A stretch of DNA of 64,000 nucleotides from Nakamurella panacisegetis (GTDB lineage Bacteria; Actinomycetota; Actinomycetes; Mycobacteriales; Nakamurellaceae). The stretch is taken from NCBI RefSeq assembly GCF_900104535.1, contig NZ_LT629710.1, positions 3,755,501 through 3,819,500 on the forward strand, given 5' to 3'. A model generated the notes under the pieces. That model did not search any database. It had not been told where the DNA came from and worked only from the letters and a program-made list of their open reading frames with translations. Positions 1 through 64,000 of the stretch are shown in pieces (positions within the stretch are counted from its first letter, which is position 1; every line of letters begins with the position of its first letter). The position numbers and the translations under genes are program-made.

Positions 1-683
1 TCGCACTGCCCCCGCTGGTTGTCCCCGGCGGCGAAGACCCTCCCGCGGGTGTCGACGCCGACCGTGTGGCGACTTCCGGCCGACACGGCGACGATGTCCT
101 GCCATCCGGTCACCTCGTCGACGCCGACCGCCGCGTCGCCGGCGGCGAGCACCCGCCCCGTCCGCGTGAGCGCCACGGTGTGCAGGTAGCCGGCGGCGAT
201 CGAGCGCAGGCCGTGCCACGCTCTCAGCTCGCCCTGCCCCCGGCGGTTGTTGCCGACCGCGGTCGCGGTCCCGTCGGCGCGGAGGCCGACGGAGTGCCAG
301 TCCCCGGCGGCCACGGCCACGATCTCGCTCCAGGAGCCGACGTCGCACGCCCCCTCCCGGGCCCGGCCGGCCGCGCGGACGGTGCCGTCGGCAAGGACCC
401 CGAGGGTGCGCCGCCAACCCGCGGCAATGCCGACGACGCCCGTCCAATCTGCGACATCGCACTGGCCGTCCCCGTTCCAGCCGACCGCCGCGACGATGTC
501 CCGCCACGGACCGACGCGGCACTCGGGCGCCTGGGGGATGCCTGCCGTCACCACCGAACCGTCTGCCCTCACTCCGACGGTGTGCCGGCGTCCGGCCGCG
601 ATCACGGGCCGGGCGGGTGGCCAGTCCCGGGGGGATCGGCTCTGCTCGGTCAAGCGGTTGTCTCCCTCGGCATTGCGGGCCAC
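1..683 (-). CDS. RCC1-repeat (beta-propeller) protein, C-terminus cut by the window edge
   Basis: Reading the minus strand gives an open frame across the left edge with about four RCC1-type units. Each has the pattern W..IVA-(V/I)AAG-..HTVGLRADGTV-.A.G.N..GQC, for example IVAVAAGDWHSVGLRADGT. RCC1 repeats fold into a seven-bladed propeller; in bacteria these proteins are usually of unknown function. The GTG at 683-681 is chosen because GAGGGG lies 7 nt upstream and the repeats begin about 30 residues later. The first complete repeat looks collapsed: WRDIVA joins directly to AVGWNGDGQC, as if the middle of one unit were lost. No signal peptide is visible. It is divergent from rpsP. Only about 227 residues are visible, so total length is unknown. 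Confidence 0.8.
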   Translation of the reverse strand, partial: MARNAEGDNRLTEQSRSPRDWPPARPVIAAGRRHTVGVRADGSVVTAGIPQAPECRVGPWRDIVAAVGWNGDGQCDVADWTGVVGIAAGWRRTLGVLADGTVRAAGRAREGACDVGSWSEIVAVAAGDWHSVGLRADGTATAVGNNRRGQGELRAWHGLRSIAAGYLHTVALTRTGRVLAAGDAAVGVDEVTGWQDIVAVSAGSRHTVGVDTRGRVFAAGDNQRGQC

Positions 684-893
684 ACCGGCATTCCCCTCTC
701 CGGCCACGGGCCCGCGGGCGGTCGGCGCGGCGGCGCCGGTGTGGCAGAATAGCGACGTTACGGCTGTCGCAAGGCCCCTCTCTCCTTGCGAAGGCCGCCA
801 TTGGTGCGTTCCGGACCGCTAACCCCACGCGGATCGGGTCGCCCGCCCTTCGGCGGAGTCATCCGCCACCATGTTCAAGGAGCTTTTCAACCC

Positions 894-1340
894 GTGGCTG
901 TCAAGATCAAGCTCGCTCGATTCGGCAAGATTCGCGAGCCTTTCTACCGCGTTGTCGTCGCCGATGCCCGCACCCGCCGTAGCGGCCGCGCCATCGAGGC
1001 GATCGGCAAGTACCACCCGAAGATGGAGCCGTCGGTCATCGAAATCGACTCCGAGCGTGCGCAGTACTGGCTCAGCGTCGGCGCGCAGCCGACCGAATCG
1101 GTGCTGTCCCTGCTCAAGGTGACCGGTGACTGGCAGAAGTTCAAGGGCCTGCCGGGTGCCGAAGGCACCTTGAAGCCGCAGCCGGTTCCGGTCGACAAGC
1201 GGGCGCGCTACGAGGCCGCGATCGCGGCTATCGGCAGCGAGGACGCTCCGGCGGCCACCACGCCGAAGAAGAAGGCCGCCAAGTCCTCGGACGACACGGC
1301 CGCCGCGACCGAAGATGTCGCCGACACCGACGAGAAGTGA
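894..1340 (+). CDS. rpsP: 30S ribosomal protein S16
   Basis: S16 is a small-subunit assembly protein that binds the 5' domain of 16S rRNA. The family core is clear: [20 protein letters not shown] at the N-terminus, [14 protein letters not shown], and [13 protein letters not shown]. The 148-aa length includes the lysine- and acid-rich tail ([11 protein letters not shown]) common in actinobacteria. Start is the GTG at 894, with AAGGAG at 877-882; longer in-frame extension upstream is not part of the family. The TGA overlaps the GTG of khpA by 4 nt, indicating translational coupling at the head of the rpsP-khpA-rimM-trmD operon. Confidence 0.98.
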
Positions 1341-1576
1341 GCGTGCTCACCGACGCCCTTGAACACCTGGTCAAGGGCATTGTTGATCACGAGGAGGACG
1401 TCCACGTCGACCTGACCACCGGTCGCCGCGGACGGACCCTCCAGATCCGGGTTCACCCGGACGATCTGGGCAAGGTCATCGGCCGAGGCGGACGGACGGC
1501 CACCGCGTTGCGGACGGTCATGTCGGCCGTCGGTGGTCGCGGGATCCGGGTCGACGTCGTCGACACCGACCGCTGA
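1337..1576 (+). CDS. khpA: KH-domain RNA-binding protein KhpA
   Basis: A 79-residue single KH-domain protein. The GxxG loop is IGRGGR within the run [14 protein letters not shown]. KhpA (formerly YlqC) binds RNA and, in Gram-positive bacteria, works with KhpB in RNA metabolism and cell-size control. Its position between rpsP and rimM is diagnostic. The GTG start at 1337 overlaps the rpsP stop (GTGA), so translation is probably coupled. Length is typical for the family. Confidence 0.96.
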
Positions 1577-1673
1577 TCCTGTCCCTCGTTTCACCCGCAC
1601 CCCGCGGCCACCCTCCGTCAACGGTGGGTCGGACGCGGGGTGCGGCCGTTTCCGCAGCAGAAATGAGAAGCAG

Positions 1674-2186
1674 ATGACGCAGTTGCAGGTCGGCCGTATT
1701 GGTCGGGCCCACGGAATTCGTGGCGAGGTCACCATCACCCCGTTCACCGACGACCCGGATCGTCGGTTCGCCGTCGGTTCCCGTCTGCAGACGGACTCCG
1801 CCGCGCGGCCCGTCCTCGTCGTCGCCGGCGCCCGACGGTCCGGCCCGGTGCAGGTCGTCGGCTTCGAGGGGATCGTCGACCGGAACACCGCGGAGACCCT
1901 GCGCGGCATCCACCTGCTGGTCGACGCCGAGGCCCTCCCGGAGACCGAGGACGAGGATGAGTTCTACGACCACCAGCTGGTCGGCCTGGCGGTGCACCAC
2001 CACTCCACCGGGGAGGTCCTGGGCGAGGTCGTCGACGTCATGCACCCGCCGGCCGCACCGGTCCTGGTGATCAATCGCCCGGACGGCACCGAGGAACTTG
2101 TCCCGTTCGTCAGCGCGATCGTCCCGGTGGTGGATCTGGCGGCCGGCACGGTGACGGTGGACCCGCCGGACGGCATGTTCGCATGA
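1674..2186 (+). CDS. rimM: 16S rRNA processing protein RimM
   Basis: RimM assists maturation of the 30S head domain and binds S19. The N-terminal RimM domain begins VGRIGRAHGIRGEVTI (residues about 5-20). The C-terminal PRC-barrel region follows an acidic linker (ETEDEDEFYDHQLVG) and ends VPFVSAIVPVVDLAAGTVTV. The ATG at 1674 gives 170 aa, the normal size, and places the RimM motif at the N-terminus. A longer in-frame reading from 1533 overlaps khpA and has no family support. It lies 97 bp after khpA and 25 bp before trmD. Confidence 0.97.
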   Translation: MTQLQVGRIGRAHGIRGEVTITPFTDDPDRRFAVGSRLQTDSAARPVLVVAGARRSGPVQVVGFEGIVDRNTAETLRGIHLLVDAEALPETEDEDEFYDHQLVGLAVHHHSTGEVLGEVVDVMHPPAAPVLVINRPDGTEELVPFVSAIVPVVDLAAGTVTVDPPDGMFA

Positions 2187-2211
2187 TGGTCGGGAACGGG
2201 ATGCGGTCCGG

Positions 2212-3054
2212 ATGAGCGACGAGCGCGTTGGCGGGGAAGCGTCGGCCCGGCTGCAGTTGGACGTGGTCACGATCTTCCCGGAGTACCTGTCGCCCCTGCG
2301 GGAGTCGTTGCTCGGTCGGGCGATCGCCGACGGTCTGATCGATCTGTCCGTTCACGACCTGCGGGCCTACGCCCCGGACCGGCACCGGACCGTCGACGAC
2401 ACCCCGTACGGCGGTGGAGCGGGCATGGTCATGAAGGCCGATGTCTGGGGCCGGGCCCTGGACGACGTCGTCCGGCCCGGTCCGGGCACCACCCTGGTGG
2501 TGCCGACCCCGGCCGGTCGGCCGTTCAACCAGTCAGTCGCCGCCGAGCTGGCCACCCGCAGGCAGATCGTCTTCGCCTGTGGACGCTACGAGGGCATCGA
2601 TCAGCGGGTCGCCGATCACGCCGCGACCACGGTCGAGGTGCTGGAGCTGTCGATCGGTGACTACGTGCTGGCCGGCGGCGAAGCGGCCGTGCTGGTGATG
2701 GTCGAGGCGATCGCCCGGCTCATCCCCGGAGTGCTGGGGAACCCGTTGTCGGCCGTCACCGATTCCTTCGGCGACGCGTCCGTCGGGCTGCTGGAATACC
2801 CGAGCTACACCAGACCCCTTTCCTATCAGGGACTCGAGGTCCCTCCGGTGCTGCTGTCGGGCCACCACGCGGCCATCGCCCGGTGGCGGCGGGACGAGTC
2901 GCTGCGGCGCACGGCCCGGCGCCGGCCGGACCTGATCGCTGCCCTTGACCCCGCGACGCTGGATCGGGCCGACTCGTCGATCCTCGAGCAGGAGGGGATC
3001 CGGCCAGGTCACGGCCGCTCGATTTCGCCCCCGGCGTCGGATCTGGCAGACTAG
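2212..3054 (+). CDS. trmD: tRNA (guanine-N1)-methyltransferase TrmD
   Basis: TrmD makes m1G37 in tRNAs, preventing frameshifting, with SAM bound in a trefoil-knot SPOUT fold. Family signatures are visible: LDVVTIFPEYL near the N-terminus, DTPYGGGAGMVMK, CGRYEGIDQRV, and the knot segment SIGDYVLAGGEAAVL. A C-terminal helical part carries LLSGHHAAIARWRRDESL. At 280 aa it is slightly long, through a 13-residue N-terminal lead and a C-terminal tail. It overlaps nothing and follows rimM by 25 bp in the same operon. Confidence 0.97.
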   Translation: MSDERVGGEASARLQLDVVTIFPEYLSPLRESLLGRAIADGLIDLSVHDLRAYAPDRHRTVDDTPYGGGAGMVMKADVWGRALDDVVRPGPGTTLVVPTPAGRPFNQSVAAELATRRQIVFACGRYEGIDQRVADHAATTVEVLELSIGDYVLAGGEAAVLVMVEAIARLIPGVLGNPLSAVTDSFGDASVGLLEYPSYTRPLSYQGLEVPPVLLSGHHAAIARWRRDESLRRTARRRPDLIAALDPATLDRADSSILEQEGIRPGHGRSISPPASDLAD

Positions 3055-3177
3055 GCGGGTTGTGAGTTGGCCGGGCATATCCCACCAACTGCCGGTTGGC
3101 CCGCCGTGGGTCCGCCGAGACCGCCCACGAGACACGTCGTATTCCCCGAGTCTTGGACTCAGAGAAGGAACTACATC

Positions 3178-3525
3178 ATGAACACCCTGGACGCTCTGGA
3201 CTCCGCCTCGTTGCGGTCCGATCTTCCGGATTTCCGGCCCGGCGACACCGTCAAGGTGCACGTCAAGGTCATCGAGGGCTCGCGCTCCCGTATCCAGATC
3301 TTCGCCGGCCACGTCATCCGTCGACAGGGTGGTGGCATTCGCGAGACTTTCACCGTCCGCAAGGTCAGCTTCGGTGTCGGCGTCGAGCGCACCTTCCCGG
3401 TGCACTCCCCGAACCTGGACAAGATCGAGCTGGTCACCAAGGGCGACGTCCGTCGGGCCAAGCTCTACTACCTGCGTGAGCTGCGCGGCAAGGCCGCCAA
3501 GATCAAGGAGAAGCGCGACCGCTGA
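3178..3525 (+). CDS. rplS: 50S ribosomal protein L19
   Basis: L19 lies at the 30S-50S interface. The 115-aa product has the family core [20 protein letters not shown], the segment [21 protein letters not shown], and the C-terminal [18 protein letters not shown]. The ATG at 3178 is preceded by AGAAGGAA at 3162-3169. In-frame sequence upstream to 3067 is not conserved. A GC-rich hairpin at 3556-3594 probably ends the operon. Confidence 0.98.
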
Positions 3526-3555
3526 ACCCAGCGCCGCTGATCCACCGCATCACCG

Positions 3556-3594
3556 ACAGGCCGCCGTCATCCGAACCGGATGGTGGCGGCCTGT
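3556..3594 (+). terminator. Probable terminator after rplS
   Basis: The arms ACAGGCCGCC and GGCGGCCTGT are perfect complements, and the inner arms ATCCG/CGGAT extend the stem, giving a loop of three bases. A short T/C-rich stretch (TCGTCTGTC) follows rather than a true U-tract. It sits between rplS and lepB, so it would separate the ribosomal operon from the lepB group. Confidence 0.6.
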
Positions 3595-3635
3595 TCGTCT
3601 GTCAACCAATTCCCGCCGGAAGCCGTAGCCTGACC

Positions 3636-4799
3636 ATGATGAACGAGCAAGAGTCCGCTGCGGGCGATCGCGATGACGCGGCCGGCGGCACAGCCCCGGA
3701 AGCAACTGCGAAGCCGAAGGCGGGTCGGCCCGGGGGACCGTGGCAGGACTGGGTGGTCACCTCCGACACCCACGCCGCGGGCGAGGCCGGCGACACCCCG
3801 GCCGACGGCGAGGATCCCGACGAACACGAACAGGCCGTCAGCCGGTGGCGGCGACAGTCGAACAAGCGGAACAAGAAGGCCAAGCGGCCCTTCTGGATCG
3901 AGCTGCCCGTTCTCGTCGTGGTGGCGTTCGCCCTGACCTTCCTCATCCAGACTTTCGTGGCCAAGGTGTACTACGTGCCGTCGGGCTCGATGGAACAGAC
4001 CCTGCACGGTGTCCCGTCCGGCGGAGACCGGATCCTGGCCAGCAAGATCGTCTACGACTTCCGCGATCCCCGCCAGGGCGATGTGGTCGTCTTCAAAGGT
4101 CCTGACACCTGGGCCCCCGAGACGGCCGGGGTGGCCGGCCCCACCACCTGGTTCGGTAAGGCCATGTCCGCCCTCGGGTCGGTGGTCGGCATCGCACCGC
4201 CGAACGAGAAGGACTTCGTCAAGCGGGTGATCGCGGTCGGCGGCCAGACCGTCGCCTGCTGCGACAAAACCGGAAACGTGACGGTTGACGGCAAACCGCT
4301 CAGCGAGCCGTACATCTACGAGCCGCTGGACTTCGAACCCGGAGTCGCGGACTGCACCACCGGCGGGGACGCCTCCAGCTACGCCTCCCGCCGTTGCTTC
4401 GCGCCGTTCAAGGTGCCGGCGGGTCAACTGTTCGTGATGGGTGACCACCGGTCGGCCTCGGCCGACTCGTCCTATGAGTGCCTGGGTCTGAAACCGGCCC
4501 AGGCGGCGGCCTACGTCCAACCCGGGGGTGAGAAGGGTTGCTGGCGGCCGATTCCGGTGACGGATGTGATCGGCAAGGCCATCTTCATCGTGATGCCGCC
4601 CTCTCGTTGGCGGACCATCGGAGACCCCAACATCGATCCCCAGGCCATGGCCATCGCATCCGGCCCGACAGCGGCTCTCCCGGCGGCCGGTGGCATCCTG
4701 CTGACCCTGGGGCTCCGGGGTTCGCTGGCCATGGTGCCCAGCCGGCGTCGCCGCCGGAAGCGCCGACGACAGGAACGAAAGGCGGCCCGGACGGCATGA
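3636..4799 (+). CDS. lepB: Signal peptidase I
   Basis: Membrane serine protease that removes signal peptides from exported proteins. The 387-aa chain starts with about 85 hydrophilic, acidic residues, then a membrane anchor at about 87-108. The catalytic serine is S118 in VPSGSMEQTL and the general-base lysine is K196 in DFVKRVIAVGG; the box MGDHRSASADS is also present. A second hydrophobic stretch near 345-365 precedes a very basic tail (RRRRRKRRRQ). Actinobacterial enzymes commonly have this long cytoplasmic N-terminus. The TGA overlaps the ATG of rnhB (ATGA at 4796). Confidence 0.96.
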   Translation: MMNEQESAAGDRDDAAGGTAPEATAKPKAGRPGGPWQDWVVTSDTHAAGEAGDTPADGEDPDEHEQAVSRWRRQSNKRNKKAKRPFWIELPVLVVVAFALTFLIQTFVAKVYYVPSGSMEQTLHGVPSGGDRILASKIVYDFRDPRQGDVVVFKGPDTWAPETAGVAGPTTWFGKAMSALGSVVGIAPPNEKDFVKRVIAVGGQTVACCDKTGNVTVDGKPLSEPYIYEPLDFEPGVADCTTGGDASSYASRRCFAPFKVPAGQLFVMGDHRSASADSSYECLGLKPAQAAAYVQPGGEKGCWRPIPVTDVIGKAIFIVMPPSRWRTIGDPNIDPQAMAIASGPTAALPAAGGILLTLGLRGSLAMVPSRRRRRKRRRQERKAARTA

Positions 4800-5518
4800 G
4801 TGTCGGCAGCACCCGGCCGCACCTGCGGCTGGAGAAGGAGCTGCTCCGCGGCGGCGTTACCCGGCTCGCCGCCATGGACGAAGTGGGACGCGGTGCCCTG
4901 GCCGGCCCGGTCACGGTCGGCGTGGTGGTGGTGACAGCCCGGATCGGGCGCGTTCCGGCGGGGTTGAAGGACTCCAAGCTGCTGACCCCGCTGGCCCGCG
5001 AGTCGCTGCTCCCGGCCGTGCGCCGGTGGGCCGGTGAATACGCCGTCGGCCACGCCAGCCCGGCCGAGATCGATCGCATCGGCATCATCGCCGCGCTGCG
5101 GCTGGCCGGGCGCCGGGCCCTGGCCCAACTGCCGGGGCCGGTCGACGCGGTCCTGCTGGACGGCAATCACGACTATCTGTCCGAACCCGAGCCCGTGCTG
5201 TTCGACGACGAGATCCCGCCGCTACCGCTGGAACCGGACCTGCCGACCGTCACCGGGCCGGTCTACACCCGGATCAAGGCCGACCTGACCTGCGCCGGGG
5301 TCGCCGGGGCGAGCGTGCTGGCCAAGACAGAACGGGATGGTCTGCTGCGGCGGCTGGCGGCGGACTACCCGGCGTACCTGTTCGACGTCAACAAGGGCTA
5401 CGGGACCGCCGAACACGTTGCCGCACTGCGTGAACACGGTCCCAGCGAGGTGCACCGCCGCAGCTGGCGGCTGCCGGTCGCGGGCGATCTGGTCGACGAG
5501 TTCGAATCCAGCCGGTGA
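4796..5518 (+). CDS. rnhB: Ribonuclease HII
   Basis: RNase HII cleaves RNA in RNA-DNA hybrids and starts removal of single misincorporated ribonucleotides. Catalytic acids are visible as D28-E29 in AAMDEVGRGALAGP and D122 in LLDGNHD; the later segment RIKADLTCAGVAGASVLAK supplies the remaining conserved positions in a divergent form. At 240 aa the size is normal. The ATG at 4796 overlaps the lepB stop by 4 nt, which fixes the start against a longer in-frame reading from 4538. Confidence 0.95.
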   Translation: MSVGSTRPHLRLEKELLRGGVTRLAAMDEVGRGALAGPVTVGVVVVTARIGRVPAGLKDSKLLTPLARESLLPAVRRWAGEYAVGHASPAEIDRIGIIAALRLAGRRALAQLPGPVDAVLLDGNHDYLSEPEPVLFDDEIPPLPLEPDLPTVTGPVYTRIKADLTCAGVAGASVLAKTERDGLLRRLAADYPAYLFDVNKGYGTAEHVAALREHGPSEVHRRSWRLPVAGDLVDEFESSR

Positions 5519-5653
5519 CGGCGGAGTCGGTCGGCATCGCCGGAACCGCCCGGCGGGTCCGATGATCGGGCCGGCAACGGGCGGCGGAGTTGGACGGCGA
5601 ATCCGATGCGGGGATGATGACCGCAGTAGGCAGGACCTGAGAGGAGCCCGTTC

Positions 5654-5974
5654 GTGAGTGCAGAGGATCTGGAGCAGTACGAGACCGAGATGGAGCTCCA
5701 GCTCTACCGGGAGTACCGCGACATCGTTGGTCAGTTCGCCTACGTGGTGGAGACCGAGCGCCGGTTCTATCTCTGCAACGCCGTCGACGTGCAGGTGCGA
5801 AATTCCGACGGCGACATGTACTTCGAGGTCCGGATGTCGGACGCCTGGGTGTGGGACATGTATCGGCCGGCTCGGTTCGTGAAGAACGTCCGGGTGGTGA
5901 CGTTCAAGGACGTCAACGTCGAGGAGTTGGACAAGCCCGATCTCCGCCTGCCCGAAGGTGAGACGTTCGGCTGA
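5654..5974 (+). CDS. DUF2469 conserved actinobacterial protein
   Basis: A 106-aa acidic protein (MSAEDLEQYETEMELQLYRE; RRFYLCNAVDVQV; MSDAWVWDMYRPARFVKNV) of a family found across Actinobacteria, nearly always between rnhB and yraN. Its function is not known. There is no membrane segment. It starts with GTG at 5654, with GAGGAG 5-10 nt upstream. The 135-bp gap after rnhB suggests its own promoter is possible. Confidence 0.93.
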   Translation: MSAEDLEQYETEMELQLYREYRDIVGQFAYVVETERRFYLCNAVDVQVRNSDGDMYFEVRMSDAWVWDMYRPARFVKNVRVVTFKDVNVEELDKPDLRLPEGETFG

Positions 5975-6100
5975 CGGTTTGTCCCCATATACCTGAGTTG
6001 TCCACATTCGTCTGAGGTGACTTGGTCGCCCGGCGATCGCGTCGCAGGCTGGAATCCGGTCGGGCTGTTCCGGTCCGCCGGGAGCGACGGGGTGGGCGAC

Positions 6101-6466
6101 ATGGCATCGATTGCCGGCAACGAGTTGGGCCGTAGGGGCGAAGACCTGGCCGCCGAGCACCTGGAGGGTCTGGGTCTGGTGATCCTGGCCCGGAACTGGC
6201 GGTGCAGGGAGGGCGAGCTCGACATCGTCGCCACCGACGGCCTGCGTCGGCTCGTGGTGTGCGAGGTGAAGACGCGCAGCGGCGACGGATTCGGGAGCCC
6301 GTTCGAGGCGGTCACCCGGGGCAAACGCCGCAAGCTGCGGCGGCTGGCGCACCTGTATCTGGCCGAGTGCAAGGTCCCCTGGGTGAGCGTCCGGTTCGAC
6401 GTGGTCGGTGTTCTCGCTCGCCCGGGCCGGACCGTGGAGTTGTCCCACATCGTGGAGGCGTTCTGA
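6101..6466 (+). CDS. yraN: YraN family (UPF0102) nuclease-like protein
   Basis: A 121-aa protein with a restriction-endonuclease-like fold. The active-site pattern is E-x-D...E-x-K: GELDIVATD followed by LVVCEVKTR, with GRRGEDLAAEHL at the N-terminus. Biological role is not settled; it is often next to comM and dprA. The internal ATG at 6101 gives the usual family length; the 28-residue extension from 6017 does not resemble the family. Here the next gene is on the other strand, so the usual yraN-comM-dprA run is broken. Confidence 0.93.
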   Translation: MASIAGNELGRRGEDLAAEHLEGLGLVILARNWRCREGELDIVATDGLRRLVVCEVKTRSGDGFGSPFEAVTRGKRRKLRRLAHLYLAECKVPWVSVRFDVVGVLARPGRTVELSHIVEAF

Positions 6467-6471
6467 ACGCC

Positions 6472-7221
6472 TCAGGGCGGCGGGTCGGGCAGGCTGGGTC
6501 GCCCGCCGATCAGGTTCTCCCATCGACGTTGGACCGGGGCGAAACGCCGGTCGAAGGTGGCCGCGCGAGTGGCGGCGCGCTCCGCCCGGGCGGAACCGTA
6601 GCGGTGGCGAGCCCAGTACGAGCGGGGGCGCCCCAACCGCGTCGCGCCGACCGCGGCCACCGGCAACAGGAAGAGGCCGAACAACGCGACCCGGTACTTG
6701 CTCTTCAGGACACAGACCAGCACCAGAACGGCGTGCAGGGTGACCACCGCTACGCCGCCCAGGCGGACGGCCAGTTCGGTGGTGCCGACCTGCGTCACCC
6801 CGACCGGGCTGACGCCGACCAGCACCAGTCCCAGGCAGGCGGCGGTCAGGCTCACCATGTCGACCGACACCCGGCCTTCGTTGCTCCAGTACACGTCGGT
6901 GAGGTGCAGGAGCAGAGCGAACTCGTCCAGGACGAGGGAGGTGCCCATGCCCACCAGCAACGCGGACGTCACCGTCCAGGCGTCGGAATTCTGGGAACTC
7001 ACGCCGACGAAGGCGCCGACGATGAGCAGGACCAGGCCGGGAACGGCGTGATGGACGTGTACACCGCTGCTGGTGACCTGGTTCCGGAACGGGCCCCGCC
7101 CGGCCCGGATCAACCGGGTGATGGTCCTGGTGATGGCGAAGGTCAGCACGAAGGCCAGGAAGCAGAGCATCAGCGGGAGCTTGCCCGCGGCCAGGACGTC
7201 ACGCTGCCACCACCGATCCAT
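6472..7221 (-). CDS. Conserved multi-pass membrane protein of unknown function
   Basis: A 249-aa protein with about five to six hydrophobic segments. Recognisable pieces are FLAFVLTFAITRTITRLIRA, GVHVHHAVPGLVLLIVGAF, and LVLDEFALLLHLTDVYW, then a basic arginine-rich tail ending in PPP. The paired histidines (HVHH) and the D-E-F-A-L-L-L-H run resemble an actinobacterial integral-membrane family that has no established function. The ATG at 7221 is used; an in-frame extension beyond it overlaps the divergent gene. It is convergent with yraN (6 bp) and divergent from the next gene (54 bp), so that gap must hold both promoters. Confidence 0.75.
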   Translation of the reverse strand: MDRWWQRDVLAAGKLPLMLCFLAFVLTFAITRTITRLIRAGRGPFRNQVTSSGVHVHHAVPGLVLLIVGAFVGVSSQNSDAWTVTSALLVGMGTSLVLDEFALLLHLTDVYWSNEGRVSVDMVSLTAACLGLVLVGVSPVGVTQVGTTELAVRLGGVAVVTLHAVLVLVCVLKSKYRVALFGLFLLPVAAVGATRLGRPRSYWARHRYGSARAERAATRAATFDRRFAPVQRRWENLIGGRPSLPDPPP

Positions 7222-7275
7222 GGGTCCAAGGATGGCAGGTGCCCGCTTCCGACGGTGCTGTGCCAGGCTGGAGCC

Positions 7276-8010
7276 ATGACCGACGATCCTCGCAAGTCCG
7301 ACCGCGCGCTGACCCGGACCGCCGCATCGATCGCCGTCGAGGCCATCGGATGGCGTTACCTGCTGGGCACTCTGGCCACCTCGGTGCCGGTCGGAACGCT
7401 GGCCGACGCGCTTCGGTTGGCCGATGTGGCTACGGCCGCGTGCGGCGACCGGGCCGACGGGCATCTTCGGCTCGACCTGCGACCGGATCGGCTCGAATTG
7501 TCGTTGCAGACCCGGAAGTCCGGGTTCGTCAGTGAGGTCGACGTCGACCTGGCCCGGTCCGTGTCGGCCGCGGTCACCGCCGCCGGCGGGGTGCCCGGCG
7601 GCGCGACCGCGGCCGAGGTGTCGCGTCCGGTGCAGATGCTGGAGATGGCCATCGATGCGATGGACATACCCGCCGTCCGCCCGTTCTGGAAGGCCGTGAT
7701 GGCCTACGCCGACGAGCCGGGGTACGACGACCCGGCCGACGCGATCGTCGATCCGACCGGACAGCTGCCGGCGATCTGGTTCCAGCAGATGGACCGGCCC
7801 CGGCCCCAGCGCAACCGTGTGCACTTCGACATCACGGTGGCCCACGACGAGGCGCAGCCCAGGGTCGACGCGGCGCTCGCCGCGGGTGGCGTGCTGGTCA
7901 GCGACGCCGCGGCCCGATCGTTCTGGGTGCTGGCCGACGTCGAGGGCAACGAGGTCTGCGTGTGCACCTGGACCGATCGGGACGAGCGGGAAGCCGCCCG
8001 TCAGGTCTGA
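7276..8010 (+). CDS. Pterin-4a-carbinolamine-dehydratase-like / VOC (glyoxalase-like) fusion protein
   Basis: The N-terminal half (about residues 15-105) resembles DCoH-type pterin dehydratases: GWRYLLGTLATSV, LADVATAACGDRADGHLRLD, and a TRKSGFVSEVDVDLAR segment. The C-terminal half (about 115-240) is a VOC module: MLEMAIDAMDIPAVRPFWKA, IWFQQMDRPRPQRNRVHFD, and ADVEGNEVCVCTW. This two-domain layout recurs in actinobacteria, but the substrate is unknown. The canonical dehydratase histidine motif is degenerate here, so catalysis by the first domain is doubtful. The ATG at 7276 fits the domain boundary. Length is 244 aa. Confidence 0.7.
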   Translation: MTDDPRKSDRALTRTAASIAVEAIGWRYLLGTLATSVPVGTLADALRLADVATAACGDRADGHLRLDLRPDRLELSLQTRKSGFVSEVDVDLARSVSAAVTAAGGVPGGATAAEVSRPVQMLEMAIDAMDIPAVRPFWKAVMAYADEPGYDDPADAIVDPTGQLPAIWFQQMDRPRPQRNRVHFDITVAHDEAQPRVDAALAAGGVLVSDAAARSFWVLADVEGNEVCVCTWTDRDEREAARQV

Positions 8011-8120
8011 GCGGTCCGGAACCGCAGGTCGGGCCGGCCGATCGGGACGAACGCGAGCACCGGAACGGCGGCGTTGACACCGGTGAGGGGCGCTGCCAGG
8101 ATCGGCCGCAGGAGGCAACC

Positions 8121-8465
8121 ATGACGACCGCGCCACGACCATCAGTACCCATGGACGCCAAGGTCGCCACCGACTACGTCCTGAAACGGGTTCCCTCCCA
8201 TCTACCTTCCTCGGTAGGTCCGACGATCGCGGCGATGGTTCGGCACGGACTGGATGCCGTTCAGGAGCTTCCGGAGGACGAGCAGCCGGCGGCCTGGACG
8301 CCGAACCTGTCCCGGCTGGCCGAGGCCTGGGCCCAGAACGGAGATCGGTTCGCCGACGAATTCGGCACCGACGCCGACGAGGCGCCGGCGATCAGGCCGA
8401 CCACGCCGTCCTCGGTGGAGGCATTGCAGAGGATCGGCGTGTGCATCTGGCCGTTCTGCCCGTGA
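8121..8465 (+). CDS. Small hypothetical protein
   Basis: A 114-aa protein I do not recognise. It has a strong ribosome-binding site (GGAGG at 8111-8115, 5 nt before the ATG) and good third-position G/C bias, so it is probably expressed. The sequence is predicted soluble, acidic in the C-terminal half, and ends in CIWPFCP. No domain motif is evident. It is 15 bp upstream of the next membrane-protein gene and may be co-transcribed with it. Confidence 0.6.
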   Translation: MTTAPRPSVPMDAKVATDYVLKRVPSHLPSSVGPTIAAMVRHGLDAVQELPEDEQPAAWTPNLSRLAEAWAQNGDRFADEFGTDADEAPAIRPTTPSSVEALQRIGVCIWPFCP

Positions 8466-8480
8466 CGCGGGAGCGCACCA

Positions 8481-8930
8481 ATGGCTGACGACATCAGTTG
8501 GACGACCCGTTCCATCGACGCGGCCACCGACCTGACGAAGCAGCTGATCACCCTGGCCACCGGGGTCCTGACCTTGACGCTGGCCTTCTACAGCGCCTTC
8601 TTCCCCAAACCGGCCGACGGCCAGCTGATCGCGTCGGTCACCGAGAAACGACTGCTCGGCGGCGCCTGGTTCCTGCTGATCCTGTCGATCCTGCTGGGGA
8701 TCCTCGTCCTCGGGTCGATCACGGGTTCACAGACCGAGTCGGCCGTTCTGGCCGACGACCCGAATTCGGCCACCGCGGCCCGGATCCGGGCCAAGCGCGG
8801 CCTGGCCACCGGCGTGGTGCCCATGCCGTCCGCGAGCTCGACCGGAACGAAATTGCTGGGTATCGGGCAGTGGGTGGTGTTCGTCGGCGGGCTCGTCCTG
8901 GTCGTCGCGGCTGCGTTGTCCGTGTTGTAG
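8481..8930 (+). CDS. Small membrane protein, three predicted TM segments
   Basis: A 149-aa protein with hydrophobic stretches at about 22-42 (LITLATGVLTLTLAFYSAFF), 62-82 (WFLLILSILLGILVLGSIT) and 128-148 (WVVFVGGLVLVVAAALSVL), joined by hydrophilic loops. No family was recognised. It lies 15 bp after the preceding small gene, suggesting an operon. No enzymatic motif is visible. Confidence 0.65.
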   Translation: MADDISWTTRSIDAATDLTKQLITLATGVLTLTLAFYSAFFPKPADGQLIASVTEKRLLGGAWFLLILSILLGILVLGSITGSQTESAVLADDPNSATAARIRAKRGLATGVVPMPSASSTGTKLLGIGQWVVFVGGLVLVVAAALSVL

Positions 8931-9104
8931 GACATGTCCGCGTCGAGCCGGCGGGCCCGGTCAAGGTGACGATTCCGGGTCGCGACTTTCGAGTTGGGCA
9001 CGACGGGCGCTCCTTGCCTCTTGAGAACTCAGGCCAGGCCACCGGTGTGAATTCACGTCCCAGAAATCCAGCTTGGAAGTGCTTTGTGCGAGCTGCCGGT
9101 GCGA

Positions 9105-9208
9105 CGCGGGCCGACGACGGAATTGCCTGGGGCGCACTGGATCGCGGCGTACAGCGACGAGGGCGACGCGGTCGGAGATGGGCCACGATGGCCCGCACCG
9201 GCTGTGGA
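9105..9208 (-). pseudogene. Decayed C-terminal fragment of a short-chain dehydrogenase
   Basis: On the minus strand two short blocks match the SDR at 20628-21515. VRAIVAH is at about 9178-9202 and TASPSSLYAAIQCAPGNSVVGPR at about 9110-9175; the intact gene reads TASLSLLYAA...PGNSYVGPR. Relative to that gene about 80 bp between the blocks are missing, and the blocks are in different frames. There is no start codon and no NAD-binding region nearby. It accounts for the middle of the 321-bp gap between the membrane protein and pilD; I see nothing else in that gap. Confidence 0.7.
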
Positions 9209-9251
9209 CCAGGTCGTTCCTTCGTCGCCGTTGGCCTGGTTCACCGCCGGC

Positions 9252-10076
9252 TCAAACTTGGCCCATCGCCCGCAGGTACAACTGCGCCAACGGATCTCCG
9301 ACAAATATGGCCAGAATGGCGCCGGTGATCATGAACGGACCGAAGGGCAACGCACTCTTCCGAGTGCCCCGACCGGCGGCCAGGACGGCGATTCCAACGA
9401 TTGCACCGAGCAGGAAGCCGCCGAAGGCACCGATAATCAGCGCGGCCCACGAGAGGTACCCGAGAATCGCGCCGAGGATGCCGGCCAACTTGACGTCGCC
9501 CATGCCCATGCCGGCGGGATGGATCACCGCGAGTAGAAGGTAGAAGGCAAACAACGCCACGCCGCCGGCTCCAGCCCGGGCCAGCGCCGACCAGTCGTGG
9601 GTCCACAGTGATGCGCCGGCCAGCAAGCCGGCAATGATCACGTAGGAGGGCAATATGATGACGTTGGGCAGCCGTCGATGGTCCAGGTCGATCATGGCCA
9701 GCGTCACGCCGACGGCGGCCAGGTATGCGTAGGCCGGCAATGCTGGAAGCAGTTGCAGGGCCGACAGTCTCAGGCACAGGCCGGCGAACAGCAGGGCAGT
9801 CGTCAGTTCCACCAGGGGATAGCGGACGCTGATCGTGGAACCGCAGTCCGCGCATCGGCCGTGGAGCAGCAGCCAGCCGAGGACCGGAATGTTGTGCCTG
9901 GCCCGAATTGGCTCCCCGCAAAGCGGGCAGTGCGACGCGGGCGCAATCAGCGATTCCTGGCGCGGCGTCCGATAGATCACCACATTCAGGAAAGACCCGA
10001 TCGCCAATCCGAACAGGCCCGAAAGGACTGCCACCAGGGGCACGGTCGCCTCCGTTCCGGTTGGAGCCAACACCAT
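9252..10076 (-). CDS. pilD: Type IV prepilin peptidase / N-methyltransferase
   Basis: Integral-membrane aspartic protease that cleaves class III signal peptides of pilins and methylates the new N-terminus. The 274-aa protein has the N-terminal GSFLNVVIYR motif and a cytoplasmic zinc-type loop C50-x2-C53...C75-x2-C78. The two catalytic aspartate regions are AMIDLDHRRLPN (about 130) and GMGMGDVKLAG (D193). Around seven TM segments are visible. The ATG at 10076 puts the first TM at the N-terminus; the longer in-frame reading to 10166 adds 30 hydrophilic residues without family support. It is divergent from the pilus operon it would serve. Confidence 0.93.
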   Translation of the reverse strand: MVLAPTGTEATVPLVAVLSGLFGLAIGSFLNVVIYRTPRQESLIAPASHCPLCGEPIRARHNIPVLGWLLLHGRCADCGSTISVRYPLVELTTALLFAGLCLRLSALQLLPALPAYAYLAAVGVTLAMIDLDHRRLPNVIILPSYVIIAGLLAGASLWTHDWSALARAGAGGVALFAFYLLLAVIHPAGMGMGDVKLAGILGAILGYLSWAALIIGAFGGFLLGAIVGIAVLAAGRGTRKSALPFGPFMITGAILAIFVGDPLAQLYLRAMGQV

Positions 10077-10437
10077 AACCTGCCTGTCCGACGGTCGCTG
10101 TCGGGCAACGCATGCCAATGTGATGACGGATAGCCGATGCTCGGACTCGTTAGGAAAGCCATGCACGGCAGAAGTCGCCGCTGTGAGGACCAGGCACTAG
10201 GCTGAAAATGGCTAACAAACTCTGAAGAGTGAACACGCTAGTCATTCCGGACACTGTGTGTCACAGTTCCCGAACACGTACAGCGACTGATCCAGTGACG
10301 GAGCTGCAGACCCGTTCCGGATGGAGTCACCGTCCGGTGCTTTGGCCGTCCGGCCCCATCGACGTTTCGCGACAACTCTTCACCAGCCCGTTCCACCGTG
10401 CTGACTCACACTAAAACCGCCGAAGAAGGAGACCGTC
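10077..10437. promoter_or_regulatory. Divergent control region between pilD and the pilin operon
   Basis: This 361-bp gap must carry both the pilD promoter and the pilin promoter. It contains the perfect dyad ACTGTG-TGT-CACAGT at 10253-10267 and the pilin ribosome-binding site AAGGAG at 10426-10431. No confident -35/-10 pair was identified, and no gene was seen. Confidence 0.4.
10253..10267. promoter_or_regulatory. Inverted repeat, candidate operator
   Basis: ACTGTG and CACAGT are exact complements separated by TGT. The site is 171 bp upstream of the pilin start and 177 bp upstream of pilD. The spacing and size suit a dimeric regulator. This is position and symmetry only; no binding protein is known. 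Confidence 0.35.
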
Positions 10438-10776
10438 ATGCTCGCTACCGCCCGCAAGATGAGGGAAGAAGAAGAAGGCTTCACCCTCATCGAGCTCCTC
10501 ATCGTCATCGTCATCCTCGGCGTGCTGTCCGCCGTGGTCGTGTTCTCCGTCGGCGGCATCACCGACCGCGGCAAGGCCGCCGCCTGCGCCGCGGACGTAT
10601 CGACCGTGACCGTGGCCGGAGAGGCGTACATCGCCCAATCGCCCATCGGTGCGGTCGCTGCCACTATGGGCGACCTCCAGACGGCTGGGTTCCTGCACTC
10701 GGTCCCGACCGACGTCACGTACAAGGTCGACGCCGCCGGGAAGAACTTCACCGTGGCCGCAGGCGCAGGCTGCTGA
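10438..10776 (+). CDS. pilA: Type IV major pilin (prepilin)
   Basis: A 112-aa prepilin. The class III leader ends EEEEG|FTLIELLIVIVILGV: glycine 14 at -1, phenylalanine at +1 and glutamate at +5, followed by the hydrophobic alpha-1 helix. The globular part contains two cysteines, C47 and the C-terminal C112, which could form the usual C-terminal disulphide loop. Ribosome-binding site AAGGAG lies 6 nt upstream. It is the first gene of the plus-strand pilus operon, about 100 bp before pilT, which often means the pilin message is made in excess. Confidence 0.93.
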   Translation: MLATARKMREEEEGFTLIELLIVIVILGVLSAVVVFSVGGITDRGKAAACAADVSTVTVAGEAYIAQSPIGAVAATMGDLQTAGFLHSVPTDVTYKVDAAGKNFTVAAGAGC

Positions 10777-10882
10777 CCGCTGACGACGGGAGGACCGGTG
10801 AAATCACCCGCCCTCCCGTCGTGGTCCGCGCACTTCAAGTCCCGCCAGCACCAGCATCGAGTAGATCCGGGGAGGATTCTTC

Positions 10883-12013
10883 ATGACGGAGCCAGACACC
10901 GCGGGACCGGCCGCGCCCTCACCGGCGCGAGCGATGGTCGATGCGCTGATCGAGGCCCTGTGGTCGGCGAAGGGCACCGACCTGCTGCTCACCGTCGGGG
11001 CATCACCCCAACTCCGGGTCCACGGCGCCTTGCACCCGGTCCACGGCTCCGCGGTACTGACCGACGAGGACACGCGGAGCCTGCTGGCCGCCATCCTCAG
11101 CGACGAGCAACTCGATCACTACGTCCCCGGGGCAGAATTCGACTTCTCCTTCTCCTGGCGCGATCTCGGCCGGATTCGCGGCAACGCCTTTCAGCAGCAG
11201 GGCCACACCGCGATCGCGCTGCGCCTGATCCCGCAGGCCGTCCCGACCATGGCCCAGCTGGGTCTCCCCTCGGTGCTGAACGAGTTCACCCGGCGGCACC
11301 AGGGCCTGGTGCTGATCACCGGTCCCACCGGCTCGGGAAAGTCGACCACCCTGGCCGCGATGATCCATCAGATCAACACCGACCGGGCGTGCCACATCAT
11401 CACCATCGAGGATCCGATCGAGTACGTCCACCACCACCGCCGGTCGATCGTGAGCCAGCGTGAGGTCGGCACCGATACCGCGTCGTTCCCGGACGCACTC
11501 CGGTCTGCACTGCGCGAGGACCCGGACGTGCTCCTGGTCGGCGAAATGCGGGATCTGGAGTCGATTCGTTTCGCGCTGACCATCGCCGAGACCGGCCATC
11601 TGGTGTTCGCAACTCTGCACACGAACGACACGGCCCAGGCGCTGGCCCGGATCGTCGACGTGTTCCCGGGAGAGCAGCAGTCGCAGATCCGGGTTCAACT
11701 GGCGGCCGCCCTGTCCGGCATCGTCTACCAACGCCTGCTGCCCCGCGTCGACGGCGGCATGATCGCCGCCTACGAAGTGCTGGTGGCCAATCCGGCGGTC
11801 CGCAACCTGATCAAGGACGGCAAGAGCCACCAGCTGCGGAACTGCCTGGTAACCGGGCAGAAGGAGGGCATGATCACCTTCGAGCAGTCGCTGAGCGGTC
11901 TCGTCCAGAGTGGTCTGGTCAGCTACGCGGAGGCCGTCGCGCGCAGCCTGTACCCGAAAGATGTTGAGGCGCCTCGCCCGGCGTACGTGCAAGGGAGCGT
12001 GTTGTCGGCATGA
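10883..12013 (+). CDS. pilT: Type IV pilus retraction ATPase PilT
   Basis: Hexameric cytoplasmic ATPase that depolymerises the pilus. The 376-aa chain has an N-terminal PAS-like region (GTDLLLTVGASPQLRV), Walker A GPTGSGKST at 147-155, the Asp box HIITIEDPIEYVH, Walker B PDVLLVGEMRDLES near 214-226, and the His box TLHTND at 245-249. The size fits PilT rather than PilB, and it lacks the MshEN domain and the tetracysteine site. The C-terminal AIRNLI-type motif appears as AVRNLI. Its last codons overlap the pilB start (ATGA at 12010). Twitching or pilus retraction is the likely outcome. Confidence 0.93.
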   Translation: MTEPDTAGPAAPSPARAMVDALIEALWSAKGTDLLLTVGASPQLRVHGALHPVHGSAVLTDEDTRSLLAAILSDEQLDHYVPGAEFDFSFSWRDLGRIRGNAFQQQGHTAIALRLIPQAVPTMAQLGLPSVLNEFTRRHQGLVLITGPTGSGKSTTLAAMIHQINTDRACHIITIEDPIEYVHHHRRSIVSQREVGTDTASFPDALRSALREDPDVLLVGEMRDLESIRFALTIAETGHLVFATLHTNDTAQALARIVDVFPGEQQSQIRVQLAAALSGIVYQRLLPRVDGGMIAAYEVLVANPAVRNLIKDGKSHQLRNCLVTGQKEGMITFEQSLSGLVQSGLVSYAEAVARSLYPKDVEAPRPAYVQGSVLSA

Positions 12014-13791
12014 AACTCAGTCGCCACCGGGCCCCGGCGCCGGCCGCGCCGGCTCGCGAGGCCGCGCCGGTCACGCGGGAGATCACCGACCTGTCGGTCG
12101 ACCCGGCCGGCCGCCGCATCGGCGAGATGCTCGTGGCCGCCCAACTTGTCACGGCCGAGCAGATCACCACGGCGCTGACCGCACCGGCCACGAGAAGCGG
12201 CAAGCGGCTGGGCGAGGTGCTCATCCAGTTGGGCTCGCTGCAGGCCCGGGAGCTGCTCGGGGTCCTCGCCGAGCAGAAGTCATTGCCCCTGATCGATCTG
12301 CGGCGGGTCACACCCGCGCCCGACGCGATCGCGTTGCTGACCGAGGCGCAGGCGCGCGCGCTCACCGCCATCGCCATCGAGATCCGAACGGACGACGTGC
12401 TGATCGCGATCGCGGATCCATCCGAGGCGGCCATGACGGCGATTCGCGAAGCCCTCGCGCGGCCGGTCAGCTTCGGGCTCGCCGCCAGGGCCGAGATCCT
12501 CACCGCGGTGGGGAACAGCTACCGCGCACTGACCGGTCTGGATTCGCAGGTCAAGGCGTTCGAGGTCCAGGACTCCGTCCGCAAGGACAGCGCCCGCATG
12601 GACAGCGCGATCGCCAGCGACGATGCACCGGTGGTCCAGGTGGTGCAGAAGGTCATCACCCAGGGCCTGCGCGACCGCGCATCGGACATCCACATCGAGC
12701 CACAGGAGGATCGCGTCCGGGTCCGCTACCGGGTCGACGGCGCGCTGCACGACGTGCTCATGCTGCCGAAGTCGATGGGGCCGGCGGTGGTCAGTCGGAT
12801 CAAGATCCTCGGCGGCATGAACATCGTCGAACGACGGCGATCCCAGGACGGCCAGATGGCCATGGAGATCGAAGGCCGTGCGGTCGACATCCGGGTGGCC
12901 ACCACCGCCACGATCTGGGGCGAGAAAGTCGTCCTGCGGCTGCTGGACAAGAGCCGTCCGCTGTTCCGGCTGGCCGAGCTCGGCATGCCGGCGGACACGG
13001 CCGAGCGGTATTCCGCGCTGCTGCACTCCCCGTACGGCATGGTGATCTGCGCCGGACCGACCGGATCCGGCAAGACCACCTCGCTCTACGGTTCGCTGGG
13101 TGAGATCAACAGCCCGGACCAGAACGTGATGACCATCGAGGACCCGGTGGAGTACACCTTTCCCTCGATCAACCAGATCCAGATCAACGAGCAGGCCGGA
13201 ATCACCTTCGCCGGAGGCCTGCGGTCGATCCTGCGCCAAGATCCCGACGTCATCCTGGTCGGCGAGATCCGCGATGTCGAGACCGCAAGGATCGCCGTGC
13301 AATCGGCGCTGACCGGACATTTCGTGCTGTCCTCGGTGCACGCGACGGACTCCGTCTCGGCGCTTCACCGGCTCATCGACATGGGCATCGAGACCTTCCT
13401 GGTGGCCTCGTCCATCACCGCGATCGTGGCCCAACGGTTGGTCCGACGGATCTGCCACTACTGCCGCACCGGGTATCAGCCGGCCCCGGAGGAACTCGAG
13501 TTCCTCAAGGTGGCGGGCGGGGCGGTCCCGGCCGAAGGGTTCTTCCACGGCGAAGGCTGCAACTTCTGCGCCCAGACGGGCTATCTCGAACGGATCGGGG
13601 TCTACGAGCTGCTCACCGTCACCGACTCCATCCGGGACATGATCCTGGACCGGCGCTCGCACGACGACATGCGCAAGGTGGCTCGCTGCGAGGGCATGCG
13701 GACCCTGCTGGAGGAGGCCGCCCGCTTGGTCGAGAACGGGACCACCACGGTGTCCGAGATCATGCGGTCCATCTACGCGGTGGGAGGCTGA
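12010..13791 (+). CDS. pilB: Type IV pilus assembly ATPase PilB
   Basis: Extension ATPase that drives pilin polymerisation. Its 593 residues comprise an MshEN-type N-terminal domain (about 35-165; such domains often bind cyclic di-GMP), then the ATPase core. Visible are Walker A GPTGSGKTT at 349-357, TIEDPVEYTF, Walker B PDVILVGEIRD at 412-422, and the His box SVHATD. The zinc site is C482-x2-C485 with C517-x2-C520. The ATG overlaps the pilT stop; pilC begins 1 bp after its stop, so the three motor genes are one transcription unit. Confidence 0.94.
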   Translation: MKLSRHRAPAPAAPAREAAPVTREITDLSVDPAGRRIGEMLVAAQLVTAEQITTALTAPATRSGKRLGEVLIQLGSLQARELLGVLAEQKSLPLIDLRRVTPAPDAIALLTEAQARALTAIAIEIRTDDVLIAIADPSEAAMTAIREALARPVSFGLAARAEILTAVGNSYRALTGLDSQVKAFEVQDSVRKDSARMDSAIASDDAPVVQVVQKVITQGLRDRASDIHIEPQEDRVRVRYRVDGALHDVLMLPKSMGPAVVSRIKILGGMNIVERRRSQDGQMAMEIEGRAVDIRVATTATIWGEKVVLRLLDKSRPLFRLAELGMPADTAERYSALLHSPYGMVICAGPTGSGKTTSLYGSLGEINSPDQNVMTIEDPVEYTFPSINQIQINEQAGITFAGGLRSILRQDPDVILVGEIRDVETARIAVQSALTGHFVLSSVHATDSVSALHRLIDMGIETFLVASSITAIVAQRLVRRICHYCRTGYQPAPEELEFLKVAGGAVPAEGFFHGEGCNFCAQTGYLERIGVYELLTVTDSIRDMILDRRSHDDMRKVARCEGMRTLLEEAARLVENGTTTVSEIMRSIYAVGG

Positions 13792-13792
13792 C

Positions 13793-14998
13793 GTGGCCCG
13801 TTTCGCCTATGTGGCAACCGACCCGGTCGGCGGCACCGTGCAGGGCATTCAGAAGGCGGACAGCCGGGAAGCGGCCGAGATCGCGTTGTTCGAAAAGCAA
13901 TTCCGCGAGATACGGGTCACCGAGCAGACCAGCTTTCTGCAGCGGGACATCACCGAGCCGAAGATAAAGCGCGAAGAAGTAATGCACCTGTCGCGCCAAC
14001 TCGCGGCCTTCATCCGGGCCGGCCTTCCGCTCCTGGACTCGATCTCGACGCTCGGCGAGGACGCGGGCAACAAGTCGGTCAAGAAGATGATGGCGACCAT
14101 CGAGGAATTTCTTCGGCGCGGTGAGACCTTGTCCGACTGCGTGGACCGCTATCCGAAGGTCTTCCCGGACTACTACCGCGGCATCCTGCGGTCGGCCGAG
14201 CTGACCGGTCAGCTGGACACCGTGCTGGACCAGCTCGCGTCCTATCTCGAACGTGATCTGGAGGCCCGTCGGAAGATCAAGTCCGCCTCCATCTACCCGG
14301 GCATCATCCTGCTGATGTCGCTCGGCACGGTCGTCGTCCTGGCCGCGTTCGTGCTGCCGCGGTTCAAGGTGTTCTTCGCGAGCCTGGACGCGAGACTGCC
14401 GCTGCCCACCCGCATGCTGCTGGCCGTCACCGACTTCTTCGGCTCGTGGTGGTGGGCGATCCTGATCGGGCTGGGTGCCGTCCTCGCCGGATTCCTGCTG
14501 GCGTTGCAGACCGACGGGGGACGTCATCTGTGGAACAAGATCACCCTGAGCCTGCCGGTGATCGGCGATGCGGTCCAGTTCGCTCTCGTGGAGCGGTTCT
14601 GCCGGTTGATGTCCTCGATGATCGGGGCCGGTGTCAACCTGAGCGAGGCGCTGAGCGTGTCCTCGGCGTCCCTCCGGAATTTGGTCTACAACCGGGCACT
14701 GGCGGCGGTGGGTGAGCAGATGCTGGAGGGTCAGGGCCTCGCGAAGCCGTTGGCGGACACCAAACTCTTCCCGTCGACTGCGGCCCAGATGATCCGGGTC
14801 GGTGAGGAGACCGGCAGTCTGGACGTCCAACTCGAGGTCGCGGCCCGGTACTACGAGCGGGAGCTGGACTACAAGATCAAGCGGGTGACCGCGCTGTTCG
14901 AGCCGGCCGTGATCATCGCCATGGGTCTGGTCGTCGGGTTCGTCGCCCTCGCGCTGGTGTCGGCGATGTACGGGGTGTTCAACCAGGTCAAGACATGA
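13793..14998 (+). CDS. pilC: Type IV pilus inner-membrane platform protein PilC
   Basis: PilC (GspF family) couples the cytoplasmic ATPases to pilin assembly. The 401-aa protein has two T2SSF-type repeats: LSRQLAAFIRAGLPLLDSI...LRSAELTGQLDTVLDQL and ERFCRLMSSMIGAGVNLSEAL...MIRVGEETGSLDVQLE. Membrane segments lie at about 164-190, 218-236 and 365-395. The start is GTG at 13793, 1 bp after pilB. Its TGA overlaps the ATG of the next prepilin gene (14995). Confidence 0.93.
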   Translation: MARFAYVATDPVGGTVQGIQKADSREAAEIALFEKQFREIRVTEQTSFLQRDITEPKIKREEVMHLSRQLAAFIRAGLPLLDSISTLGEDAGNKSVKKMMATIEEFLRRGETLSDCVDRYPKVFPDYYRGILRSAELTGQLDTVLDQLASYLERDLEARRKIKSASIYPGIILLMSLGTVVVLAAFVLPRFKVFFASLDARLPLPTRMLLAVTDFFGSWWWAILIGLGAVLAGFLLALQTDGGRHLWNKITLSLPVIGDAVQFALVERFCRLMSSMIGAGVNLSEALSVSSASLRNLVYNRALAAVGEQMLEGQGLAKPLADTKLFPSTAAQMIRVGEETGSLDVQLEVAARYYERELDYKIKRVTALFEPAVIIAMGLVVGFVALALVSAMYGVFNQVKT

Positions 14999-15462
14999 GC
15001 CGAATTCCGGGCCCGGCCAACGGTGAGCGCGGCGAATCCCTGATCGAACTGCTGGTGGCCCTGACGCTGCTCGGCCTCGCCGTCGTCGCGATCGTGTCCG
15101 GATTGGCCACCGGCGTCGTGCTGTCCGACGTGCACCGCAAGGAGGCGACGGCCGGGGCCGAGGTTCGCAGTTTCGCCGAGATGATCGACAAGACGGTGGC
15201 CGGTGGGGGCGGCGGGTACGTCGCCTGCGCCACCACCGGGACCTACACCAGCGGGTACGTCCCACCGGCGGGCTACCTCAGCGCTGTCACGGCGGTGGCC
15301 TACTGGACCGGGACCACCTGGTCGTCCACCTGCTCCGCGCCGGACACCGGTTTGCAGAAGTTGTCGCTGAAAATCTCCAGCAATGACGGTCGCGCGTCGG
15401 AGACGTTGGATCTGATCATCCGCAAGCCGTGCGGACCCGCACCCCAGCCGGCGTGCACATGA
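14995..15462 (+). CDS. Minor prepilin (type IV pilin-like)
   Basis: A 155-aa protein with a class III leader: NGERG|ESLIELLVALTLLGLAVV, with glycine at -1 and glutamate at +5. The residue at +1 is glutamate rather than phenylalanine, a variation seen in some minor pilins. The globular region is Gly/Thr/Tyr rich with cysteines at CATT, TCSA, KPCG and the C-terminal PACT, suggesting two disulphides. ATGA overlaps join it to pilC and to the next prepilin gene. Minor pilins usually prime assembly or sit at the tip; its exact role cannot be read. Confidence 0.85.
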   Translation: MSRIPGPANGERGESLIELLVALTLLGLAVVAIVSGLATGVVLSDVHRKEATAGAEVRSFAEMIDKTVAGGGGGYVACATTGTYTSGYVPPAGYLSAVTAVAYWTGTTWSSTCSAPDTGLQKLSLKISSNDGRASETLDLIIRKPCGPAPQPACT

Positions 15463-16076
15463 CCGCGCGGCGGAGTGCCGCCACCGACGACGGGTTCACC
15501 CTGATCGAATTGTTGGTCAGCGTTGCCATCCTGGGCCTGATCCTGCTGCCGGTCTCGAACGCCTTCATCGGCGTGCTCCGGAACGTCGACGCGACCTCGG
15601 CGCGAATGGTCGCCTCGCATTCGGCGCAGTTGAGTGCGACCTACTTCGCCCAGGACGTCGCCGGGGTGGGGGTGCACGACTACACCGCGAGCGGGGCCCC
15701 GATGGCCACGTCGGTGTTGACGAGTGGGGACGCCGGATCGACCTGTGGCGACGGCGGCACGGGCGCGACGGTGCGGTTCCTGTCCGACGCCTACGACAAC
15801 ACGGTCAGCCCGCCCGCCCTGCACCGAGCGGTCGTGTCCTGGGCGGTGGTGACGGTCGCCGGGGACAACCAGATGGTGCGGAGCCGATGCGTGGACGGCT
15901 CTCTCGTCTCGCAACTGACCCTCGCGCAGAACGTCGTGGGAAGCCCGGCGGTGACCTGCTCGTCGACCTGCGACGCCCTGCCGCTCCCGCAGACCGTGAG
16001 GCTCTCGTTCTCGGTCGCGCCGCCGAGCGCCGCGCTCTATGCCATCTCGCTCACCGGAGACCGGAGACAGACATGA
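15459..16076 (+). CDS. Minor prepilin (type IV pilin-like, PilV/PilW type)
   Basis: A 205-aa protein with a canonical cleavage site ATDDG|FTLIELLVSVAILGL, glutamate at +5. The ATG at 15459 is chosen because it forms an ATGA overlap with the preceding stop and gives a 12-residue leader; the frame is open further upstream but only through the previous gene. Cysteines occur in pairs (STCGDG, RSRCVD, VTCSSTCDA). Size resembles PilW-type minor pilins. It also overlaps the following gene by ATGA. Confidence 0.85.
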   Translation: MTARRSAATDDGFTLIELLVSVAILGLILLPVSNAFIGVLRNVDATSARMVASHSAQLSATYFAQDVAGVGVHDYTASGAPMATSVLTSGDAGSTCGDGGTGATVRFLSDAYDNTVSPPALHRAVVSWAVVTVAGDNQMVRSRCVDGSLVSQLTLAQNVVGSPAVTCSSTCDALPLPQTVRLSFSVAPPSAALYAISLTGDRRQT

Positions 16077-18127
16077 AACGGGCCCGCAGCTGCAGTGATG
16101 ACAGCGGTGCCGCCCTGATCGTGGCGCTGATCATCGTCACCGTCTTCGGCCTGATCATCGGAGCGACGCTGACGTTCGCGGACACCAGCATCCGCGCCAC
16201 CGTGCAACTTCGCGATCAGGGCGCCGTCGCGTATGCCGCCGACGGAGCCACCAAGGCCGCGGTGAACAGCATCCGGAACTCCACCTTCACCGGCACATCA
16301 GGTCAGTGCTTCGGGGCGTCGGGCACGTTGAACCTCGCCGGCTTCTACGCGGCCAGGTCGGCCGCGGTGACCTGCGCACCGAGCCCGGGCTCCAGGGTGC
16401 GGGTCGCGTGCACGTCCTTGACCAACTGCAACCGTCCGGGGGCCGCCATCCTCACCCTGGGCAACATCGCCGGGGAGGATGGGCTCTACGTCAAATCGAA
16501 CACCGGGGCCGGCTTGCACGTCCACGGCGTCGTCATGTCGAATTCCAACATCAACATCACCAATAGCGCGCTGGCCACCAACACCGGTGTCTACGCCCGC
16601 GGCGGAGCGGCGGGGTGTACCGGTCCGGTCACTTCCGACACGAGTCCGCCGACCGCGAAGACCTGCCAGGAATCCTCCGGGAGCGCGTTGAACGTCGATC
16701 CGAACTATGCGGCGGAGACGAGTTCCGTGCCCGTCTATCGGCCGGTCCCGGCGTGCCCCGGCGGCTCGAGCGTCACGCTGCAACCGGGCTACTACGATGA
16801 TGCCGCCGCCCTCACCGCGCTGACCGGCGGGACGTGTACCAACAAGACCTGGTATTTCGCTCCGGGCAACTACTACTTCGATTTCCACAACACGGAGAAC
16901 CCGGCACTCCCGACGGCCGGTGGCGACGTCTGGACGGTGAGTAACGGCAACCTGATCGCGGGCACCCCGACGGCGGCCGGTTTGCTGGCCACACCGACCA
17001 TTCCCGGTGGCTGCGTCAATCCGATCGACAGTGCGACCGCTCTCGGTGTTCAGTTCATCTTCGGCAACGACAGCCAGTTGTTCATCAACAACAAGGTGAA
17101 TGCCGAGTTCTGCGGGACCTACCATGCCGACCGTCCCCCGGTGGTCATGTACGGCCTCAAGACGGGCAGCGAGTCGACGTCGTCGGTCACCGGGCTCAAC
17201 ATGACCACGACCGTGGACGCCGGCCAGTTCACCAATGTGCCGAGAATTGGCGCGGTCGACAATTCTTCTGCGACGTGGGACGGCAAGGTCACCGCGAAGA
17301 AGGCCGTCACCGGCACGATGACAGTCGGCGGCTTCGGCCCGGCCGTTGGGTCGATACCGGCGGGTTCGACTCTGAAGTCCGCCACTCTGAGGGTGGTCCA
17401 CGCATTCAGCGCCGGGGCGGCCGGCACCACGGGCGACACCCGCACCCTACTGGTCACCCCCACCGGCGGGACGGCGCTGGCGGCGGTCAGTTTGCCCGCC
17501 GTCACCAGTACCGTGACCCGGACGGACTCGGTGACGCTGCCCTTGGCGGCCTTGAACTCCCTCTCCACCCAGATCCACAACGGCACCTTCACCGGGGTGA
17601 ATCTGACCTATTCCGCCACGATCGCCGAGTCCGGGACCGAGAGCGTGGACGCCATTCTGCTCGACCTCACGTACGCGGCCCCGGCCTTCCGGGCCCAGAG
17701 CGGCTGCATCACCAAAGGCCCGTACGTATCCAACTCCAGCAGCATCTGTGCCTTCATCTCCACGGCCCAATCTCCCAGCACCGTGTTCTACATCCAGGGC
17801 ACGACGTATGCGCCGCTGGCCGCGTTGGACGTCTCGTTCAACAACCTCACGGAGCAGGTCTTCCGGTTCGGGGTCGTGGCCCGATCGCTGAAGATCTTCG
17901 AGACGGCCAGCCTGGCCTTCACCGGCCCGGTCATCGAGGTCCCGGACGATTCGCCTGGCATCGGCTTCGGGGTATTCCTGAGCACCTTCGTCTGCTCCGG
18001 TCTCGGGCCCTGCTCGACCTCCGGCATCCCCGACCTCACGGCCCTGGTGACCTTCGTCGACCCGGTGGCCGGGGTCACCGCCGGCCAACGGGAGGTCCAC
18101 GTACTCAGCTGGGCCGGGTCCAGGTAG
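16073..18127 (+). CDS. Large PilX-like pilus-associated protein, possible tip adhesin
   Basis: A 684-aa protein with a short basic leader and one N-terminal membrane helix: DDSGAALIVALIIVTVFGLIIGATLTF, similar to PilX/TadG-type 'GxAL' N-termini rather than FTLIE. The rest is a Ser/Thr/Gly-rich extracellular region with many cysteines, Asn-rich stretches (MSNSNINITNS) and beta-rich sequence. It is the last gene of the pilus operon, joined by ATGA overlap at 16073. By position and size it could be a tip or surface-anchored adhesin. That role is inference; no known adhesin domain was recognised. Confidence 0.75.
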   Translation: MKRARSCSDDSGAALIVALIIVTVFGLIIGATLTFADTSIRATVQLRDQGAVAYAADGATKAAVNSIRNSTFTGTSGQCFGASGTLNLAGFYAARSAAVTCAPSPGSRVRVACTSLTNCNRPGAAILTLGNIAGEDGLYVKSNTGAGLHVHGVVMSNSNINITNSALATNTGVYARGGAAGCTGPVTSDTSPPTAKTCQESSGSALNVDPNYAAETSSVPVYRPVPACPGGSSVTLQPGYYDDAAALTALTGGTCTNKTWYFAPGNYYFDFHNTENPALPTAGGDVWTVSNGNLIAGTPTAAGLLATPTIPGGCVNPIDSATALGVQFIFGNDSQLFINNKVNAEFCGTYHADRPPVVMYGLKTGSESTSSVTGLNMTTTVDAGQFTNVPRIGAVDNSSATWDGKVTAKKAVTGTMTVGGFGPAVGSIPAGSTLKSATLRVVHAFSAGAAGTTGDTRTLLVTPTGGTALAAVSLPAVTSTVTRTDSVTLPLAALNSLSTQIHNGTFTGVNLTYSATIAESGTESVDAILLDLTYAAPAFRAQSGCITKGPYVSNSSSICAFISTAQSPSTVFYIQGTTYAPLAALDVSFNNLTEQVFRFGVVARSLKIFETASLAFTGPVIEVPDDSPGIGFGVFLSTFVCSGLGPCSTSGIPDLTALVTFVDPVAGVTAGQREVHVLSWAGSR

Positions 18128-18290
18128 CAGAGCGTGCGGTGGCCCCGGGAGTTGACCGGCTCCAAGGCGGCGGTCCCTTTCTGAGTCGGCCTTTCCAGCG
18201 GCAGGTGCCGGGCGGGACGAACATCCGGATGCCCCGCGCGAACCGCGACCCCGATGTTTGGGTCCAACCGACACGGAGTATTACAGAGAC

Positions 18291-19325
18291 ATGGAATATC
18301 GACTTCTGGGACAGAGTGGTTGTGCGGTGTCTCGGCTCACGCTGGGCACCATGACCTTCGGGCGAGAGAGTGCAGAGGACGTGGCGCACGCTCAACTGGA
18401 CCGATTCATGGAGGTGGGCGGCAATCTGATCGACACGGCCGACGTGTACGGAGCGGGTGCCTCGGAGGAGATCATCGGGCGGTGGCTGGCGAATCGTCCG
18501 GCATCCGTGCGGGATCAGGTGGTGCTGGCCACCAAGGGCCGGTTCCCGATGGGGGAGGGGCCGAACGATCTCGGGCTCACTCGCCGGCACCTGCAACGGG
18601 CCCTGGACGACTCATTGCGACGACTGGGGGTCGACTGTGTGGACCTCTACCAGGTGCACAGCTTCGATCCGCTCACGCCGCTGGCCGAGACTCTCGGCAC
18701 CCTCGACGATTTCGTCCACCAGGGAAAGATCCGGTACGTCGGTCTGTCGAACTTCACCGGGTGGCAGGTGCAGAAGGCCGTCGCCACTGCGGCCGCGCTG
18801 GGTCTGCAGCTGCCGGTGACGTTGCAGCCGCAGTACAGTTTGCTGGTGCGCGAGCTCGAGTGGGAGATCGTGCCGTCGTGTCTGGACGCCGGGCTGGGCT
18901 TGCTGCCCTGGTCACCGCTGGGCGGTGGTTGGTTGACGGGCAAGTACACCCGCGACAACCGCCCAACCGGCGCCACTCGGCTGGGCGAGAATCCGGATCG
19001 CGGCGTCGAGGCCTACGACCGGCGCGCCGGGGCCGATCGGACGTGGGCGGTCATCGACGCGGTCCAGGCCATCGCCGACGCGCGGGGTGTGTCGATGGCA
19101 CAGGTCGCGCTGGCGTGGCTGGCCGACCGTCCTGCGGTGTGCTCGGTGATTCTCGGGGCCCGGACGGTCGAACAACTGGATGACAACCTGGGCGCCGCCG
19201 ACCTGCACCTGGACGAAGCGGAGACGGCGTCCCTGGACAAGGCCAGCGACCCGGTTCCGGCTGACTACCCCTACGGCGGGCCAGGAACGGATCAACGGAG
19301 CCGCAACATCGTCGGCGGTCGCTGA
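18291..19325 (+). CDS. Aldo/keto reductase
   Basis: NADPH-dependent oxidoreductase of the TIM-barrel AKR superfamily, 344 aa. The catalytic tetrad is visible: D48 and Y53 in NLIDTADVYG, K82 in LATKGRF and H123 in YQVHSFD. The cofactor end matches the family (WLADRPAVCSVILGARTVEQLDDNL). The start MEYRLLGQSG at 18291 is preferred because 11 extra upstream residues have no family match. It resembles general stress or xenobiotic AKRs; the natural substrate is unknown. It stands alone, with the pilus operon 163 bp upstream. Confidence 0.88.
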   Translation: MEYRLLGQSGCAVSRLTLGTMTFGRESAEDVAHAQLDRFMEVGGNLIDTADVYGAGASEEIIGRWLANRPASVRDQVVLATKGRFPMGEGPNDLGLTRRHLQRALDDSLRRLGVDCVDLYQVHSFDPLTPLAETLGTLDDFVHQGKIRYVGLSNFTGWQVQKAVATAAALGLQLPVTLQPQYSLLVRELEWEIVPSCLDAGLGLLPWSPLGGGWLTGKYTRDNRPTGATRLGENPDRGVEAYDRRAGADRTWAVIDAVQAIADARGVSMAQVALAWLADRPAVCSVILGARTVEQLDDNLGAADLHLDEAETASLDKASDPVPADYPYGGPGTDQRSRNIVGGR

Positions 19326-19363
19326 CCGTCGAAGTGCGCGGCGCGCAGGGCTGATCCATTCGG

Positions 19364-19424
19364 GCGGCCGGCCGGCATTCACGGCGAGCGAGGCATTCCT
19401 CGTGTCGCCGAGTCGGCCGGCCGC
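19364..19424. terminator. Long compound hairpin, likely bidirectional terminator
   Basis: Three nested stems occur: outer GCGGCCGGCCG/CGGCCGGCCGC (11 bp), middle CGGCGA/TCGCCG (6 bp), inner CGAGG/CCTCG (5 bp) around CATT. The element lies between two convergent genes, 39 bp after the AKR stop and 148 bp before the end of the minus-strand gene. There is no clear U-tract on either side. Confidence 0.6.
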
Positions 19425-19571
19425 TCCTGGTTCTGCGTGATGAGTTGGTCATCGGAACGTTCGACAAGAGGCGCCGCGAGCGGGCAAGCGGGCCAGAACT
19501 GGTCGACGCGATCCAGCGGACTTACTCAGCCGCATCGGGTTCGCGCCGGCCGCCGGGCGACCGATGGCCGG

Positions 19572-19877
19572 TCAGGACCAGGCCGGTGCGAGTCCCGCTC
19601 CGGCCGCGTGCAGCACATCGAGTTTGTGCACCACGGGTTCACGGGACGGCCGGTGGCCACCGAAAGCCACGTCGACGGCGGGGTGGATTCGCTCCTCGAA
19701 CGCCCGGGCGCAGGCTTCCTCGGACTCCCAGACGTCGATGTAACGCAGACGCCCGTCCGGCTCGCGAACACACAGGTGGAGCAACTGGCCGGCCAAGGGT
19801 TCCGGTCCGAGCTCATCGATGATCCGGCGGTAGAGCGCCTCGTCGATCGGAACGTCCTGGATGTAGGCGTGGACCAT
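19572..19877 (-). CDS. Small ABM/Dabb-like protein of unknown function
   Basis: A 101-aa protein (MVHAYIQDVPIDEALYRRI; LRYIDVWESEEACARAFEER; IHPAVDVAFGG). The size and the pattern of a short N-terminal strand, a YIDVWES strand and following helix resemble the dimeric alpha/beta-barrel (antibiotic-biosynthesis-monooxygenase-like) fold. This is a fold-level guess. AGGAGG lies 7 nt upstream of the ATG. It is divergent from a TetR gene, with a palindrome between them, and so is the most likely target of that regulator. Confidence 0.65.
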   Translation of the reverse strand: MVHAYIQDVPIDEALYRRIIDELGPEPLAGQLLHLCVREPDGRLRYIDVWESEEACARAFEERIHPAVDVAFGGHRPSREPVVHKLDVLHAAGAGLAPAWS

Positions 19878-19898
19878 GCCGAGCCTCCTGATATATTG

Positions 19899-19917
19899 AT
19901 CCGAATAGCTTTCGGAT
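19899..19917. promoter_or_regulatory. Palindromic operator in the TetR divergon
   Basis: ATCCGAA and TTCGGAT are exact complements around TAGCT (19 bp overall). It lies between the divergent starts at 19877 and 19940 and next to an AT-rich stretch (ATATATTGAT) that could be a -10 element. Size and symmetry are typical of TetR-family operators. The palindrome covers a potential ATG at 19916, which argues that the regulator starts at 19940. Confidence 0.65.
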
Positions 19918-19939
19918 GAATGAGGTGAGAGTACGACGC

Positions 19940-20602
19940 ATGACTGACGAGGTCAAGCCTTCCGGACCCAAGCGCAGCTATCACGCCCCCCGGCGGATGG
20001 CGCGAGCCGCGGCGACTCGGCGGGCGGTGCTGCTCGCGTCGCGAGAGTTGTTCGTCAGCAACGGATATGTCGCGACGACCATCGCTGACATCGCCGAACG
20101 CGCGCAGGTGTCACCCGACACGATCTACGCCACGGTCGGCCGCAAACCCGCGCTGCTCCGTGAACTCGTGGAAGTCGCGATCTCGGGCACCGACCAGCCC
20201 GTGCCGGCCCAGCAACGTGACTACGTCCAGCGCATCGGCGCGGCCGATCGCGCGATCGACAAGCTCGCGATCTACGCGCAGGCCATCGCCGCCATTCAGC
20301 AGCGCATGGCTCCGGTGTTCCTGGCCCTTCGCGACGCCGCGGGCACGGACACCGACTGTGCGCATCTCTGGAGCGAGATCGGCCGGCGCCGGGCCGCCAA
20401 CATGCGGCTTCTGGCCGCCGAACTGCGCGCCACCGGAGATCTGCGGAACGACCTGAGCGACGGCCAGGTCGCCGACATCATCTGGAGCATGAACGGCTCA
20501 GAATACTGGGACCTGCTCGTCCGCGAACGGGGCTGGACTCCCGATCAGTTCGCCCACTGGCTGGCCGACGCCTGGATCCGAATACTGCTCGACAGGAACT
20601 GA
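19940..20602 (+). CDS. TetR-family transcriptional regulator
   Basis: A 220-aa regulator with a basic N-terminal arm and a TetR helix-turn-helix: RRAVLLASRELFVSNGYVATTIADIAERAQVSPDTIYATVGRKPALL in residues about 28-74 (only its start RRAVLLASRELF and TTIADIAERAQVSPDTIYA are needed for recognition). The C-terminal ligand-binding half is helical and unassigned. The ATG at 19940 has GAGGTGAG upstream; the in-frame ATG at 19916 would overlap the palindrome. It probably represses itself and the divergent small gene. Confidence 0.88.
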   Translation: MTDEVKPSGPKRSYHAPRRMARAAATRRAVLLASRELFVSNGYVATTIADIAERAQVSPDTIYATVGRKPALLRELVEVAISGTDQPVPAQQRDYVQRIGAADRAIDKLAIYAQAIAAIQQRMAPVFLALRDAAGTDTDCAHLWSEIGRRRAANMRLLAAELRATGDLRNDLSDGQVADIIWSMNGSEYWDLLVRERGWTPDQFAHWLADAWIRILLDRN

Positions 20603-20618
20603 CGCAGCGACGGCTGCG
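20603..20618. terminator. Short hairpin between convergent tetR and SDR genes
   Basis: CGCAGC-GACG-GCTGCG is a perfect 6-bp stem with a 4-nt loop immediately after the tetR stop, in the 25-bp gap before the end of the convergent SDR gene. A second weaker repeat (CGCAT/ATGCG) follows. No U-tract is present. Confidence 0.4.
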
Positions 20619-20627
20619 CGCATCAGC

Positions 20628-21515
20628 TCATGCGAGCTCGCCCGACGGCAAAGGGCTGAAGGTGATGCCCAGCAGTCGTTCGGTCGCCGACCAGAGCACC
20701 TCGGCCAGGTTGCCATCCCGACCGGCCGCCGCCGGCTGGCCGAGGACGGGGTGCCCCTTCAGGCCGCCGGGCCCGCGCGGGCCGACATAGGAATTTCCGG
20801 GGACGTCCTCGGTTGCGGCGTACAGCAACGAGAGTGACGCGGTCGGGATGTCGTTGAACAGAAACCGCAAAGCGTGGGTGATCTTGCCGGACATGGCGTG
20901 CCTGGACAGGTTCGTCGAGGCGATGCCCGGATGGGCCACGATGGCCCGGACCGGGCTGTGGGCGAGGTCGAGTCGTCGCTGCAGTTCCAGGCCCAGGAGT
21001 GTGATGGCCAGCTTGGAATCTCGGTAGGCGTCGGACTTCTTGTACGGTCGTGCCGTCCCGGCGAGATCATCGAGATGGATCTTGCCCATCCGGTGGAGCT
21101 GGGACCCGACGAACACCACCCGGTCGGTGATGTGCGGCAGCAGGAGGTTGGTCAGAGCGAATGGGCCGAGGTAGTTCGTGGCCGCCTGTGACTCGTAGCC
21201 GTCCGCCGTGACCGCAAAGGGCACCTCCATGATCCCCGCATTGTTGACGAGTACATCGATGTCCCCGGTCCACTCCGAGGCGAATCGATTCACCGAATTC
21301 AGGTCGGCGACGTCCAACTCCCGAACGTCGGTCCGGCCGGCGATCGATTCAGCGGCCTCCCGACCCTTGGCCAATGAGCGCACCGCCAGTACAACGCGGA
21401 CGCCGGCTGCCGCCAGTTCGGTCGCCGTGCGAAGCCCGAGCCCGGACGAGGCCCCGGTGACCACAACGGTCCGCCCGCTGAGGTTGTGCATGTCCGATCG
21501 GTTCCACCTGCTCAT
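20628..21515 (-). CDS. Short-chain dehydrogenase/reductase
   Basis: A 295-aa NAD(P)-dependent oxidoreductase. It has the cofactor motif TGASSGLG, the NNAG motif (VLVNNAGIM) and the active-site S...Y-x3-K as GSQLH ... YRDSKLA. It belongs to the group related to retinol-dehydrogenase or protochlorophyllide-reductase-like SDRs (ending SLLYAATEDVPGNSYVGP). The ATG at 21515 has AAGGAAG 7-13 nt upstream. It is divergent from an XRE-MmyB regulator, a pairing common in actinobacteria. A decayed partial copy is at 9105-9208. Confidence 0.9.
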   Translation of the reverse strand: MSRWNRSDMHNLSGRTVVVTGASSGLGLRTATELAAAGVRVVLAVRSLAKGREAAESIAGRTDVRELDVADLNSVNRFASEWTGDIDVLVNNAGIMEVPFAVTADGYESQAATNYLGPFALTNLLLPHITDRVVFVGSQLHRMGKIHLDDLAGTARPYKKSDAYRDSKLAITLLGLELQRRLDLAHSPVRAIVAHPGIASTNLSRHAMSGKITHALRFLFNDIPTASLSLLYAATEDVPGNSYVGPRGPGGLKGHPVLGQPAAAGRDGNLAEVLWSATERLLGITFSPLPSGELA

Positions 21516-21736
21516 GTCTACTTCCTTTCGGCGGCAACGCTCGCAACCGCTTTCGACTGCCGTGTGCCCGGTCTCGCCGGGCCTGTGTTGGTAGTCAAGG
21601 GCCGCTCCCATTCCGCAGCAAGGACCCGTTGAAGCACTGATCGGTAAGTCCTGGATAACGTGCCCGCACTGGCTACAGTCGAGGTGGGGCCCGCTGATCG
21701 CCGGCGGCCCACTGCGGATGGGCAGGGGTGACCGGG

Positions 21737-22567
21737 ATGGATCGTGGAGCACTGAGCGACTTTCTTCGCTCCCGTCGTCAGGCGCTGCAGCCGGAAGATG
21801 TCGGGATTTCGCGGGGGCCGCGGCGACGGACCGCAGGTCTGCGCCGTGAAGAGGTCGCCGCACTCGCCCAGATGTCGCCGGACTATTACGCCCGCCTGGA
21901 GAGAGGGACGGGCCCGCAGCCGTCCGAACAGATGGCGGCGGCCATCGCCCGCGGTCTGCGTCTCACGCTGGCCGAGCGGGACCACCTGTTCCTGCTCATC
22001 GGTCACGGAGTGGAGCGACGGGTCGCGCGCGGCGACCATGTCAGTCCCGGGTTGATGAGGGTCCTGGACCGGCTGGACGACACGCCGGCGCAGGTGATGG
22101 GCGCCATCGGCGAGACCCTGGCCCAGACCCGTGTCGCACGAGCATTGTTCGGCGACCAGACTCGTTTCACGGGTCCGGCCCGTTCCGCCGTCTACCGCTG
22201 GTTCACCGACCCGGCCGAGCGCCAGGTGTATGTCGTCGACGATCACGAGTTGCACGGCCGCACGTATACCTCGAAGCTGCGTCAGGCCGTCGCGGAATCC
22301 GGCCCCAGATCGCTCGCCGCGACAATGGTCGCCGAGCTGAAGGCGGGCAGCCCGGAGTTCGCCTCGTTGTGGGCCGACCAGGAGGTGGGGCTCAGCTATT
22401 CGAGCGAGAAACGGTTGGAGCACCACGAGGTCGGGCGGCTGGACCTGTATTGCCAGACGTTGCTGGACCCGGACCAGGGTCAGACCCTGCTCATATTCAC
22501 CGCGACGCCAGGCAGTGAGAGCGCCAGCAAGCTCGCCCTGCTCTCCGTTGTCGCCGCCTCGATCTGA
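21737..22567 (+). CDS. XRE-family regulator with MmyB-like ligand-binding domain
   Basis: Helix-turn-helix regulator of about 276 aa. The N-terminal motif LSDFLRSRRQALQPEDVG...RRTAGLRREEVAALAQMS and DYYARLERGTGPQPS is typical of the XRE group paired with MmyB-like C-termini. The remainder (about 100-275) is the MmyB-like domain, including YRWFTDPAERQVY and VGRLDLYCQTLLDPDQGQTLL. The ATG at 21737 is preferred over the GTG at 21728, because GGCAGGGG lies at proper spacing only for the ATG. The 221-bp divergent gap to the SDR suggests that gene is its target. Confidence 0.88.
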   Translation: MDRGALSDFLRSRRQALQPEDVGISRGPRRRTAGLRREEVAALAQMSPDYYARLERGTGPQPSEQMAAAIARGLRLTLAERDHLFLLIGHGVERRVARGDHVSPGLMRVLDRLDDTPAQVMGAIGETLAQTRVARALFGDQTRFTGPARSAVYRWFTDPAERQVYVVDDHELHGRTYTSKLRQAVAESGPRSLAATMVAELKAGSPEFASLWADQEVGLSYSSEKRLEHHEVGRLDLYCQTLLDPDQGQTLLIFTATPGSESASKLALLSVVAASI

Positions 22568-22596
22568 CCCATCGGCCCGGATGCGATGATTGCACC

Positions 22597-22884
22597 ATGT
22601 TCGTCCTCGTGGTGCGGTTCGATCTTCCCGACGCGGCTGCGGCCGAGGCGTTCGACGGCCTGGTGCGCGCTGCGGTACCGGACATCCTGGCCTCCGAGCC
22701 GGGAACTCTGACGTACGTCCCTCACGCGGTCCTCGACGAGCCGCTGGCCCGGGTCTTCTACGAGGTGTACCGGGACAAGGCGGCCCACGCCGCCCACGAG
22801 GACCGGCCGGCGACGGCTGCGTTCCTGGCCCGGGTGCGCGAGCTCCAGCCCGTCATCCGGGTCGAGGCGATGACGCCGAGGTGA
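22597..22884 (+). CDS. Putative quinol monooxygenase (ABM domain)
   Basis: A 95-aa protein: MFVLVVRFDLPD, EPGTLTYVPHAVLDEP, FYEVYRDKAAHAAHEDRPAT. The strand-helix arrangement and the F-Y-E-V-Y-x-D-x2-A-x2-A-H pattern are characteristic of the antibiotic-biosynthesis-monooxygenase family. Such proteins use no metal or cofactor and oxidise quinols or remain uncharacterised. It lies 29 bp after the XRE regulator and may be in the same transcript. Confidence 0.78.
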   Translation: MFVLVVRFDLPDAAAAEAFDGLVRAAVPDILASEPGTLTYVPHAVLDEPLARVFYEVYRDKAAHAAHEDRPATAAFLARVRELQPVIRVEAMTPR

Positions 22885-23020
22885 TCAACGGCAGCTACTG
22901 AGCGATGCGGTCGAAGTCCACGAAGAAGTCGCCCGCCGCGGGGTCGAGGTAGATGAGGCGGCTGGTGTTCGCGAGGCGTTTGCCGGTGGCACCGGACACC
23001 AACGGCATCGAGATGCCGAT

Positions 23021-23188
23021 CCTGCGGTTCGCCCTGAGCGTATGGCCCAGAACCTCGCCTCCCAGGACTTCGACCTGACCGATGCGCAGATGACGGAGAT
23101 TGCCGGCCGGGACACCGGGGAGTCACAGTTCTTCGACCATCACGACCCACAGGGGGTGCGTCAGCTGGGCTGCGGCCGGATCGGCTGA
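23021..23188 (+). pseudogene. C-terminal remnant of an aldo/keto reductase
   Basis: The frame reads PAVRPERMAQNLASQDFDLT..., then EIAGRDTGESQFFDHHDPQG and a stop at 23186-23188. This is the characteristic C-terminus of AKRs, in which a PKS-V-x-x-E-R-M-x-x-N helix is followed by FDH-x-DP. Upstream in this frame there is no barrel sequence, only about 40 unrelated codons, so the first about 220 residues are gone. It is not a copy of the intact AKR at 18291, whose tail differs. The rest of 22885-23423 shows no gene. Confidence 0.7.
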
Positions 23189-23423
23189 CCTGGCCGAGCC
23201 GCGGCCGCCGGGCGCACTCGGTGAACCTCGGTGAGCAAGGTCGGTCGGGCAACATCGGTAGCAGCGGGACGTGGGCGGCCCTGGACCGCGGCAATGGATC
23301 TTGATGGTCGAACCGGACCGCCGAAGGTCCCAGTTCATTTCCGACTTTGGCCCCTACGGGGGCGGAGCTGGGAGCTGCTGCCATGACAGCTACAGGGGAC
23401 AGGCAGACAGACGGGAGATCGTC

Positions 23424-23839
23424 ATGAGCGTGAAGACTGATCCTCCGTGATCGAGGCGGGCGCCACCGCAATGTCCAAGTGGTGGGCCACCGCCGGGGCG
23501 GGCGCCGTGGCTGTGGCCTGGGGATAGGTCAGGGCGAAATGGCCCACGGACCCACAAGCCCAGCACGTAGCCCTGTGGGTTGCCGGCATCGTGTCCGCGA
23601 CCATCATTCTGGCGATCGGATACCTTCTCGCATCCGACGTTCAGGCGCGTGCGCGCGCCTCTGTTGCGACCATCAACGCGCGCGCCGCGATCGCCACCGC
23701 CATGCTCACCCGCACCCCGTCCGCCGCCCGGACGGACCATCCGTCCAGCCGCGAGAGCGTGAAGGATGGTGCCGGCAAACAGGTTCCGTCAGGGGACGGC
23801 CACCAGGTCATCGTCTTCGGCGTCAGCCCCGACCTGTAG
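23424..23839 (+). pseudogene. Small one-TM membrane protein broken by a frameshift and an amber codon
   Basis: The gene begins ATG at 23424 with GGGAG 6 nt upstream and reads MSVKTDPP-stop. One base missing near 23442-23446 would continue it into the frame starting at 23447: VIEAGATAMSKWWATAGAG...VAWG. A TAG at 23525-23527 interrupts that frame. The same frame then continues to the stop at 23837-23839 as VRAKWPTDPQAQHVALWV, a membrane helix (GIVSATIILAIGYLLAS) and a variable Ala/Arg tail. Restored, it would be about 138 aa. The GTG at 23591 could still start an 82-aa fragment, without a clear ribosome-binding site. Confidence 0.65.
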
Positions 23840-23901
23840 GTACTCACCGACTGCCGGGTGCGCGTTCACCGCCCGCCCATTTCTGAGAGTGGGAAACAAG
23901 G

Positions 23902-24735
23902 ATGTCTGGAGTCGCGTGTGCCGCCGGGTTCGACGACGGCTTTCTCGGCCTACCGGCCCCCATGCCCACCCCAGCGGCGCCCACGGTGCGCCTGGACTAC
24001 CTGCATTTCACCGTTCTGTTCCGTACCGACCGAAGGCTGGCTGCCGTGACCGGAGTCAACGTCCACGGCGGCCTGCTGATCGAGATCGAGCGGAAGGAGG
24101 ACGTCTGGCTGCTGGACCCGCGCGTTCCGGCGGAGCAGCAGGCCGGCCCGGAGTTGTACGTGCGGAACGACTTCGACCGCGGCCATATGGTGCGGCGGCG
24201 TGACCCCGGGTGGGGGAGCACGGCCGACGCGCTGGCCGCCAACAACGACACATTCCACTACACGAACGCCGCACCCCAGGCATCGCAACTGAATCAGTCG
24301 CCGGAACTGTGGGCCGGCCTCGAGGACTATCTCCTGGTGCACGCCGCCACCTATGAGCAGCGGCTGTCGGTGTTCACCGGCCCCGTACTCGCGGCCGATG
24401 ATCCGGCCTATCGAGGTGTGCGGGTGCCGCTGCGCTTCTGGAAGATCGCCGCCTGGCTGCAGGGCGACCACCTGGCCACGGCCGGGTACGTGCTGGACCA
24501 GACCGAGATGGTCGGCCCGATCCTGGCCGCGGAAGCCGGGCGGGAGGGGGCGCCGCCCCCGATCGGGGCGTTCAGGACGTTCCAGGTGCCGATACTGGAC
24601 ATCGCCGACCTGGCCGGTTCGGCGATGCCGGACCTGATCGCGGCTGATGTGCTGGTTGCTCCGCCTGTGCGGGCCGAAGGCGCGGCCAGGGCCTGGATCC
24701 CATTGCATCAGCAATCCGACATGATGCTCAGCTGA
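23902..24735 (+). CDS. DNA/RNA non-specific endonuclease (NUC1 family)
   Basis: A 277-aa beta-beta-alpha-metal nuclease. The active-site DRGH motif is at 92-95 (NDFDRGHMVRRRDPGWG), and the metal-binding asparagine region is FHYTNAAPQ (N122). Flanking family features include LSVFTGPVL and VPLRFWKIAAW. The enzyme class degrades DNA and RNA without sequence preference. No convincing signal peptide is visible at this start, so whether it is exported, an effector or intracellular is not clear. No immunity gene was recognised next to it. Confidence 0.85.
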   Translation: MSGVACAAGFDDGFLGLPAPMPTPAAPTVRLDYLHFTVLFRTDRRLAAVTGVNVHGGLLIEIERKEDVWLLDPRVPAEQQAGPELYVRNDFDRGHMVRRRDPGWGSTADALAANNDTFHYTNAAPQASQLNQSPELWAGLEDYLLVHAATYEQRLSVFTGPVLAADDPAYRGVRVPLRFWKIAAWLQGDHLATAGYVLDQTEMVGPILAAEAGREGAPPPIGAFRTFQVPILDIADLAGSAMPDLIAADVLVAPPVRAEGAARAWIPLHQQSDMMLS

Positions 24736-24811
24736 CATGCCACCACCGCTCCCGCGCAGGGCCTACCGACCGCGGCCCCACCCGGCCGGGCCAGCCCCTC
24801 AGCGGGACTGC

Positions 24812-25441
24812 TCAGCCCGAGAGATAGCCCGAGATCAGCAGCCGCCAGGTCACCGGTCCGACAACACCGTCAACCGTGACGTTCAGATGCCCGAAGTCAT
24901 TCGCGGCAACGGTTTGGAAAGCGGTGACCCAGGACCGGGTCCTGCTCCCGAAGACGCCATCGACGACCAGCACCGGCGGCCATTCGCGGCCGCCGCGGAA
25001 ATTCGCCTGGTCCTGTACGGCCTTCACGGCCGAGCCCACACTGCCGTAGCGCACCGTGATGATCACCGACCGCCAGGTCCGGGGCCCGACAATTCCGTCG
25101 ACCACCAAACCGTGGGCGCTCTGGAAGCTGCGCACAGCCGCGTCCGTCCTGGGGCCGAAGATGCCGTCGACCGCCAGCGTCGCGCCTCGAGCGTCGAGCA
25201 GGTACTGCAGTGTGCGAACGGGTTGTCCGACGCTGCCCCGTCGGACAACCGGCCACGCCGGCAGCGGGGCCGGTGTGTCGTCTCCACCGGAGGCGTTCGG
25301 CATACCCGCTGCCTGAGCCATCGTCACAACCGCCGGCCCAGGTCCCGCGGGTGCGGAACTGGCCGCGGCGCTGGGCACGGCGAACACCAGACCCACGGCC
25401 AAGGCGAGAACCCCGAAGAGTGTGCGAATCCTGATCTTCAT
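24812..25441 (-). CDS. Secreted protein with two peptidoglycan-binding (PGRP_1-like) domains
   Basis: A 209-aa exported protein. The signal peptide is MKIRIRTLFGVLALAVGLVF...PSAAASS. Two peptidoglycan-binding repeats follow: VRRGSVGQPVRTLQYLLDAR...VDGIFGPRTDAAVRSFQ...VDGIVGPRTWRS, and a second, GSVGSAVKAVQDQANF...VDGVFGSRTRSWVTAFQ...VDGVVGPVTWRLL. There is no catalytic domain, so it probably binds cell wall. The ATG at 25441 has GGAGG 7 nt upstream, better than the GTG at 25447. It is convergent with the nuclease. Confidence 0.87.
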   Translation of the reverse strand: MKIRIRTLFGVLALAVGLVFAVPSAAASSAPAGPGPAVVTMAQAAGMPNASGGDDTPAPLPAWPVVRRGSVGQPVRTLQYLLDARGATLAVDGIFGPRTDAAVRSFQSAHGLVVDGIVGPRTWRSVIITVRYGSVGSAVKAVQDQANFRGGREWPPVLVVDGVFGSRTRSWVTAFQTVAANDFGHLNVTVDGVVGPVTWRLLISGYLSG

Positions 25442-25579
25442 GACCACGCCTCCGCGTCCTGAGGCGGCGGACCGCTCCGTCCCGGCTGGCGGAAAGGCCG
25501 TGCGCCGATAGGAGTCAGGCTTAGCGGGAGCTCTTGCGGCGGACCAGAGCCGAAAGTCCCGACTCGTGCCCTCAGTCCG

Positions 25580-26392
25580 TCACGACCAACCGGCGTCGAC
25601 GACCCAGTTCTGGCCGGTGCACATCCCGCTGTCGGCGGCGCCGAGCCAGAGCACCAGACGAGCGACATCGGCCGGTATCAGCCGACCGGGCAGGCACTGG
25701 GATTCATCCAGAATGCGTTCTGTTTGTTCGGTGACGCGTTCCCGCAGCTGGCGTACGGTCATGACCCATCCGGGGATCACGCAATTGACCCGAATGCGGG
25801 CCGGGCCGAGTTCACGGGCCAGAGTTCGAGTGAGACCCTCGACCGCGGCCTTGGCCGCGATGTAGGCCGGCATGCCGGTGAACGGTGCGTGAGCGGCGAC
25901 GGAGCCGAGATTGATGATCGACCCCACTCCGATCTCCCGCATGCCCGGTGCCACAGCTTGGATGGCGAACAAATGGTGGCTCAAGTTCACGGCCAGCAGG
26001 TCCGACCATTTGGACGGGTCGATCACGGTGCTGTCATGTCGCTCGTCGTTCGCCGCGTTGTTCACCAGTACCGAGATGGGGCCGATGACGGCGGCGATAT
26101 CGGCCAGGACCTCCTGGTAGGCCGAGGCCATCCGGACGTCGGCGTGGCGATACAGCGGCCGGCGCAAACCGAGCTGCTCCAGTCGGTCGGCCAGGGCGAC
26201 CGCTGCGGCGTCGTCGACGTCCGCGAACGCGACCACCGAGCCCTGCCGAGCGAATTGCTCGACAAACTCCGCACCCAGGCCGGATGCGCCGCCGGATACG
26301 AATACGACCTGCCCGACCAGACTGGGGTACGAGGCGAAATCGCCGAGCGGAGGCCGCGCGATGCCGGAATTCGGTCCGGTCAGATGCTCCAC
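25580..26392 (-). CDS. Sugar 1-dehydrogenase of the SDR family (XylB-like)
   Basis: A 270-aa SDR that probably oxidises an aldose to the lactone with NAD. It has GGASGLG, VLVNNAANDERHDS, IQAVAPGMREIG, PAYIAAKAAVEG and the terminal CTGQNWVVDAGWS. These segments closely recall Caulobacter D-xylose dehydrogenase XylB (VLVNNAGNDDRH; AVAPGM; CTG..WIDAGW). L-arabinose or D-galactose dehydrogenases of the same clade cannot be excluded. It starts with GTG at 26392, inside the end of the alcohol dehydrogenase gene (13-bp overlap), and is the last gene of the 11-gene operon. Confidence 0.82.
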   Translation of the reverse strand: MEHLTGPNSGIARPPLGDFASYPSLVGQVVFVSGGASGLGAEFVEQFARQGSVVAFADVDDAAAVALADRLEQLGLRRPLYRHADVRMASAYQEVLADIAAVIGPISVLVNNAANDERHDSTVIDPSKWSDLLAVNLSHHLFAIQAVAPGMREIGVGSIINLGSVAAHAPFTGMPAYIAAKAAVEGLTRTLARELGPARIRVNCVIPGWVMTVRQLRERVTEQTERILDESQCLPGRLIPADVARLVLWLGAADSGMCTGQNWVVDAGWS

Positions 26393-27483
26393 GGCAGCAA
26401 CACCCCTCTTCCGACGACGCCTGAGGCCAGGTCCGCATATGCCTGATTGACCTCGTCGAGTCGATATCGCTGTCCCAGCAGGAGATCAAGGGGCAATCGA
26501 CCCGCTCGGTAGAGGTCGAACAGGCGAGGAAGATCAACGACCGGATTGCTCGAACCGTAAAGGCTCCCCACCACACGCTTCTCGCGCTGGACCAACTGGT
26601 TCAGCGGGACCGGCACCACTGCATCCTGATGCCCGAGCCCCACCGCAACCATCGTGCCGCGCGGGCGCAAACAGGCGAACGCGGCGGCCAGGGTGTCCCC
26701 ACGGCCGACGGCTTCGATCGCGAAGTCCAGGCCCTCTGGGACCAGCGAGGCCAGTTCTGGCCCGACGTCTGATTCACCGGCATTGATCACGGCCGTGGCA
26801 CCCAGCGTCCGGGCGGCGGCGAGCCGGTCTGCGACCACGTCGACAACGATGATGGGGTTGGCCCCGCTGAGCTTCGCACCCATGACCGCGGAGAGCCCGA
26901 CTCCACCTGCGCCGAAGATCGCGATCGAACGGCCGGCGCAGGCACCGATCACGTTGAGCACGGCGCCGACACCGGTGATCACCGCGCACCCGGCAATGGC
27001 CGCGATCTCGGACGGGATGTCGTCCGGGACGGCCACGACGGCGCGTTCGGACACGACTGCGTACTGGGCGAAGCACGAGACGCCCAGCAGGTGGTGGATG
27101 GTCGATCCTCCACCGTGCAGGCGGCTGGTGCCGTCGAGCAGTCCGCCGAACCGCGACTGGACGACCGCTCGCTCGCACATGGCCGGATATCCGGTGACGC
27201 AGAAATGGCACTCCCCGCAACGTGGCCGCCATGTCATGCACACCCGTTGGCCGGCTTCGAAACGGGTTACGCCCGGGCCGACCGACTCGATCCGTCCCGC
27301 ACCCTCGTGACCGACCACGGCCGGCAGCAGGCAGCTCAGATCACCGGAGATGTAGTGCTGGTCGGTGTGGCAGATGCCGGCCGCCTCGACCTTGACCAAG
27401 ACCTCCCCCGGCCCGGGTGGATCCAGTTCCACGTCCTGGATCGTCAATTTGCTCTTGGCCTGATGCAGCACTGCTGCCAGCAT
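26380..27483 (-). CDS. Zinc-dependent alcohol dehydrogenase (MDR family)
   Basis: A 367-aa medium-chain dehydrogenase. Catalytic zinc ligands are present in AAGICHTDQHYISG and GHEGAGRIESVGPG; the structural-zinc cysteines are CGECHFCVTGYPAMC. The NAD site is GAGGVGLSAVMGAK. The alcohol or sugar substrate is unknown; the context suggests oxidation of a sugar or polyol, or of an aldehyde product. Ribosome-binding site GGGAGG lies 7 nt before the ATG. It is co-transcribed between the KDG kinase and the XylB-like SDR. Confidence 0.9.
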   Translation of the reverse strand: MLAAVLHQAKSKLTIQDVELDPPGPGEVLVKVEAAGICHTDQHYISGDLSCLLPAVVGHEGAGRIESVGPGVTRFEAGQRVCMTWRPRCGECHFCVTGYPAMCERAVVQSRFGGLLDGTSRLHGGGSTIHHLLGVSCFAQYAVVSERAVVAVPDDIPSEIAAIAGCAVITGVGAVLNVIGACAGRSIAIFGAGGVGLSAVMGAKLSGANPIIVVDVVADRLAAARTLGATAVINAGESDVGPELASLVPEGLDFAIEAVGRGDTLAAAFACLRPRGTMVAVGLGHQDAVVPVPLNQLVQREKRVVGSLYGSSNPVVDLPRLFDLYRAGRLPLDLLLGQRYRLDEVNQAYADLASGVVGRGVLLPWSI

Positions 27484-27566
27484 TCGGTGACCTCCCTGAT
27501 CGTCGATGATGCTTCGGAAGTTGCGGCACGGGTTGACCCCGGATGCCCGCCGGGGAGCGGATCATC

Positions 27567-28508
27567 TCAGCGTTGTACTGCCTCGGCATCGGTGAGAAGA
27601 GCCAGATCACCGTCACGCGGCAGACCCTCCCAATCTCCGGGTGAGAGGCACACGAACGCCGCGTTCCGAACGGCGGCCAGCAATCTCGTCGGCACATCGG
27701 CACCCAGAAGGAATTGGTGGAGGTATCCGGCGACGAAAGCGTCGCCGGCTCCGACGGTGTCGACCACGGTGACCGAAATGGCGGGTTGGTCGTACAAGCG
27801 GTCGTCGATCACAGCAGTGCAGCCTTGTTCGCCGCGCTTGACCACGACCTGGCCGGCGCCCAGATCAGCCAGTCGGCGCGCCAGGTCCGCGGCTGGGCCC
27901 GGACCTACGAGCATGGCCGCCTCGTCCTCACCGGCGAACACGATGTCGGCCTGCGCGGCCAATTCCCGGCAGGCTGCGGTCGCCGTCTCCGGCGACCACA
28001 GGGCTCGCCGATAGTTGACATCGAACGAGACAACGGTGCCGGACGCCCGGGCGGCGCGAACCGCCTCGGCCACGGTGCCGGCGGCGGAGGTCGAGAGGGC
28101 CGGTGTGATTCCGGAGATGTGCAGTACCCGGGAGGATTCGACGAGTCCGGTCGGGAGGTCACCGGGTCGTAATCGCGAGCCCGCGCTACCGGATCGGTAG
28201 TACCAAACCCGTTGATTGAGTGGGGTTCGCCGCTCCTTGATCATCAATCCGGTAGGTGCATTTGCATCCCGGACGGCATGCACGCGCAGGCCCTCCGCAG
28301 TGAGCTCGCGGACGATCAGATCGCCCAAGCTGTCATTGCCCACCCGACCGACCCACGCGGCCGAGGTGCCCAGCCGCTGCAGCCCGATCGCCACGTTGCT
28401 CTCGGCCCCGCCGATCCCGAGCCTGAGCAAAGGTGTGTGAAACAGCGCGCCCGTGGTCTCGGGGGCCATCAGAGCCATGGTCTCGCCCACGGTGACAACG
28501 TCGGACAT
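27567..28508 (-). CDS. kdgK: 2-keto-3-deoxygluconate kinase-like PfkB sugar kinase
   Basis: A 313-aa ribokinase-family enzyme that would phosphorylate KDG (or KDGal) at C6. It has the substrate-side motif GGAESNVAIGLQRLG, VSFDVNYRRALWS, and the ATP/anion-hole motif DTVGAGDAFVAGYL (GAGD at 253-256). The ATG at 28508 gives MSDVVTVGET, the normal family N-terminus; upstream in-frame starts at 28541 (ATG) and 28556 (TTG) are less likely. It is placed next to an enolase-type dehydratase and the KDPG aldolase, completing a semi-phosphorylative branch. Confidence 0.85.
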   Translation of the reverse strand: MSDVVTVGETMALMAPETTGALFHTPLLRLGIGGAESNVAIGLQRLGTSAAWVGRVGNDSLGDLIVRELTAEGLRVHAVRDANAPTGLMIKERRTPLNQRVWYYRSGSAGSRLRPGDLPTGLVESSRVLHISGITPALSTSAAGTVAEAVRAARASGTVVSFDVNYRRALWSPETATAACRELAAQADIVFAGEDEAAMLVGPGPAADLARRLADLGAGQVVVKRGEQGCTAVIDDRLYDQPAISVTVVDTVGAGDAFVAGYLHQFLLGADVPTRLLAAVRNAAFVCLSPGDWEGLPRDGDLALLTDAEAVQR

Positions 28509-28557
28509 GCGAAGGTCGAGCAAGGGGCACACCTCATCCATTCCGGTCAGGTCCAAT

Positions 28558-29748
28558 TCAGGCGAAGAAGTCTCGGTCCTCCGGCAGGAGGTAACGCGCG
28601 GCCGCTTCGGGTACCAGGGTGACGCCGAGTCCGGGACGGTCCCAGACCGTCACGTGACCATCGCGCACTATGGGGTTGGGTAGCCCGTCCACGATGTCGT
28701 ACCACCAGGCGGGCTGAGCCACGGGATACTCGAAGGCGATGAAGTTGTCGGGCATGGTTGCGCCGACCTGCACCTGTGCGGCCAGTCCGATGAGGCCGTC
28801 CCAGACGCCGTGGGGCGCTACCGACACACCGTGCAGGTGGGCGTATTCAGCGATCCATTTGAGCTCGGCCAGACCGCCGACGTCGGCCGGATCCGGACCG
28901 ATCACCCGGACCGCTCGCTGCTCGAGCAGTTCGCGGAAGCCCTGGCGCAGGTAGAGCTGCTCACCGGTGTGGATCGGCGTGCTGGTGCTCGTCGTGACAT
29001 CGCGGTAGCCCGCGACGTCGTTCCAGGGCGTGTAGTCACCCGACAGCAGGTCCTCCAGCCACAGCAGGTTGAGATGCTCCACTCGACTCGCAAAGCGGAT
29101 GGCGTCGGAGACGGTCCACCCGGGACCGCAGTCCAGGGCCAGGCCGATGCCGTCACCGAGCTCGGCTTTCATGGCCTCGACGCAGGCCACCGCGTGGTCG
29201 AGCCCGCGTTCGGTGAGCAACCCGCCGTCCGGGTGCGGGGGTCCGGTGCGAGGGTCGCCGTAGAAGAAGCCGGGCGTGGCGGCGGCCATCGGGCCATGGA
29301 AGGCTATGCCCTCCTTGACGATGGTGAAGCCTTCCGGTGCATCGCGGTAGAAGCGCGCGGCCTGCGCGTAGTCCTCTGGCCGCTGACCGGTCATGGGTGC
29401 GCGCACGCCGCCGTTGTAGACGCGCACCCGGTCGCGCACCTTTCCGCCGAGGAGCTTGTACACCGGCACACCGGCCGCCTTGCCGGCGATGTCCCACAGC
29501 GCCATCTCGATCGCGCTGACCGCGCTGCCCCAGGGTTTGGTCCCTCCGAGACGGCGGATCCGTTGCATCACGCGTTCGACATCCGTGGGGTCCGATCCCA
29601 GAAGGTACGGCCCGAAGTGCAGGACCACCGGCTTGAGCCACGGCTTGTACGCCTCGACCTGCCCGTAACCGTCGATACCCTCATCGGTCGTCACCCGAAT
29701 CGTCGGGTGCTGCCCGATGACCGCGCAGCGCAGTCCGGTGATCTTCAT
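28558..29748 (-). CDS. Mandelate racemase/enolase-superfamily sugar-acid dehydratase
   Basis: A 396-aa enolase-superfamily protein with the N-terminal capping domain (IRVTTDEGIDGYGQVEAY) and barrel. Candidate metal ligands are D in LALDCGPGW, E in LLWLEDLLSGDY and E in TGEQLY, with histidine in SVAPHGVWDG as catalytic base partner. It most likely dehydrates a sugar acid to a 2-keto-3-deoxy acid. The exact substrate is not readable. The start MKITGLRCAV at 29748 replaces a longer reading without family support. It differs clearly from the second family member in this operon (34993-36150). Confidence 0.85.
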   Translation of the reverse strand: MKITGLRCAVIGQHPTIRVTTDEGIDGYGQVEAYKPWLKPVVLHFGPYLLGSDPTDVERVMQRIRRLGGTKPWGSAVSAIEMALWDIAGKAAGVPVYKLLGGKVRDRVRVYNGGVRAPMTGQRPEDYAQAARFYRDAPEGFTIVKEGIAFHGPMAAATPGFFYGDPRTGPPHPDGGLLTERGLDHAVACVEAMKAELGDGIGLALDCGPGWTVSDAIRFASRVEHLNLLWLEDLLSGDYTPWNDVAGYRDVTTSTSTPIHTGEQLYLRQGFRELLEQRAVRVIGPDPADVGGLAELKWIAEYAHLHGVSVAPHGVWDGLIGLAAQVQVGATMPDNFIAFEYPVAQPAWWYDIVDGLPNPIVRDGHVTVWDRPGLGVTLVPEAAARYLLPEDRDFFA

Positions 29749-29782
29749 GTGGTGCCGGCATTCCGGGAGCGGGCGGGCGTCG

Positions 29783-30472
29783 TCATCGGCTCGGGACCCG
29801 TTCGAGTGCAGCCGCGTGAAGCCGTGCCCGCCGAGTGATCTCGGACCAGTCACCGCGGTCGATGAGCGGCCGAGGACACAGCTCGCCTCCGACACCGACG
29901 GCCCAGGCCCCGGCCTCGAACCAGGCCGCCAGGTTGTTCGAGTCGACGCCGCCGGTCGGTACCGCGCGGAGTTCGGGAAAGGGGCCACGCAGAGCGGACA
30001 GGAATGCCGGGCCGCCCAGATTGCCGGGAAAGATCTTGACCGCGTCGGCCCGGTGCTCGCCCGCGAGCAGTACTTCGCTCGGAGTGAGTACGCCCATGAG
30101 CGTCGTCAGGCCGGTCTCGGTCATGGCCGAGGCGAGGAGCGGGCGGACACCCGGACTGACCAGGAATTCCGCTCCGGCGTCGGCCGCCTCTTCGACCTGG
30201 GGCAGCGCGGTCAGAGTCCCGGCACCGACCACGACCTCGGACCCGAACTCACGTCGGAGCGCTTTCACCGCCGAGGCCGCATCCGGCGTGGTGTAGGTGA
30301 TCTCGATCGCCCCGACTCCGCCGGCCACCACGGCGACGGCACACCGCAGCGCGCTGTCGGCGCTTCCAGCGCGGATGACCGCGACAATTCCGTGGTCGTG
30401 GATGCGGTCCAGCACCTGCGCACGCTGCGCTGCGCCGGGTCGGTCCTGACGGGAGCCGTTCTGCGCGTTCAC
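29783..30472 (-). CDS. eda: KDPG/KDPGal-type aldolase
   Basis: A 229-aa class I aldolase that cleaves 2-keto-3-deoxy-6-phosphogluconate (or galactonate) to pyruvate and glyceraldehyde-3-phosphate. Motifs: GIVAVIRA, GAIEITYTTPDA (catalytic glutamate), VVGAGTLTALPQ, GAEFLVSPG and the Schiff-base lysine in DAVKIFPGN, then VPTGGVDSNN. It starts with GTG at 30472. The usual KxFPA is KIFPG here. It pairs with the kinase two genes downstream. The 88-bp gap upstream is the largest in the operon and could hold an internal promoter. Confidence 0.9.
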   Translation of the reverse strand: MNAQNGSRQDRPGAAQRAQVLDRIHDHGIVAVIRAGSADSALRCAVAVVAGGVGAIEITYTTPDAASAVKALRREFGSEVVVGAGTLTALPQVEEAADAGAEFLVSPGVRPLLASAMTETGLTTLMGVLTPSEVLLAGEHRADAVKIFPGNLGGPAFLSALRGPFPELRAVPTGGVDSNNLAAWFEAGAWAVGVGGELCPRPLIDRGDWSEITRRARLHAAALERVPSR

Positions 30473-30560
30473 GTCAGCACCGCGCGCACGAAGCGGACCG
30501 GGGACGGGCAGGTTTCCGACACCGAAGCCGGATCACCCTCGGCCCGGCCGAACGTGGCCG

Positions 30561-31565
30561 TCATGCGGGACCCGATTCGTCGGGGTAGCGCAGACCGATC
30601 TGCGCCCTGGCGTCGTCGAGGGTCGCCATGATCGAGCACGTCTCCTCCAGTGACATGACGTCACTGCCGAGCTTTCCTTCCAGGACGCCTCGGGCAACCT
30701 CGTCGGCCTGGAACCGGTATCCGGTGCCCTCCAGGGCGGATTCGTGCCTTTCGGTGTGGCCGTCGCGATCGGTCACGGTGAAGGAACTCGGGTGCAGCCA
30801 ACTGCGGTCAATCTCCAGCCGGGCTGCGTCTCCGGCGATGAGGGCCCGGTTGGACAACCACGCCTGCATGCTGCTGGTGGTTGTCGCGCGGCGTCCGTCG
30901 CGATGATCGAGGACCACCGTTGTCTGGGCGTCGACACCCGTGTCGGTGAAGGTGGCGCTGGCCGAGACCGCCTCGGGAGTCCCGAGGACCATCGAGGCGA
31001 ACGAGATCGGGTAGACGGCAAGGTCGAGCAACGCCCCACCGCCCAGCGCGCGATCGAACATCCGGTGAGCTGGGTTGTGGGCGAAGAAGACACCGTGCTC
31101 GGCGGTGACCGCGCGGATGTCTCCCAGCCGGCCCGCCTTGAGCAGCCTGCGGATCTGCGCCATGTGAGGCAGAAACCTGGTCCACATCGCTTCCATCAGG
31201 AATGTCCTTCGGGACCGGGCCCGTTCCACCAGATCCCGGGCCTGCGCCGCGGTCACCGTGAAGGGCTTCTCCAGCAGAACGGCCTTGCCGGCGTCGATGG
31301 CCGCGGTCGCGACCACGTGGTGGAGGGTGTGTGGCACCGCGATGTACACCGCATCCACGTCGCTACGCCCGAACATCTCGTGCAGATCGCTGTGCCAGTC
31401 CGGCGCCCCGACGCGGGCCGCGAATGCCTGACCGCGTTCCGGGCTACGGGAGTGGACAGCGACCAGTTCGTGTCGCTCCGAGAGATGCAGATCCAGTCCG
31501 AACCTGGCCGCGACGTTGCCCGTGCCGACCAGAGCCCACCGCAGCCGGGGCCCCGCCGGCGTCAT
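30561..31565 (-). CDS. Gfo/Idh/MocA-family oxidoreductase
   Basis: A 334-aa NAD(P)-dependent sugar oxidoreductase. Rossmann motif LRWALVGTGNVAARFG, the conserved EKP in VLLEKPFTVTA, and MWTRFLPHMAQIR are family hallmarks. Members act on aldoses, inositols or 1,5-anhydro sugars; members with the MEAMWTRFLP motif include xylose and dihydrodiol dehydrogenases. The ATG at 31565 overlaps the stop of the upstream aldo/keto reductase gene (ATGA), which fixes the start. It is a second potential sugar oxidase of the operon. Confidence 0.87.
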   Translation of the reverse strand: MTPAGPRLRWALVGTGNVAARFGLDLHLSERHELVAVHSRSPERGQAFAARVGAPDWHSDLHEMFGRSDVDAVYIAVPHTLHHVVATAAIDAGKAVLLEKPFTVTAAQARDLVERARSRRTFLMEAMWTRFLPHMAQIRRLLKAGRLGDIRAVTAEHGVFFAHNPAHRMFDRALGGGALLDLAVYPISFASMVLGTPEAVSASATFTDTGVDAQTTVVLDHRDGRRATTTSSMQAWLSNRALIAGDAARLEIDRSWLHPSSFTVTDRDGHTERHESALEGTGYRFQADEVARGVLEGKLGSDVMSLEETCSIMATLDDARAQIGLRYPDESGPA

Positions 31566-32530
31566 CCGAGCCACGTCTGCGGTGCGGGGCAGGCCTGCTC
31601 CAGCTCCGCCCACAGCGATTCCGGCACGATTGTGGTTGCCAGGTCCAACGTCTCGGCCAGGCGCTCCGGCCGCGTGATTCCAACCACGGTGCTGTCGATC
31701 CGCGGGTCGAGCAGCGAGAACTGCAGAGCCGCCGCGGCCAGCGGCACACCGGCCCGTTCACAGGCCAGCTGCATCCGCGCGGCACCCTCGCGGATGGCGT
31801 CCGACGCTTCCCGGTAGGCATACCTCGGGGCCGCCTTGGGGCCTTTCACCAGCAGCCCACCGCCGAACGGGGCCGCATTCAACACCGCGACACCACGCTC
31901 GGCGCAGTCATCGAACAACGGTCCGGCGGATCGGTCCAGCAGGGTCCAGCGGTTGTGCGAGAGAGCCGCCCCGAACACATCGGTGGCCACGAACTTGCGG
32001 AGCAGCCCGATCGGACCGCCGGCCACTCCGAGTCGGCCGATGCGGCCTTCTTCCTGGAGGGCGATCAGCGCCTCCACCGGCCCCCGCGGACCCATGGCCT
32101 GCTCGAAGGTGATCCGCTCTGGATCATGCAGGAAGACCAGGGGAAAGGTGTCCAGCCCCAATCGCTCGGAACTCTCGTCCAGGGAGCGCCGCACCCTGTC
32201 CCCCGAGAAGTCACCAGAGGCGTCCGGATCCACCTTGGTCGTCAGCAACAGGTCGTCGGGCAATCCGCCGAGATCCCGCAGCGCAGCACCGATGCGGCGT
32301 TCGCTCTCGCCGGCGCCGTAGCTGTTCGAGGTGTCGACGAATCGGATGGGCCCGGCCAGGACGGCGCGCAGGGTGACCGCGGCCTGCTCGGCGTCCACTC
32401 CGTAACCGTAGATGCGCGGAATGCTCCCGAGCGCACTCGTGCCGATGGCCAGCCGCGGAGCGGACAGCCCCGTCCGGCCGAGCGAACGGCGGCCCAGAAC
32501 GTCGTCGATGGTGAGAGTACCGATGGTCAT
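31562..32530 (-). CDS. Aldo/keto reductase, aldose 1-dehydrogenase-like
   Basis: A 322-aa AKR: RRSLGRTGLSAPRLAIGTSA at the N-terminus, catalytic segments FVDTSNSYGAGESERRIG, LLLTTKVDPD and LVFLHDPERI, and IDSTVVGITRPERL near the end. This profile fits the group containing D-threo-aldose (L-fucose/L-galactose) 1-dehydrogenases and pyridoxal dehydrogenases. It probably oxidises an aldose C1. AGAAGGAA lies 6 nt before the ATG at 32530. It is translationally coupled to the following Gfo/Idh/MocA gene and 38 bp after the aldehyde dehydrogenase gene. Confidence 0.86.
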   Translation of the reverse strand: MTIGTLTIDDVLGRRSLGRTGLSAPRLAIGTSALGSIPRIYGYGVDAEQAAVTLRAVLAGPIRFVDTSNSYGAGESERRIGAALRDLGGLPDDLLLTTKVDPDASGDFSGDRVRRSLDESSERLGLDTFPLVFLHDPERITFEQAMGPRGPVEALIALQEEGRIGRLGVAGGPIGLLRKFVATDVFGAALSHNRWTLLDRSAGPLFDDCAERGVAVLNAAPFGGGLLVKGPKAAPRYAYREASDAIREGAARMQLACERAGVPLAAAALQFSLLDPRIDSTVVGITRPERLAETLDLATTIVPESLWAELEQACPAPQTWLG

Positions 32531-32568
32531 GAAGTTCCTTCTGTGCGGTAAGACAACGGGTAGGGGCC

Positions 32569-34086
32569 TCAATCGGCGAGGAGCAGACGCCCGTCGACGC
32601 GTCTGGGCAGCTGGCCGCCGGTGGGCCGGTCCCTCAGCTCATCGGGCAACAGCGCGTCCGGAACGTCCTGAAAGCTGATGGGGCGTAACCACCTTCTGAT
32701 CGAGGTGGCTCCCACGCTGGTGTGCAACGGATTGGTGGTGGCCGGGTAGGGACCGCCGTGGTGCATGGCCCAGGAGACCGCCACCCCGGTCGGGTAGCCG
32801 TTCCACACCACTCGGCCCACTGAGTCCTGGAGCATCCGCAGGATCCGCGCGGCGACCGGCCGGTCAGCGTCATCGGCGTGCACCGTGCCGGTCAGGGCCG
32901 GGCCGAAACGCGCCAGAAGGGCCAGGAGGTCATCGTCCGATCCGTACTCGACCAGCACCAGGACGGGGCCGAAACACTCATCCAGGACCGGACCGTCGAG
33001 CCCTCGTGCGTCAGCGCGCAGCAGGAGTGGGGTGCCCCACCAGCCGCGTTCCTTGCCGCCGCCCCCCTCGGCCAGAACCTGAACTCCAGGGTGTTCCCGC
33101 AATGCCACCGACCCGCCAGCGAACGCATTCCGCGTCCGCTCGCTGAGCATGACACCGGCCGGCAGCTGTTCGACCGCCCCCACCAGGGCGTCGCGCAGAG
33201 CGTCCCCATCGGACGACGCGGGGATCAGCGCCACGCCCGGCTTGGTGCAGAACTGGCCCACTCCGAGGGTGAACGAAGCGGCGAGCCCCTGGCCGATCGA
33301 CTCACCGCGAGACCGGGCCGCCTCGCGGCACACCATCACCGGGTTGAGTGCGCCGAGTTCGCCGTAGAACGGGATCGGGGTGGGTCGCGCGCCCGCGACG
33401 TCGAACAGTTCGCGGCCCACGCTCAGCGAACCGGTGAAACCAACGGCTCGAATCGACGGGTGTCGCACGAGGTCGCCGGCCGCCCGCCGGCCATAGATCA
33501 CCGACACGACGTCCGATTCCACCCCCGCCGCGCGTGCGCCTTCGGCCAGCGCCTCCTGGGAACGCACAGACGTCAACGGGTGCGCGTCATGCACTTTGGC
33601 CACCACCGGACATCCGGCGGCCAGAGCCGAGGCCGTGTCGCCACCGGGAACCGAGAAGGCAAAGGGAAAATTGCTCGCACCGAAAACCGCGACGGGCCCG
33701 AGCGGGGTGAGCATGCGTCGCAGATCTGGACGCGGCCCCATGGGTGTGTCACCTGCGTGGTCGATGGTCGCTTCGAGATACCCGCCGTCCTCGAGTACGT
33801 CGGCGAAAAGGTCCAGCTGCCAACGAGTACGAGTCAGTTCACCGCCAAGCCGGACCGGTCCCAGTCCGGTTTCCCGGTCCGCAATGGCGACCAGATCGTC
33901 GCGGTGCCGCTCCAACGAGCGGCCCATGGACCGCAGCATTTCGGCCCGGCCCGACCTACTCAGTTCGGCCAACTCCCGGGTGGCTGCGGCCGCGGCCGCG
34001 GTGATCCGCTCCAGGTCGGCGGAAGTGGTCTCGGCATCCAGCTCAGCGGCGGTCTGGCCGGTTCGCGGGTCCACGCTGGGAATCAT
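32569..34086 (-). CDS. 2,5-dioxovalerate (alpha-ketoglutarate semialdehyde) dehydrogenase
   Basis: A 505-aa aldehyde dehydrogenase. The catalytic residues are E243 in FYGELGALNP and C280 in GVGQFCTKPG; the cofactor region is VFGASNFPFAFSVPGGDTAS and the ending SWAMHHGGPYPATTNPL. These features match the KGSADH group, which converts 2-oxoglutarate semialdehyde to 2-oxoglutarate as the last Weimberg step. The cysteine-containing GQFCTKPG and HHGGPYPAT motifs separate it from general ALDHs. The ATG overlaps the stop of the FAH-family gene (ATGA), so the two last steps of the pathway are coupled. Confidence 0.9.
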   Translation of the reverse strand: MIPSVDPRTGQTAAELDAETTSADLERITAAAAAATRELAELSRSGRAEMLRSMGRSLERHRDDLVAIADRETGLGPVRLGGELTRTRWQLDLFADVLEDGGYLEATIDHAGDTPMGPRPDLRRMLTPLGPVAVFGASNFPFAFSVPGGDTASALAAGCPVVAKVHDAHPLTSVRSQEALAEGARAAGVESDVVSVIYGRRAAGDLVRHPSIRAVGFTGSLSVGRELFDVAGARPTPIPFYGELGALNPVMVCREAARSRGESIGQGLAASFTLGVGQFCTKPGVALIPASSDGDALRDALVGAVEQLPAGVMLSERTRNAFAGGSVALREHPGVQVLAEGGGGKERGWWGTPLLLRADARGLDGPVLDECFGPVLVLVEYGSDDDLLALLARFGPALTGTVHADDADRPVAARILRMLQDSVGRVVWNGYPTGVAVSWAMHHGGPYPATTNPLHTSVGATSIRRWLRPISFQDVPDALLPDELRDRPTGGQLPRRVDGRLLLAD

Positions 34087-34955
34087 GACGCCTCCGCACC
34101 GACGAATCCGCGGACCACCGGGTTGGTGAGCGAACCGACCCCGGGGATCTCGATGGTGACGACATCTCCGTGCTGCAGTGAGAACGGTGCCGCCGGGACC
34201 AGGCAGGTCCCCGTGGAGAGCACCGCGCCGTCCGGGTGAACATCACCGCGGAACAGGTAGCCGACCAGGTCGTCGATGCGCCGGTGCAGTGCCGACGTGT
34301 TCGCCTCCCCGGTCCAGGTCGTCACACCGTCCCGCTGAATGTCCAGGTGAATGGAAAGTCGGTACGGGTCAGGCACTTCCCACCAGGGTGTCACCCAGGG
34401 GCCGAGGCCGCACGCTCCGGAAAACACCTTGGCCTGCGGGAGGTAGAGCGGGTTCTCCCCTTCGATACTTCGCGAAGACACGTCGTTGCAGATGGTCCAG
34501 CCGACGATCTCGCCGTACCGGTTGACCACTGCCGCCAGTTCCGGCTCCGGCACGTCGAGCGTTGAATCGACTCGCACCCCGATCGGGGCGCCCGGTCCGG
34601 ACGCACGCCAGGCCACCGATTTGAAGAACAGCTCCGGCCGCTCGGCGTCGTAGACCAGCGCGTAGACGTCGGCCGCCCGGTCGCTCTCCTCGATCCGGGC
34701 CGCCCGCGACGTTTCGTAGGTGACTCCGCACGCCCACACCTCGGTGCGGCCGTCGACCGGTGCCAGCAGCGCGACATCGTCGATCGCCACGCCGTCGATG
34801 CCCGGTGACGAGGTCAGCCGTTCCCGTAGCTCGGTCGCCGTCAGCTGCCACAGGTGGGCGAGCGACGGAGCGTCCCGGATCGGCCGGATCAGCCCATCAG
34901 AGAGCACGCCGACCTCCGGCGCGGCGTCCGGGCGTCGGAACCGAACGATGTTCAC
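34083..34955 (-). CDS. 2-keto-3-deoxy-pentonate dehydratase-like, FAH superfamily (XylX-like)
   Basis: A 290-aa fumarylacetoacetate-hydrolase-fold enzyme. The run EPELAAVVNRYGEIVGWTI and SSRSIEGENPLYLPQAKVF resembles Caulobacter XylX, which converts 2-keto-3-deoxyxylonate to 2-oxoglutarate semialdehyde. Metal-binding acids are expected in the PEPEL segment. The GTG at 34955 is chosen: GGAGG lies 5 nt upstream, and the upstream in-frame sequence runs back into the neighbouring gene. A 2,4-diketo-3-deoxyfuconate hydrolase role is the main alternative; the adjacent KGSADH favours dehydratase. Confidence 0.85.
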   Translation of the reverse strand: MNIVRFRRPDAAPEVGVLSDGLIRPIRDAPSLAHLWQLTATELRERLTSSPGIDGVAIDDVALLAPVDGRTEVWACGVTYETSRAARIEESDRAADVYALVYDAERPELFFKSVAWRASGPGAPIGVRVDSTLDVPEPELAAVVNRYGEIVGWTICNDVSSRSIEGENPLYLPQAKVFSGACGLGPWVTPWWEVPDPYRLSIHLDIQRDGVTTWTGEANTSALHRRIDDLVGYLFRGDVHPDGAVLSTGTCLVPAAPFSLQHGDVVTIEIPGVGSLTNPVVRGFVGAEAS

Positions 34956-34992
34956 GGGGTCCTCCACGTTGTTGAGATCGTCGGGATGTTCG

Positions 34993-36150
34993 TCATCCGC
35001 TGAAGCCTTCAAGGGCGGCAGCACGGAGATGATCCATGTCGAACTCGATACCCAGACCAGGGCCATGGGGCAGTTCGAGTGAGCCGCCGGGGTTGCGTAG
35101 CGGGGTGGTGAGCAGCTCGTTGTAGACCGCCAGGTCGAAGCTGCTGGACTCGAGCCGGTAGAAGTTGGGGACCGTGGCCATGACGTGGGCACCGGCCACC
35201 AGATTGACCGGGCCAGCGGCATCGTGCGGTGAGATCGGGACGTAGTAAGCCTCGGCCAGGGTGGCGATCTTCTTCAGCTCGCTGATGCCGCCGGTCCAGG
35301 TGACGTCCGGCATGACGAAATCGGCCACGCCCGCCTGCAGAACGGGGACGAAGTCCCATCTTGTGTGCAGCCGCTCGCCGACCGCGATCGGCACCGTCAC
35401 CTGATCTCGCACCTGCTGCAGAGCGGCCAGGCTCTCCGGTGGCACCGGTTCCTCGAACCAGTGCAGATCAGCGGCCTCGTGCAGCGAACGGGCCAGACGG
35501 ATGGCGGTCGGTACATCGAACCGGGCATGGGCATCGACCAGCAGTTCGACGTCCGGGCCGGCCGCCTCACGGATTCTGGTCGCCGTCTCCACGGCCTGCC
35601 GCTCCAGATTCCGGGACAACGACCCGTCCAGATACCCGTCGTTGTCCGGTGACACACCCGGTGGATGGGGGAATGGATCGAACTTGATCGCGGTGTGCCC
35701 GGAGTCGGTAATCCGGCCGATCTCGTCGGCCAGACCCCCCGGGGTGGCAAAGCGGCTCTGATCGGGATGTGTGTACAGGAGTAGGCGGTCACGGACGCGC
35801 CCGCCGAGCAGATCGTGAATCGGCAGGCCAAGGGCCTTGCCCCGGATGTCCCACAAGGCAATGTCGATGGCACTGGTCAGGTGGGTTGCCGCGCCGCGGC
35901 TGCCCAGGTACGTGAAGGCTCGGAACAATCGATGCCAGGTCTGCTCGATCCGCCCCGGGTCGGAGCCGACGAGCAGGTCCTGGACTTCGCGCACCATGCG
36001 GGCCACGGTTCGGTTGGCCACCCTCGTCGTGGTGGTGACCTCACCCCATCCGCTCAGGCCCTCGTCGGTGCGGACCTCGACGAACAGGAACTCGCCCCAG
36101 TACGACACCGGCGACCGGATCAGCCAGGGCACCACTTCACGGATCCTCAT
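34993..36150 (-). CDS. Enolase-superfamily sugar-acid dehydratase (galactonate/arabinonate dehydratase-like)
   Basis: A 385-aa member of the mandelate racemase family with a complete active site: K in TAIKFDPFPH, D in LLVDAHARFD, E in LHWFEEPVPPE, E in IAVGERLHT, and H in PISPHDAAGPVN. GER and SPHxxxGP are typical of gluconate/galactonate/arabinonate dehydratases. It would make a 2-keto-3-deoxy acid for the XylX-like enzyme next door. The ATG at 36150 overlaps the stop of the RraA-like gene (ATGA). Two different enolase-type dehydratases in one operon suggest two sugar-acid substrates. Confidence 0.88.
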   Translation of the reverse strand: MRIREVVPWLIRSPVSYWGEFLFVEVRTDEGLSGWGEVTTTTRVANRTVARMVREVQDLLVGSDPGRIEQTWHRLFRAFTYLGSRGAATHLTSAIDIALWDIRGKALGLPIHDLLGGRVRDRLLLYTHPDQSRFATPGGLADEIGRITDSGHTAIKFDPFPHPPGVSPDNDGYLDGSLSRNLERQAVETATRIREAAGPDVELLVDAHARFDVPTAIRLARSLHEAADLHWFEEPVPPESLAALQQVRDQVTVPIAVGERLHTRWDFVPVLQAGVADFVMPDVTWTGGISELKKIATLAEAYYVPISPHDAAGPVNLVAGAHVMATVPNFYRLESSSFDLAVYNELLTTPLRNPGGSLELPHGPGLGIEFDMDHLRAAALEGFSG

Positions 36151-36980
36151 GACGCGCCGGCCCCGCCGCCCACGGCCGAGCCCTGTTGCTCCGCTCCGCT
36201 CGGCACTGGGGCGGGCCGGTTCCCGTCGTCCGGCGCGCGGTCGTCGTGCTCCCGCGTCCGGCGCCACTGGTCGTATTCGGGGCGCGCTCCATCGGTCAGC
36301 GGGTAGTAGCGACGCAGGTCACCCCCCTCCGACAGTCGCATCCGGGAAAAGTCCTCCCATTCGGCGTGCACGCTCGCTGCGGCCAGCAGTTGCGGAGCCA
36401 GTGCGATCGGGACCACCACCGCCCCGTCGTCATCGGCGATGATGATGTCACCGGGGACGACAACGGTGTTCCCGCAGGCGATCGGGACGTTCACCGCGGT
36501 GGGGAAAATGTCGGTCTGCGAGTGGAAGTTGGGCGTCACACCTTTGAGCCACAATCCCAGTCCGAGGTCCTTCACGCGCCCGAAGTCACGGATGCATCCG
36601 TCGATGACCACTCCCGCCCCGCCGAGTCCGCTGAAGTAGGTCAGCATCATCTCGCCGAACACCCCGCTGGTCATGCTGCCGCGTGCGTCGACCACCACGA
36701 CATCTCCCGGCTGGGCGTGATACAGGACGTGCCGATGCAGCTGCTTCTCCGGCTCCGCGTACTCGTCGACCTCATACAGGTCCTCACGCTTGGGCATGAA
36801 CTGCAGGGTCAGGGCCGGCCCGGCGATACTGACGCCCGGGCTGTGCGAGAACGGGCCGACGATGTGGGAGCTGCGGATTCCTAGGCGGTTGAGTTCTCCG
36901 CTTGCGGTAGCGCTGCCTATCTCGGCCAGTGCGGCGACCAGGGCGGGATCGGGACGAACGATGCCGGGCGTTTCCATCAT
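36147..36980 (-). CDS. RraA-like / HMG-type aldolase family protein
   Basis: A 277-aa protein of the RraA-like fold (also 4-hydroxy-4-methyl-2-oxoglutarate aldolases). Recognisable parts are IGSATASGELNRLGI, GDVVVVDARGSMTSGVFGEM and the R-D containing GGAGVVIDGCIRDFG; the latter fits the metal/pyruvate site of the aldolase members. The first gene of the catabolic operon, it could cleave a keto-acid to pyruvate. The C-terminal about 40 residues are a hydrophilic extension beyond the family. ATG at 36980 (or 36977) is used. Confidence 0.78.
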   Translation of the reverse strand: MMETPGIVRPDPALVAALAEIGSATASGELNRLGIRSSHIVGPFSHSPGVSIAGPALTLQFMPKREDLYEVDEYAEPEKQLHRHVLYHAQPGDVVVVDARGSMTSGVFGEMMLTYFSGLGGAGVVIDGCIRDFGRVKDLGLGLWLKGVTPNFHSQTDIFPTAVNVPIACGNTVVVPGDIIIADDDGAVVVPIALAPQLLAAASVHAEWEDFSRMRLSEGGDLRRYYPLTDGARPEYDQWRRTREHDDRAPDDGNRPAPVPSGAEQQGSAVGGGAGAS

Positions 36981-37057
36981 GAGATCTCTCTTCTTCGCCT
37001 CGAACGGCCGCCGGCCGCCGGGACCACGCTGTCCACCGGCGACCGAATGGCCCACCG

Positions 37058-37075
37058 AGTTTCGAATTAGTTTCG
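37058..37075. promoter_or_regulatory. Tandem AGTTTCG motif, candidate LacI operator
   Basis: AGTTTCG occurs twice (37058-37064 and 37069-37075), 11 bp apart; on the minus strand this reads CGAAACT twice. It is 78 bp upstream of the first gene of the sugar operon. The same hexamer pair is found at 37319-37336 and 44188-44205. Confidence 0.5.
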
Positions 37076-37291
37076 TAGACTGGCCCGTCTGCGATGCCAA
37101 GTTTCGACCAGCCTCTGCCAGGTGACTCTAGCGCGGCTATCGGTCCAGTGCATCGGGAATCCGAGTCGGACTATACCTCTCGATGAGCCTGACGCCAGTG
37201 GCGGAGACCAAGAAGTTGATGCCGCGGCCGCGCGGTCCGTGCCGGGCGACCATCGATCCGGAACTTCTTCGTGGCCCGATCTTGACGTAGC

Positions 37292-37336
37292 GTTTCGATG
37301 GTCGTAACGTCCCGGAAGCGAAACAATCTCCGAAAC
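37292..37336. promoter_or_regulatory. GTTTCG and tandem CGAAAC motifs, candidate LacI operators
   Basis: GTTTCG is at 37292-37297, and CGAAAC at 37319-37324 and 37331-37336, the last two 12 bp apart. The block lies 79 bp upstream of the transporter binding-protein gene. Spacing of one helical turn matches the pair next to lacI. Confidence 0.5.
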
Positions 37337-37414
37337 ATTCAGCGCTTGGTTCGTGGCATCACCACTCTCACCGCCCGTTGTCGTGCGTTCCTACAAGAAA
37401 GTGGCTTGATCGAG

Positions 37415-39019
37415 ATGACTCATCAGTTCCGGAATATCGCCGGTGTCGCCGCGTTCGCGCTGGTGCTGGCCGCCTGTGGCGGCACCAGCAGCAGCAGTAC
37501 GAACAGTTCGGCGCCCGCCGGTGGCCTGGCCAGCGGCGGCACTTTCACGCTGGCGCTCGGGTCGGACCCGGGCACCGTCAATCCCTACAAGAGCACCGGC
37601 GGTCTCAACCGTCAGGTCTACGCGTTCGCCTACGACACGCTCGTCGGTCGGGGTGCGGACGGCAAGCCGGTTCCGCAACTGGCGAGTTCGTGGACCACGA
37701 CGGGTACCTCGGTCACCTACGCCATCAAGACCGGGGTGACGTGCAGCGACGGCACGACTCTGAAACCGAGTGACATCGCCGCCGACTTCAACTACATCAA
37801 GGACCCGGCAACTCTTTCACCGTGGGTCGCGCTGTCCCTGCCGGTCAAGTACTCGGCCGCCGCGGACGACACCAAGAACACGGTCACGATCACCACCCAG
37901 ACCGCGTTCGGAGCGCTGGTGCAGGGCGCCGGTGCCATTCCCATCGTCTGTCCCGCGGGGCTGAAGAACGTGGCCGGCCTGGATCACGCCTCCAATGGCA
38001 CGGGGCCGTACAAGATCACCGACTACGTCTCCGGCGACCACTACACAATGCAGGTTCGGTCCGGTTACACATGGGGCCCGGCCGGAGCCGCCACCTCCGC
38101 CGCAGGCACACCGTCGACCGTGAAGATCGCATTCGTGGCCAACGAGTCCACCATGGCCAACCAACTGATATCCGGTCAGATCAACGCGGCCCAGATCACC
38201 GGGCCGGATCGCGCGCGGCTGGACAGCCAGACCGGGATCAAGCGATTCGACATCCCGGTCATCGTGGGCGAGGTCAACTACAACGAAGCGTCCGGCCGGA
38301 TCACGAGTGATACCGGAGTGCGGGTGGCTGTCACCCAGGCGCTGAATCTGAGCGACCTGGTGCCGGTCAGTACGGCGAACAAGGGCACGGCGGCCACGAA
38401 TCTGATCTCGGAGGCGCCGGTCGCCTGCCCTGGTGACGAGACCACCGGCGCACTGCCCGGTTTCGACCTCGCGAAGGCACAGCAGGCGCTGGATGCGGCC
38501 GGCTGGACCAAGGGTGGTGACGGAATCCGACAGAAAGCGGGCAAGTCTCTGACGCTGAAGGTCATCTACCAGACCGGCGCGCCGCAGACCGCCTCGGCCG
38601 TTGAGCTCATCGGCCAGCAGCTCAAGGCGGCCGGGATCGGCACGAACCTGGTCGGCTTGACCAACGCGGCGTTCCTGGACAGTCTGTACACGACCGCTGA
38701 TTTCGACATCTACTACAGCGCGATCAATGTCGAATTCCCGTACATGGCAACCACCTTCTTCGGCGGCGCCACGCCGGCCAAGGGCGGCCGCAACGCCGGT
38801 GCCATCGCCAACACCGAGTTCGAGCAACTGTCGGCGAAGGCCGCTGCGGCGCCGGCCGACCAGGCCTGTGCGATCTGGAGCCAGGCGCACAAGTCGTTGT
38901 TCAAGAGGGCGGATGTCGTTCCGATCTCGAGCGGTGATCGGCCGATCTACGCATCGAAAGCGACCCTGAGCACGGTCGGGCTGTTCGCCGTACCGACCAG
39001 TATCCGTCTGTACCAGTAA
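37415..39019 (+). CDS. ABC transporter substrate-binding lipoprotein (SBP family 5)
   Basis: A 534-aa lipoprotein with signal sequence FRNIAGVAAFALVLAACGG; the lipobox is LAAC. The mature part shows SBP_bac_5 features: LGSDPGTVNPYKS, TYAIKTGVTCSDGTTLKPSD, and GTGPYKITDY. Family-5 proteins bind peptides, but many actinobacterial and thermophile members bind oligosaccharides; divergence from a sugar catabolic operon under shared motifs favours a sugar ligand. The ATG at 37415 gives a normal signal peptide; the in-frame extension to 37298 would cross the operator-like motifs. Confidence 0.9.
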   Translation: MTHQFRNIAGVAAFALVLAACGGTSSSSTNSSAPAGGLASGGTFTLALGSDPGTVNPYKSTGGLNRQVYAFAYDTLVGRGADGKPVPQLASSWTTTGTSVTYAIKTGVTCSDGTTLKPSDIAADFNYIKDPATLSPWVALSLPVKYSAAADDTKNTVTITTQTAFGALVQGAGAIPIVCPAGLKNVAGLDHASNGTGPYKITDYVSGDHYTMQVRSGYTWGPAGAATSAAGTPSTVKIAFVANESTMANQLISGQINAAQITGPDRARLDSQTGIKRFDIPVIVGEVNYNEASGRITSDTGVRVAVTQALNLSDLVPVSTANKGTAATNLISEAPVACPGDETTGALPGFDLAKAQQALDAAGWTKGGDGIRQKAGKSLTLKVIYQTGAPQTASAVELIGQQLKAAGIGTNLVGLTNAAFLDSLYTTADFDIYYSAINVEFPYMATTFFGGATPAKGGRNAGAIANTEFEQLSAKAAAAPADQACAIWSQAHKSLFKRADVVPISSGDRPIYASKATLSTVGLFAVPTSIRLYQ

Positions 39020-39048
39020 CATTCGCGAGAAGCGCATCAGGAGAAGTG

Positions 39049-40083
39049 ATGAGCACAGAGATCGTGCTGACGCCGGACGGCGGTGCCGGATCACCGGTGC
39101 CGCCGGGCTCGGCGGTCAGGAGGAGAGCTCGGCCGCTGAACCGGTGGGCCATCTTCCTCGGGCGCCGCGTCATCCGGCTGGCGGTCTCATTGCTGGTGTT
39201 GATCACGGCGACGTTCCTGATGATCCACCTGATACCGGGGGATCCGGTCCAGGCGGCGCTCGGCGATCAGGCGACGCCGGCGCTCGTCGCACTCCGCCGT
39301 CACGACCTGGGGCTGGACCGGCCGCTGCTGAGCCAGTACCTGCACTACCTCGGAGGCGTTCTGACCGGCCACCTGGGCAATTCGATCGTCAGCGATTCCT
39401 CCGTCGCCCAGATCCTGGGCGAACGGTTCCCGAACACACTGAAACTCGCGGTCCCCGCCTTCCTGATCGTCATCCTGCTGTCCATGCCGATCGGTCTGTT
39501 GACCGCGGTGCGGACCCGCGGTGGTCGGGGTCGCACGACTCGCGCCCTGTTCGTCAACATCACCGGACTGCTGAACTCGATCCCTGACTATGTCCTGGCC
39601 ACGGTACTGAGCGTGCTGTTCGTGGTCACGATGAAGATCTTCCCGGCCTCGGGTGACGTCGGTGCGAGTTCCTACGTCCTTCCGGTGATCGCGCTGGTCG
39701 TGGGTCCGGCTGCGTCCCTCTCCCGCATCGTCCGCGTCGAAGCGCTCAAGGTGCTGGACACCGAGTACGTCCGGGCCGCGAAGTCACGGCGACTGCCGAC
39801 CGCGTTGCGGTACTTCCGGCACGTGCTCCCGAACATGATGACGGCCTCGCTGACCTTCGGCACGCTCATCCTGTCCGGGCTGATCGCCGGAACCGTGCTC
39901 GTCGAGAATGTCTTCGCCTGGCCGGGCGTCGGTACCGTGATCGCACAAGCAGTGGTGCAGAAGGACTTTCCGTTGGTGCAGGGTGTGCTTCTCGTCCTCG
40001 GAGGGACCGTCCTGGTGCTCAACACCGTGGTCGACCTCTTGCTCGGCGTCCTCGATCCGCGATCCCGAGTGGGGGAGATGTAG
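39049..40083 (+). CDS. ABC transporter permease (DppB/OppB type)
   Basis: A 344-aa membrane protein with six predicted TM segments, including FLGRRVIRLAVSLLVLITAT at the N-terminus, LLVLITATFLMIHLIPGDPV, and the coupling region EYVRAAKSRRLPTALRYFRH, which contains the EAA-type motif. AGGAGA at 39039-39044 fits the ATG at 39049 better than the overlapping GTG at 39046. It is 29 bp after the binding-protein gene and immediately followed by the permease-ATPase fusion. Confidence 0.9.
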   Translation: MSTEIVLTPDGGAGSPVPPGSAVRRRARPLNRWAIFLGRRVIRLAVSLLVLITATFLMIHLIPGDPVQAALGDQATPALVALRRHDLGLDRPLLSQYLHYLGGVLTGHLGNSIVSDSSVAQILGERFPNTLKLAVPAFLIVILLSMPIGLLTAVRTRGGRGRTTRALFVNITGLLNSIPDYVLATVLSVLFVVTMKIFPASGDVGASSYVLPVIALVVGPAASLSRIVRVEALKVLDTEYVRAAKSRRLPTALRYFRHVLPNMMTASLTFGTLILSGLIAGTVLVENVFAWPGVGTVIAQAVVQKDFPLVQGVLLVLGGTVLVLNTVVDLLLGVLDPRSRVGEM

Positions 40084-42009
40084 ATGTCGACCATTCCTGG
40101 GCGCAACCGTCGCCGGCCCCGACTTCCGGGCGGCGCGTCGGCAATCCTGCTGCTGACCTTCATCTTTCTCTGCATCGCCGCGCCGTTGATCTGGGGACGG
40201 GCGGCGGAATCCACGATGGTGGTCGACGCCAACCAGTCGATGAGCGGCCGTCACCTGCTCGGAACCGACGACCTGGGCCGAGATCTGCTCGCTCGAACAC
40301 TGGTCGCCACCCGCAGTTCCTTGGTGCTGGCCGTGCTGGCCACCCTGGTGGGTGGGGTGATCGGGATCGCTCTGGGACTGCTCTCCGGTGTCTCCAGGCG
40401 GTTGGGGCGGGTGATCGGCGCGGTCATCAATCTGCTGATCGCCTTTCCGGCGCTGCTCCTGGCGATCTTCTTCGCCGTTCTCTTCGGTATCGGTTCGGTG
40501 GGCAGTGTGCTGGCCGTCGGTGCGGCTTTCGCTCCCGGATTCGCCCGCATCACCCAGACCCTGACGGCGTCCGCGGTCAGCCGTGACTACGTCGACGCGT
40601 CGAGAGTGCTCGGTCGCGGGCCGTTCTTCGTCGTGCGCCGCCACATCCTTCCCAATATCGCAGAGCCGGTGATCCTGTACTCCACCATTCACATCGGTAC
40701 GGCCATCCTGTCGCTGTCCGGCCTCAGCTTCCTCGGGCTCGGAGTGCAGCCCCCGGCCTATGACTGGGGCCGGTTGCTCAGCGACGGGCTCACCAGGGTG
40801 TACATCTCCCCGGGCGCGGCGCTCGGCCCAGCCGTCGCCATCGTCTTGGCCGGGCTGGCGTTCAACATGGTGGGCGAGCGCCTGGCCGATTCCATCGGTG
40901 GGCGCAAAGCCGTGTCCCGCCGACGGACCCAGGCCGCGCTCGCTGCCGTTCCCACCCCCGAGCCGGATGCGATCTCGACGTCCGGCGGAGACGCACTTCT
41001 GGAGGTTCGGCACCTGCAGGTGCTCTACACCGCGGCCGACGGCACGGTCACCACTCCGGTGCGCGACGTGTCGTTCTCGGCCGCCGCGGGGGAGACGGTC
41101 GGTATCGTCGGTGAGTCCGGATCGGGCAAGAGCGTTGCGACGTCGGCGATCGCGCAGCTGGTCGAAGCCCCTGGCTCGGTGCGGGCGCAGACATTGCGGT
41201 TCGGCGACGTCGACCTGCTGCGACCGACCAGGCAGACCGACGGCGAACTCGGCCGGACGATGTCGGTCGTGTTCCAGGACCCGGGCGAGGCGCTCAACCC
41301 GGCCCTGAAGATTGGAACCCATTTGATCGAACCCGCAGTGACCCACCTGCACGAACCCAAGCCCTCCGCCCGGCGTCGAGCCCTGGAGGCCCTGGCCGGG
41401 GTGGCGATCTCCGACCCAGAACGCAGGTATCGGCAGCATCAACACGAACTGTCCGGCGGCATGAAGCAGAGGGTGTGCATTGCCATCTCTCTGATGGGCG
41501 AACCCAAGCTGCTCATCGCCGACGAGCCCACGACCGCCCTGGACGTCACGGTCCAGCGGCAGATACTCCGGTTGATCGCCCAGGTGGGCGATCGGACGGG
41601 CGCCAGCATTCTGTTCATCTCCCACGACATCGCCGTCGTCTCGGAGATCTGTGACCGCATTCTGGTCATGTATGCAGGTTTCGTCGTAGAGGAGGCGCCA
41701 ACGGCCCAGCTGCTCGCCGCGCCGGCGCATCCCTACACGCAACTATTGCTGGCCGCCAGCCCGACCATGACCGCGCGCAAGGATCTTCCGCTCACGTCCC
41801 TGGAAGGCCGGATGCCCGGCCCCGGGGTTGACCTCCCCGGATGCTACTTCGCAGATCGGTGCCCGCGGGCCGACGCCACCTGCGTCAGTACCCGCCCTCC
41901 GCTGGCCGAGGTCGGTGTCGGCCACCGAGCGTCCTGTTGGCACCCCCTGACCGGCTCCGTCCAGGGATCGCGCCAGGCCGAAGCGGCCGACGCGGTGGGT
42001 GCCGCATGA
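40084..42009 (+). CDS. Fused ABC permease (DppC type) and ATPase (DppD type)
   Basis: One 641-aa reading frame carries two normally separate subunits. Residues about 1-280 are a DppC-type permease (HLLGTDDLGRDLLARTLVATR; the EAA region DYVDASRVLGRGPFFVVRRH; FLGLGVQPPAYDWG). Residues about 300-640 are an ATPase with Walker A GESGSGKS, the Q-loop VFQDPGEALNP, signature LSGGMKQR and Walker [10 protein letters not shown], ending in the oligopeptide-type C-terminal segment with CYFADRCP. The linker around 280-300 is Ala/Pro rich. The ATG overlap at 42006 couples it to the second ATPase. Confidence 0.92.
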   Translation: MSTIPGRNRRRPRLPGGASAILLLTFIFLCIAAPLIWGRAAESTMVVDANQSMSGRHLLGTDDLGRDLLARTLVATRSSLVLAVLATLVGGVIGIALGLLSGVSRRLGRVIGAVINLLIAFPALLLAIFFAVLFGIGSVGSVLAVGAAFAPGFARITQTLTASAVSRDYVDASRVLGRGPFFVVRRHILPNIAEPVILYSTIHIGTAILSLSGLSFLGLGVQPPAYDWGRLLSDGLTRVYISPGAALGPAVAIVLAGLAFNMVGERLADSIGGRKAVSRRRTQAALAAVPTPEPDAISTSGGDALLEVRHLQVLYTAADGTVTTPVRDVSFSAAAGETVGIVGESGSGKSVATSAIAQLVEAPGSVRAQTLRFGDVDLLRPTRQTDGELGRTMSVVFQDPGEALNPALKIGTHLIEPAVTHLHEPKPSARRRALEALAGVAISDPERRYRQHQHELSGGMKQRVCIAISLMGEPKLLIADEPTTALDVTVQRQILRLIAQVGDRTGASILFISHDIAVVSEICDRILVMYAGFVVEEAPTAQLLAAPAHPYTQLLLAASPTMTARKDLPLTSLEGRMPGPGVDLPGCYFADRCPRADATCVSTRPPLAEVGVGHRASCWHPLTGSVQGSRQAEAADAVGAA

Positions 42010-42977
42010 ACACGGCACTGAGTGTTCGGGATCTCGGCGTTCGCTACGGTTCGGTCGTCGCACTGCACGACGTGTCCTTCGACCTGGCCCCCGGTCGCGT
42101 CCTGGGCCTGGTCGGGGAATCAGGCTCGGGAAAGAGCACGACCGCGCGCGCCGTGGTCGGGCTGGCGCCGCACACCGGGCGCATCACGATCGGCGATACG
42201 GACCTGTCTGTCGTGTCGGCGCGTGCGGCGCGGCAGGCCCGCCGACGCGTGCAACTGGTCTTCCAGGATCCGCGCAGCTCACTCGACCCGCGGTTCACCG
42301 TGGCCGAATGTGTCGCCGAGGGTTTGGGCGCCGGCCGCGGCCGGGACACCTCCCGAAGGGTCGAGGAGCTGCTCGAACTGGTCTCGCTGGATCCGGATCT
42401 CGGCCGCTCGCGGCCGGGTCAGCTGTCCGGGGGGCAGCGGCAGCGCGTCGCCATTGCGCGTGCCCTCGCCGCCGAACCCGAGGTGCTGGTGGCCGACGAG
42501 GTCACGGCGTCGCTGGATGTCTCGGTCCAGGCCGTGGTGTTGAACCTGTTGCGGCGTCTGCAATCGGAACTGGGGCTGTCCATGTTGTTCATCAGCCACA
42601 ACTTGGCGGTGGTGCGCTACATGTGCGACGACGTCGCGGTCATGTTCGACGGGCACATCGTCGAAGAGGGGACCGTGGAAGACGTCATCTCGCGGCCGCA
42701 GCACCCCTATACCCGTTCTCTCCTTGCGGCAGTGCCTGAAGTCGGCCAACATCGGTTGCTGTCGGATTCGGCGATCGAGGCCAGCTCTGCTTCTGCCCCG
42801 GCGCCCGGTCCTGGGTGTGAGTACCGGCTGCGTTGCCCGGTCGGCCCGCTGCGCCGCGACGACCGCGCCGTCTGCAACACCGAGAACCCGTTACCGGAGG
42901 CCATCAATCGCGTTCACCACGCCAGCTGCCACTTTGCTCCGGCGCGGTCGACGGAGAGCCCTGTGGTCGTCGGATGA
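42006..42977 (+). CDS. ABC transporter ATPase (DppF/OppF type)
   Basis: A 323-aa ATPase: Walker [12 protein letters not shown]-loop VFQDPRSSLDP, signature LSGGQRQRVAIARAL, Walker B VLVADEVTASLD (E-V-T in place of the usual E-P-T/V), H-loop FISHNLAVV. The C-terminus has an oligopeptide-type cysteine region (CEYRLRCPVGP). The ATG at 42006 overlaps the stop of the permease-ATPase fusion. Last gene of the transporter operon, convergent with lacI. Confidence 0.92.
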   Translation: MNTALSVRDLGVRYGSVVALHDVSFDLAPGRVLGLVGESGSGKSTTARAVVGLAPHTGRITIGDTDLSVVSARAARQARRRVQLVFQDPRSSLDPRFTVAECVAEGLGAGRGRDTSRRVEELLELVSLDPDLGRSRPGQLSGGQRQRVAIARALAAEPEVLVADEVTASLDVSVQAVVLNLLRRLQSELGLSMLFISHNLAVVRYMCDDVAVMFDGHIVEEGTVEDVISRPQHPYTRSLLAAVPEVGQHRLLSDSAIEASSASAPAPGPGCEYRLRCPVGPLRRDDRAVCNTENPLPEAINRVHHASCHFAPARSTESPVVVG

Positions 42978-43036
42978 CCGACGGGCCCATCGGCCACCCG
43001 ACCACGGCACCGTTCTCGGTGAACTCGCCCGGTGAC

Positions 43037-44119
43037 TCAGGGCCTCTTGGCCGTCCGGCGAGGCCGTGGCGGTGCCGTGCTCGACCGGACGACGAGCGTG
43101 GTGGGCAGCTCCGTGCGGGCCCTGGTCGGCGCCGTGGGCGCGTTGTGTGCGGTCTGCAGCAGCGCGCCGGTGGCCAACTCGGCCAGTTCCCGGATCGGTT
43201 GGCGGATCGTCGTGAGCGGCGGGAGTACCCACTGCGACATGGGGACGTCGTCGAAGCCCACGACACTGAGGTCTTCCGGGACCCGCAAGCCCTGACGCTG
43301 GACGGCGGTGTAGACGCCCAGCGCCTGCTCGTCGTTCGCCGCGAAAATGGCCGTGGGCGGGTCGGCCAGCTGCAGCAGTTCCGTCGCTCCCCGCACAGCG
43401 GACTCGAAGTGGAAGTCGCCCGGTCGGATGAGCGCTGGATCGGATTCGATGCCCGCCCGCTCCAGGGTGGCCCGGTAGCCGGCCAGACGCTCCTGGCTGC
43501 ACAAGTAGCGCATCGGGCCGGTGACGGTGCCAATGCGGCGATGACCCAGGTCGAGGAGATGCTGCGTCGCGGTGGCCGCGCCACCCCAGTTGAACACGCC
43601 GAAGGAGAGGAGGTCGGAGTCGAAGTCACCGACCGGGTCGACCGAAACGAACGGAACGCCAAGCTGGCTCACGCGGCCGCGGTCGGCCGCGGAGAGACTC
43701 GCCACCAGAATGACGCCCTGAGAGCCCCGATCGGTCACGTCCTGCACCCACTGTCGCCGGTCCTCATTACCCGGGCCGAGCACGGACACGACGACCGAGA
43801 CACGCGCCGCGCGTGCAGCCGATTGGACGCCGCTGATCATCTCCGCCGCCCATGGCGATCCGGCGTCGTTGAAGACGATGTCGATGAGGCCACCACCGGG
43901 CGGACGACGCGGGGCCGGCTCGTTGCCGGTCTTGGTGCGGGGAGTGCGAACGTACTGGTGCTGCTCGAGCAGCGCCTGCACCAGGGCTCGGGTCTTGCGG
44001 GACACGTCGGGACGGTCGTTGAGCACCTTCGAGACGGTGGCCACCGAGACTCCTGCGGCCGCCGCGATGTCGGCCACTGTGACTTTGCGGTCCTCAGACT
44101 CCGTGACGAGTACGGTCAC
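43037..44119 (-). CDS. LacI-family transcriptional regulator
   Basis: A 360-aa repressor. The N-terminal helix-turn-helix is KVTVADIAAAAGVSVATVSKVLNDRPDVS (residues about 12-40; recognised by VTVADIAAAAGVSVATVSKV), followed by a periplasmic-binding-like sugar domain ending FDDVPMSQWVLPPLTTIRQP. It starts with GTG at 44119 with GGGAGG 4 nt upstream. It is convergent with the transporter operon and divergent from the epimerase gene. Tandem CGAAAC repeats are found in its own promoter and in the sugar/transporter divergon, so it probably autoregulates and controls both. Confidence 0.92.
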   Translation of the reverse strand: MTVLVTESEDRKVTVADIAAAAGVSVATVSKVLNDRPDVSRKTRALVQALLEQHQYVRTPRTKTGNEPAPRRPPGGGLIDIVFNDAGSPWAAEMISGVQSAARAARVSVVVSVLGPGNEDRRQWVQDVTDRGSQGVILVASLSAADRGRVSQLGVPFVSVDPVGDFDSDLLSFGVFNWGGAATATQHLLDLGHRRIGTVTGPMRYLCSQERLAGYRATLERAGIESDPALIRPGDFHFESAVRGATELLQLADPPTAIFAANDEQALGVYTAVQRQGLRVPEDLSVVGFDDVPMSQWVLPPLTTIRQPIRELAELATGALLQTAHNAPTAPTRARTELPTTLVVRSSTAPPRPRRTAKRP

Positions 44120-44187
44120 CGGTCCTCCCGTTCGTACGCTCGCCGGACACAGCCGGGTCGATTCCAGGTGACGCTCCAGGTCATTTC

Positions 44188-44205
44188 CGAAACTTCCTCC
44201 GAAAC
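44188..44205. promoter_or_regulatory. Tandem CGAAAC motif upstream of lacI, candidate operator
   Basis: CGAAAC is at 44188-44193 and again at 44200-44205 (period 12); the repeat extends to TCCGAAACTT in both copies. It sits 69 bp upstream of the lacI start and 88 bp upstream of the divergent epimerase gene. The same pairs flank the sugar/transporter divergon. Confidence 0.5.
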
Positions 44206-44292
44206 TTACCCCGAGTTACGGAACAACACCACCCGTACCGCCGGTCGAATCTGCCGGTCGGTACCCTCACCCGAGTTGAGAGCGAGGATGCC

Positions 44293-45321
44293 GTGAGCCG
44301 CACCAGCAGGCGAGTGCTGTACGTAGGTGGGACCGGGACGATCAGCGCTGCTTGTGTTGTGGCCTCTCTGGGCCGCGGCGACGAGGTGCACGTCCTGAAT
44401 CGGGGTGCGTCCACGCTCAGGCCGCCGCCCCCCGGAGTGCATCAGCACCACGCCGACATCCGCGGGGACGACGTGGGCCAGGCTCTGGCCGGTCTGCACT
44501 TCGATGCGGTGGTGGATTTCCTCTGCTACACAGCCGCAGACGCGCAACGGGCCGAGAGCATCTTCGCCGAGCGCACCGACCAGTACATCTTCATCAGCAG
44601 CGCCACGGTGTACCGCAAACCCGTCGCGCGCTTCCCGACCACAGAGTCGACTGCGTTGCGCAACCCGCTCCTGGCATATGCCAGGGGGAAACTGGGAGCC
44701 GAACAAGCTTTGATGGTCGCCTTCCGCGAGCGGGAGTTCCCGGTCACCGTGGTGCGGCCGTCCCACACCTACGACGATGCCAGGCCGCCCTTCCCAGGCG
44801 ACTGGACGGTGGTCGACCGGATCCTGCGAGGATCCGAAGTCGTGGTCTCGGGTGATGGTACGTCGCCCTGGACCATCACCCATGCCGACGATTTCGCGGT
44901 CGGGCTGATCGGGTTGATCGGCCTGACCGCCTCGATCGGCGAGGCATTCCACATCACCTCCGACGAGGTGCTGACCTGGGATGCTATTCACGGCATCCTC
45001 GCTGCGGCCGCCGACGTCGCGCCGCGCTTGCTCCATCTGTCCGCAGACCTGATCGCGACGGCGGCCCCGGACTGGCGCTGGTCGGAACTGATCCGGGGTG
45101 ATCTCAGCCACTCGAGCATCTTCGACACCACGAAGATCCGATCATTCGTACCGGCGTTCCGTCCGCAGGTGACCTGGGAGGAGGGTGCTCGCCGAATCCT
45201 CCAGTGGCGGGCGGCCCACCCCGACCGATCGGGACCCGATCCCACCACCGACTCGATCCTGGACCGCCTCGTCGAGGGTTATCACAAGAGCCTCACCGTC
45301 CTGCGACAGTTGGCTCCGTGA
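44293..45321 (+). CDS. NAD-dependent epimerase/dehydratase (extended SDR)
   Basis: A 342-aa extended SDR: the nucleotide-binding motif is VLYVGGTGTISAACV, followed by EVHVLNRGAS, DAVVDFLCYT and an active site S...Y-x3-K (FISSATVYRK; YARGKLGAEQ). It resembles the NAD-dependent epimerase group containing isoflavone-reductase/mRNA-binding-like proteins, and could modify a sugar or nucleotide sugar. Starts with GTG at 44293 with AGCGAGGA upstream. It overlaps the next gene by GTGA (45318) and is divergent from lacI. Confidence 0.82.
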   Translation: MSRTSRRVLYVGGTGTISAACVVASLGRGDEVHVLNRGASTLRPPPPGVHQHHADIRGDDVGQALAGLHFDAVVDFLCYTAADAQRAESIFAERTDQYIFISSATVYRKPVARFPTTESTALRNPLLAYARGKLGAEQALMVAFREREFPVTVVRPSHTYDDARPPFPGDWTVVDRILRGSEVVVSGDGTSPWTITHADDFAVGLIGLIGLTASIGEAFHITSDEVLTWDAIHGILAAAADVAPRLLHLSADLIATAAPDWRWSELIRGDLSHSSIFDTTKIRSFVPAFRPQVTWEEGARRILQWRAAHPDRSGPDPTTDSILDRLVEGYHKSLTVLRQLAP

Positions 45322-46280
45322 GCCGACACCCGAAGGCCGGTGAGGCCCGGTCGGCCGGTTCGTCGGAAGTCGCCGTCGCGGCCGGCGACTTCCGCACACT
45401 GCGTCCCGGTCAGCGCTCGGAGATCTGGCTCCTGGATGTCATGACGGGGGAATCCGAGCTTCTCTTGTCCTCCGACCGTCGGTTGTTCGAAGCTCCCAAC
45501 TGGCACCCGTCGGGACGGTGGATCGTCGTCAATGCCGATGGCCGCCTGTTCCGCGTGTCCACCGAGCGCGGCGGCGGCCCGGAGCCCATCGACGTCGAAG
45601 GTCTGCCGGCGTTGAACAACGATCACCTCGTATCGCCCGACGGCAGTTGGCATTACGCCTCCGCGCAGGACGGGCACATCTGGCAGTTTCCGTGGGACGG
45701 AGGCGTCGGTCAGCGGATCAGCGGGCCAAAACAGGCGGACCGAAGGTTCCGACACTATCTGCACGGCATATCTCCGGACGGAGATTCCATCGCCTTTGTC
45801 GGAACGGAGGCTCATGGCCACGATCCGGCGGGAACCCGGTCCCTGTGGATCCGCAACACGAGCGCGGGCACTGAAAGGCTTTTGGGGGAAGGGTTCTCGC
45901 CAGCGGATGGCCCGGAGTTCTCGCCCGACGGTCGGTGGCTGTACTTCAACTCCGAAATCGCTTCCACCACGCCGGGTCACGCCCAGATATTTCGCAGTGA
46001 CCTCGAAGGTGGTCACCTCGAACAGCTGTCCTTCGACGAACGCGTGAACTGGTTCCCTCACGTGTCGCCGGACGGCGTGTACGCGGCCTACCTGAGTTTC
46101 CCGGCCGGCACCGTCGGTCACCCTCCCGATCGGCGTGTCACGATCCGGCTGTTGCACCTCGAAACGCGCGCCACCCGGGATGTGGTGCGCTTGGACGGGG
46201 GTCAAGGCACGCTGAACGTGAACAGCTGGTCTCCCGACTCCAGAAGGTTGGCCTACGTGGCCTACCCGTTCCGGCCATGA
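45318..46280 (+). CDS. TolB-like beta-propeller protein
   Basis: A 320-aa protein built from WD40-like/TolB (PD40) repeats: NWHPSGRWIVVNADGRLFRV, HLVSPDGSWHYASAQDGHIW, GISPDGDSIAFVGTEAHG, FSPDGRWLYFNSEIASTT, VSPDGVYAAYLSF. There is no signal peptide. Related propellers occur as oligogalacturonate lyases and as catabolic-cluster accessory proteins; catalytic histidines of the lyase were not identifiable. Translationally coupled to the epimerase gene (GTGA), so the two probably act on the same substrate. No transporter motif. Confidence 0.75.
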   Translation: MSRHPKAGEARSAGSSEVAVAAGDFRTLRPGQRSEIWLLDVMTGESELLLSSDRRLFEAPNWHPSGRWIVVNADGRLFRVSTERGGGPEPIDVEGLPALNNDHLVSPDGSWHYASAQDGHIWQFPWDGGVGQRISGPKQADRRFRHYLHGISPDGDSIAFVGTEAHGHDPAGTRSLWIRNTSAGTERLLGEGFSPADGPEFSPDGRWLYFNSEIASTTPGHAQIFRSDLEGGHLEQLSFDERVNWFPHVSPDGVYAAYLSFPAGTVGHPPDRRVTIRLLHLETRATRDVVRLDGGQGTLNVNSWSPDSRRLAYVAYPFRP

Positions 46281-46330
46281 AGCGCCGCGGCGCAGATCGA
46301 GCCGCGTTCCGGGGGCCAGGCCGGACAAAG

Positions 46331-46370
46331 TTGACCTGAAGCGGAAAGGTCAAACCCTCGCGTTCGCGAG
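46331..46370. terminator. Two adjacent hairpins between convergent genes
   Basis: First hairpin: TTGACCT (46331-46337) and AGGTCAA (46347-46353), perfect. Second: CTCGCG-TT-CGCGAG (46357-46370), perfect. They lie in the 134-bp gap between the TolB-like gene and the convergent Lrp-type gene, consistent with bidirectional termination. Confidence 0.5.
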
Positions 46371-46414
46371 TCAACCGTGTGTCGGCGGTGAGCCGGGTTG
46401 CTCCAGGCTCGCGG

Positions 46415-47413
46415 TCAGCCCGGCTCGACCAGGTCCGTCTGGTCGCGCCACCAGGGCGTCTCCACAAATCCCCGCTTGAGGAAGAGCAACTCCATCGACG
46501 CGCTCCAGCCGAGCACACCGTCCAGCTTGGCCAGCACCGTGGTGATGAACTCGAACAGTGATTGGGTCGAGGTGGCGATGACCTCACACAGCAGGGCGTT
46601 GCCGTCCAGCGTGGCGGCGAGATAGCGCACGGCCCGGTGCCGGGCGAGCTCCGCGGCCACCAGGCCGATGGCTCCCGGCTTCACCTGGACCGTCATGAGG
46701 GTCTCCGATTCCAGACCGAGAGCGGCCGCCGGTATCAGGGTCAGCACCGTCACGCAGCCGTTCTCCTGCAATCGATCGAATCGGCGGCGCACGGTGGATT
46801 CGTTCAGCCCGAGTCTCTCGGCGATCACCTTGAACCCGGCCCGGCCGTCGTCCCGAAGCTCCGCGATGATCTGGCGGTCCGTGCTGTCGAGGTGGCTCGG
46901 CTGGCAGTCGGCCGGCTCTCGAGGGGGCACGTCGTTGCCCTGGTCGCCGAGCAGCTGCTTGCTCCAGTCGTGGGCCACCTTGTACACATGCAGCAGCAGA
47001 TCCGAATGCCAGCGCTGCACTCCGTCGATCGTCTGCATCTCTTTGATCATCCGCGGATAGCTGCTCGCGCCCTTGGGCACCACCAGTTCGAAGACCAGGT
47101 CGTCCGGTCCGGTGACGACGGCCAGGAACCGCACCTCCTCCCGCTGGACCAGGGCCGCGGCGACGTCGAGTTGCGAACCCGGTCGGCAGCCGAGCCGAAC
47201 GATGAACGACTCGACCGGCCCGGAACTGCCGAGCTCCGGCATGACCGATATCCGCACCACGCCTTCGTCGATGAGTTGCTGGGCTCGCCTGGCCACGGTG
47301 GGCACGGAGGACTGGCACACCTCGGCGATCGAGGTCCAACTTGCGCGGCCGTCCTGCTGGAGCGCCACGATGATGCGGCGATCCAGTTCGTCCAACGTTG
47401 GCCATGCTCGCAT
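46415..47413 (-). CDS. Double Lrp/AsnC-family transcriptional regulator
   Basis: A 332-aa protein containing two Lrp units in tandem. The first helix-turn-helix is in LDELDRRIIVALQQDGRASW...VPTVARRAQQLIDEG, and the second in LDSTDRQIIAELRDDGRAGF...LNESTVRRRFDRLQENG; each is followed by a RAM-type effector segment. Such fused regulators are known in actinobacteria and often sense amino acids. The ATG at 47413 shares a base with the preceding stop (TGATG). Its position at the end of a peptide-use operon suggests control by amino acids. Confidence 0.88.
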   Translation of the reverse strand: MRAWPTLDELDRRIIVALQQDGRASWTSIAEVCQSSVPTVARRAQQLIDEGVVRISVMPELGSSGPVESFIVRLGCRPGSQLDVAAALVQREEVRFLAVVTGPDDLVFELVVPKGASSYPRMIKEMQTIDGVQRWHSDLLLHVYKVAHDWSKQLLGDQGNDVPPREPADCQPSHLDSTDRQIIAELRDDGRAGFKVIAERLGLNESTVRRRFDRLQENGCVTVLTLIPAAALGLESETLMTVQVKPGAIGLVAAELARHRAVRYLAATLDGNALLCEVIATSTQSLFEFITTVLAKLDGVLGWSASMELLFLKRGFVETPWWRDQTDLVEPG

Positions 47414-48273
47414 CAACGAACGTCCGCCGGGGCTCGGCCTTGGTCGACCCGGGTCAGGAACTCCCGCACCGCGGCGGTCCACTCCTCAGCTTGCTCCACC
47501 TGTGGAGAATGCCCCGACTCCTCGAAAATGACCAACTCCGAGCCCGGGATCAGGGCATGGATGGTCTCGCTGCAGCTGACTGGTGTGATCCAGTCGGTGC
47601 GGCCGACGGTGATCAGGGTCGGGCAACTGATCGATGGGAGCAGGTGCTTGATGTCGTAGTTCGGGATGTTGTGGGCAAAGGCGAAGTTGTGGGTGGCATA
47701 CCGGTAGGGGGTCGCCGCCACCTTGGCCTCCACGTTCGCCGGATCGTAGTTGAAATCGTAGAGCGGCAAGATTTCCCGCCAGCAGTCACGCAGGTCTTCG
47801 TCATCGCGCACCAGACCGGCGTTGATCCGGTCCAGCTTTGCCACGTCCACCTCGATCCGGGCGGAGGCCAGGGCATTCGTCCTGGAGAGCTTCTCGTGCG
47901 CGTGATCGGCCGCGGTGTCGCGGAGCACCAGGGCCCGCACCCGATCGGGATAGCGGGTGGCGTACTCCAGCGAGATGAACCCGCCGTAGGAGCCGCCGGC
48001 CATGATCACCTGATCGACCCCGATCCACTCCCGCAGCCCGTCGACGTCGGCGGCCCACTGCTCGTGGGTGAACGGCCCCTCGCCCCCGCTCTGGCCCGAT
48101 CCGCGGGCGTCGAACACCACCACCCGGTAGGTGTCGGCCAACCGACCGAAGCTGGCGCGTGGCTCCGACCGAGAGCCAAGGCCAGGCGCACCGTGATGGG
48201 CGATCAACACGGGTGCACGTTCTGGTCCCATCACCTCGACGGCCAGCGGGTTGCCGTTGATCTCTACGAACAT
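47413..48273 (-). CDS. Alpha/beta hydrolase, proline iminopeptidase-like
   Basis: A 286-aa alpha/beta hydrolase. Oxyanion region HHGAPGLGS, FDARGSGQSGG, the nucleophile elbow AGGSYGGFISLEYA (serine in GGSYGG), and late acid/base segments TLITVGRTDWITP and EESGHSPQVEQ. The FDARGSGQS and GGSYGG motifs place it near proline iminopeptidases, which release N-terminal proline. Ribosome-binding site GGAGAG lies before the ATG at 48273. It sits with a dipeptidase and an M24 homologue, consistent with peptide or amide hydrolysis. Confidence 0.85.
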   Translation of the reverse strand: MFVEINGNPLAVEVMGPERAPVLIAHHGAPGLGSRSEPRASFGRLADTYRVVVFDARGSGQSGGEGPFTHEQWAADVDGLREWIGVDQVIMAGGSYGGFISLEYATRYPDRVRALVLRDTAADHAHEKLSRTNALASARIEVDVAKLDRINAGLVRDDEDLRDCWREILPLYDFNYDPANVEAKVAATPYRYATHNFAFAHNIPNYDIKHLLPSISCPTLITVGRTDWITPVSCSETIHALIPGSELVIFEESGHSPQVEQAEEWTAAVREFLTRVDQGRAPADVR

Positions 48274-48314
48274 GTCACTCTCCAGTAGGTCGTGCTGCAG
48301 TGAATTGACGCCGG

Positions 48315-49505
48315 TCAGACCGCGATGACGGCGTGTGCGAGGTCCCGGGGGAACGAGGTCAACGGACGGGCTCCCTCGGCCGTCACCAGCATGGAGTCGG
48401 AGATCCGGTAACCGGCATGACCCGGGATGTAGATGCCGGGTTCGTTGGAGACGATCATTCCCTCGGCGAGCAGGGTGGGATCGCCGTCCTCGAGCCACGG
48501 CGGCTCGTGCATGCCCAACCCGATGCCGTGGCCCTGCCGGTGTCGCAAGAACCCGCCGAACCCGGCATCCCGGATGACCTGCAGGCACACCCGGTTGACC
48601 TCTGCGCACGCCACTCCGGGGCGGATGGCGTGACCGCCGATCTCCTGGGCCGCTCGCACCGCCTCGTAGTAACGAACCTGCTCGGACGTCGGCTCGCCGA
48701 GGAGGAAGGTTCGCTCGCCCTCGACGAAACGACCACCAACGGCGCAGCCCAGCGAGAGCATGAAGGTGTCGCCGGCCCGCAGCCGGTAGCCGGACGGCAG
48801 GCCGTGCGGGTAGGCCGAGTTGGCTCCGGCGTAGACCAATCCACCGGCCAGCGGGCTGACCACCACCACGTCGTCGTGCTCGGCGTACATGGTGCGCACC
48901 CCGGTGGACGTGACGTGAGCGGCCAGCTCGGCCTCAGTGGGCAACGCGGCGCCCGCGGCCACCGCGTCGGCAACGAGGGCGACCCCGGCGGACAGCATCT
49001 GATCGGTGATCCGGGCGGCCTCGGCATGCAGCGCGATCTCCTCGGGATGCTTGCCGAACCTGGCCCGGACGACCAGCTCGGTCGGCTGGAACTGCCACTG
49101 CGGCAACTGTTCCCGGACCGCGGCGAGCCGCTGGAACGACGTGGACACGGCGTGGCCGACGATGCCGGACGGGCCCACCGCCGCGGCCAGCGCGGCGAAC
49201 GGAGGCACAACCCCGGGATACTCGGCGTAGGAGACGATCTCGGCCCTGGCGTGCTGGGATTCGGCGTGCTCGCGCTCGAGTTCGGGCAGCAGGAGCACAC
49301 AGGCGCCGTCCACCGGCACCCAGACCGCCACCGGGCGCTCACAAGGATGGTGGAAGAAGCCGGTCAGGTATGCGACGTCCTCCGGGTCATCGCTGAACAA
49401 CGCCGCGAACCCCGCGGCCGCGGCGTCTTCCCGAACCAGTTGCTGGACGCGGTCGAAGAAGTCGGCGGACAGCCGCGGCGTGAAACGGGTTTCGGTACTC
49501 GTCAC
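48315..49505 (-). CDS. M24-family (Xaa-Pro peptidase/creatinase-like) hydrolase with altered metal site
   Basis: A 396-aa pita-bread-fold protein: an N-terminal creatinase-like domain (DDPEDVAYLTGFFHH) and a catalytic domain with RHRQGHGIGLGMHEPPW and SNEPGIYIPGHAGYRISDS. The metal-dependent family uses Asp, Asp, His, Glu, Glu. Here the first Asp position reads MLSLGCAVGG, the second FVEGERTF, and the last Glu is replaced in GYRISDSM; the His and first Glu remain. It could therefore be a metal-independent, creatinase-like amidohydrolase, or use an unusual site. It is 41 bp upstream of the alpha/beta hydrolase gene. Confidence 0.8.
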   Translation of the reverse strand: MTSTETRFTPRLSADFFDRVQQLVREDAAAAGFAALFSDDPEDVAYLTGFFHHPCERPVAVWVPVDGACVLLLPELEREHAESQHARAEIVSYAEYPGVVPPFAALAAAVGPSGIVGHAVSTSFQRLAAVREQLPQWQFQPTELVVRARFGKHPEEIALHAEAARITDQMLSAGVALVADAVAAGAALPTEAELAAHVTSTGVRTMYAEHDDVVVVSPLAGGLVYAGANSAYPHGLPSGYRLRAGDTFMLSLGCAVGGRFVEGERTFLLGEPTSEQVRYYEAVRAAQEIGGHAIRPGVACAEVNRVCLQVIRDAGFGGFLRHRQGHGIGLGMHEPPWLEDGDPTLLAEGMIVSNEPGIYIPGHAGYRISDSMLVTAEGARPLTSFPRDLAHAVIAV

Positions 49506-49518
49506 GTCGGACTTCCTT

Positions 49519-50454
49519 TCAGCGGCGACGCGACCGCGGATTGCGGGCGTCGTTGTAGGAGATCGACAGCAAGGTGGCCGACAGGACCAGCAGGAGGATG
49601 GCGATCGACGGGAACAGCGTCAGCCACCAGGCGCTGGACATGGCCCCCGACTGCTGCGCCTCGTAGAGGATCCGGCCCCAGGACCAGGTGTTCGGATCCC
49701 CGAGGCCCAGGAAGGACAGTCCGGCGGCGGACAGGACCGCGCGGGAGGCGGTCAGCACCACCGACACCACGATGACCGGTGTGACGGCGGGGATCAGATG
49801 CCGCGTGATGATCCAGAACGGTGACGTGGTCATCAGCCGCGCCGCATCGACGTACGGCAGTTTGACGACGGCCAGAGCCTGCGACCGAACGACCCTGGTG
49901 ACCTCCGGCCAGCTGAAGGCGGCCACCACGCAGATGATGGTGACCGTGCTCGGCCCGACCAGCGCAGCCACCAGGATCATCAGCGGCAGCACCGGGAGCG
50001 AGAGGGTCAGGTCGACCAACACCCCGATCGGACCGTCGGCGCGCGGGAAATACGCGCCGATCATGGCCAGCGCGGTGCCGATCGCGATGGCGATGAACGA
50101 AGCGGCGAAAGCCACCAGCATGCTCTGCTGCGACCCCCAGACCACCTCGGCCAGCACATCCCGGCCGAGACTGTCGGTACCGAACAGATGAGCTCCGGAG
50201 GGGGTGGCCAGCACGGTGTCGCCGTATCCGGCCGGATAGGCAGCGATCAACGGTGCAGCGACCGCGACCACGATCAGCAACCCCATCACCGCAAGTCCGA
50301 TGAGGCCCAATGGTTCTCGGCGGAAGGCGCGCCAGGTGGCGCGAGCCGCACCGGGCAGTTCGGTGGCGACCGGCTCCAGCCCGGCGATGGCCGGCGCCGA
50401 AGCGCCCGACGTGATGCTTGACCGCTCGGAGATGGGAGTCTTGGGCGTCGTCAT
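49519..50454 (-). CDS. ABC transporter permease (DppC type)
   Basis: A 311-aa permease with an N-terminal hydrophilic arm and six TM segments. HLFGTDSLGRDVLAEVVWGS and the coupling region PYVDAARLMTTSPFWIITRH are DppC signatures, with FLGLGDPNTWSWG near the end. The ATG at 50454 overlaps the stop of the upstream dppB-type gene (ATGA). It partners the permease, binding protein and divergent ATPases of this cluster. Confidence 0.9.
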   Translation of the reverse strand: MTTPKTPISERSSITSGASAPAIAGLEPVATELPGAARATWRAFRREPLGLIGLAVMGLLIVVAVAAPLIAAYPAGYGDTVLATPSGAHLFGTDSLGRDVLAEVVWGSQQSMLVAFAASFIAIAIGTALAMIGAYFPRADGPIGVLVDLTLSLPVLPLMILVAALVGPSTVTIICVVAAFSWPEVTRVVRSQALAVVKLPYVDAARLMTTSPFWIITRHLIPAVTPVIVVSVVLTASRAVLSAAGLSFLGLGDPNTWSWGRILYEAQQSGAMSSAWWLTLFPSIAILLLVLSATLLSISYNDARNPRSRRR

Positions 50455-51413
50455 GCCGTCTTCACTCTCGGATCCAGCAGCCCGTAGGCGATGTCGGTGA
50501 TCATATTGGCGGCCACCACCGCCGCGGCCAGCAGCACGAAGGCGCCCTGCAGCACCGGGAAGTCCAGCTGGGTGACCGCCTCGTAGATGGCCCGTCCGAT
50601 CCCCGGATAGGCGTAGACGGTCTCGGTGAGCACGGCCCCGCCGACCAGGAAGCCGAGTTGCAGACCGATCAACGTGGTGGTCGGCAGAAGGGCGTTCCGC
50701 AGCGCGTGTTTCCACAGCACACGACGCTCGGAGAGCCCGTTCGCGGTGGCCAGCGTGCAGTAGTCCTCGCCGAGGGCATCGATCAGAGTGGCTCGCAGGG
50801 TCAGCACGTAGGAGCCGATCTGAATGAGAACCAACGAAGCGCAGGGCAACACCAGGTGGGTGAGAACCGAGAGATACCAGGCGATCCCGTAGGCGCCGTC
50901 GGTGAACGCACCTCCGATCGGGAAGATCCGGAACGTCAATCCGAAGACGTACAGCAGCAGCACCCCGACACTCGGCACGAACAGCGACTGCCCGACGACG
51001 CTTCCCATCTGAACCAACCGATCCAGGAATCCGCCGCGGCGGGAGGCCGCGAGCACACCCAGCGGGATACCGAGCACGACGGTCACGACCAAGGCGGAGC
51101 CCGTCAGCAGCAGCGTCCACGGCAGTCGGCTCATCAAGGCGTCCGCGACCGGGACGGACTGTGCGAACGAGACGCCGAGGTTGCCGTGCAGCAGCTGCCA
51201 CAGATACTTCAGATATTGCACGATGAGCGACTGATCGAGTCCGTACTGGGACAGCAGGGTCGCCCGCATGCTCGCCGTCATGTTGGGATTGGCCACGGCC
51301 AGGGCCGGATCACCGGGCAGCAACCTCAGGAGCAGGAAGGTGACGGTCACAGCGAACCAGATGGTCAGTAGTCCCCGGCCGAGACGGCGGAGCACAAACA
51401 GGGCGAACGGCAT
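50451..51413 (-). CDS. ABC transporter permease (DppB type)
   Basis: A 320-aa permease: N-terminal FVLRRLGRGLLTIWFAVTVT, LLRLLPGDPALA, and the EAA-type loop EDYCTLATANGLSERRVLWKH, ending in LDFPVLQGAFVLLAAAVV. The ATG at 51413 follows the family N-terminus. It is 25 bp after the binding-protein gene and overlaps the next permease gene. Confidence 0.9.
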   Translation of the reverse strand: MPFALFVLRRLGRGLLTIWFAVTVTFLLLRLLPGDPALAVANPNMTASMRATLLSQYGLDQSLIVQYLKYLWQLLHGNLGVSFAQSVPVADALMSRLPWTLLLTGSALVVTVVLGIPLGVLAASRRGGFLDRLVQMGSVVGQSLFVPSVGVLLLYVFGLTFRIFPIGGAFTDGAYGIAWYLSVLTHLVLPCASLVLIQIGSYVLTLRATLIDALGEDYCTLATANGLSERRVLWKHALRNALLPTTTLIGLQLGFLVGGAVLTETVYAYPGIGRAIYEAVTQLDFPVLQGAFVLLAAAVVAANMITDIAYGLLDPRVKTA

Positions 51414-51438
51414 GCGGGCGACCCTTTCGAGGCGGAGG

Positions 51439-53085
51439 TCAGGACTTGGTGATCTGCGCCAGCGACGCCGGATCGACCACGGAGAGCAACTCACTCGGCT
51501 TGACGACGAGCCCGTTGATGTTGCTGCGGTAGGCGACATAGAGGTTCTGGGTGTACATGACGTTGTCATAGACGTTGTCGTGCACGAGTTTCGCCGCCTG
51601 CTGCAGCAGCCCGATTGCCGTCTGTTGATCAGTCGCCACCCTGGACTTCTCGATCAGCGACGACAACGCCGGGTCGTCGACGTAGGAGTAGTTGATCGAA
51701 CCGTCCTTCAGGTAGGTCAGCGCCATGTTGGTGGTCGGATCGTCCATGATGGCGAAGTTGCCGGCGTAGACGTCGAAATCTCCGACGGCCGTCTTGGCCA
51801 GGTATGTGTTGCGTTCCAGGCCCTGCAGGGTGATGGTGATGCCGGCCTTGGCCGCTCCGTCCTTGACCAGGTTCACCCACTGTGAGGTGACGGCGTCCTG
51901 CAGCGAGTAGATCAACCGGAAGCTGAGCGGGAACTTGCCGTTGCTGTCCGCCTTGTATCCGGCGTCGGTCAGGAACTGGCGGGCCTGGGCCGGGTCGTAC
52001 GGATACTCCTTGAGGCTGGCGTCGTAGTAGGTCTTGAGCACCGGCATGATCGGACTGCTCCCGGTGGACACGCCCTGACCCTGAAGGACCACGTTCCGGA
52101 TGGCGTTGTAGTCGACGGAGTACGCCAATGCCTTTCGGACGGCCAGTTTGTCCAGCGGTGCCTTGCTCATGTTGTACGTCATGTGGGCGTAGCCCAGGCC
52201 GGGTATCTCGGCCAGCTTGATTCCGTCGGAGTTCTGCAGGTTCTTCACCTGTGCGGGTGGGATCGCGTTGGCGATCATGTCGACGTCGCCCTTCTGCAGG
52301 GCCAGGATCTCCGTGTTCACATCCGGGTACACCCGATAGACGATCTTGCTGACCTTCGCGGCCCCGCCGGCAGCCATGGGATACGACTTCACCGCGTCCA
52401 TCGTGTAGCTCTGGCCCTTGACCACATTGGTCAGCACAAAGGGCCCGGCCGACACCCAGTTGTTGTCATTCGCGAACTTGGCCACATTGCCGGCCTTGCT
52501 GAACACGTGCTCCGGCACGATGTTGCCCCAGAAGCCCACCTCGTTGACGACGGTGGAATCCGGCTTGATCAAGGTGATCTCGACATGGGTGTCCGACGTC
52601 GCCGTCGCCGACTTGACGTTGGTCAGCTGGCCGTACAGGGTGCCGGCCGGCTTGTCCTTGATCACCGCGTTGATCGTGTACGCCACATCCTTGGCGGTGA
52701 GCTTGACGCCGTCGCTCCACGTCATGTCGCCGCGGATGTCGTAGTAGCCGGTGGTGGGGTTGGTGTAGCCCCACTTCGTGGCCAGAGAAGCCTGCTTGGT
52801 GCCGTCGGCGGCGATCGTCAACAGGTGGGGATACATCAGGTTGGTGATCCAGTAGTCGGTCCGACTGTTGCCCACCAACGGGTTGTAGTTCACGACGTCG
52901 GTGGTCGTGGCGATGTTGACGGTGCCCCCGGTCGCCGAGGCGGTCCCGCCGGATGATGTCGCGCTTCCGGCGGGGCCGGAGGTCGAACTCTGGCTCGTCG
53001 GCGCGCTCGGGGCGCAGGCGGCGATCGCCATCGTGACCGCAACAGCGCTGGCGGTCAAGGTGAGCCGCCGCGTCAGGTACCTCAT
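51439..53085 (-). CDS. ABC transporter substrate-binding lipoprotein (SBP family 5)
   Basis: A 548-aa lipoprotein. The signal peptide ends AMAIAACAPS-like (VTMAIAACAPSAPTS; lipobox IAAC), followed by a Ser/Thr-rich linker (TSQSSTSGPAGSATSSGG). SBP_bac_5 segments include DVVNYNPLVGNSR, DMTWSDGVKLTAKDVAYTI and NWVSAGPFVLTN. The ATG at 53085 is preferred to the GTG at 53094 because it forms a TGATG overlap with the dipeptidase stop. The genomic setting suggests a peptide or amide ligand. Confidence 0.9.
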   Translation of the reverse strand: MRYLTRRLTLTASAVAVTMAIAACAPSAPTSQSSTSGPAGSATSSGGTASATGGTVNIATTTDVVNYNPLVGNSRTDYWITNLMYPHLLTIAADGTKQASLATKWGYTNPTTGYYDIRGDMTWSDGVKLTAKDVAYTINAVIKDKPAGTLYGQLTNVKSATATSDTHVEITLIKPDSTVVNEVGFWGNIVPEHVFSKAGNVAKFANDNNWVSAGPFVLTNVVKGQSYTMDAVKSYPMAAGGAAKVSKIVYRVYPDVNTEILALQKGDVDMIANAIPPAQVKNLQNSDGIKLAEIPGLGYAHMTYNMSKAPLDKLAVRKALAYSVDYNAIRNVVLQGQGVSTGSSPIMPVLKTYYDASLKEYPYDPAQARQFLTDAGYKADSNGKFPLSFRLIYSLQDAVTSQWVNLVKDGAAKAGITITLQGLERNTYLAKTAVGDFDVYAGNFAIMDDPTTNMALTYLKDGSINYSYVDDPALSSLIEKSRVATDQQTAIGLLQQAAKLVHDNVYDNVMYTQNLYVAYRSNINGLVVKPSELLSVVDPASLAQITKS

Positions 53086-54293
53086 CAGATCCACACATCC
53101 TTCAGGACTCGGAGGGTGTTGCCCCCGACGACGGCCCGGATGTCGTCGTCGGAGTAGTTGTGCTCGACCAGCCAGCCGATGATGTTGAAGAAGCCCTCGG
53201 CCGGGTTCTCCAGACCGTCGACGTAGGGCACCTTCTCGTACTCGACGTTGCCGTGCGCCTGCCCGAGAGACAGGTTCGCGGCGAACGCGTCGTGCAGGCC
53301 GACGTGATCACCGAAGAGGGTGTCCGGGCCGAAGGACACGTGCTCGAGGCCGACAAGCTCCACACAATAGGTGAAGTGGTCCATCACCGATTCCAGGCTG
53401 TGCCGCGGGTGGGCCCGCGAGAGTGTGGTGTGCGGCGCCGCCTCGATTCCGATCACTCCGCCTCGTTCGGCACACGCCTTGATCACCTCGTCCGGCTTCA
53501 TTCGATTGGTCGGCCACACCGATCGGGCCCCGGCATGTGTGATGAACACCGGCTGGGTGGACCGCTCGATGACCTCCAGGGCGGTGCGGTCACCACTGTG
53601 GGAGACGTCGATGGCGATGCCGAGCTTGTTCATCCGTTCGACGGCACGGTCACCGAAGTAGGTCAGCCCGCCGTCGCCACGTTCCTTGAGCCCGCTGCCC
53701 AGGGTGTTCGCCTCGGAATAGGCGATTCCCATCTGCCGGACGCCGAATCCGTAGAGCACGTCCAGGCGGTCCACCTCGTTCTCGATCATGGTCGCCGCTT
53801 CCAGGGCGAAGATGTGGGCGATCCGCCCGGTGGCTCTGGCGTGTTCGATGTCGGCCAGGGTTTCGCCCTTGATCACGAAATCCTGATGGGCGATGTCGGC
53901 CATCCGAACCCCCAGGTCGAACAGGACGTCCTGGTACTTCCAGCCGGCGTCGCTGCTGATGCAGCAGGTGCCGTCCATGCCGTTGTCGAACACCGCAGTC
54001 AGCCCGGACCGGGACAGACCGCGATACGCGGTGGGCTCGCGGCCCTGTCGGATGTGGTCGCGCAGGTAGCCCATGTCCTTGGGGAACGCCTGAACGTGTT
54101 CGTGCAGGGAGATGACGGTGGATTCCGCCAGTAGCGAGCTGGTGCGCAGCAGCTGTTCGGAGGTCAGACTCAGACCTTGGTAGGCGGGAACCCGTCCGAT
54201 CTGCTCGGCGTACTCGAAGGCGCGGTAGTCCTTTCCGGCCTCGAGGTAGTCGTAGGCGGTGTATCCCGTGTAGCGATCTGCTGGTTCGAGCAA
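53085..54293 (-). CDS. Membrane dipeptidase-like (M19) hydrolase with a TTG start
   Basis: A 402-aa renal-dipeptidase-family protein. Zinc-ligand segments are ALEAATMIEN (bridging Glu), AIDVSHSGDRTALEV and VFITHAGARSVWP (two His). The N-terminal HxD is HEH (ISLHEHVQAF), an unusual substitution. The TTG at 54293 is chosen because a perfect AGGAGG lies 8 nt upstream; no ATG or GTG with a comparable site is near. The sequence TGATG joins it to the binding-protein gene. It is the first gene of the minus-strand peptide operon. Confidence 0.85.
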   Translation of the reverse strand: MLEPADRYTGYTAYDYLEAGKDYRAFEYAEQIGRVPAYQGLSLTSEQLLRTSSLLAESTVISLHEHVQAFPKDMGYLRDHIRQGREPTAYRGLSRSGLTAVFDNGMDGTCCISSDAGWKYQDVLFDLGVRMADIAHQDFVIKGETLADIEHARATGRIAHIFALEAATMIENEVDRLDVLYGFGVRQMGIAYSEANTLGSGLKERGDGGLTYFGDRAVERMNKLGIAIDVSHSGDRTALEVIERSTQPVFITHAGARSVWPTNRMKPDEVIKACAERGGVIGIEAAPHTTLSRAHPRHSLESVMDHFTYCVELVGLEHVSFGPDTLFGDHVGLHDAFAANLSLGQAHGNVEYEKVPYVDGLENPAEGFFNIIGWLVEHNYSDDDIRAVVGGNTLRVLKDVWI

Positions 54294-54475
54294 GGCAAAC
54301 TCCTCCTGGAGGTTGATCGTCGGTGGTCCTGCTGACGGGGGCAGGATGGCTGTCACCACCGACCGGGACGCGTACCCGGGGTAGTTTCGGCGCCGTAGCC
54401 CCGCTAAGCGAGTGATTCCGGCTCTGATACTGCATCTGATGTGCAATCCCGGCAAGGTATCGGCTGGATTGTTAC

Positions 54476-54486
54476 ATTGCGGCAAT
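54476..54486. promoter_or_regulatory. ATTGC-G-GCAAT dyad in the dipeptidase/ATPase divergon
   Basis: A perfect 5+1+5 inverted repeat in the 208-bp gap between the divergent dipeptidase and ATPase genes; GTGCAAT occurs about 30 bp to its left. Short imperfect palindromes of this kind are typical of Lrp-family sites, and the cluster encodes a double Lrp regulator. Confidence 0.35.
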
Positions 54487-54501
54487 ATGGAAGGTGGCAG
54501 T

Positions 54502-55518
54502 ATGGGTGGCGTGGACAACAGTGACCCGGCGGTCGAGCCGGCATTGACGGTGCGTGGTCTCTCGGTGGACTTCGGAAGCGGCGAGAGCCGACTGCGCGCT
54601 GTACGTGAGGTCGATCTGATCGTGCAGCGCGGCGAGCTCGTGGCTTTGCTGGGGGAGTCGGGATCCGGGAAGTCGGTGACCGCCCGGGCCGTGATGGGTC
54701 TGACTGCTCCCGGCCAGACCGTACGAGCCAGCGAGATGCGCCTGGGTGGAACCGATCTGTTGAGAGCCTCGGCTCGGGCCAGGCGCTCGTTGCGAGGCCA
54801 AAGGATGAGCCTGGTGATGCAGGACGCTCTGTCGGCGTTGAATCCGGTGTTGAGCATCGGTGACCAACTCGGTGAGCTGTTCCGCGTGCACGAACATTCC
54901 TCGCGCCGGTCGGCTCGTCGGCGCGCTGTCGAGTTGCTGTCGGCGGTCGGCATTTCCGATCCCGATCGTCGCGTCGACGAGTACCCACATCAATTCTCCG
55001 GGGGCATGCGTCAGCGCATCCTGATCGCGATGGCGATCGCCTTGCAGCCGGACCTGTTGATCGCCGACGAACCGACCACGGCGCTGGACGTCACGGTGCA
55101 GGCGCAGATCCTGGAGCTGCTCGATCGGCTCCGAGTCGAATTCGGTATGGGTGTCCTGTTGATCACGCACGATCTCGGCGTGGTCAGCGAGGTGGCGGAT
55201 CGGCTGGCCGTGATGTACGCCGGACGGATCGTCGAGACCGGGCCTGCCGCAGAGGTGTTGGACCGGCCTCGTCATCCGTACACCCAGGCGCTGCTGCGGT
55301 CGGTGCCGCAGGCCGGAGATCGCGGGCGCGAGCTGTTGACCATTCCCGGATCACCACCCAGCCCCGCGCAGGTGCCTGTCGGTTGCGCGTTCCATCCCCG
55401 CTGCACAATGGCCATCGAACGCTGCCGGCAGGAACGGCCGCTGCTCGCGGACTCAGAACCCGGCCGGACGTCGGCCTGTCATCGCAGCGAGGAGTTGGCC
55501 GATGTCGCAGCCCACTGA
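54502..55518 (+). CDS. ABC transporter ATPase (DppD/OppD type)
   Basis: A 338-aa ATPase with Walker [16 protein letters not shown]-loop [11 protein letters not shown], signature [17 protein letters not shown], Walker [13 protein letters not shown] and the C-terminal oligopeptide-type cysteine segment [12 protein letters not shown]. The ATG at 54502 is chosen because GGAAGG lies 7 nt upstream; in-frame ATGs at 54487 and 54412 have poorer sites. It completes the permease and binding-protein genes transcribed in the opposite direction. Confidence 0.91.
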
Positions 55519-56542
55519 CATGCTTCCGGACGTCCGTTTCGGACGGGGCGAGGCTGTGTTGGAAGCGGCCGGACTCCGCCGGACCTTTCGGGTCGGGTCG
55601 CGGTTGTCGCCCTCCCGGGTCTCGGCCGTCGACGGTGTGAGCCTGCAGCTCAGGGCCGGGGAATCGCTGGGGATCGTCGGTGAGACCGGTTGCGGAAAGT
55701 CCACTCTGGCCCGGATGCTGGTGGGACTGGAGAAGCCGGACGGCGGTACGCTGACCTATCGGGGGCAGGACGTGACCGCCGGCCGGCGGCCGGATCGCCG
55801 CCTCCTGCGCCAGGGGGTGCAGATGATCTTCCAGGATCCGTACACGTCGCTCGATCCACGGATGACGGTCCTGGATCTGATCGCCGAGCCGTTGGCCGCA
55901 ACCCGATCGGCCTCGACCCGGCAACGCAAGGATCGGGTGGCCGAGCTCCTTGCGCTGGTGGGGTTGTCGACGGACATGATGACCCGCTACCCCCACCAGT
56001 TCTCCGGCGGACAGCGGCAGCGGATCGGGATCGCGAGGGCGCTGGTCCTCGACCCGCAGGTGTTGATCTGCGACGAACCGGTTTCTGCACTGGATGTGTC
56101 GGTGCAGGCACAGGTGATCAACCTGCTCCGCGAGTTGCAGCGTCGGCTCGGGGTCGCCCTGCTGTTCATCTCCCACGATCTCTCCGTGGTGCGACACGTC
56201 GCCGACCGGATCGCAGTGATGTATCTGGGGCGGTTGGCCGAAACCGGGCCGACAGCCACGATCTACGACAACCCCGGCCATCCCTACACCCAGGCCCTGC
56301 TGTCCGCCTCGCCTTCGGTCGGCAGCGATTCGCGGGGCCGGCTCCGGCGTCGGCTGGTGCTGGCCGGCGAGCCTCCGTCACCGGTGAATCCTCCCTCCGG
56401 ATGCCGGTTCCATGAGCGGTGCCCGCTGGCGGAGGCGCGTTGCGCGGAGGAGATACCCGCGCTCCGGGCGCTGCCGGGGCAGGACGGCCCGGGTCGCCTC
56501 TCGGCCTGTCACTTCGCCGAGCGGGTGATGTCCGCTGGCTGA
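55502..56542 (+). CDS. ABC transporter ATPase (DppF/OppF type)
   Basis: A 346-aa ATPase: Walker A GETGCGKSTLARML, Q-loop IFQDPYTSLDP, signature FSGGQRQRIGIARAL, Walker B VLICDEPVSALD, H-loop FISHDLSVV, and the cysteine region CRFHERCPLAEARC. Its ATG lies within the last 17 bp of the preceding ATPase gene, so the two are translationally coupled. It ends 55 bp before a convergent gene. Confidence 0.92.
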   Translation: MSQPTDMLPDVRFGRGEAVLEAAGLRRTFRVGSRLSPSRVSAVDGVSLQLRAGESLGIVGETGCGKSTLARMLVGLEKPDGGTLTYRGQDVTAGRRPDRRLLRQGVQMIFQDPYTSLDPRMTVLDLIAEPLAATRSASTRQRKDRVAELLALVGLSTDMMTRYPHQFSGGQRQRIGIARALVLDPQVLICDEPVSALDVSVQAQVINLLRELQRRLGVALLFISHDLSVVRHVADRIAVMYLGRLAETGPTATIYDNPGHPYTQALLSASPSVGSDSRGRLRRRLVLAGEPPSPVNPPSGCRFHERCPLAEARCAEEIPALRALPGQDGPGRLSACHFAERVMSAG

Positions 56543-56597
56543 ATCAGGCGGCGCCGATCAGTGGCTGTCCTCAGATTCTGGTTCTGCGAGTCTCAGG

Positions 56598-58697
56598 TCA
56601 CGGAGTCGACGGTGCGGGTGCCGCATCGAGGTTGCCGGTACGGCGCAACTTGTGCCAACCGAAGCGGATACCGGCGGTCGCTGTGGTCAGCGATTGAATG
56701 ACCACCAGGTACATCAGTTGGCGGTACACGAATTGCTGGGTCACGATCGCCCACAACACTCTCGGGCTTTCGCGGTCCAGCCGAAATGCGTACAGCGCCG
56801 CCAGGAACTGCAGCAGCAGGAACGAAGCCCATGTGAGCGCGATCGCCCCTGAATTCTGGAAGAGGATGCTGTAGATCGCGGCGACGTCCACGAAGGGGGC
56901 CAGGAGTGGAAGAAGAACCTGGAACAGCAGCAGGTACGGCAGTCCGCGCCGACCGAGCTTGCCCGCTGCGCCGCGCTCGAACACCGCGCGACGGTGCTTC
57001 CACATGGCCTGCATGGTGCCGAAGCACCAGCGGTATCGCTGTCGCCACAACTGCCCCAGGCCGGCCGGCGCCTCGGTCCAGGCCACGGCCTGCGGCTCGT
57101 ACACCACCCTCCAGCCGGCGCGACAGATGGCCATCGTCAGGTCCGTGTCCTCGGCCAGAGTGTCTGAACTCAGGCCGCCGACCTGCTCGAGAACCTCCCG
57201 CCGGAATGCGCCGATCGCTCCCGGAATTGTCGGCATGCACTGCAGCACATCGAACATCCTGCGGTCGAGATTGAATCCGATGACGTACTCGATATGCTGC
57301 CAACGACCCAGGAGTCCATGGCGGTTGCCGACCTTCGTGTTGCCGGACACGGCTCCCACCGTCGGCGTGGCCAGCTGCTGGACGAGCCGTCGAAGAGTGT
57401 CTGGTTCGAAGACCGTGTCGCCGTCCATCAGCACCAGAACGTCTCCGGAGGAGGAGGCGATGCCGGTGTTCAACGCGACCGGCTTCCCGCCGTTCTCCTG
57501 ACGTATGAGCCGCAGACCGGGCACCTCGGCGGATTTCACGGCCGCCACCGTGCCGTCGGTGGAGCCGTCGTCGACGACCACGATCTCGAAGCGGGGATAA
57601 TCGCTGGCGGCCACCGACTTCACGGCGGCGGCGATGCCGACCTCTTCGTTGAACGCCGGAACGATCACGCTGATGGTGGGCAGATGATCAGCGGTCTCGT
57701 CGATTCGCGAATGCGCGTGTCGGCGCGCCAACAGCACCAAGCAGAGCAGCCGCAGCACCGACAACGCAGCGACCAGGATCATGGTGGCCGAGAGCAGCCA
57801 CGCGACCAGATCACCGAATCGGACAGCCGCGATGACCACGCTGCCGCGCAGTCGACTGGGAACGCCGGCGGACCGGAACGGTGACGCCAAGCCCACTGAC
57901 TCGCTGACCGTGACGAAACGGTAACCCCTGGACTGCAACTTCGGTATGAGCACGGTCAGCGCCTCGACGGTCTGGCTGCGATCCCCGCCGCCGTCGTGCA
58001 TCATCACAATCGCCCCTGCACCCGTCTGCGGGACGGACGCGGCAACGATGGCCGGAACGCCAGGGCGGGTCCAGTCCTTGGTGTCCAGGTCGGTGAACAC
58101 CGCCCAGTAGTTGCCCGCCCGCCGCAGCGCCAATAGCTCTGTCGGGGTCAAGTTCGCGACCTTGGACGAATACGGCAGCCGAAGGAGATTCGTCGTGTAG
58201 CCGGTGGCTCCCGCGATCGCCTGCTGCGTCTGGTCGAGCTCGAGTCCTTCGCGCCAGGCCGAGACGGATCCCAGCTCTGGGTGGGTGAAGGAGTGCACAC
58301 CCACTTCGTTGCCGTCGGCGACCATCCGCCGAACGATGTCGGTATGTTCGGCCACCTGCTTTCCGACCACGAAGAAGGTTGCCCGGGCGTGGAAGCGGCG
58401 CAGCACGTCCAGCACCCCCGTGGTGTACTCGCTGGGACCGTCGTCGAAGGTCAGGGCGATCGTGCGGGAGGCGGGGGACAGCCCGGGCGACGCGAGGTCG
58501 CTGGAGTTGACGACGGGTCCACCGCCGACAACTGCCGTGGTCAGGGACGCACTGGAGGTTGACGGCCCGTTGTCGCCCTCGCCGAGGTTCCCGGTGGTGA
58601 ACCCGTGCACGGCCAGCGCCACTCCCAGGGTGAGCATGCTGACGACCAGCAGAACCCAGTGCGCTCGGATAACCGTCGGCGGTCTTCTCCGGTTCAT
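56598..58697 (-). CDS. Polysaccharide deacetylase / family 2 glycosyltransferase fusion
   Basis: A 699-aa membrane enzyme. After an N-terminal TM (about 13-33), residues 75-270 are a NodB-type deacetylase: TFDDGPS at 83-89 and HSFTH at 135-139 provide the metal-binding Asp and His pair. A second TM cluster (about 300-325) precedes a processive GT2 domain: PAFNEE near 348, VVDDGSTDG, DGD at 425-427, EDTDL at 516-520, QRYRW at 553-557 (the QxxRW motif), then four TM segments. The architecture implies coupled synthesis and N-deacetylation of an extracellular polysaccharide. Confidence 0.93.
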   Translation of the reverse strand: MNRRRPPTVIRAHWVLLVVSMLTLGVALAVHGFTTGNLGEGDNGPSTSSASLTTAVVGGGPVVNSSDLASPGLSPASRTIALTFDDGPSEYTTGVLDVLRRFHARATFFVVGKQVAEHTDIVRRMVADGNEVGVHSFTHPELGSVSAWREGLELDQTQQAIAGATGYTTNLLRLPYSSKVANLTPTELLALRRAGNYWAVFTDLDTKDWTRPGVPAIVAASVPQTGAGAIVMMHDGGGDRSQTVEALTVLIPKLQSRGYRFVTVSESVGLASPFRSAGVPSRLRGSVVIAAVRFGDLVAWLLSATMILVAALSVLRLLCLVLLARRHAHSRIDETADHLPTISVIVPAFNEEVGIAAAVKSVAASDYPRFEIVVVDDGSTDGTVAAVKSAEVPGLRLIRQENGGKPVALNTGIASSSGDVLVLMDGDTVFEPDTLRRLVQQLATPTVGAVSGNTKVGNRHGLLGRWQHIEYVIGFNLDRRMFDVLQCMPTIPGAIGAFRREVLEQVGGLSSDTLAEDTDLTMAICRAGWRVVYEPQAVAWTEAPAGLGQLWRQRYRWCFGTMQAMWKHRRAVFERGAAGKLGRRGLPYLLLFQVLLPLLAPFVDVAAIYSILFQNSGAIALTWASFLLLQFLAALYAFRLDRESPRVLWAIVTQQFVYRQLMYLVVIQSLTTATAGIRFGWHKLRRTGNLDAAPAPSTP

Positions 58698-58708
58698 CGC
58701 TCAGCTGC

Positions 58709-59377
<669 letters not shown>

Positions 59378-60199
59378 GGCCCATCTCGTTCGCGGTAGCC
59401 GACGAGCGGTGCCGTCGTAGAAGACCGGTCGGCTCGACGGCTGGGGCGAGATGATGTTCCTCCTCGATGAGACGACTTGATCAACAATATGCCGGGAGCG
59501 GGCGGTGAGAATGCCGGAGCCGCATGTATCCGGTGCTCGGGCGCCGACATAGTCTAGCGGTTTACCCAAGGGCGAATGGGCAGGATGAATGGCTCGCCGA
59601 GGGGCCCGGTCTTGATCAAAAATGAGACCATGAACTGGAGATGTGGGACCAGGAACGAAGACCGGGCCCAGTGGGGGGATGAACTTCTGAGTTTGCTCTC
59701 AATTCGCAGGCGCGAGACCGGGCCAACGCACATGTCGGCCAGGTAAGTCTCCGGTCCCGTCCTTCTTGCCGCTCGTCGACGGACCCGGTCCCCGCTGGTG
59801 CCATCGCCGGCTGCCCGCTCCGGCTGCCGTTCGACCGACGGCCGGACTGAAGTCGAGTGGCCAGGACGTCCAAGCCCGGTCCGGCCAGTGCGAGTTCAGA
59901 GGCCCAGCGCCGGCTCGACCGGCAAGTGGTCTGCTCGTGGTGGTCGCCTGACGGCTCTCGCCAGCTGCGCTGTTGAACGGACGAGAGCCGGAGAGACGCC
60001 GTCAACGTAATCTTCGCCCCTCGTCGAGTCCAATACCCAAACGGGCCGAGACTATCCGGCATTCCAAGAACGAGTCCGGAATTCCTCGGCAACCGGTGAA
60101 TCGGCATCCGCGGCACAGGCGTGACCACGGGATCAAGCGGGCCGCGTTACGACTCGCCGAGCGCTGTGCGCGCCGATCCGGTTTGTCGGTCGGGCCGGG
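59378..60199. other. Gene-poor stretch with a 12-bp inverted repeat
   Basis: I see no supportable gene in these 822 bp. Open frames on both strands are Arg/Ser/Pro-rich and lack the third-position G/C pattern of neighbours. GGGCCCGGTCTT (59602-59613) and AAGACCGGGCCC (59658-59669) form an exact inverted repeat around 44 nt; further AGACCGGGCC copies occur at 59715. The segment may be an IS remnant or a structured RNA; neither is demonstrated. Confidence 0.45.
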
Positions 60200-60382
60200 T
60201 CAGCGGTCGGCCGGGTCCGAATCGGCCAGGTCGAGGAACGTCAAGTGGTGGTCACCGTTCGGCTCGGAGCGTTTCCGAGTGGTGGAGGTGTCGCTCCGGT
60301 CCTGGGCCGGCGTGGTGGGGGAGGCGGTGACGTTGGAGAACAGCGGCGAGAAGCCGTCGGACGAGGAGTGCTGAGAAGTCAC
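60200..60382 (-). CDS. Small Ser/Thr-rich ORF, unknown function
   Basis: A 60-aa frame, GTG start at 60382: MTSQHSSSDGFSPLF, SNVTASPTTPAQDR, RKRSEPNGDHHLTF, ending DSDPADR. About nine codons in ten end in G or C, as in neighbouring real genes and unlike the other frames here, which is the main reason for calling it. It is hydrophilic and probably disordered. The ribosome-binding site is weak. No homologue is known to me. Confidence 0.4.
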   Translation of the reverse strand: MTSQHSSSDGFSPLFSNVTASPTTPAQDRSDTSTTRKRSEPNGDHHLTFLDLADSDPADR

Positions 60383-60789
60383 GATCTACTTTCTGATACG
60401 GATTTGCGGCCGACGTTCATCGGCCGAGGGGCAAGACCTGTCACCGGCGGACCTGGTGAGGCAGCGGCGGCGGAAGGGCCCAGCCGCGGCCGGGCGGCCG
60501 ATATGTGAGCCGGCCCTTCTATCAGCATGCCATGCCCCTGGCCATTCGGCGGGAGGGCCCGCCGTGGTTTCGAGGTCGCTCCGGCCGGGCGTACCACGTG
60601 AGCACCTGGTCGGCCCGGTGCCCATCGCGTCCCCAACCGGTGCGGGCTGGCGTTCACCCTGGATGTGGTGAGATGAACTGGCTGCGAACCGTGGACCGTG
60701 CTGGGCACACACGAATTTGGTGTTCAGGTCGGTATCCGGACCGCCGCTTTGTGCGGCCCCCGATCCCCCTATCGCAAGAGGTGTTGCTG
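60383..60789. other. Leader/intergenic region upstream of the GAF-ANTAR gene
   Basis: No gene was seen in these 407 bp. An in-frame ATG at 60673 would lengthen the regulator by 39 residues, but codon use there is poor in G/C at the third position, unlike the gene body. The promoter of the regulator should lie here; no clear -35/-10 pair was recognised. Confidence 0.35.
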
Positions 60790-61542
60790 ATGACTTCGCA
60801 GCAGGTAGAGACATCCGCCACCGCGGGGCAACCGTCGATCAACGACACCGGGACGCGGGTCGGCGACGACGACCTGGCCGAGCAGCTGACCGTGCTGGCC
60901 CGGGACCTGCAGCGGCTCTCCACTCCGCAGGAGGTGATGGATCACATCGTATTCACCGTGGTGGAGATGGTCCCTGGTGCCCAGGACGCCACGATCACTG
61001 TCGCCCAGCAGCGGAAGAACGCCCGATCGGCTGCGGCGAGCAGCGAACGGGCGCGCCTGTTCGACGTCCTGCAGTCCGAGACCAGACAGGGCCCGTGTCT
61101 GGACGCGCTGTTCGAACAGGAGACGGTGCGGGTGGATGATCTGGCCAGCGAGCCGCGGTGGCCCCAGCTGTCGGCCCGGGCTGGGGAGCTGGGCGCGCGC
61201 AGCGTGGTGTGCTTCCAGTTGTTCGTCACGGGGGAAACCCTCGGCTCCTTGGACATTCTGGCCACGGAGCAGGGAGCGTTCAGCGACGAATCCGAACATG
61301 TGGGGCTGTTGTTCGCCTCCCACGCGGCGATCGCGCTCGCCGACGCCCAGGAGCTGGAGAACGTGCGGTCGGCCCTGGTCAACCGAGATGTCATCGGCCA
61401 GGCCAAGGGGATCTTGATGGAACGCTTCAAGATCACTCCGGCGCAGGCCTTCCTCCTGCTGGCCAAGGCCAGCCAGCAGACAAACCGCAAGTTGTACGAG
61501 GTCGCTGCCAACCTGGCCCACACCGGCACCTTGAGCATCTGA
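60790..61542 (+). CDS. GAF and ANTAR domain RNA-binding regulator
   Basis: A 250-aa protein with a GAF domain (about 40-180: VVEMVPGAQDATITVAQQRK; SLDILATEQGAFSDESE) and a C-terminal ANTAR domain (about 195-245: VIGQAKGILMERFKITPAQAFLLL, RKLYEVAANLAHTG). ANTAR proteins bind dual hexaloop RNA hairpins and antiterminate transcription. The GAF ligand is unknown. AAGAGGTG at 60777-60784 fits the ATG at 60790. This architecture is common in actinobacteria, often with many paralogues. Confidence 0.9.
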   Translation: MTSQQVETSATAGQPSINDTGTRVGDDDLAEQLTVLARDLQRLSTPQEVMDHIVFTVVEMVPGAQDATITVAQQRKNARSAAASSERARLFDVLQSETRQGPCLDALFEQETVRVDDLASEPRWPQLSARAGELGARSVVCFQLFVTGETLGSLDILATEQGAFSDESEHVGLLFASHAAIALADAQELENVRSALVNRDVIGQAKGILMERFKITPAQAFLLLAKASQQTNRKLYEVAANLAHTGTLSI

Positions 61543-61907
61543 CGAGTGCAGGCGGATCGGCCCGTTCGGAGCCGATCCGGCCGACGGGGGCGTCCACCGT
61601 TCGGGCGGCCTTGTGTGTGCTGACACTCGTAGTGGTCGCGTTGTCGCGGCGGTGGCGATCGGATTTGCCGGTGGAGTCCTTGCTGCTGGCGGCCGCGTTG
61701 CTTGGGGTGACACCGCTGGCTTGACCCTGCGCCGCCGAGGTGACCCTGCGGTTCACCGGTGCCTCGACTTCCCGGCAACGCCGCGACGTCTGAGGACGAT
61801 CTCCGGGGCGGTTCGCCCACCCTGGAGACCGTCCGGACGTCTGGCGTCGGCGACCGTGCGGCGGCCGCGGTGAGGGTCACGGCGGCCGCCCAGCGATCCC
61901 GTCCGAT
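61543..61907. other. Convergent intergenic region
   Basis: This 365-bp gap lies between the convergent GAF-ANTAR gene and the TIGR03118-type gene. On the plus strand, 61600-61724 encodes a hydrophobic stretch (VRAALCVLTLVVVALSRRWRS, then LLLAAALLGVTPLA) with fair codon bias, but I find no start codon with a ribosome-binding site, so it is not called as a gene. No terminator hairpin was confirmed. Confidence 0.35.
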
Positions 61908-63032
61908 TCAGCGGGCCGCGATCAGTTCTCCGAACAAGCCGTCGGCCTCCCCGTTGATTCCCGCGGTGAAGTACAGCGCCCCGGGTGTGACGTTGAGCGC
62001 GCCGGTCGGGAACTTCAGGTCCCACAGACCGGAGATCGTGATCGGATGTCCGCGGGTATCGCTCAAGGCGCGAACGAAGTGCCCGCGAGGTGAATAGACG
62101 TTGATCCGGCCGTCGCCGAAGTTGCCGACCAGGATGTCGCCGCCGATACCGGGCACACTCGCGGGCGCTTTGGTGACACCCCACGGTGAGTTCAGTCGTC
62201 CGTGAGAGGCGAAGTGCTGCAGCAGTTTTCCTCCGGGACTGAACACATCGACGAAGCCCAGTCCTGATCCGGCCACATCGTCGTGCTTCTGGGCGTCCTG
62301 CTTGGCGAAGGTGACGAAGAGGTTGCCGCCGATCGTGGCGATGCCGAACGGCCCGTAGCCCGATGGCAGGTCGGGGTCGGTGAAGGTCCGCACCAGCGTG
62401 AAGTTGCGGTCGAACACCTCGACCTGACCGAACCGGAAATTGGTCGCGTAGAGGAACTGTCCGGCCGGCGTGCTGGCCATGGCCAATCCCTTGTAGACCG
62501 CCCCGACGTCACCCTCCGGATCGACGACGGTCGACCGATCGGCCACCGTGATGGCGTTGCCCCGGTCAACCGTCGGGCTCCAACCGGCCAGCGTGCCGTC
62601 CTCCGTGGCGAACAGGAACCGGCTCGGGCTCGAAACGCCGTTCTCGCTTACGACGAAGCCGGCGGCGGCCGGGTTCGAGACGGTGCCGGTCGGGGTTCCG
62701 CCGGATGGCGCGGAGGATGCGGCGGCGGGAATCGTCACGACCAGCGGCGTGGCGACCCCGGCACCGTCGTACAGCGTACTGACGCCGGCGCCGTTGTCGG
62801 AGATCCACAGCGGAGAGCCCGGTAGGAACGAGATGCCCCAGGGATTCTTCAGGTTCGCGTCCGTGTGAGCGGCCAGACCGGCCACGTCGGAAACGAGGTT
62901 CTTCTGAACGAAGCCCGGGTCGTGGTCGTGCTCACGGTCCTGGGCCGATGCCGATGCAGCGGGTCCGACCATGATCACCCCGGCGGCCAGCACCGCTGTC
63001 CACGCCCTCGAGGGTCCTGATTTCCGGATCAT
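61908..63032 (-). CDS. TIGR03118-family secreted beta-propeller-like protein
   Basis: A 374-aa exported protein. The signal peptide is IRKSGPSRAWTAVLAAGVIM...ASASA, followed by FVQKNLVSDVAGLAAHTDANLKNPWGISFL and repeated blocks such as FLYATNFRFGQVEVFDRNF and GDILVGNFGDGRINVYSP. These segments match the TIGR03118 family, whose function is not established. Repeats of G-x-LFVTFA and D-I-LVGNFGDG suggest an NHL/propeller fold. Found in actinobacteria and plant-associated bacteria. ATG at 63032. Confidence 0.85.
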   Translation of the reverse strand: MIRKSGPSRAWTAVLAAGVIMVGPAASASAQDREHDHDPGFVQKNLVSDVAGLAAHTDANLKNPWGISFLPGSPLWISDNGAGVSTLYDGAGVATPLVVTIPAAASSAPSGGTPTGTVSNPAAAGFVVSENGVSSPSRFLFATEDGTLAGWSPTVDRGNAITVADRSTVVDPEGDVGAVYKGLAMASTPAGQFLYATNFRFGQVEVFDRNFTLVRTFTDPDLPSGYGPFGIATIGGNLFVTFAKQDAQKHDDVAGSGLGFVDVFSPGGKLLQHFASHGRLNSPWGVTKAPASVPGIGGDILVGNFGDGRINVYSPRGHFVRALSDTRGHPITISGLWDLKFPTGALNVTPGALYFTAGINGEADGLFGELIAAR

Positions 63033-63236
63033 TGACCGTCCTTCCGTCGATGGGTACGGTCGCCGGCCGGGCGCGACTCGCGCGCAGCCGAGTCCGGAAG
63101 GTCTCGGCTCCGGCGCCCGTCACTGCACCTCACGCCGGCCGCACAGGAAAGGTTCAGGTGACTGGGTGGTGCGGACCCGGCGAGGTTGCCGGGCCAGGAG
63201 CGGCACGGGCTGCACCGGTCGCCGGTTCGGGCTCGC

Positions 63237-64000
63237 TCACTCGGCGGGGAGGGCTCCGGCCAGCCGGTTGACGAACGATTTGGCCGCGTCGATGAAGTCC
63301 GGCGGTCCGAGGAGTTCCATTGGCTCGTCCAGCAACGTCATCCAGATCAGGAACGTGATCGACCACGGCCCGACAGTGCTGACCAGACAGGAGTTCTCAC
63401 CGTCCGGTGCAACGGTGACCGAATCGGGCGCGACCCGGCCGCGGATTGCCGCGGCGGTCGCCTGTACCCGGATCCGGGCCGGGGCGGCGTCGAGCCCGCC
63501 GCTGCGGCCGGCGCGCGCTTGCACGAAAGCAGCCGGATCGCCGCCGGGCACTTCGCGGGGGCGGCCTCGGTCGGCCCGGCGGACCTCGCCTCGAATCCGG
63601 TCCAGTCGGAAGACGCGCCAGTCCTGTCGATCGAGATCGAAGGCGACCAGGTACCAGTTGAAGCCGCTGTGCACGAGCGCGGCCGGCTCGGCGTACCGCT
63701 GGGAACCGGCACCGGCCGTGTAGGCGAACCGGACTCGCTGCGAGTCTCGGCACGCTGCGGCCAGCGTGGCGAGCACCTCGACGTCCGTTGACGGGCCGCC
63801 CAGCGGCACGGCCGAGGTGGCGGCACCGAGGGCCCTGACGCGCTTGCGCAGGCGTTCCGGCAGGACCTGATCGAGTTTGGTCAGGGCGCTGACGGAGGTC
63901 TCCTCGATGCCGGCGATCGACGTGGCGGCGACCGTTCGCAGGCCGATGGCGACGGCCACCGCCTCGGCGTCGTCGAGGAGCAGGGGCGGCATGCGGGTTC
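63237..64000 (-). CDS. WYL-domain transcriptional regulator, 5' end beyond the window
   Basis: The visible 254 residues cover the WYL part of a DeoR/YafY-type regulator: PPLLLDDAEAVAVAIGLRTV at the start (in full-length members this lies after the helix-turn-helix), VRFAYTAG, PAALVHSGFNWYLVAFDLDR (W-Y-L), DWRVFRLDRIRG. The helix-turn-helix would be encoded to the right of the window edge, so the ATG at 63992 is not the real start. WYL domains bind nucleic acid or small ligands. Upstream neighbours are unknown. Confidence 0.88.
   Translation of the reverse strand, partial: TRMPPLLLDDAEAVAVAIGLRTVAATSIAGIEETSVSALTKLDQVLPERLRKRVRALGAATSAVPLGGPSTDVEVLATLAAACRDSQRVRFAYTAGAGSQRYAEPAALVHSGFNWYLVAFDLDRQDWRVFRLDRIRGEVRRADRGRPREVPGGDPAAFVQARAGRSGGLDAAPARIRVQATAAAIRGRVAPDSVTVAPDGENSCLVSTVGPWSITFLIWMTLLDEPMELLGPPDFIDAAKSFVNRLAGALPAE

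Follow-up and report, generated by a model that had tools for sequence, protein, structure and literature searches.

Helically phased CGAAAC direct repeats as candidate operators of a LacI-family regulator at a putative sugar-acid gene cluster of Nakamurella panacisegetis

Gene content of the locus

The window, which is the whole 64,000-nucleotide stretch of the Nakamurella panacisegetis genome analyzed here, contains a leftward catabolic operon, a rightward transporter operon with a lacI gene at its far end, and an epimerase gene divergent from lacI. The genes and their products (window positions) are as follows.

26380..29988, minus strand: second enolase-superfamily gene, PfkB kinase and Zn alcohol dehydrogenase, probably in the same operon as the genes that follow
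29783..30472, minus strand: KDPG/KHG aldolase
30561..31613, minus strand: Gfo/Idh/MocA oxidoreductase
31562..32572, minus strand: aldo/keto reductase
32569..34086, minus strand: aldehyde dehydrogenase family protein
34083..35222, minus strand: FAA-hydrolase family protein (ORF as listed; the true start is probably further downstream)
34993..36267, minus strand: enolase-superfamily sugar-acid dehydratase, nearest to, but below the cut-off of, the NCBIfam galactonate dehydratase
36147..36980, minus strand: RraA-like protein (profile matches), first gene of the leftward catabolic operon
37415..39019, plus strand: ABC solute-binding lipoprotein (SBP), family 5
39046..42977, plus strand: ABC permease, permease-ATPase fusion and ATPase of the oligopeptide/nickel type
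43037..44119, minus strand: LacI-family regulator, 360 aa, with the HTH motif SVATVSK and a 21-residue linker
44293..45321, plus strand: NAD-dependent epimerase/dehydratase, divergent from lacI
46415-47482: Lrp/AsnC-like gene with a double HTH

The regulator combines an N-terminal LacI-type HTH (PF00356, 51.8 bits with a cut-off of 27) with a periplasmic-binding-protein-like sensor domain (PF13377, 135.5 bits with a cut-off of 26.5), and both the profiles and the model assign it to the LacI family. Its HTH is the only one in the window of the 31 LacI HTH matches in the genome. The same domains make up LacI, PurR, and CcpA, its sequence relatives with solved structures. The linker between the two domains is ∼6 residues longer than that of LacI itself; it comprises 17 to 24 residues in the 16 orthologs described below, as opposed to 9 to 14 residues in 106 others. 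In the structural models, the low-confidence stretch, predicted to be disordered, extends over residues 59 to 75 of this protein, compared to residues 55 to 61 of a short-linker relative. No A..L hinge sequence could be discerned by eye in the window protein, and no hinge helix appeared in its model, built without DNA. Such a helix may arise only once the protein is bound to DNA. The model of the short-linker control likewise lacks a hinge helix, so the predicted difference between the two proteins lies in the length of the linker and not in its disorder.

CGAAAC box pairs and their rarity

The two divergent intergenic regions of this locus contain three direct pairs of the CGAAAC box (GTTTCG on the opposite strand), along with a presumed promoter and two single boxes that the first-pass annotation does not mention.

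37059..37075, minus strand: candidate operator pair CGAAACTAATTCGAAAC, GTTTCG at 37059-37064 and 37070-37075, period 11
37101..37106, minus strand: additional single CGAAAC box from the window motif search
37282..37310, plus strand: presumed promoter of the transporter operon, TTGACG-N17-TAACGT, a weak match, with the same layout in the ortholog locus L261
37292..37297, minus strand: single CGAAAC box from the same search, within the spacer of the presumed promoter
37319..37336, plus strand: candidate operator pair CGAAACAATCTCCGAAAC, CGAAAC at 37319-37324 and 37331-37336, period 12
44188..44205, plus strand: candidate operator pair CGAAACTTCCTCCGAAAC, CGAAAC at 44188-44193 and 44200-44205, period 12

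The first-pass annotation of this DNA had placed these pairs at 37058-37075, 37319-37336, and 44188-44205, about one helical turn apart, in divergent promoters, and all next to a LacI gene. All three are present, the first of them starting one position later than given, and their periods are indeed close to a helical turn. The first two pairs share the intergenic region between the RraA-like and SBP genes (36981-37414), and the third one sits between lacI (GTG at 44119, minus strand) and the epimerase/dehydratase gene (44293, plus strand), which agrees with divergent promoters. Adjacency to lacI, on the other hand, holds only for the third pair, as the RraA/SBP region is ∼6 to 7 kb away. There is a start codon ∼80 bp beyond each of the three pairs; that of the RraA-like gene (ATG at 36980, minus strand) is 79 to 95 bp downstream of the first one. 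The second pair presumably lies just downstream of the transcription start of the transporter operon. A consensus promoter scan returned nothing above the threshold in either the RraA/SBP or the lacI/epimerase region.

In the window, single CGAAAC boxes are about as frequent as expected (31 versus 28.4); the pairs, by contrast, are enriched, with three found and none in 100 shuffles at each spacing. The genome-wide search suggested in the first-pass annotation was carried out on the 5.01-Mb genome and found the exact CGAAAC-N5/6-CGAAAC pattern only at these three sites, all inside one 7.1-kb stretch; the probability of three random points falling inside 7147 bp is 6e-6. Widening the spacer to N4-8 brings the genome-wide count to 4 by adding one N4 pair at C1:1227846, which is spanned by an open frame of 1005 codons whose GC3 is coding-like. 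When one mismatch is allowed, 18 N6 pairs and 20 N5 pairs turn up, scattered across the genome. In a rough coding-frame test, with a threshold chosen post hoc and only 10 of 17 known coding points recognized, a clear coding frame was seen at 21 of the 39 one-mismatch and N4 pairs using the two best frames (16 when only the best frame was used) and at none of the three window pairs. This test addressed the possibility, named as a refutation in the same annotation, that such pairs are as common inside genes as in promoters.

Beyond the CGAAA word, the paired units match each other at 6 to 10 of 11 positions, which is no better than the best shuffled repeats (mean, 6.6). The best dyad in 23 chosen sites scores 5 to 7 of 11 against a shuffled mean of 6.2; with dyads no better than those in shuffles, the idea that the pairs conceal an even palindrome of the canonical LacI type was rejected.

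Ortholog clusters in Streptosporangiaceae

Orthologs of this LacI, with 56 to 64% identity, are encoded within gene clusters in 16 of 341 genomes of a single family, Streptosporangiaceae, which belongs to another order. Around them, CGAAA(C) pairs, mostly direct, occur in the promoters of genes for RraA-like proteins, hydrolases, and SBPs. In L261, the gene order (RraA-SBP-permeases-LacI) is that of the window; the pair facing RraA has a period of 11 and the one facing SBP a period of 21, and both are oriented like their window counterparts. Pairs on the RraA or FAH side that are comparable to 37059-37075 are found in L122 (the same locus as L248) and L260 to L264. In the orthologs, the LacI promoter itself mostly has single boxes rather than a pair.

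Pair orientation was counted by one fixed rule, covering 300 bp on either side of LacI plus the RraA and SBP upstream regions where these are located elsewhere. In the 16 ortholog clusters and the window, CGAAA pairs no more than 25 bp apart were direct in 18 cases (19 as printed, before one L261 pair that fell into two overlapping search regions was counted once) and inverted in 2, in L259 and L263. Conservation extends to part of the orthologs: the rule gave no pair in 8 of the 16 clusters, namely, L265 and seven from the genus g163 (L266, L267, and L269 to L273), in which direct pairs adjoin a second, short-linker LacI. Four epimerase-side stretches contained 6 direct and 6 inverted pairs. 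Because the genomes are related, neither the box pairs nor the promoters represent independent observations, and all p values are indicative.

A scan of 12 genomes (111 Mb) with the degenerate site CGAAANTTCN(1-3)CGAAAC produced one match each in 10 genomes and, for the reversed-site control, no matches at all. Nine of the 10 matches are within 10 kb of a long-linker LacI gene; the single match in G701 is off the cluster. Seven of these nine map to the epimerase end, where six have a second LacI within 1.5 kb. Together with the orientation count, this proximity lends comparative support to the earlier suggestion of a single regulon.

Operator signals in the wider LacI subfamily

In 150 related genomes, exact pairs number 0 to 11 per genome. 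In G030, G115, G145, and G149, they precede subfamily lacI genes by 150 to 300 bp; among the matches listed, only these four and the window had a pair upstream of a LacI homolog. Two other subfamily LacIs of the N. panacisegetis genome (C1:2141096 and C1:151189) were considered as sharing the boxes, but neither has an exact N4-8 CGAAAC pair.

For the palindrome survey, removal of near-identical upstream regions reduced the set from 85 to 69 promoters, in which the strongest signal was the GAAA-N-TTTC palindrome (31 found, 0.2 expected); phased direct repeats are present there as well. For the survey of bases and residues, 5 of 109 LacI loci were dropped because they had no parsed HTH, and the remainder was reduced from 104 to 85. 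Across the subfamily, the base preference at the site shifts with the HTH residue that follows TVS: TTCCGGAA is present in 19 of the 35 promoters from members that have Arg in this position versus 1 of 50 with Lys, the residue of the window LacI. The presence of CGAAAC failed as a marker of the Lys-type HTH (17 of 35 promoters for Arg and 31 of 50 for Lys; p 0.27), so that the contrast between the two types rests on TTCCGGAA and on pair orientation. Direct pairs with a spacing of 10 to 13 and convergent pairs with a spacing of 6 to 8 are found in a ratio of 11:0 in the window clade and 6:17 in K/P relatives (Fisher p 9e-5, for related sequences). Members with Ala at the second position of the recognition helix, mostly with short linkers, also favor direct pairs (8, as opposed to 5 inverted, in 12 upstream regions, including those of the window and L122).

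Comparison with characterized LacI-family regulators

Similarly to the window LacI, BxlR of Streptomyces is an actinobacterial LacI-family protein found at sugar uptake and catabolism genes and associated with a CGAAA word, which is part of its binding site CGAAACTTTCG, as given in PMC4743123; CGAANNTTTCG is reported in the targets of a BxlR homolog (PMC12772271). In contrast to the BxlR sites, described as palindromic, the box pair of the window clade is mostly direct (a comparison of sites), and no convergent pair with the 6- to 8-bp spacing of the BxlR-type CGAAA-N-TTTCG operator was found in the 16 clusters or the window. Whereas BxlR-type regulators control xylan and xylobiose utilization, the scanned proteins of the window cluster include no xylan gene products, and dehydratases and an aldolase are encoded instead.

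Even palindromes with a central CG are given for 1173 of 1303 LacI-family factors described in PMC4052901. No clear palindrome is seen here, given the prevalence of direct pairs and the shuffle-level dyads, and the earlier remark that the direct-repeat form is unusual for LacI is well taken. However, a palindromic operator is usual in the family without being a defining trait, and CytR of Escherichia coli departs from it too: it accepts relaxed half-site spacing as well as direct repeats, which are conserved in the operators of cytR and cdd (PMC3454398). CytR is thus the known precedent, albeit one that works with CRP, has mostly inverted sites, and whose direct repeats have a 1-bp spacer. The tolerance of direct repeats and relaxed spacing was reportedly ascribed by Jorgensen in 1998 to a flexible interdomain linker. 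The window LacI is not a CytR ortholog (185 bits, NCBIfam cut-off of 436). In the literature, as far as its text was accessible, nothing was recognized as describing this clade.

Interpretation of the box pairs

Judging from these sequence comparisons, the CGAAAC direct pairs are probably operators of the LacI encoded at 43037-44119, which would control the catabolic operon, the importer, and the lacI/epimerase divergon. Weighing against this assignment are the eight clusters in which no pair adjoins the long-linker LacI, the second LacI close to most of the degenerate-site matches, the balanced orientations on the epimerase side, the direct-pair excess among Ala members that mostly have short linkers, and the negative consensus promoter scan. 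An origin of the three pairs in unrelated short matches is very improbable: CGAAAC alone does occur at its expected frequency, and related genomes may hold up to 11 pairs, but the absence of pairs from shuffled sequences, their clustering, and the comparable pairs in another order all speak against chance. A different binder, from a family that uses 10- to 11-bp direct repeats such as DeoR, deserves somewhat more credence while still being quite improbable. The motifs of the DeoR-family RhaR are imperfect direct repeats with just such a period (PMC3870299), and the Lrp/AsnC-like double-HTH gene is nearby. That gene, however, was not matched at E 1e-30 anywhere in the 16 ortholog loci (∼20 kb each), and 10 further ORFs from L261 and L122 fell into non-regulator families (6) or had no Pfam match (4), so no IclR- or DeoR-type binder was recognized among the cluster ORFs tested. 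The base preference, moreover, tracks the HTH residue of LacI, and the LacI-family BxlR binds the same word.

The boxes could also be degenerate palindromes, each CGAAAC being the strong half of a GAAA-N-TTTC site of the BxlR kind and each pair representing two such sites that overlap one turn apart. The prominence of this palindrome in the subfamily promoters favors this reading, as do the units at 44188, GAAACTTCC and GAAACTTAC, each one mismatch from GAAACTTTC, the TTC retained after the first box at many ortholog sites (CGAAANTTC), and the overlapping LacI sites ∼13 bp apart described in PMC4052901. We nevertheless regard it as unlikely, given the shuffle-level dyads, the scarcity of inverted pairs, neither of which has the 6- to 8-bp spacing, and the opposite orientation bias of the window clade and its K/P relatives.

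With LacI as the likely binder, it would repress the operon for sugar-acid catabolism (RraA, dehydratases, hydrolase, aldolase, and dehydrogenases), the ABC importer, and its own divergon, and a sugar acid from the pathway may bind the sensor domain and end repression. The clade operator would be a direct repeat of the one-sided box YCGAAACT, with copies mostly 10 to 13 bp or ∼21 bp apart and therefore on the same side of the DNA helix. A LacI dimer whose long linker is disordered and forms no hinge helix could read both boxes if one of its DNA-binding heads were reversed, as is known for CytR.

Implications for the LacI family

We further propose, at slightly less than even chances, that this clade has switched its operator from a palindrome to head-to-tail one-sided boxes, helix phased and variably spaced, a switch that went along with a lengthening of the disordered linker and changes in the recognition helix. 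The large reconstruction of LacI motifs in PMC4052901 searched only for palindromes of 14 to 24 bp, so that direct-repeat operators would be missed there. If true, the proposed switch would be a natural, regulon-wide change of operator symmetry inside the LacI family. It would offer a simple rule for finding direct-repeat LacI regulons, as well as a natural series, from short linkers with palindromes to long linkers with direct repeats, for testing the effect of the linker on operator symmetry.

Paired boxes in the gene cluster

Three pairs of the CGAAAC box are found in a cluster with the following organization (period, start-to-start distance between the boxes).

Genes and CGAAAC boxes of the cluster
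Leftward operon: RraA-like protein, two enolase-superfamily dehydratases, FAA-hydrolase protein, aldehyde dehydrogenase, aldo/keto reductase, Gfo/Idh, KDPG aldolase, PfkB kinase, Zn alcohol dehydrogenase
Rightward operon: oligopeptide-type ABC importer
After the rightward operon: lacI (-), then a divergent epimerase/dehydratase gene
37059-37075, -, pair, period 11, RraA/SBP divergent region
37319-37336, +, pair, period 12, RraA/SBP divergent region
44188-44205, +, pair, period 12, adjoining lacI
Starts 37101 and 37292, single boxes within the RraA/SBP divergent region

A start codon lies ∼80 bp downstream of every pair (RraA-like ATG 36980, SBP ATG 37415, LacI GTG 44119). Single CGAAAC words occur in the window at chance level, so the signal resides in the pairs. 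The first-pass annotation placed all three next to a LacI gene, which is true of the pair at 44188-44205 but not of the other two, which share the RraA/SBP divergent region. The best NCBIfam matches of the dehydratases (galactonate dehydratase and others) all fall below the cut-off. The window also encodes a DNA/RNA non-specific endonuclease (PF01223; 23902-24735) close to the 3′ end of the leftward operon, an Lrp/AsnC-like protein carrying two HTH domains on a single chain (46415-47482; without a match in the fetched ortholog loci), and an M24 peptidase with two more oligopeptide-type ABC permease genes (48315-51569).

Besides these three, no exact CGAAAC pairs with 5 to 8 bp between the boxes are present in the whole Nakamurella panacisegetis genome (5,013,870 bp); one exact pair with a 4-bp spacer is found elsewhere, inside a long coding-like frame. 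One-mismatch pairs number 18 with 6-bp and 20 with 5-bp spacers, and reversed-pattern controls (exact and one-mismatch matches combined) gave 6 and 1, respectively. In a coding-frame test that recognizes 10 of 17 known coding points, 21 of 39 pairs (the 38 one-mismatch pairs and the 4-bp pair) show a clear coding frame when the two top-ranked frames are considered, and 16 when the top-ranked frame is taken by itself; none of the three exact pairs passes this test.

Orthologous clusters and box orientation

From a scan of named genomes, 79 loci were kept out of at least 598 candidates. The cluster of Acrocarpospora corrugata (locus L122, Streptosporangiaceae) encodes counterparts of LacI (60% identity), RraA (76%), dehydratase (74%), hydrolase (62%), and Gfo/Idh (56%), as well as an aldo/keto reductase, epimerase, and alcohol dehydrogenase. 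In this family, LacI was found at E ≤ 1e-98 in 19 of 341 genomes, in 16 of them at 56 to 64% identity. Direct pairs of the CGAAATTCCYTCGAAAC type (period 10-11) are located at the RraA (or hydrolase) promoters beside LacI in L122, L260, L262, L263, and L264, with CGAAACTTCTCCGAAAC as the counterpart in L261, and the further pair close to them is likewise direct (period 8, 12, 13, or 21). L261 has the gene order of the window, RraA-side (period 11) and SBP-side (period 21) pairs oriented as in the window, and a similar promoter layout (TTGACG-N17-TAACTT vs TTGACG-N17-TAACGT in the window).

Orientation was counted for CGAAA pairs within 25 bp, in the 300 bp up- and downstream of LacI in 16 ortholog clusters and the window. 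For L261 and the window, whose RraA and SBP genes are located elsewhere, the 300 bp upstream of each of these genes were included as well. With a doubly seen pair counted once, 18 pairs were direct and 2 inverted (binomial P = 0.0002 if independent), the window contributing 3 direct and 0 inverted. Periods of direct pairs were 8, 10-13, 17, 21, and 23; both inverted pairs (L259 and L263) were 13 bp apart. No CGAAA pair was found by this rule in 8 of the 16 ortholog clusters, L265 and seven from the Streptosporangiaceae genus g163.

Four epimerase-side stretches contain 6 direct and 6 inverted pairs. A second regulator, LacI-B, is encoded close to the epimerase-end site in L304-L309, so these sites cannot be credited solely to the long-linker LacI (the window protein and its 16 orthologs), and its presence may account for the mixture. 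The LacI-B proteins of g163 combine a short linker with the sequence SVPTVSK. LacI-B genes near the epimerase end in Streptosporangiaceae (L266, L267, L269-L273, L304-L307) encode proteins 44 to 54% identical over the aligned parts; CGAAAGTTTCG-like boxes adjoin the LacI-B gene in several loci.

The pattern CGAAANTTCN(1-3)CGAAAC has 10 matches in 12 genomes (111 Mb), never more than one per genome (G692 and G706 being the two without a match), and 0 in the reversed control. Nine matches lie <10 kb from the gene for the long-linker LacI; these are the match in the window, a match on the RraA side in genome G646, and seven matches at the epimerase end. The remaining match, off the cluster (L311, G701:C24:130563), is a CGAAACTTCCCGAAAC pair flanked by glgC-like and glycosyltransferase-like genes, named by reading of the translations.

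The LacI subfamily

Homologs of the window LacI at E ≤ 1e-60 are encoded in 43 of 150 genomes, its own included, and subfamily lacI genes have an exact CGAAAC pair upstream in at least four other genomes (G030, G115, G145, and G149). The pair CGAAACTTTTCCGAAAC is present in five genomes of family f15 (G030, G042, G059, G067, and G097), at sites distant from the listed LacI homologs.

The linker from Y56 to L78 comprises 21 residues in the window LacI, 17 to 24 in the 16 orthologs (mostly [VI]PTxRTKR), and 9 to 14 in 106 other members; the window protein's linker is ∼6 residues longer than that of E. coli LacI. The AlphaFold2 model of the window protein has pLDDT below 50 at residues 59-75 and no hinge helix; in the short-linker relative L123, the low-confidence stretch is shorter (55-61) and the predicted structure likewise lacks this helix. 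Of the 31 LacI HTH matches in the 5.0-Mb genome, 30 were read: 13 have a hinge by a strict pattern, and looser versions can be made out by eye in most of the remainder that fall outside the subfamily. In the window LacI and its two paralogs of the subfamily, no hinge is recognizable by sequence pattern or eye.

Proposed mode of operator binding

Among subfamily promoters (69 nonredundant out of 85), GAAA-N-TTTC palindromes are enriched (31 vs 0.2 expected), as are direct GAAA repeats at 11, 10, 21, and 22 bp. Measured against 1.41 Mb of surrounding sequence, this phasing is also present in 35 promoters of R-type and 49 of K-type regulators (classes named for the HTH residue that follows TVS); TTCCGGAA occurs in 19 of 35 R-type vs 1 of 50 K-type promoters (Fisher P = 1.5e-8, indicative only, as the sequences are related). 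The R-type lacI promoters (L006-L027 and related loci) carry tandem TTTCCGGAA units with a period of 10-11, whose consensus is readable as a 20-bp palindrome with a central CG and near-palindromic halves, so that in these promoters a direct and an inverted reading amount to the same. The window LacI belongs to the K type and has CGAAAC boxes. TTC is often present after the first box, as would suit overlapping pseudo-palindromes, degenerate sites of the BxlR kind, a reading considered less likely; the orthologs' CGAAA pairs are mostly same-facing. The motif reconstruction in PMC4052901 searched for palindromes only and reports peaks at 13, 22, and 32 bp for tandem and overlapping sites.

The fold and the regulon type are already known, as are LacI-family direct repeats from CytR, for which PMC3454398 and PMC5263246 describe such repeats with relaxed spacing; in the literature searched, no account was found of a direct-repeat operator that is shared across a clade and accompanied by a longer linker. 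By analogy with CytR, the window LacI is proposed to take direct repeats: a dimer with heads on long flexible linkers could reverse one head and bind two same-facing boxes. The boxes immediately downstream of and inside the presumed SBP promoter would fit repression by occlusion, which a sugar acid of the pathway might relieve.
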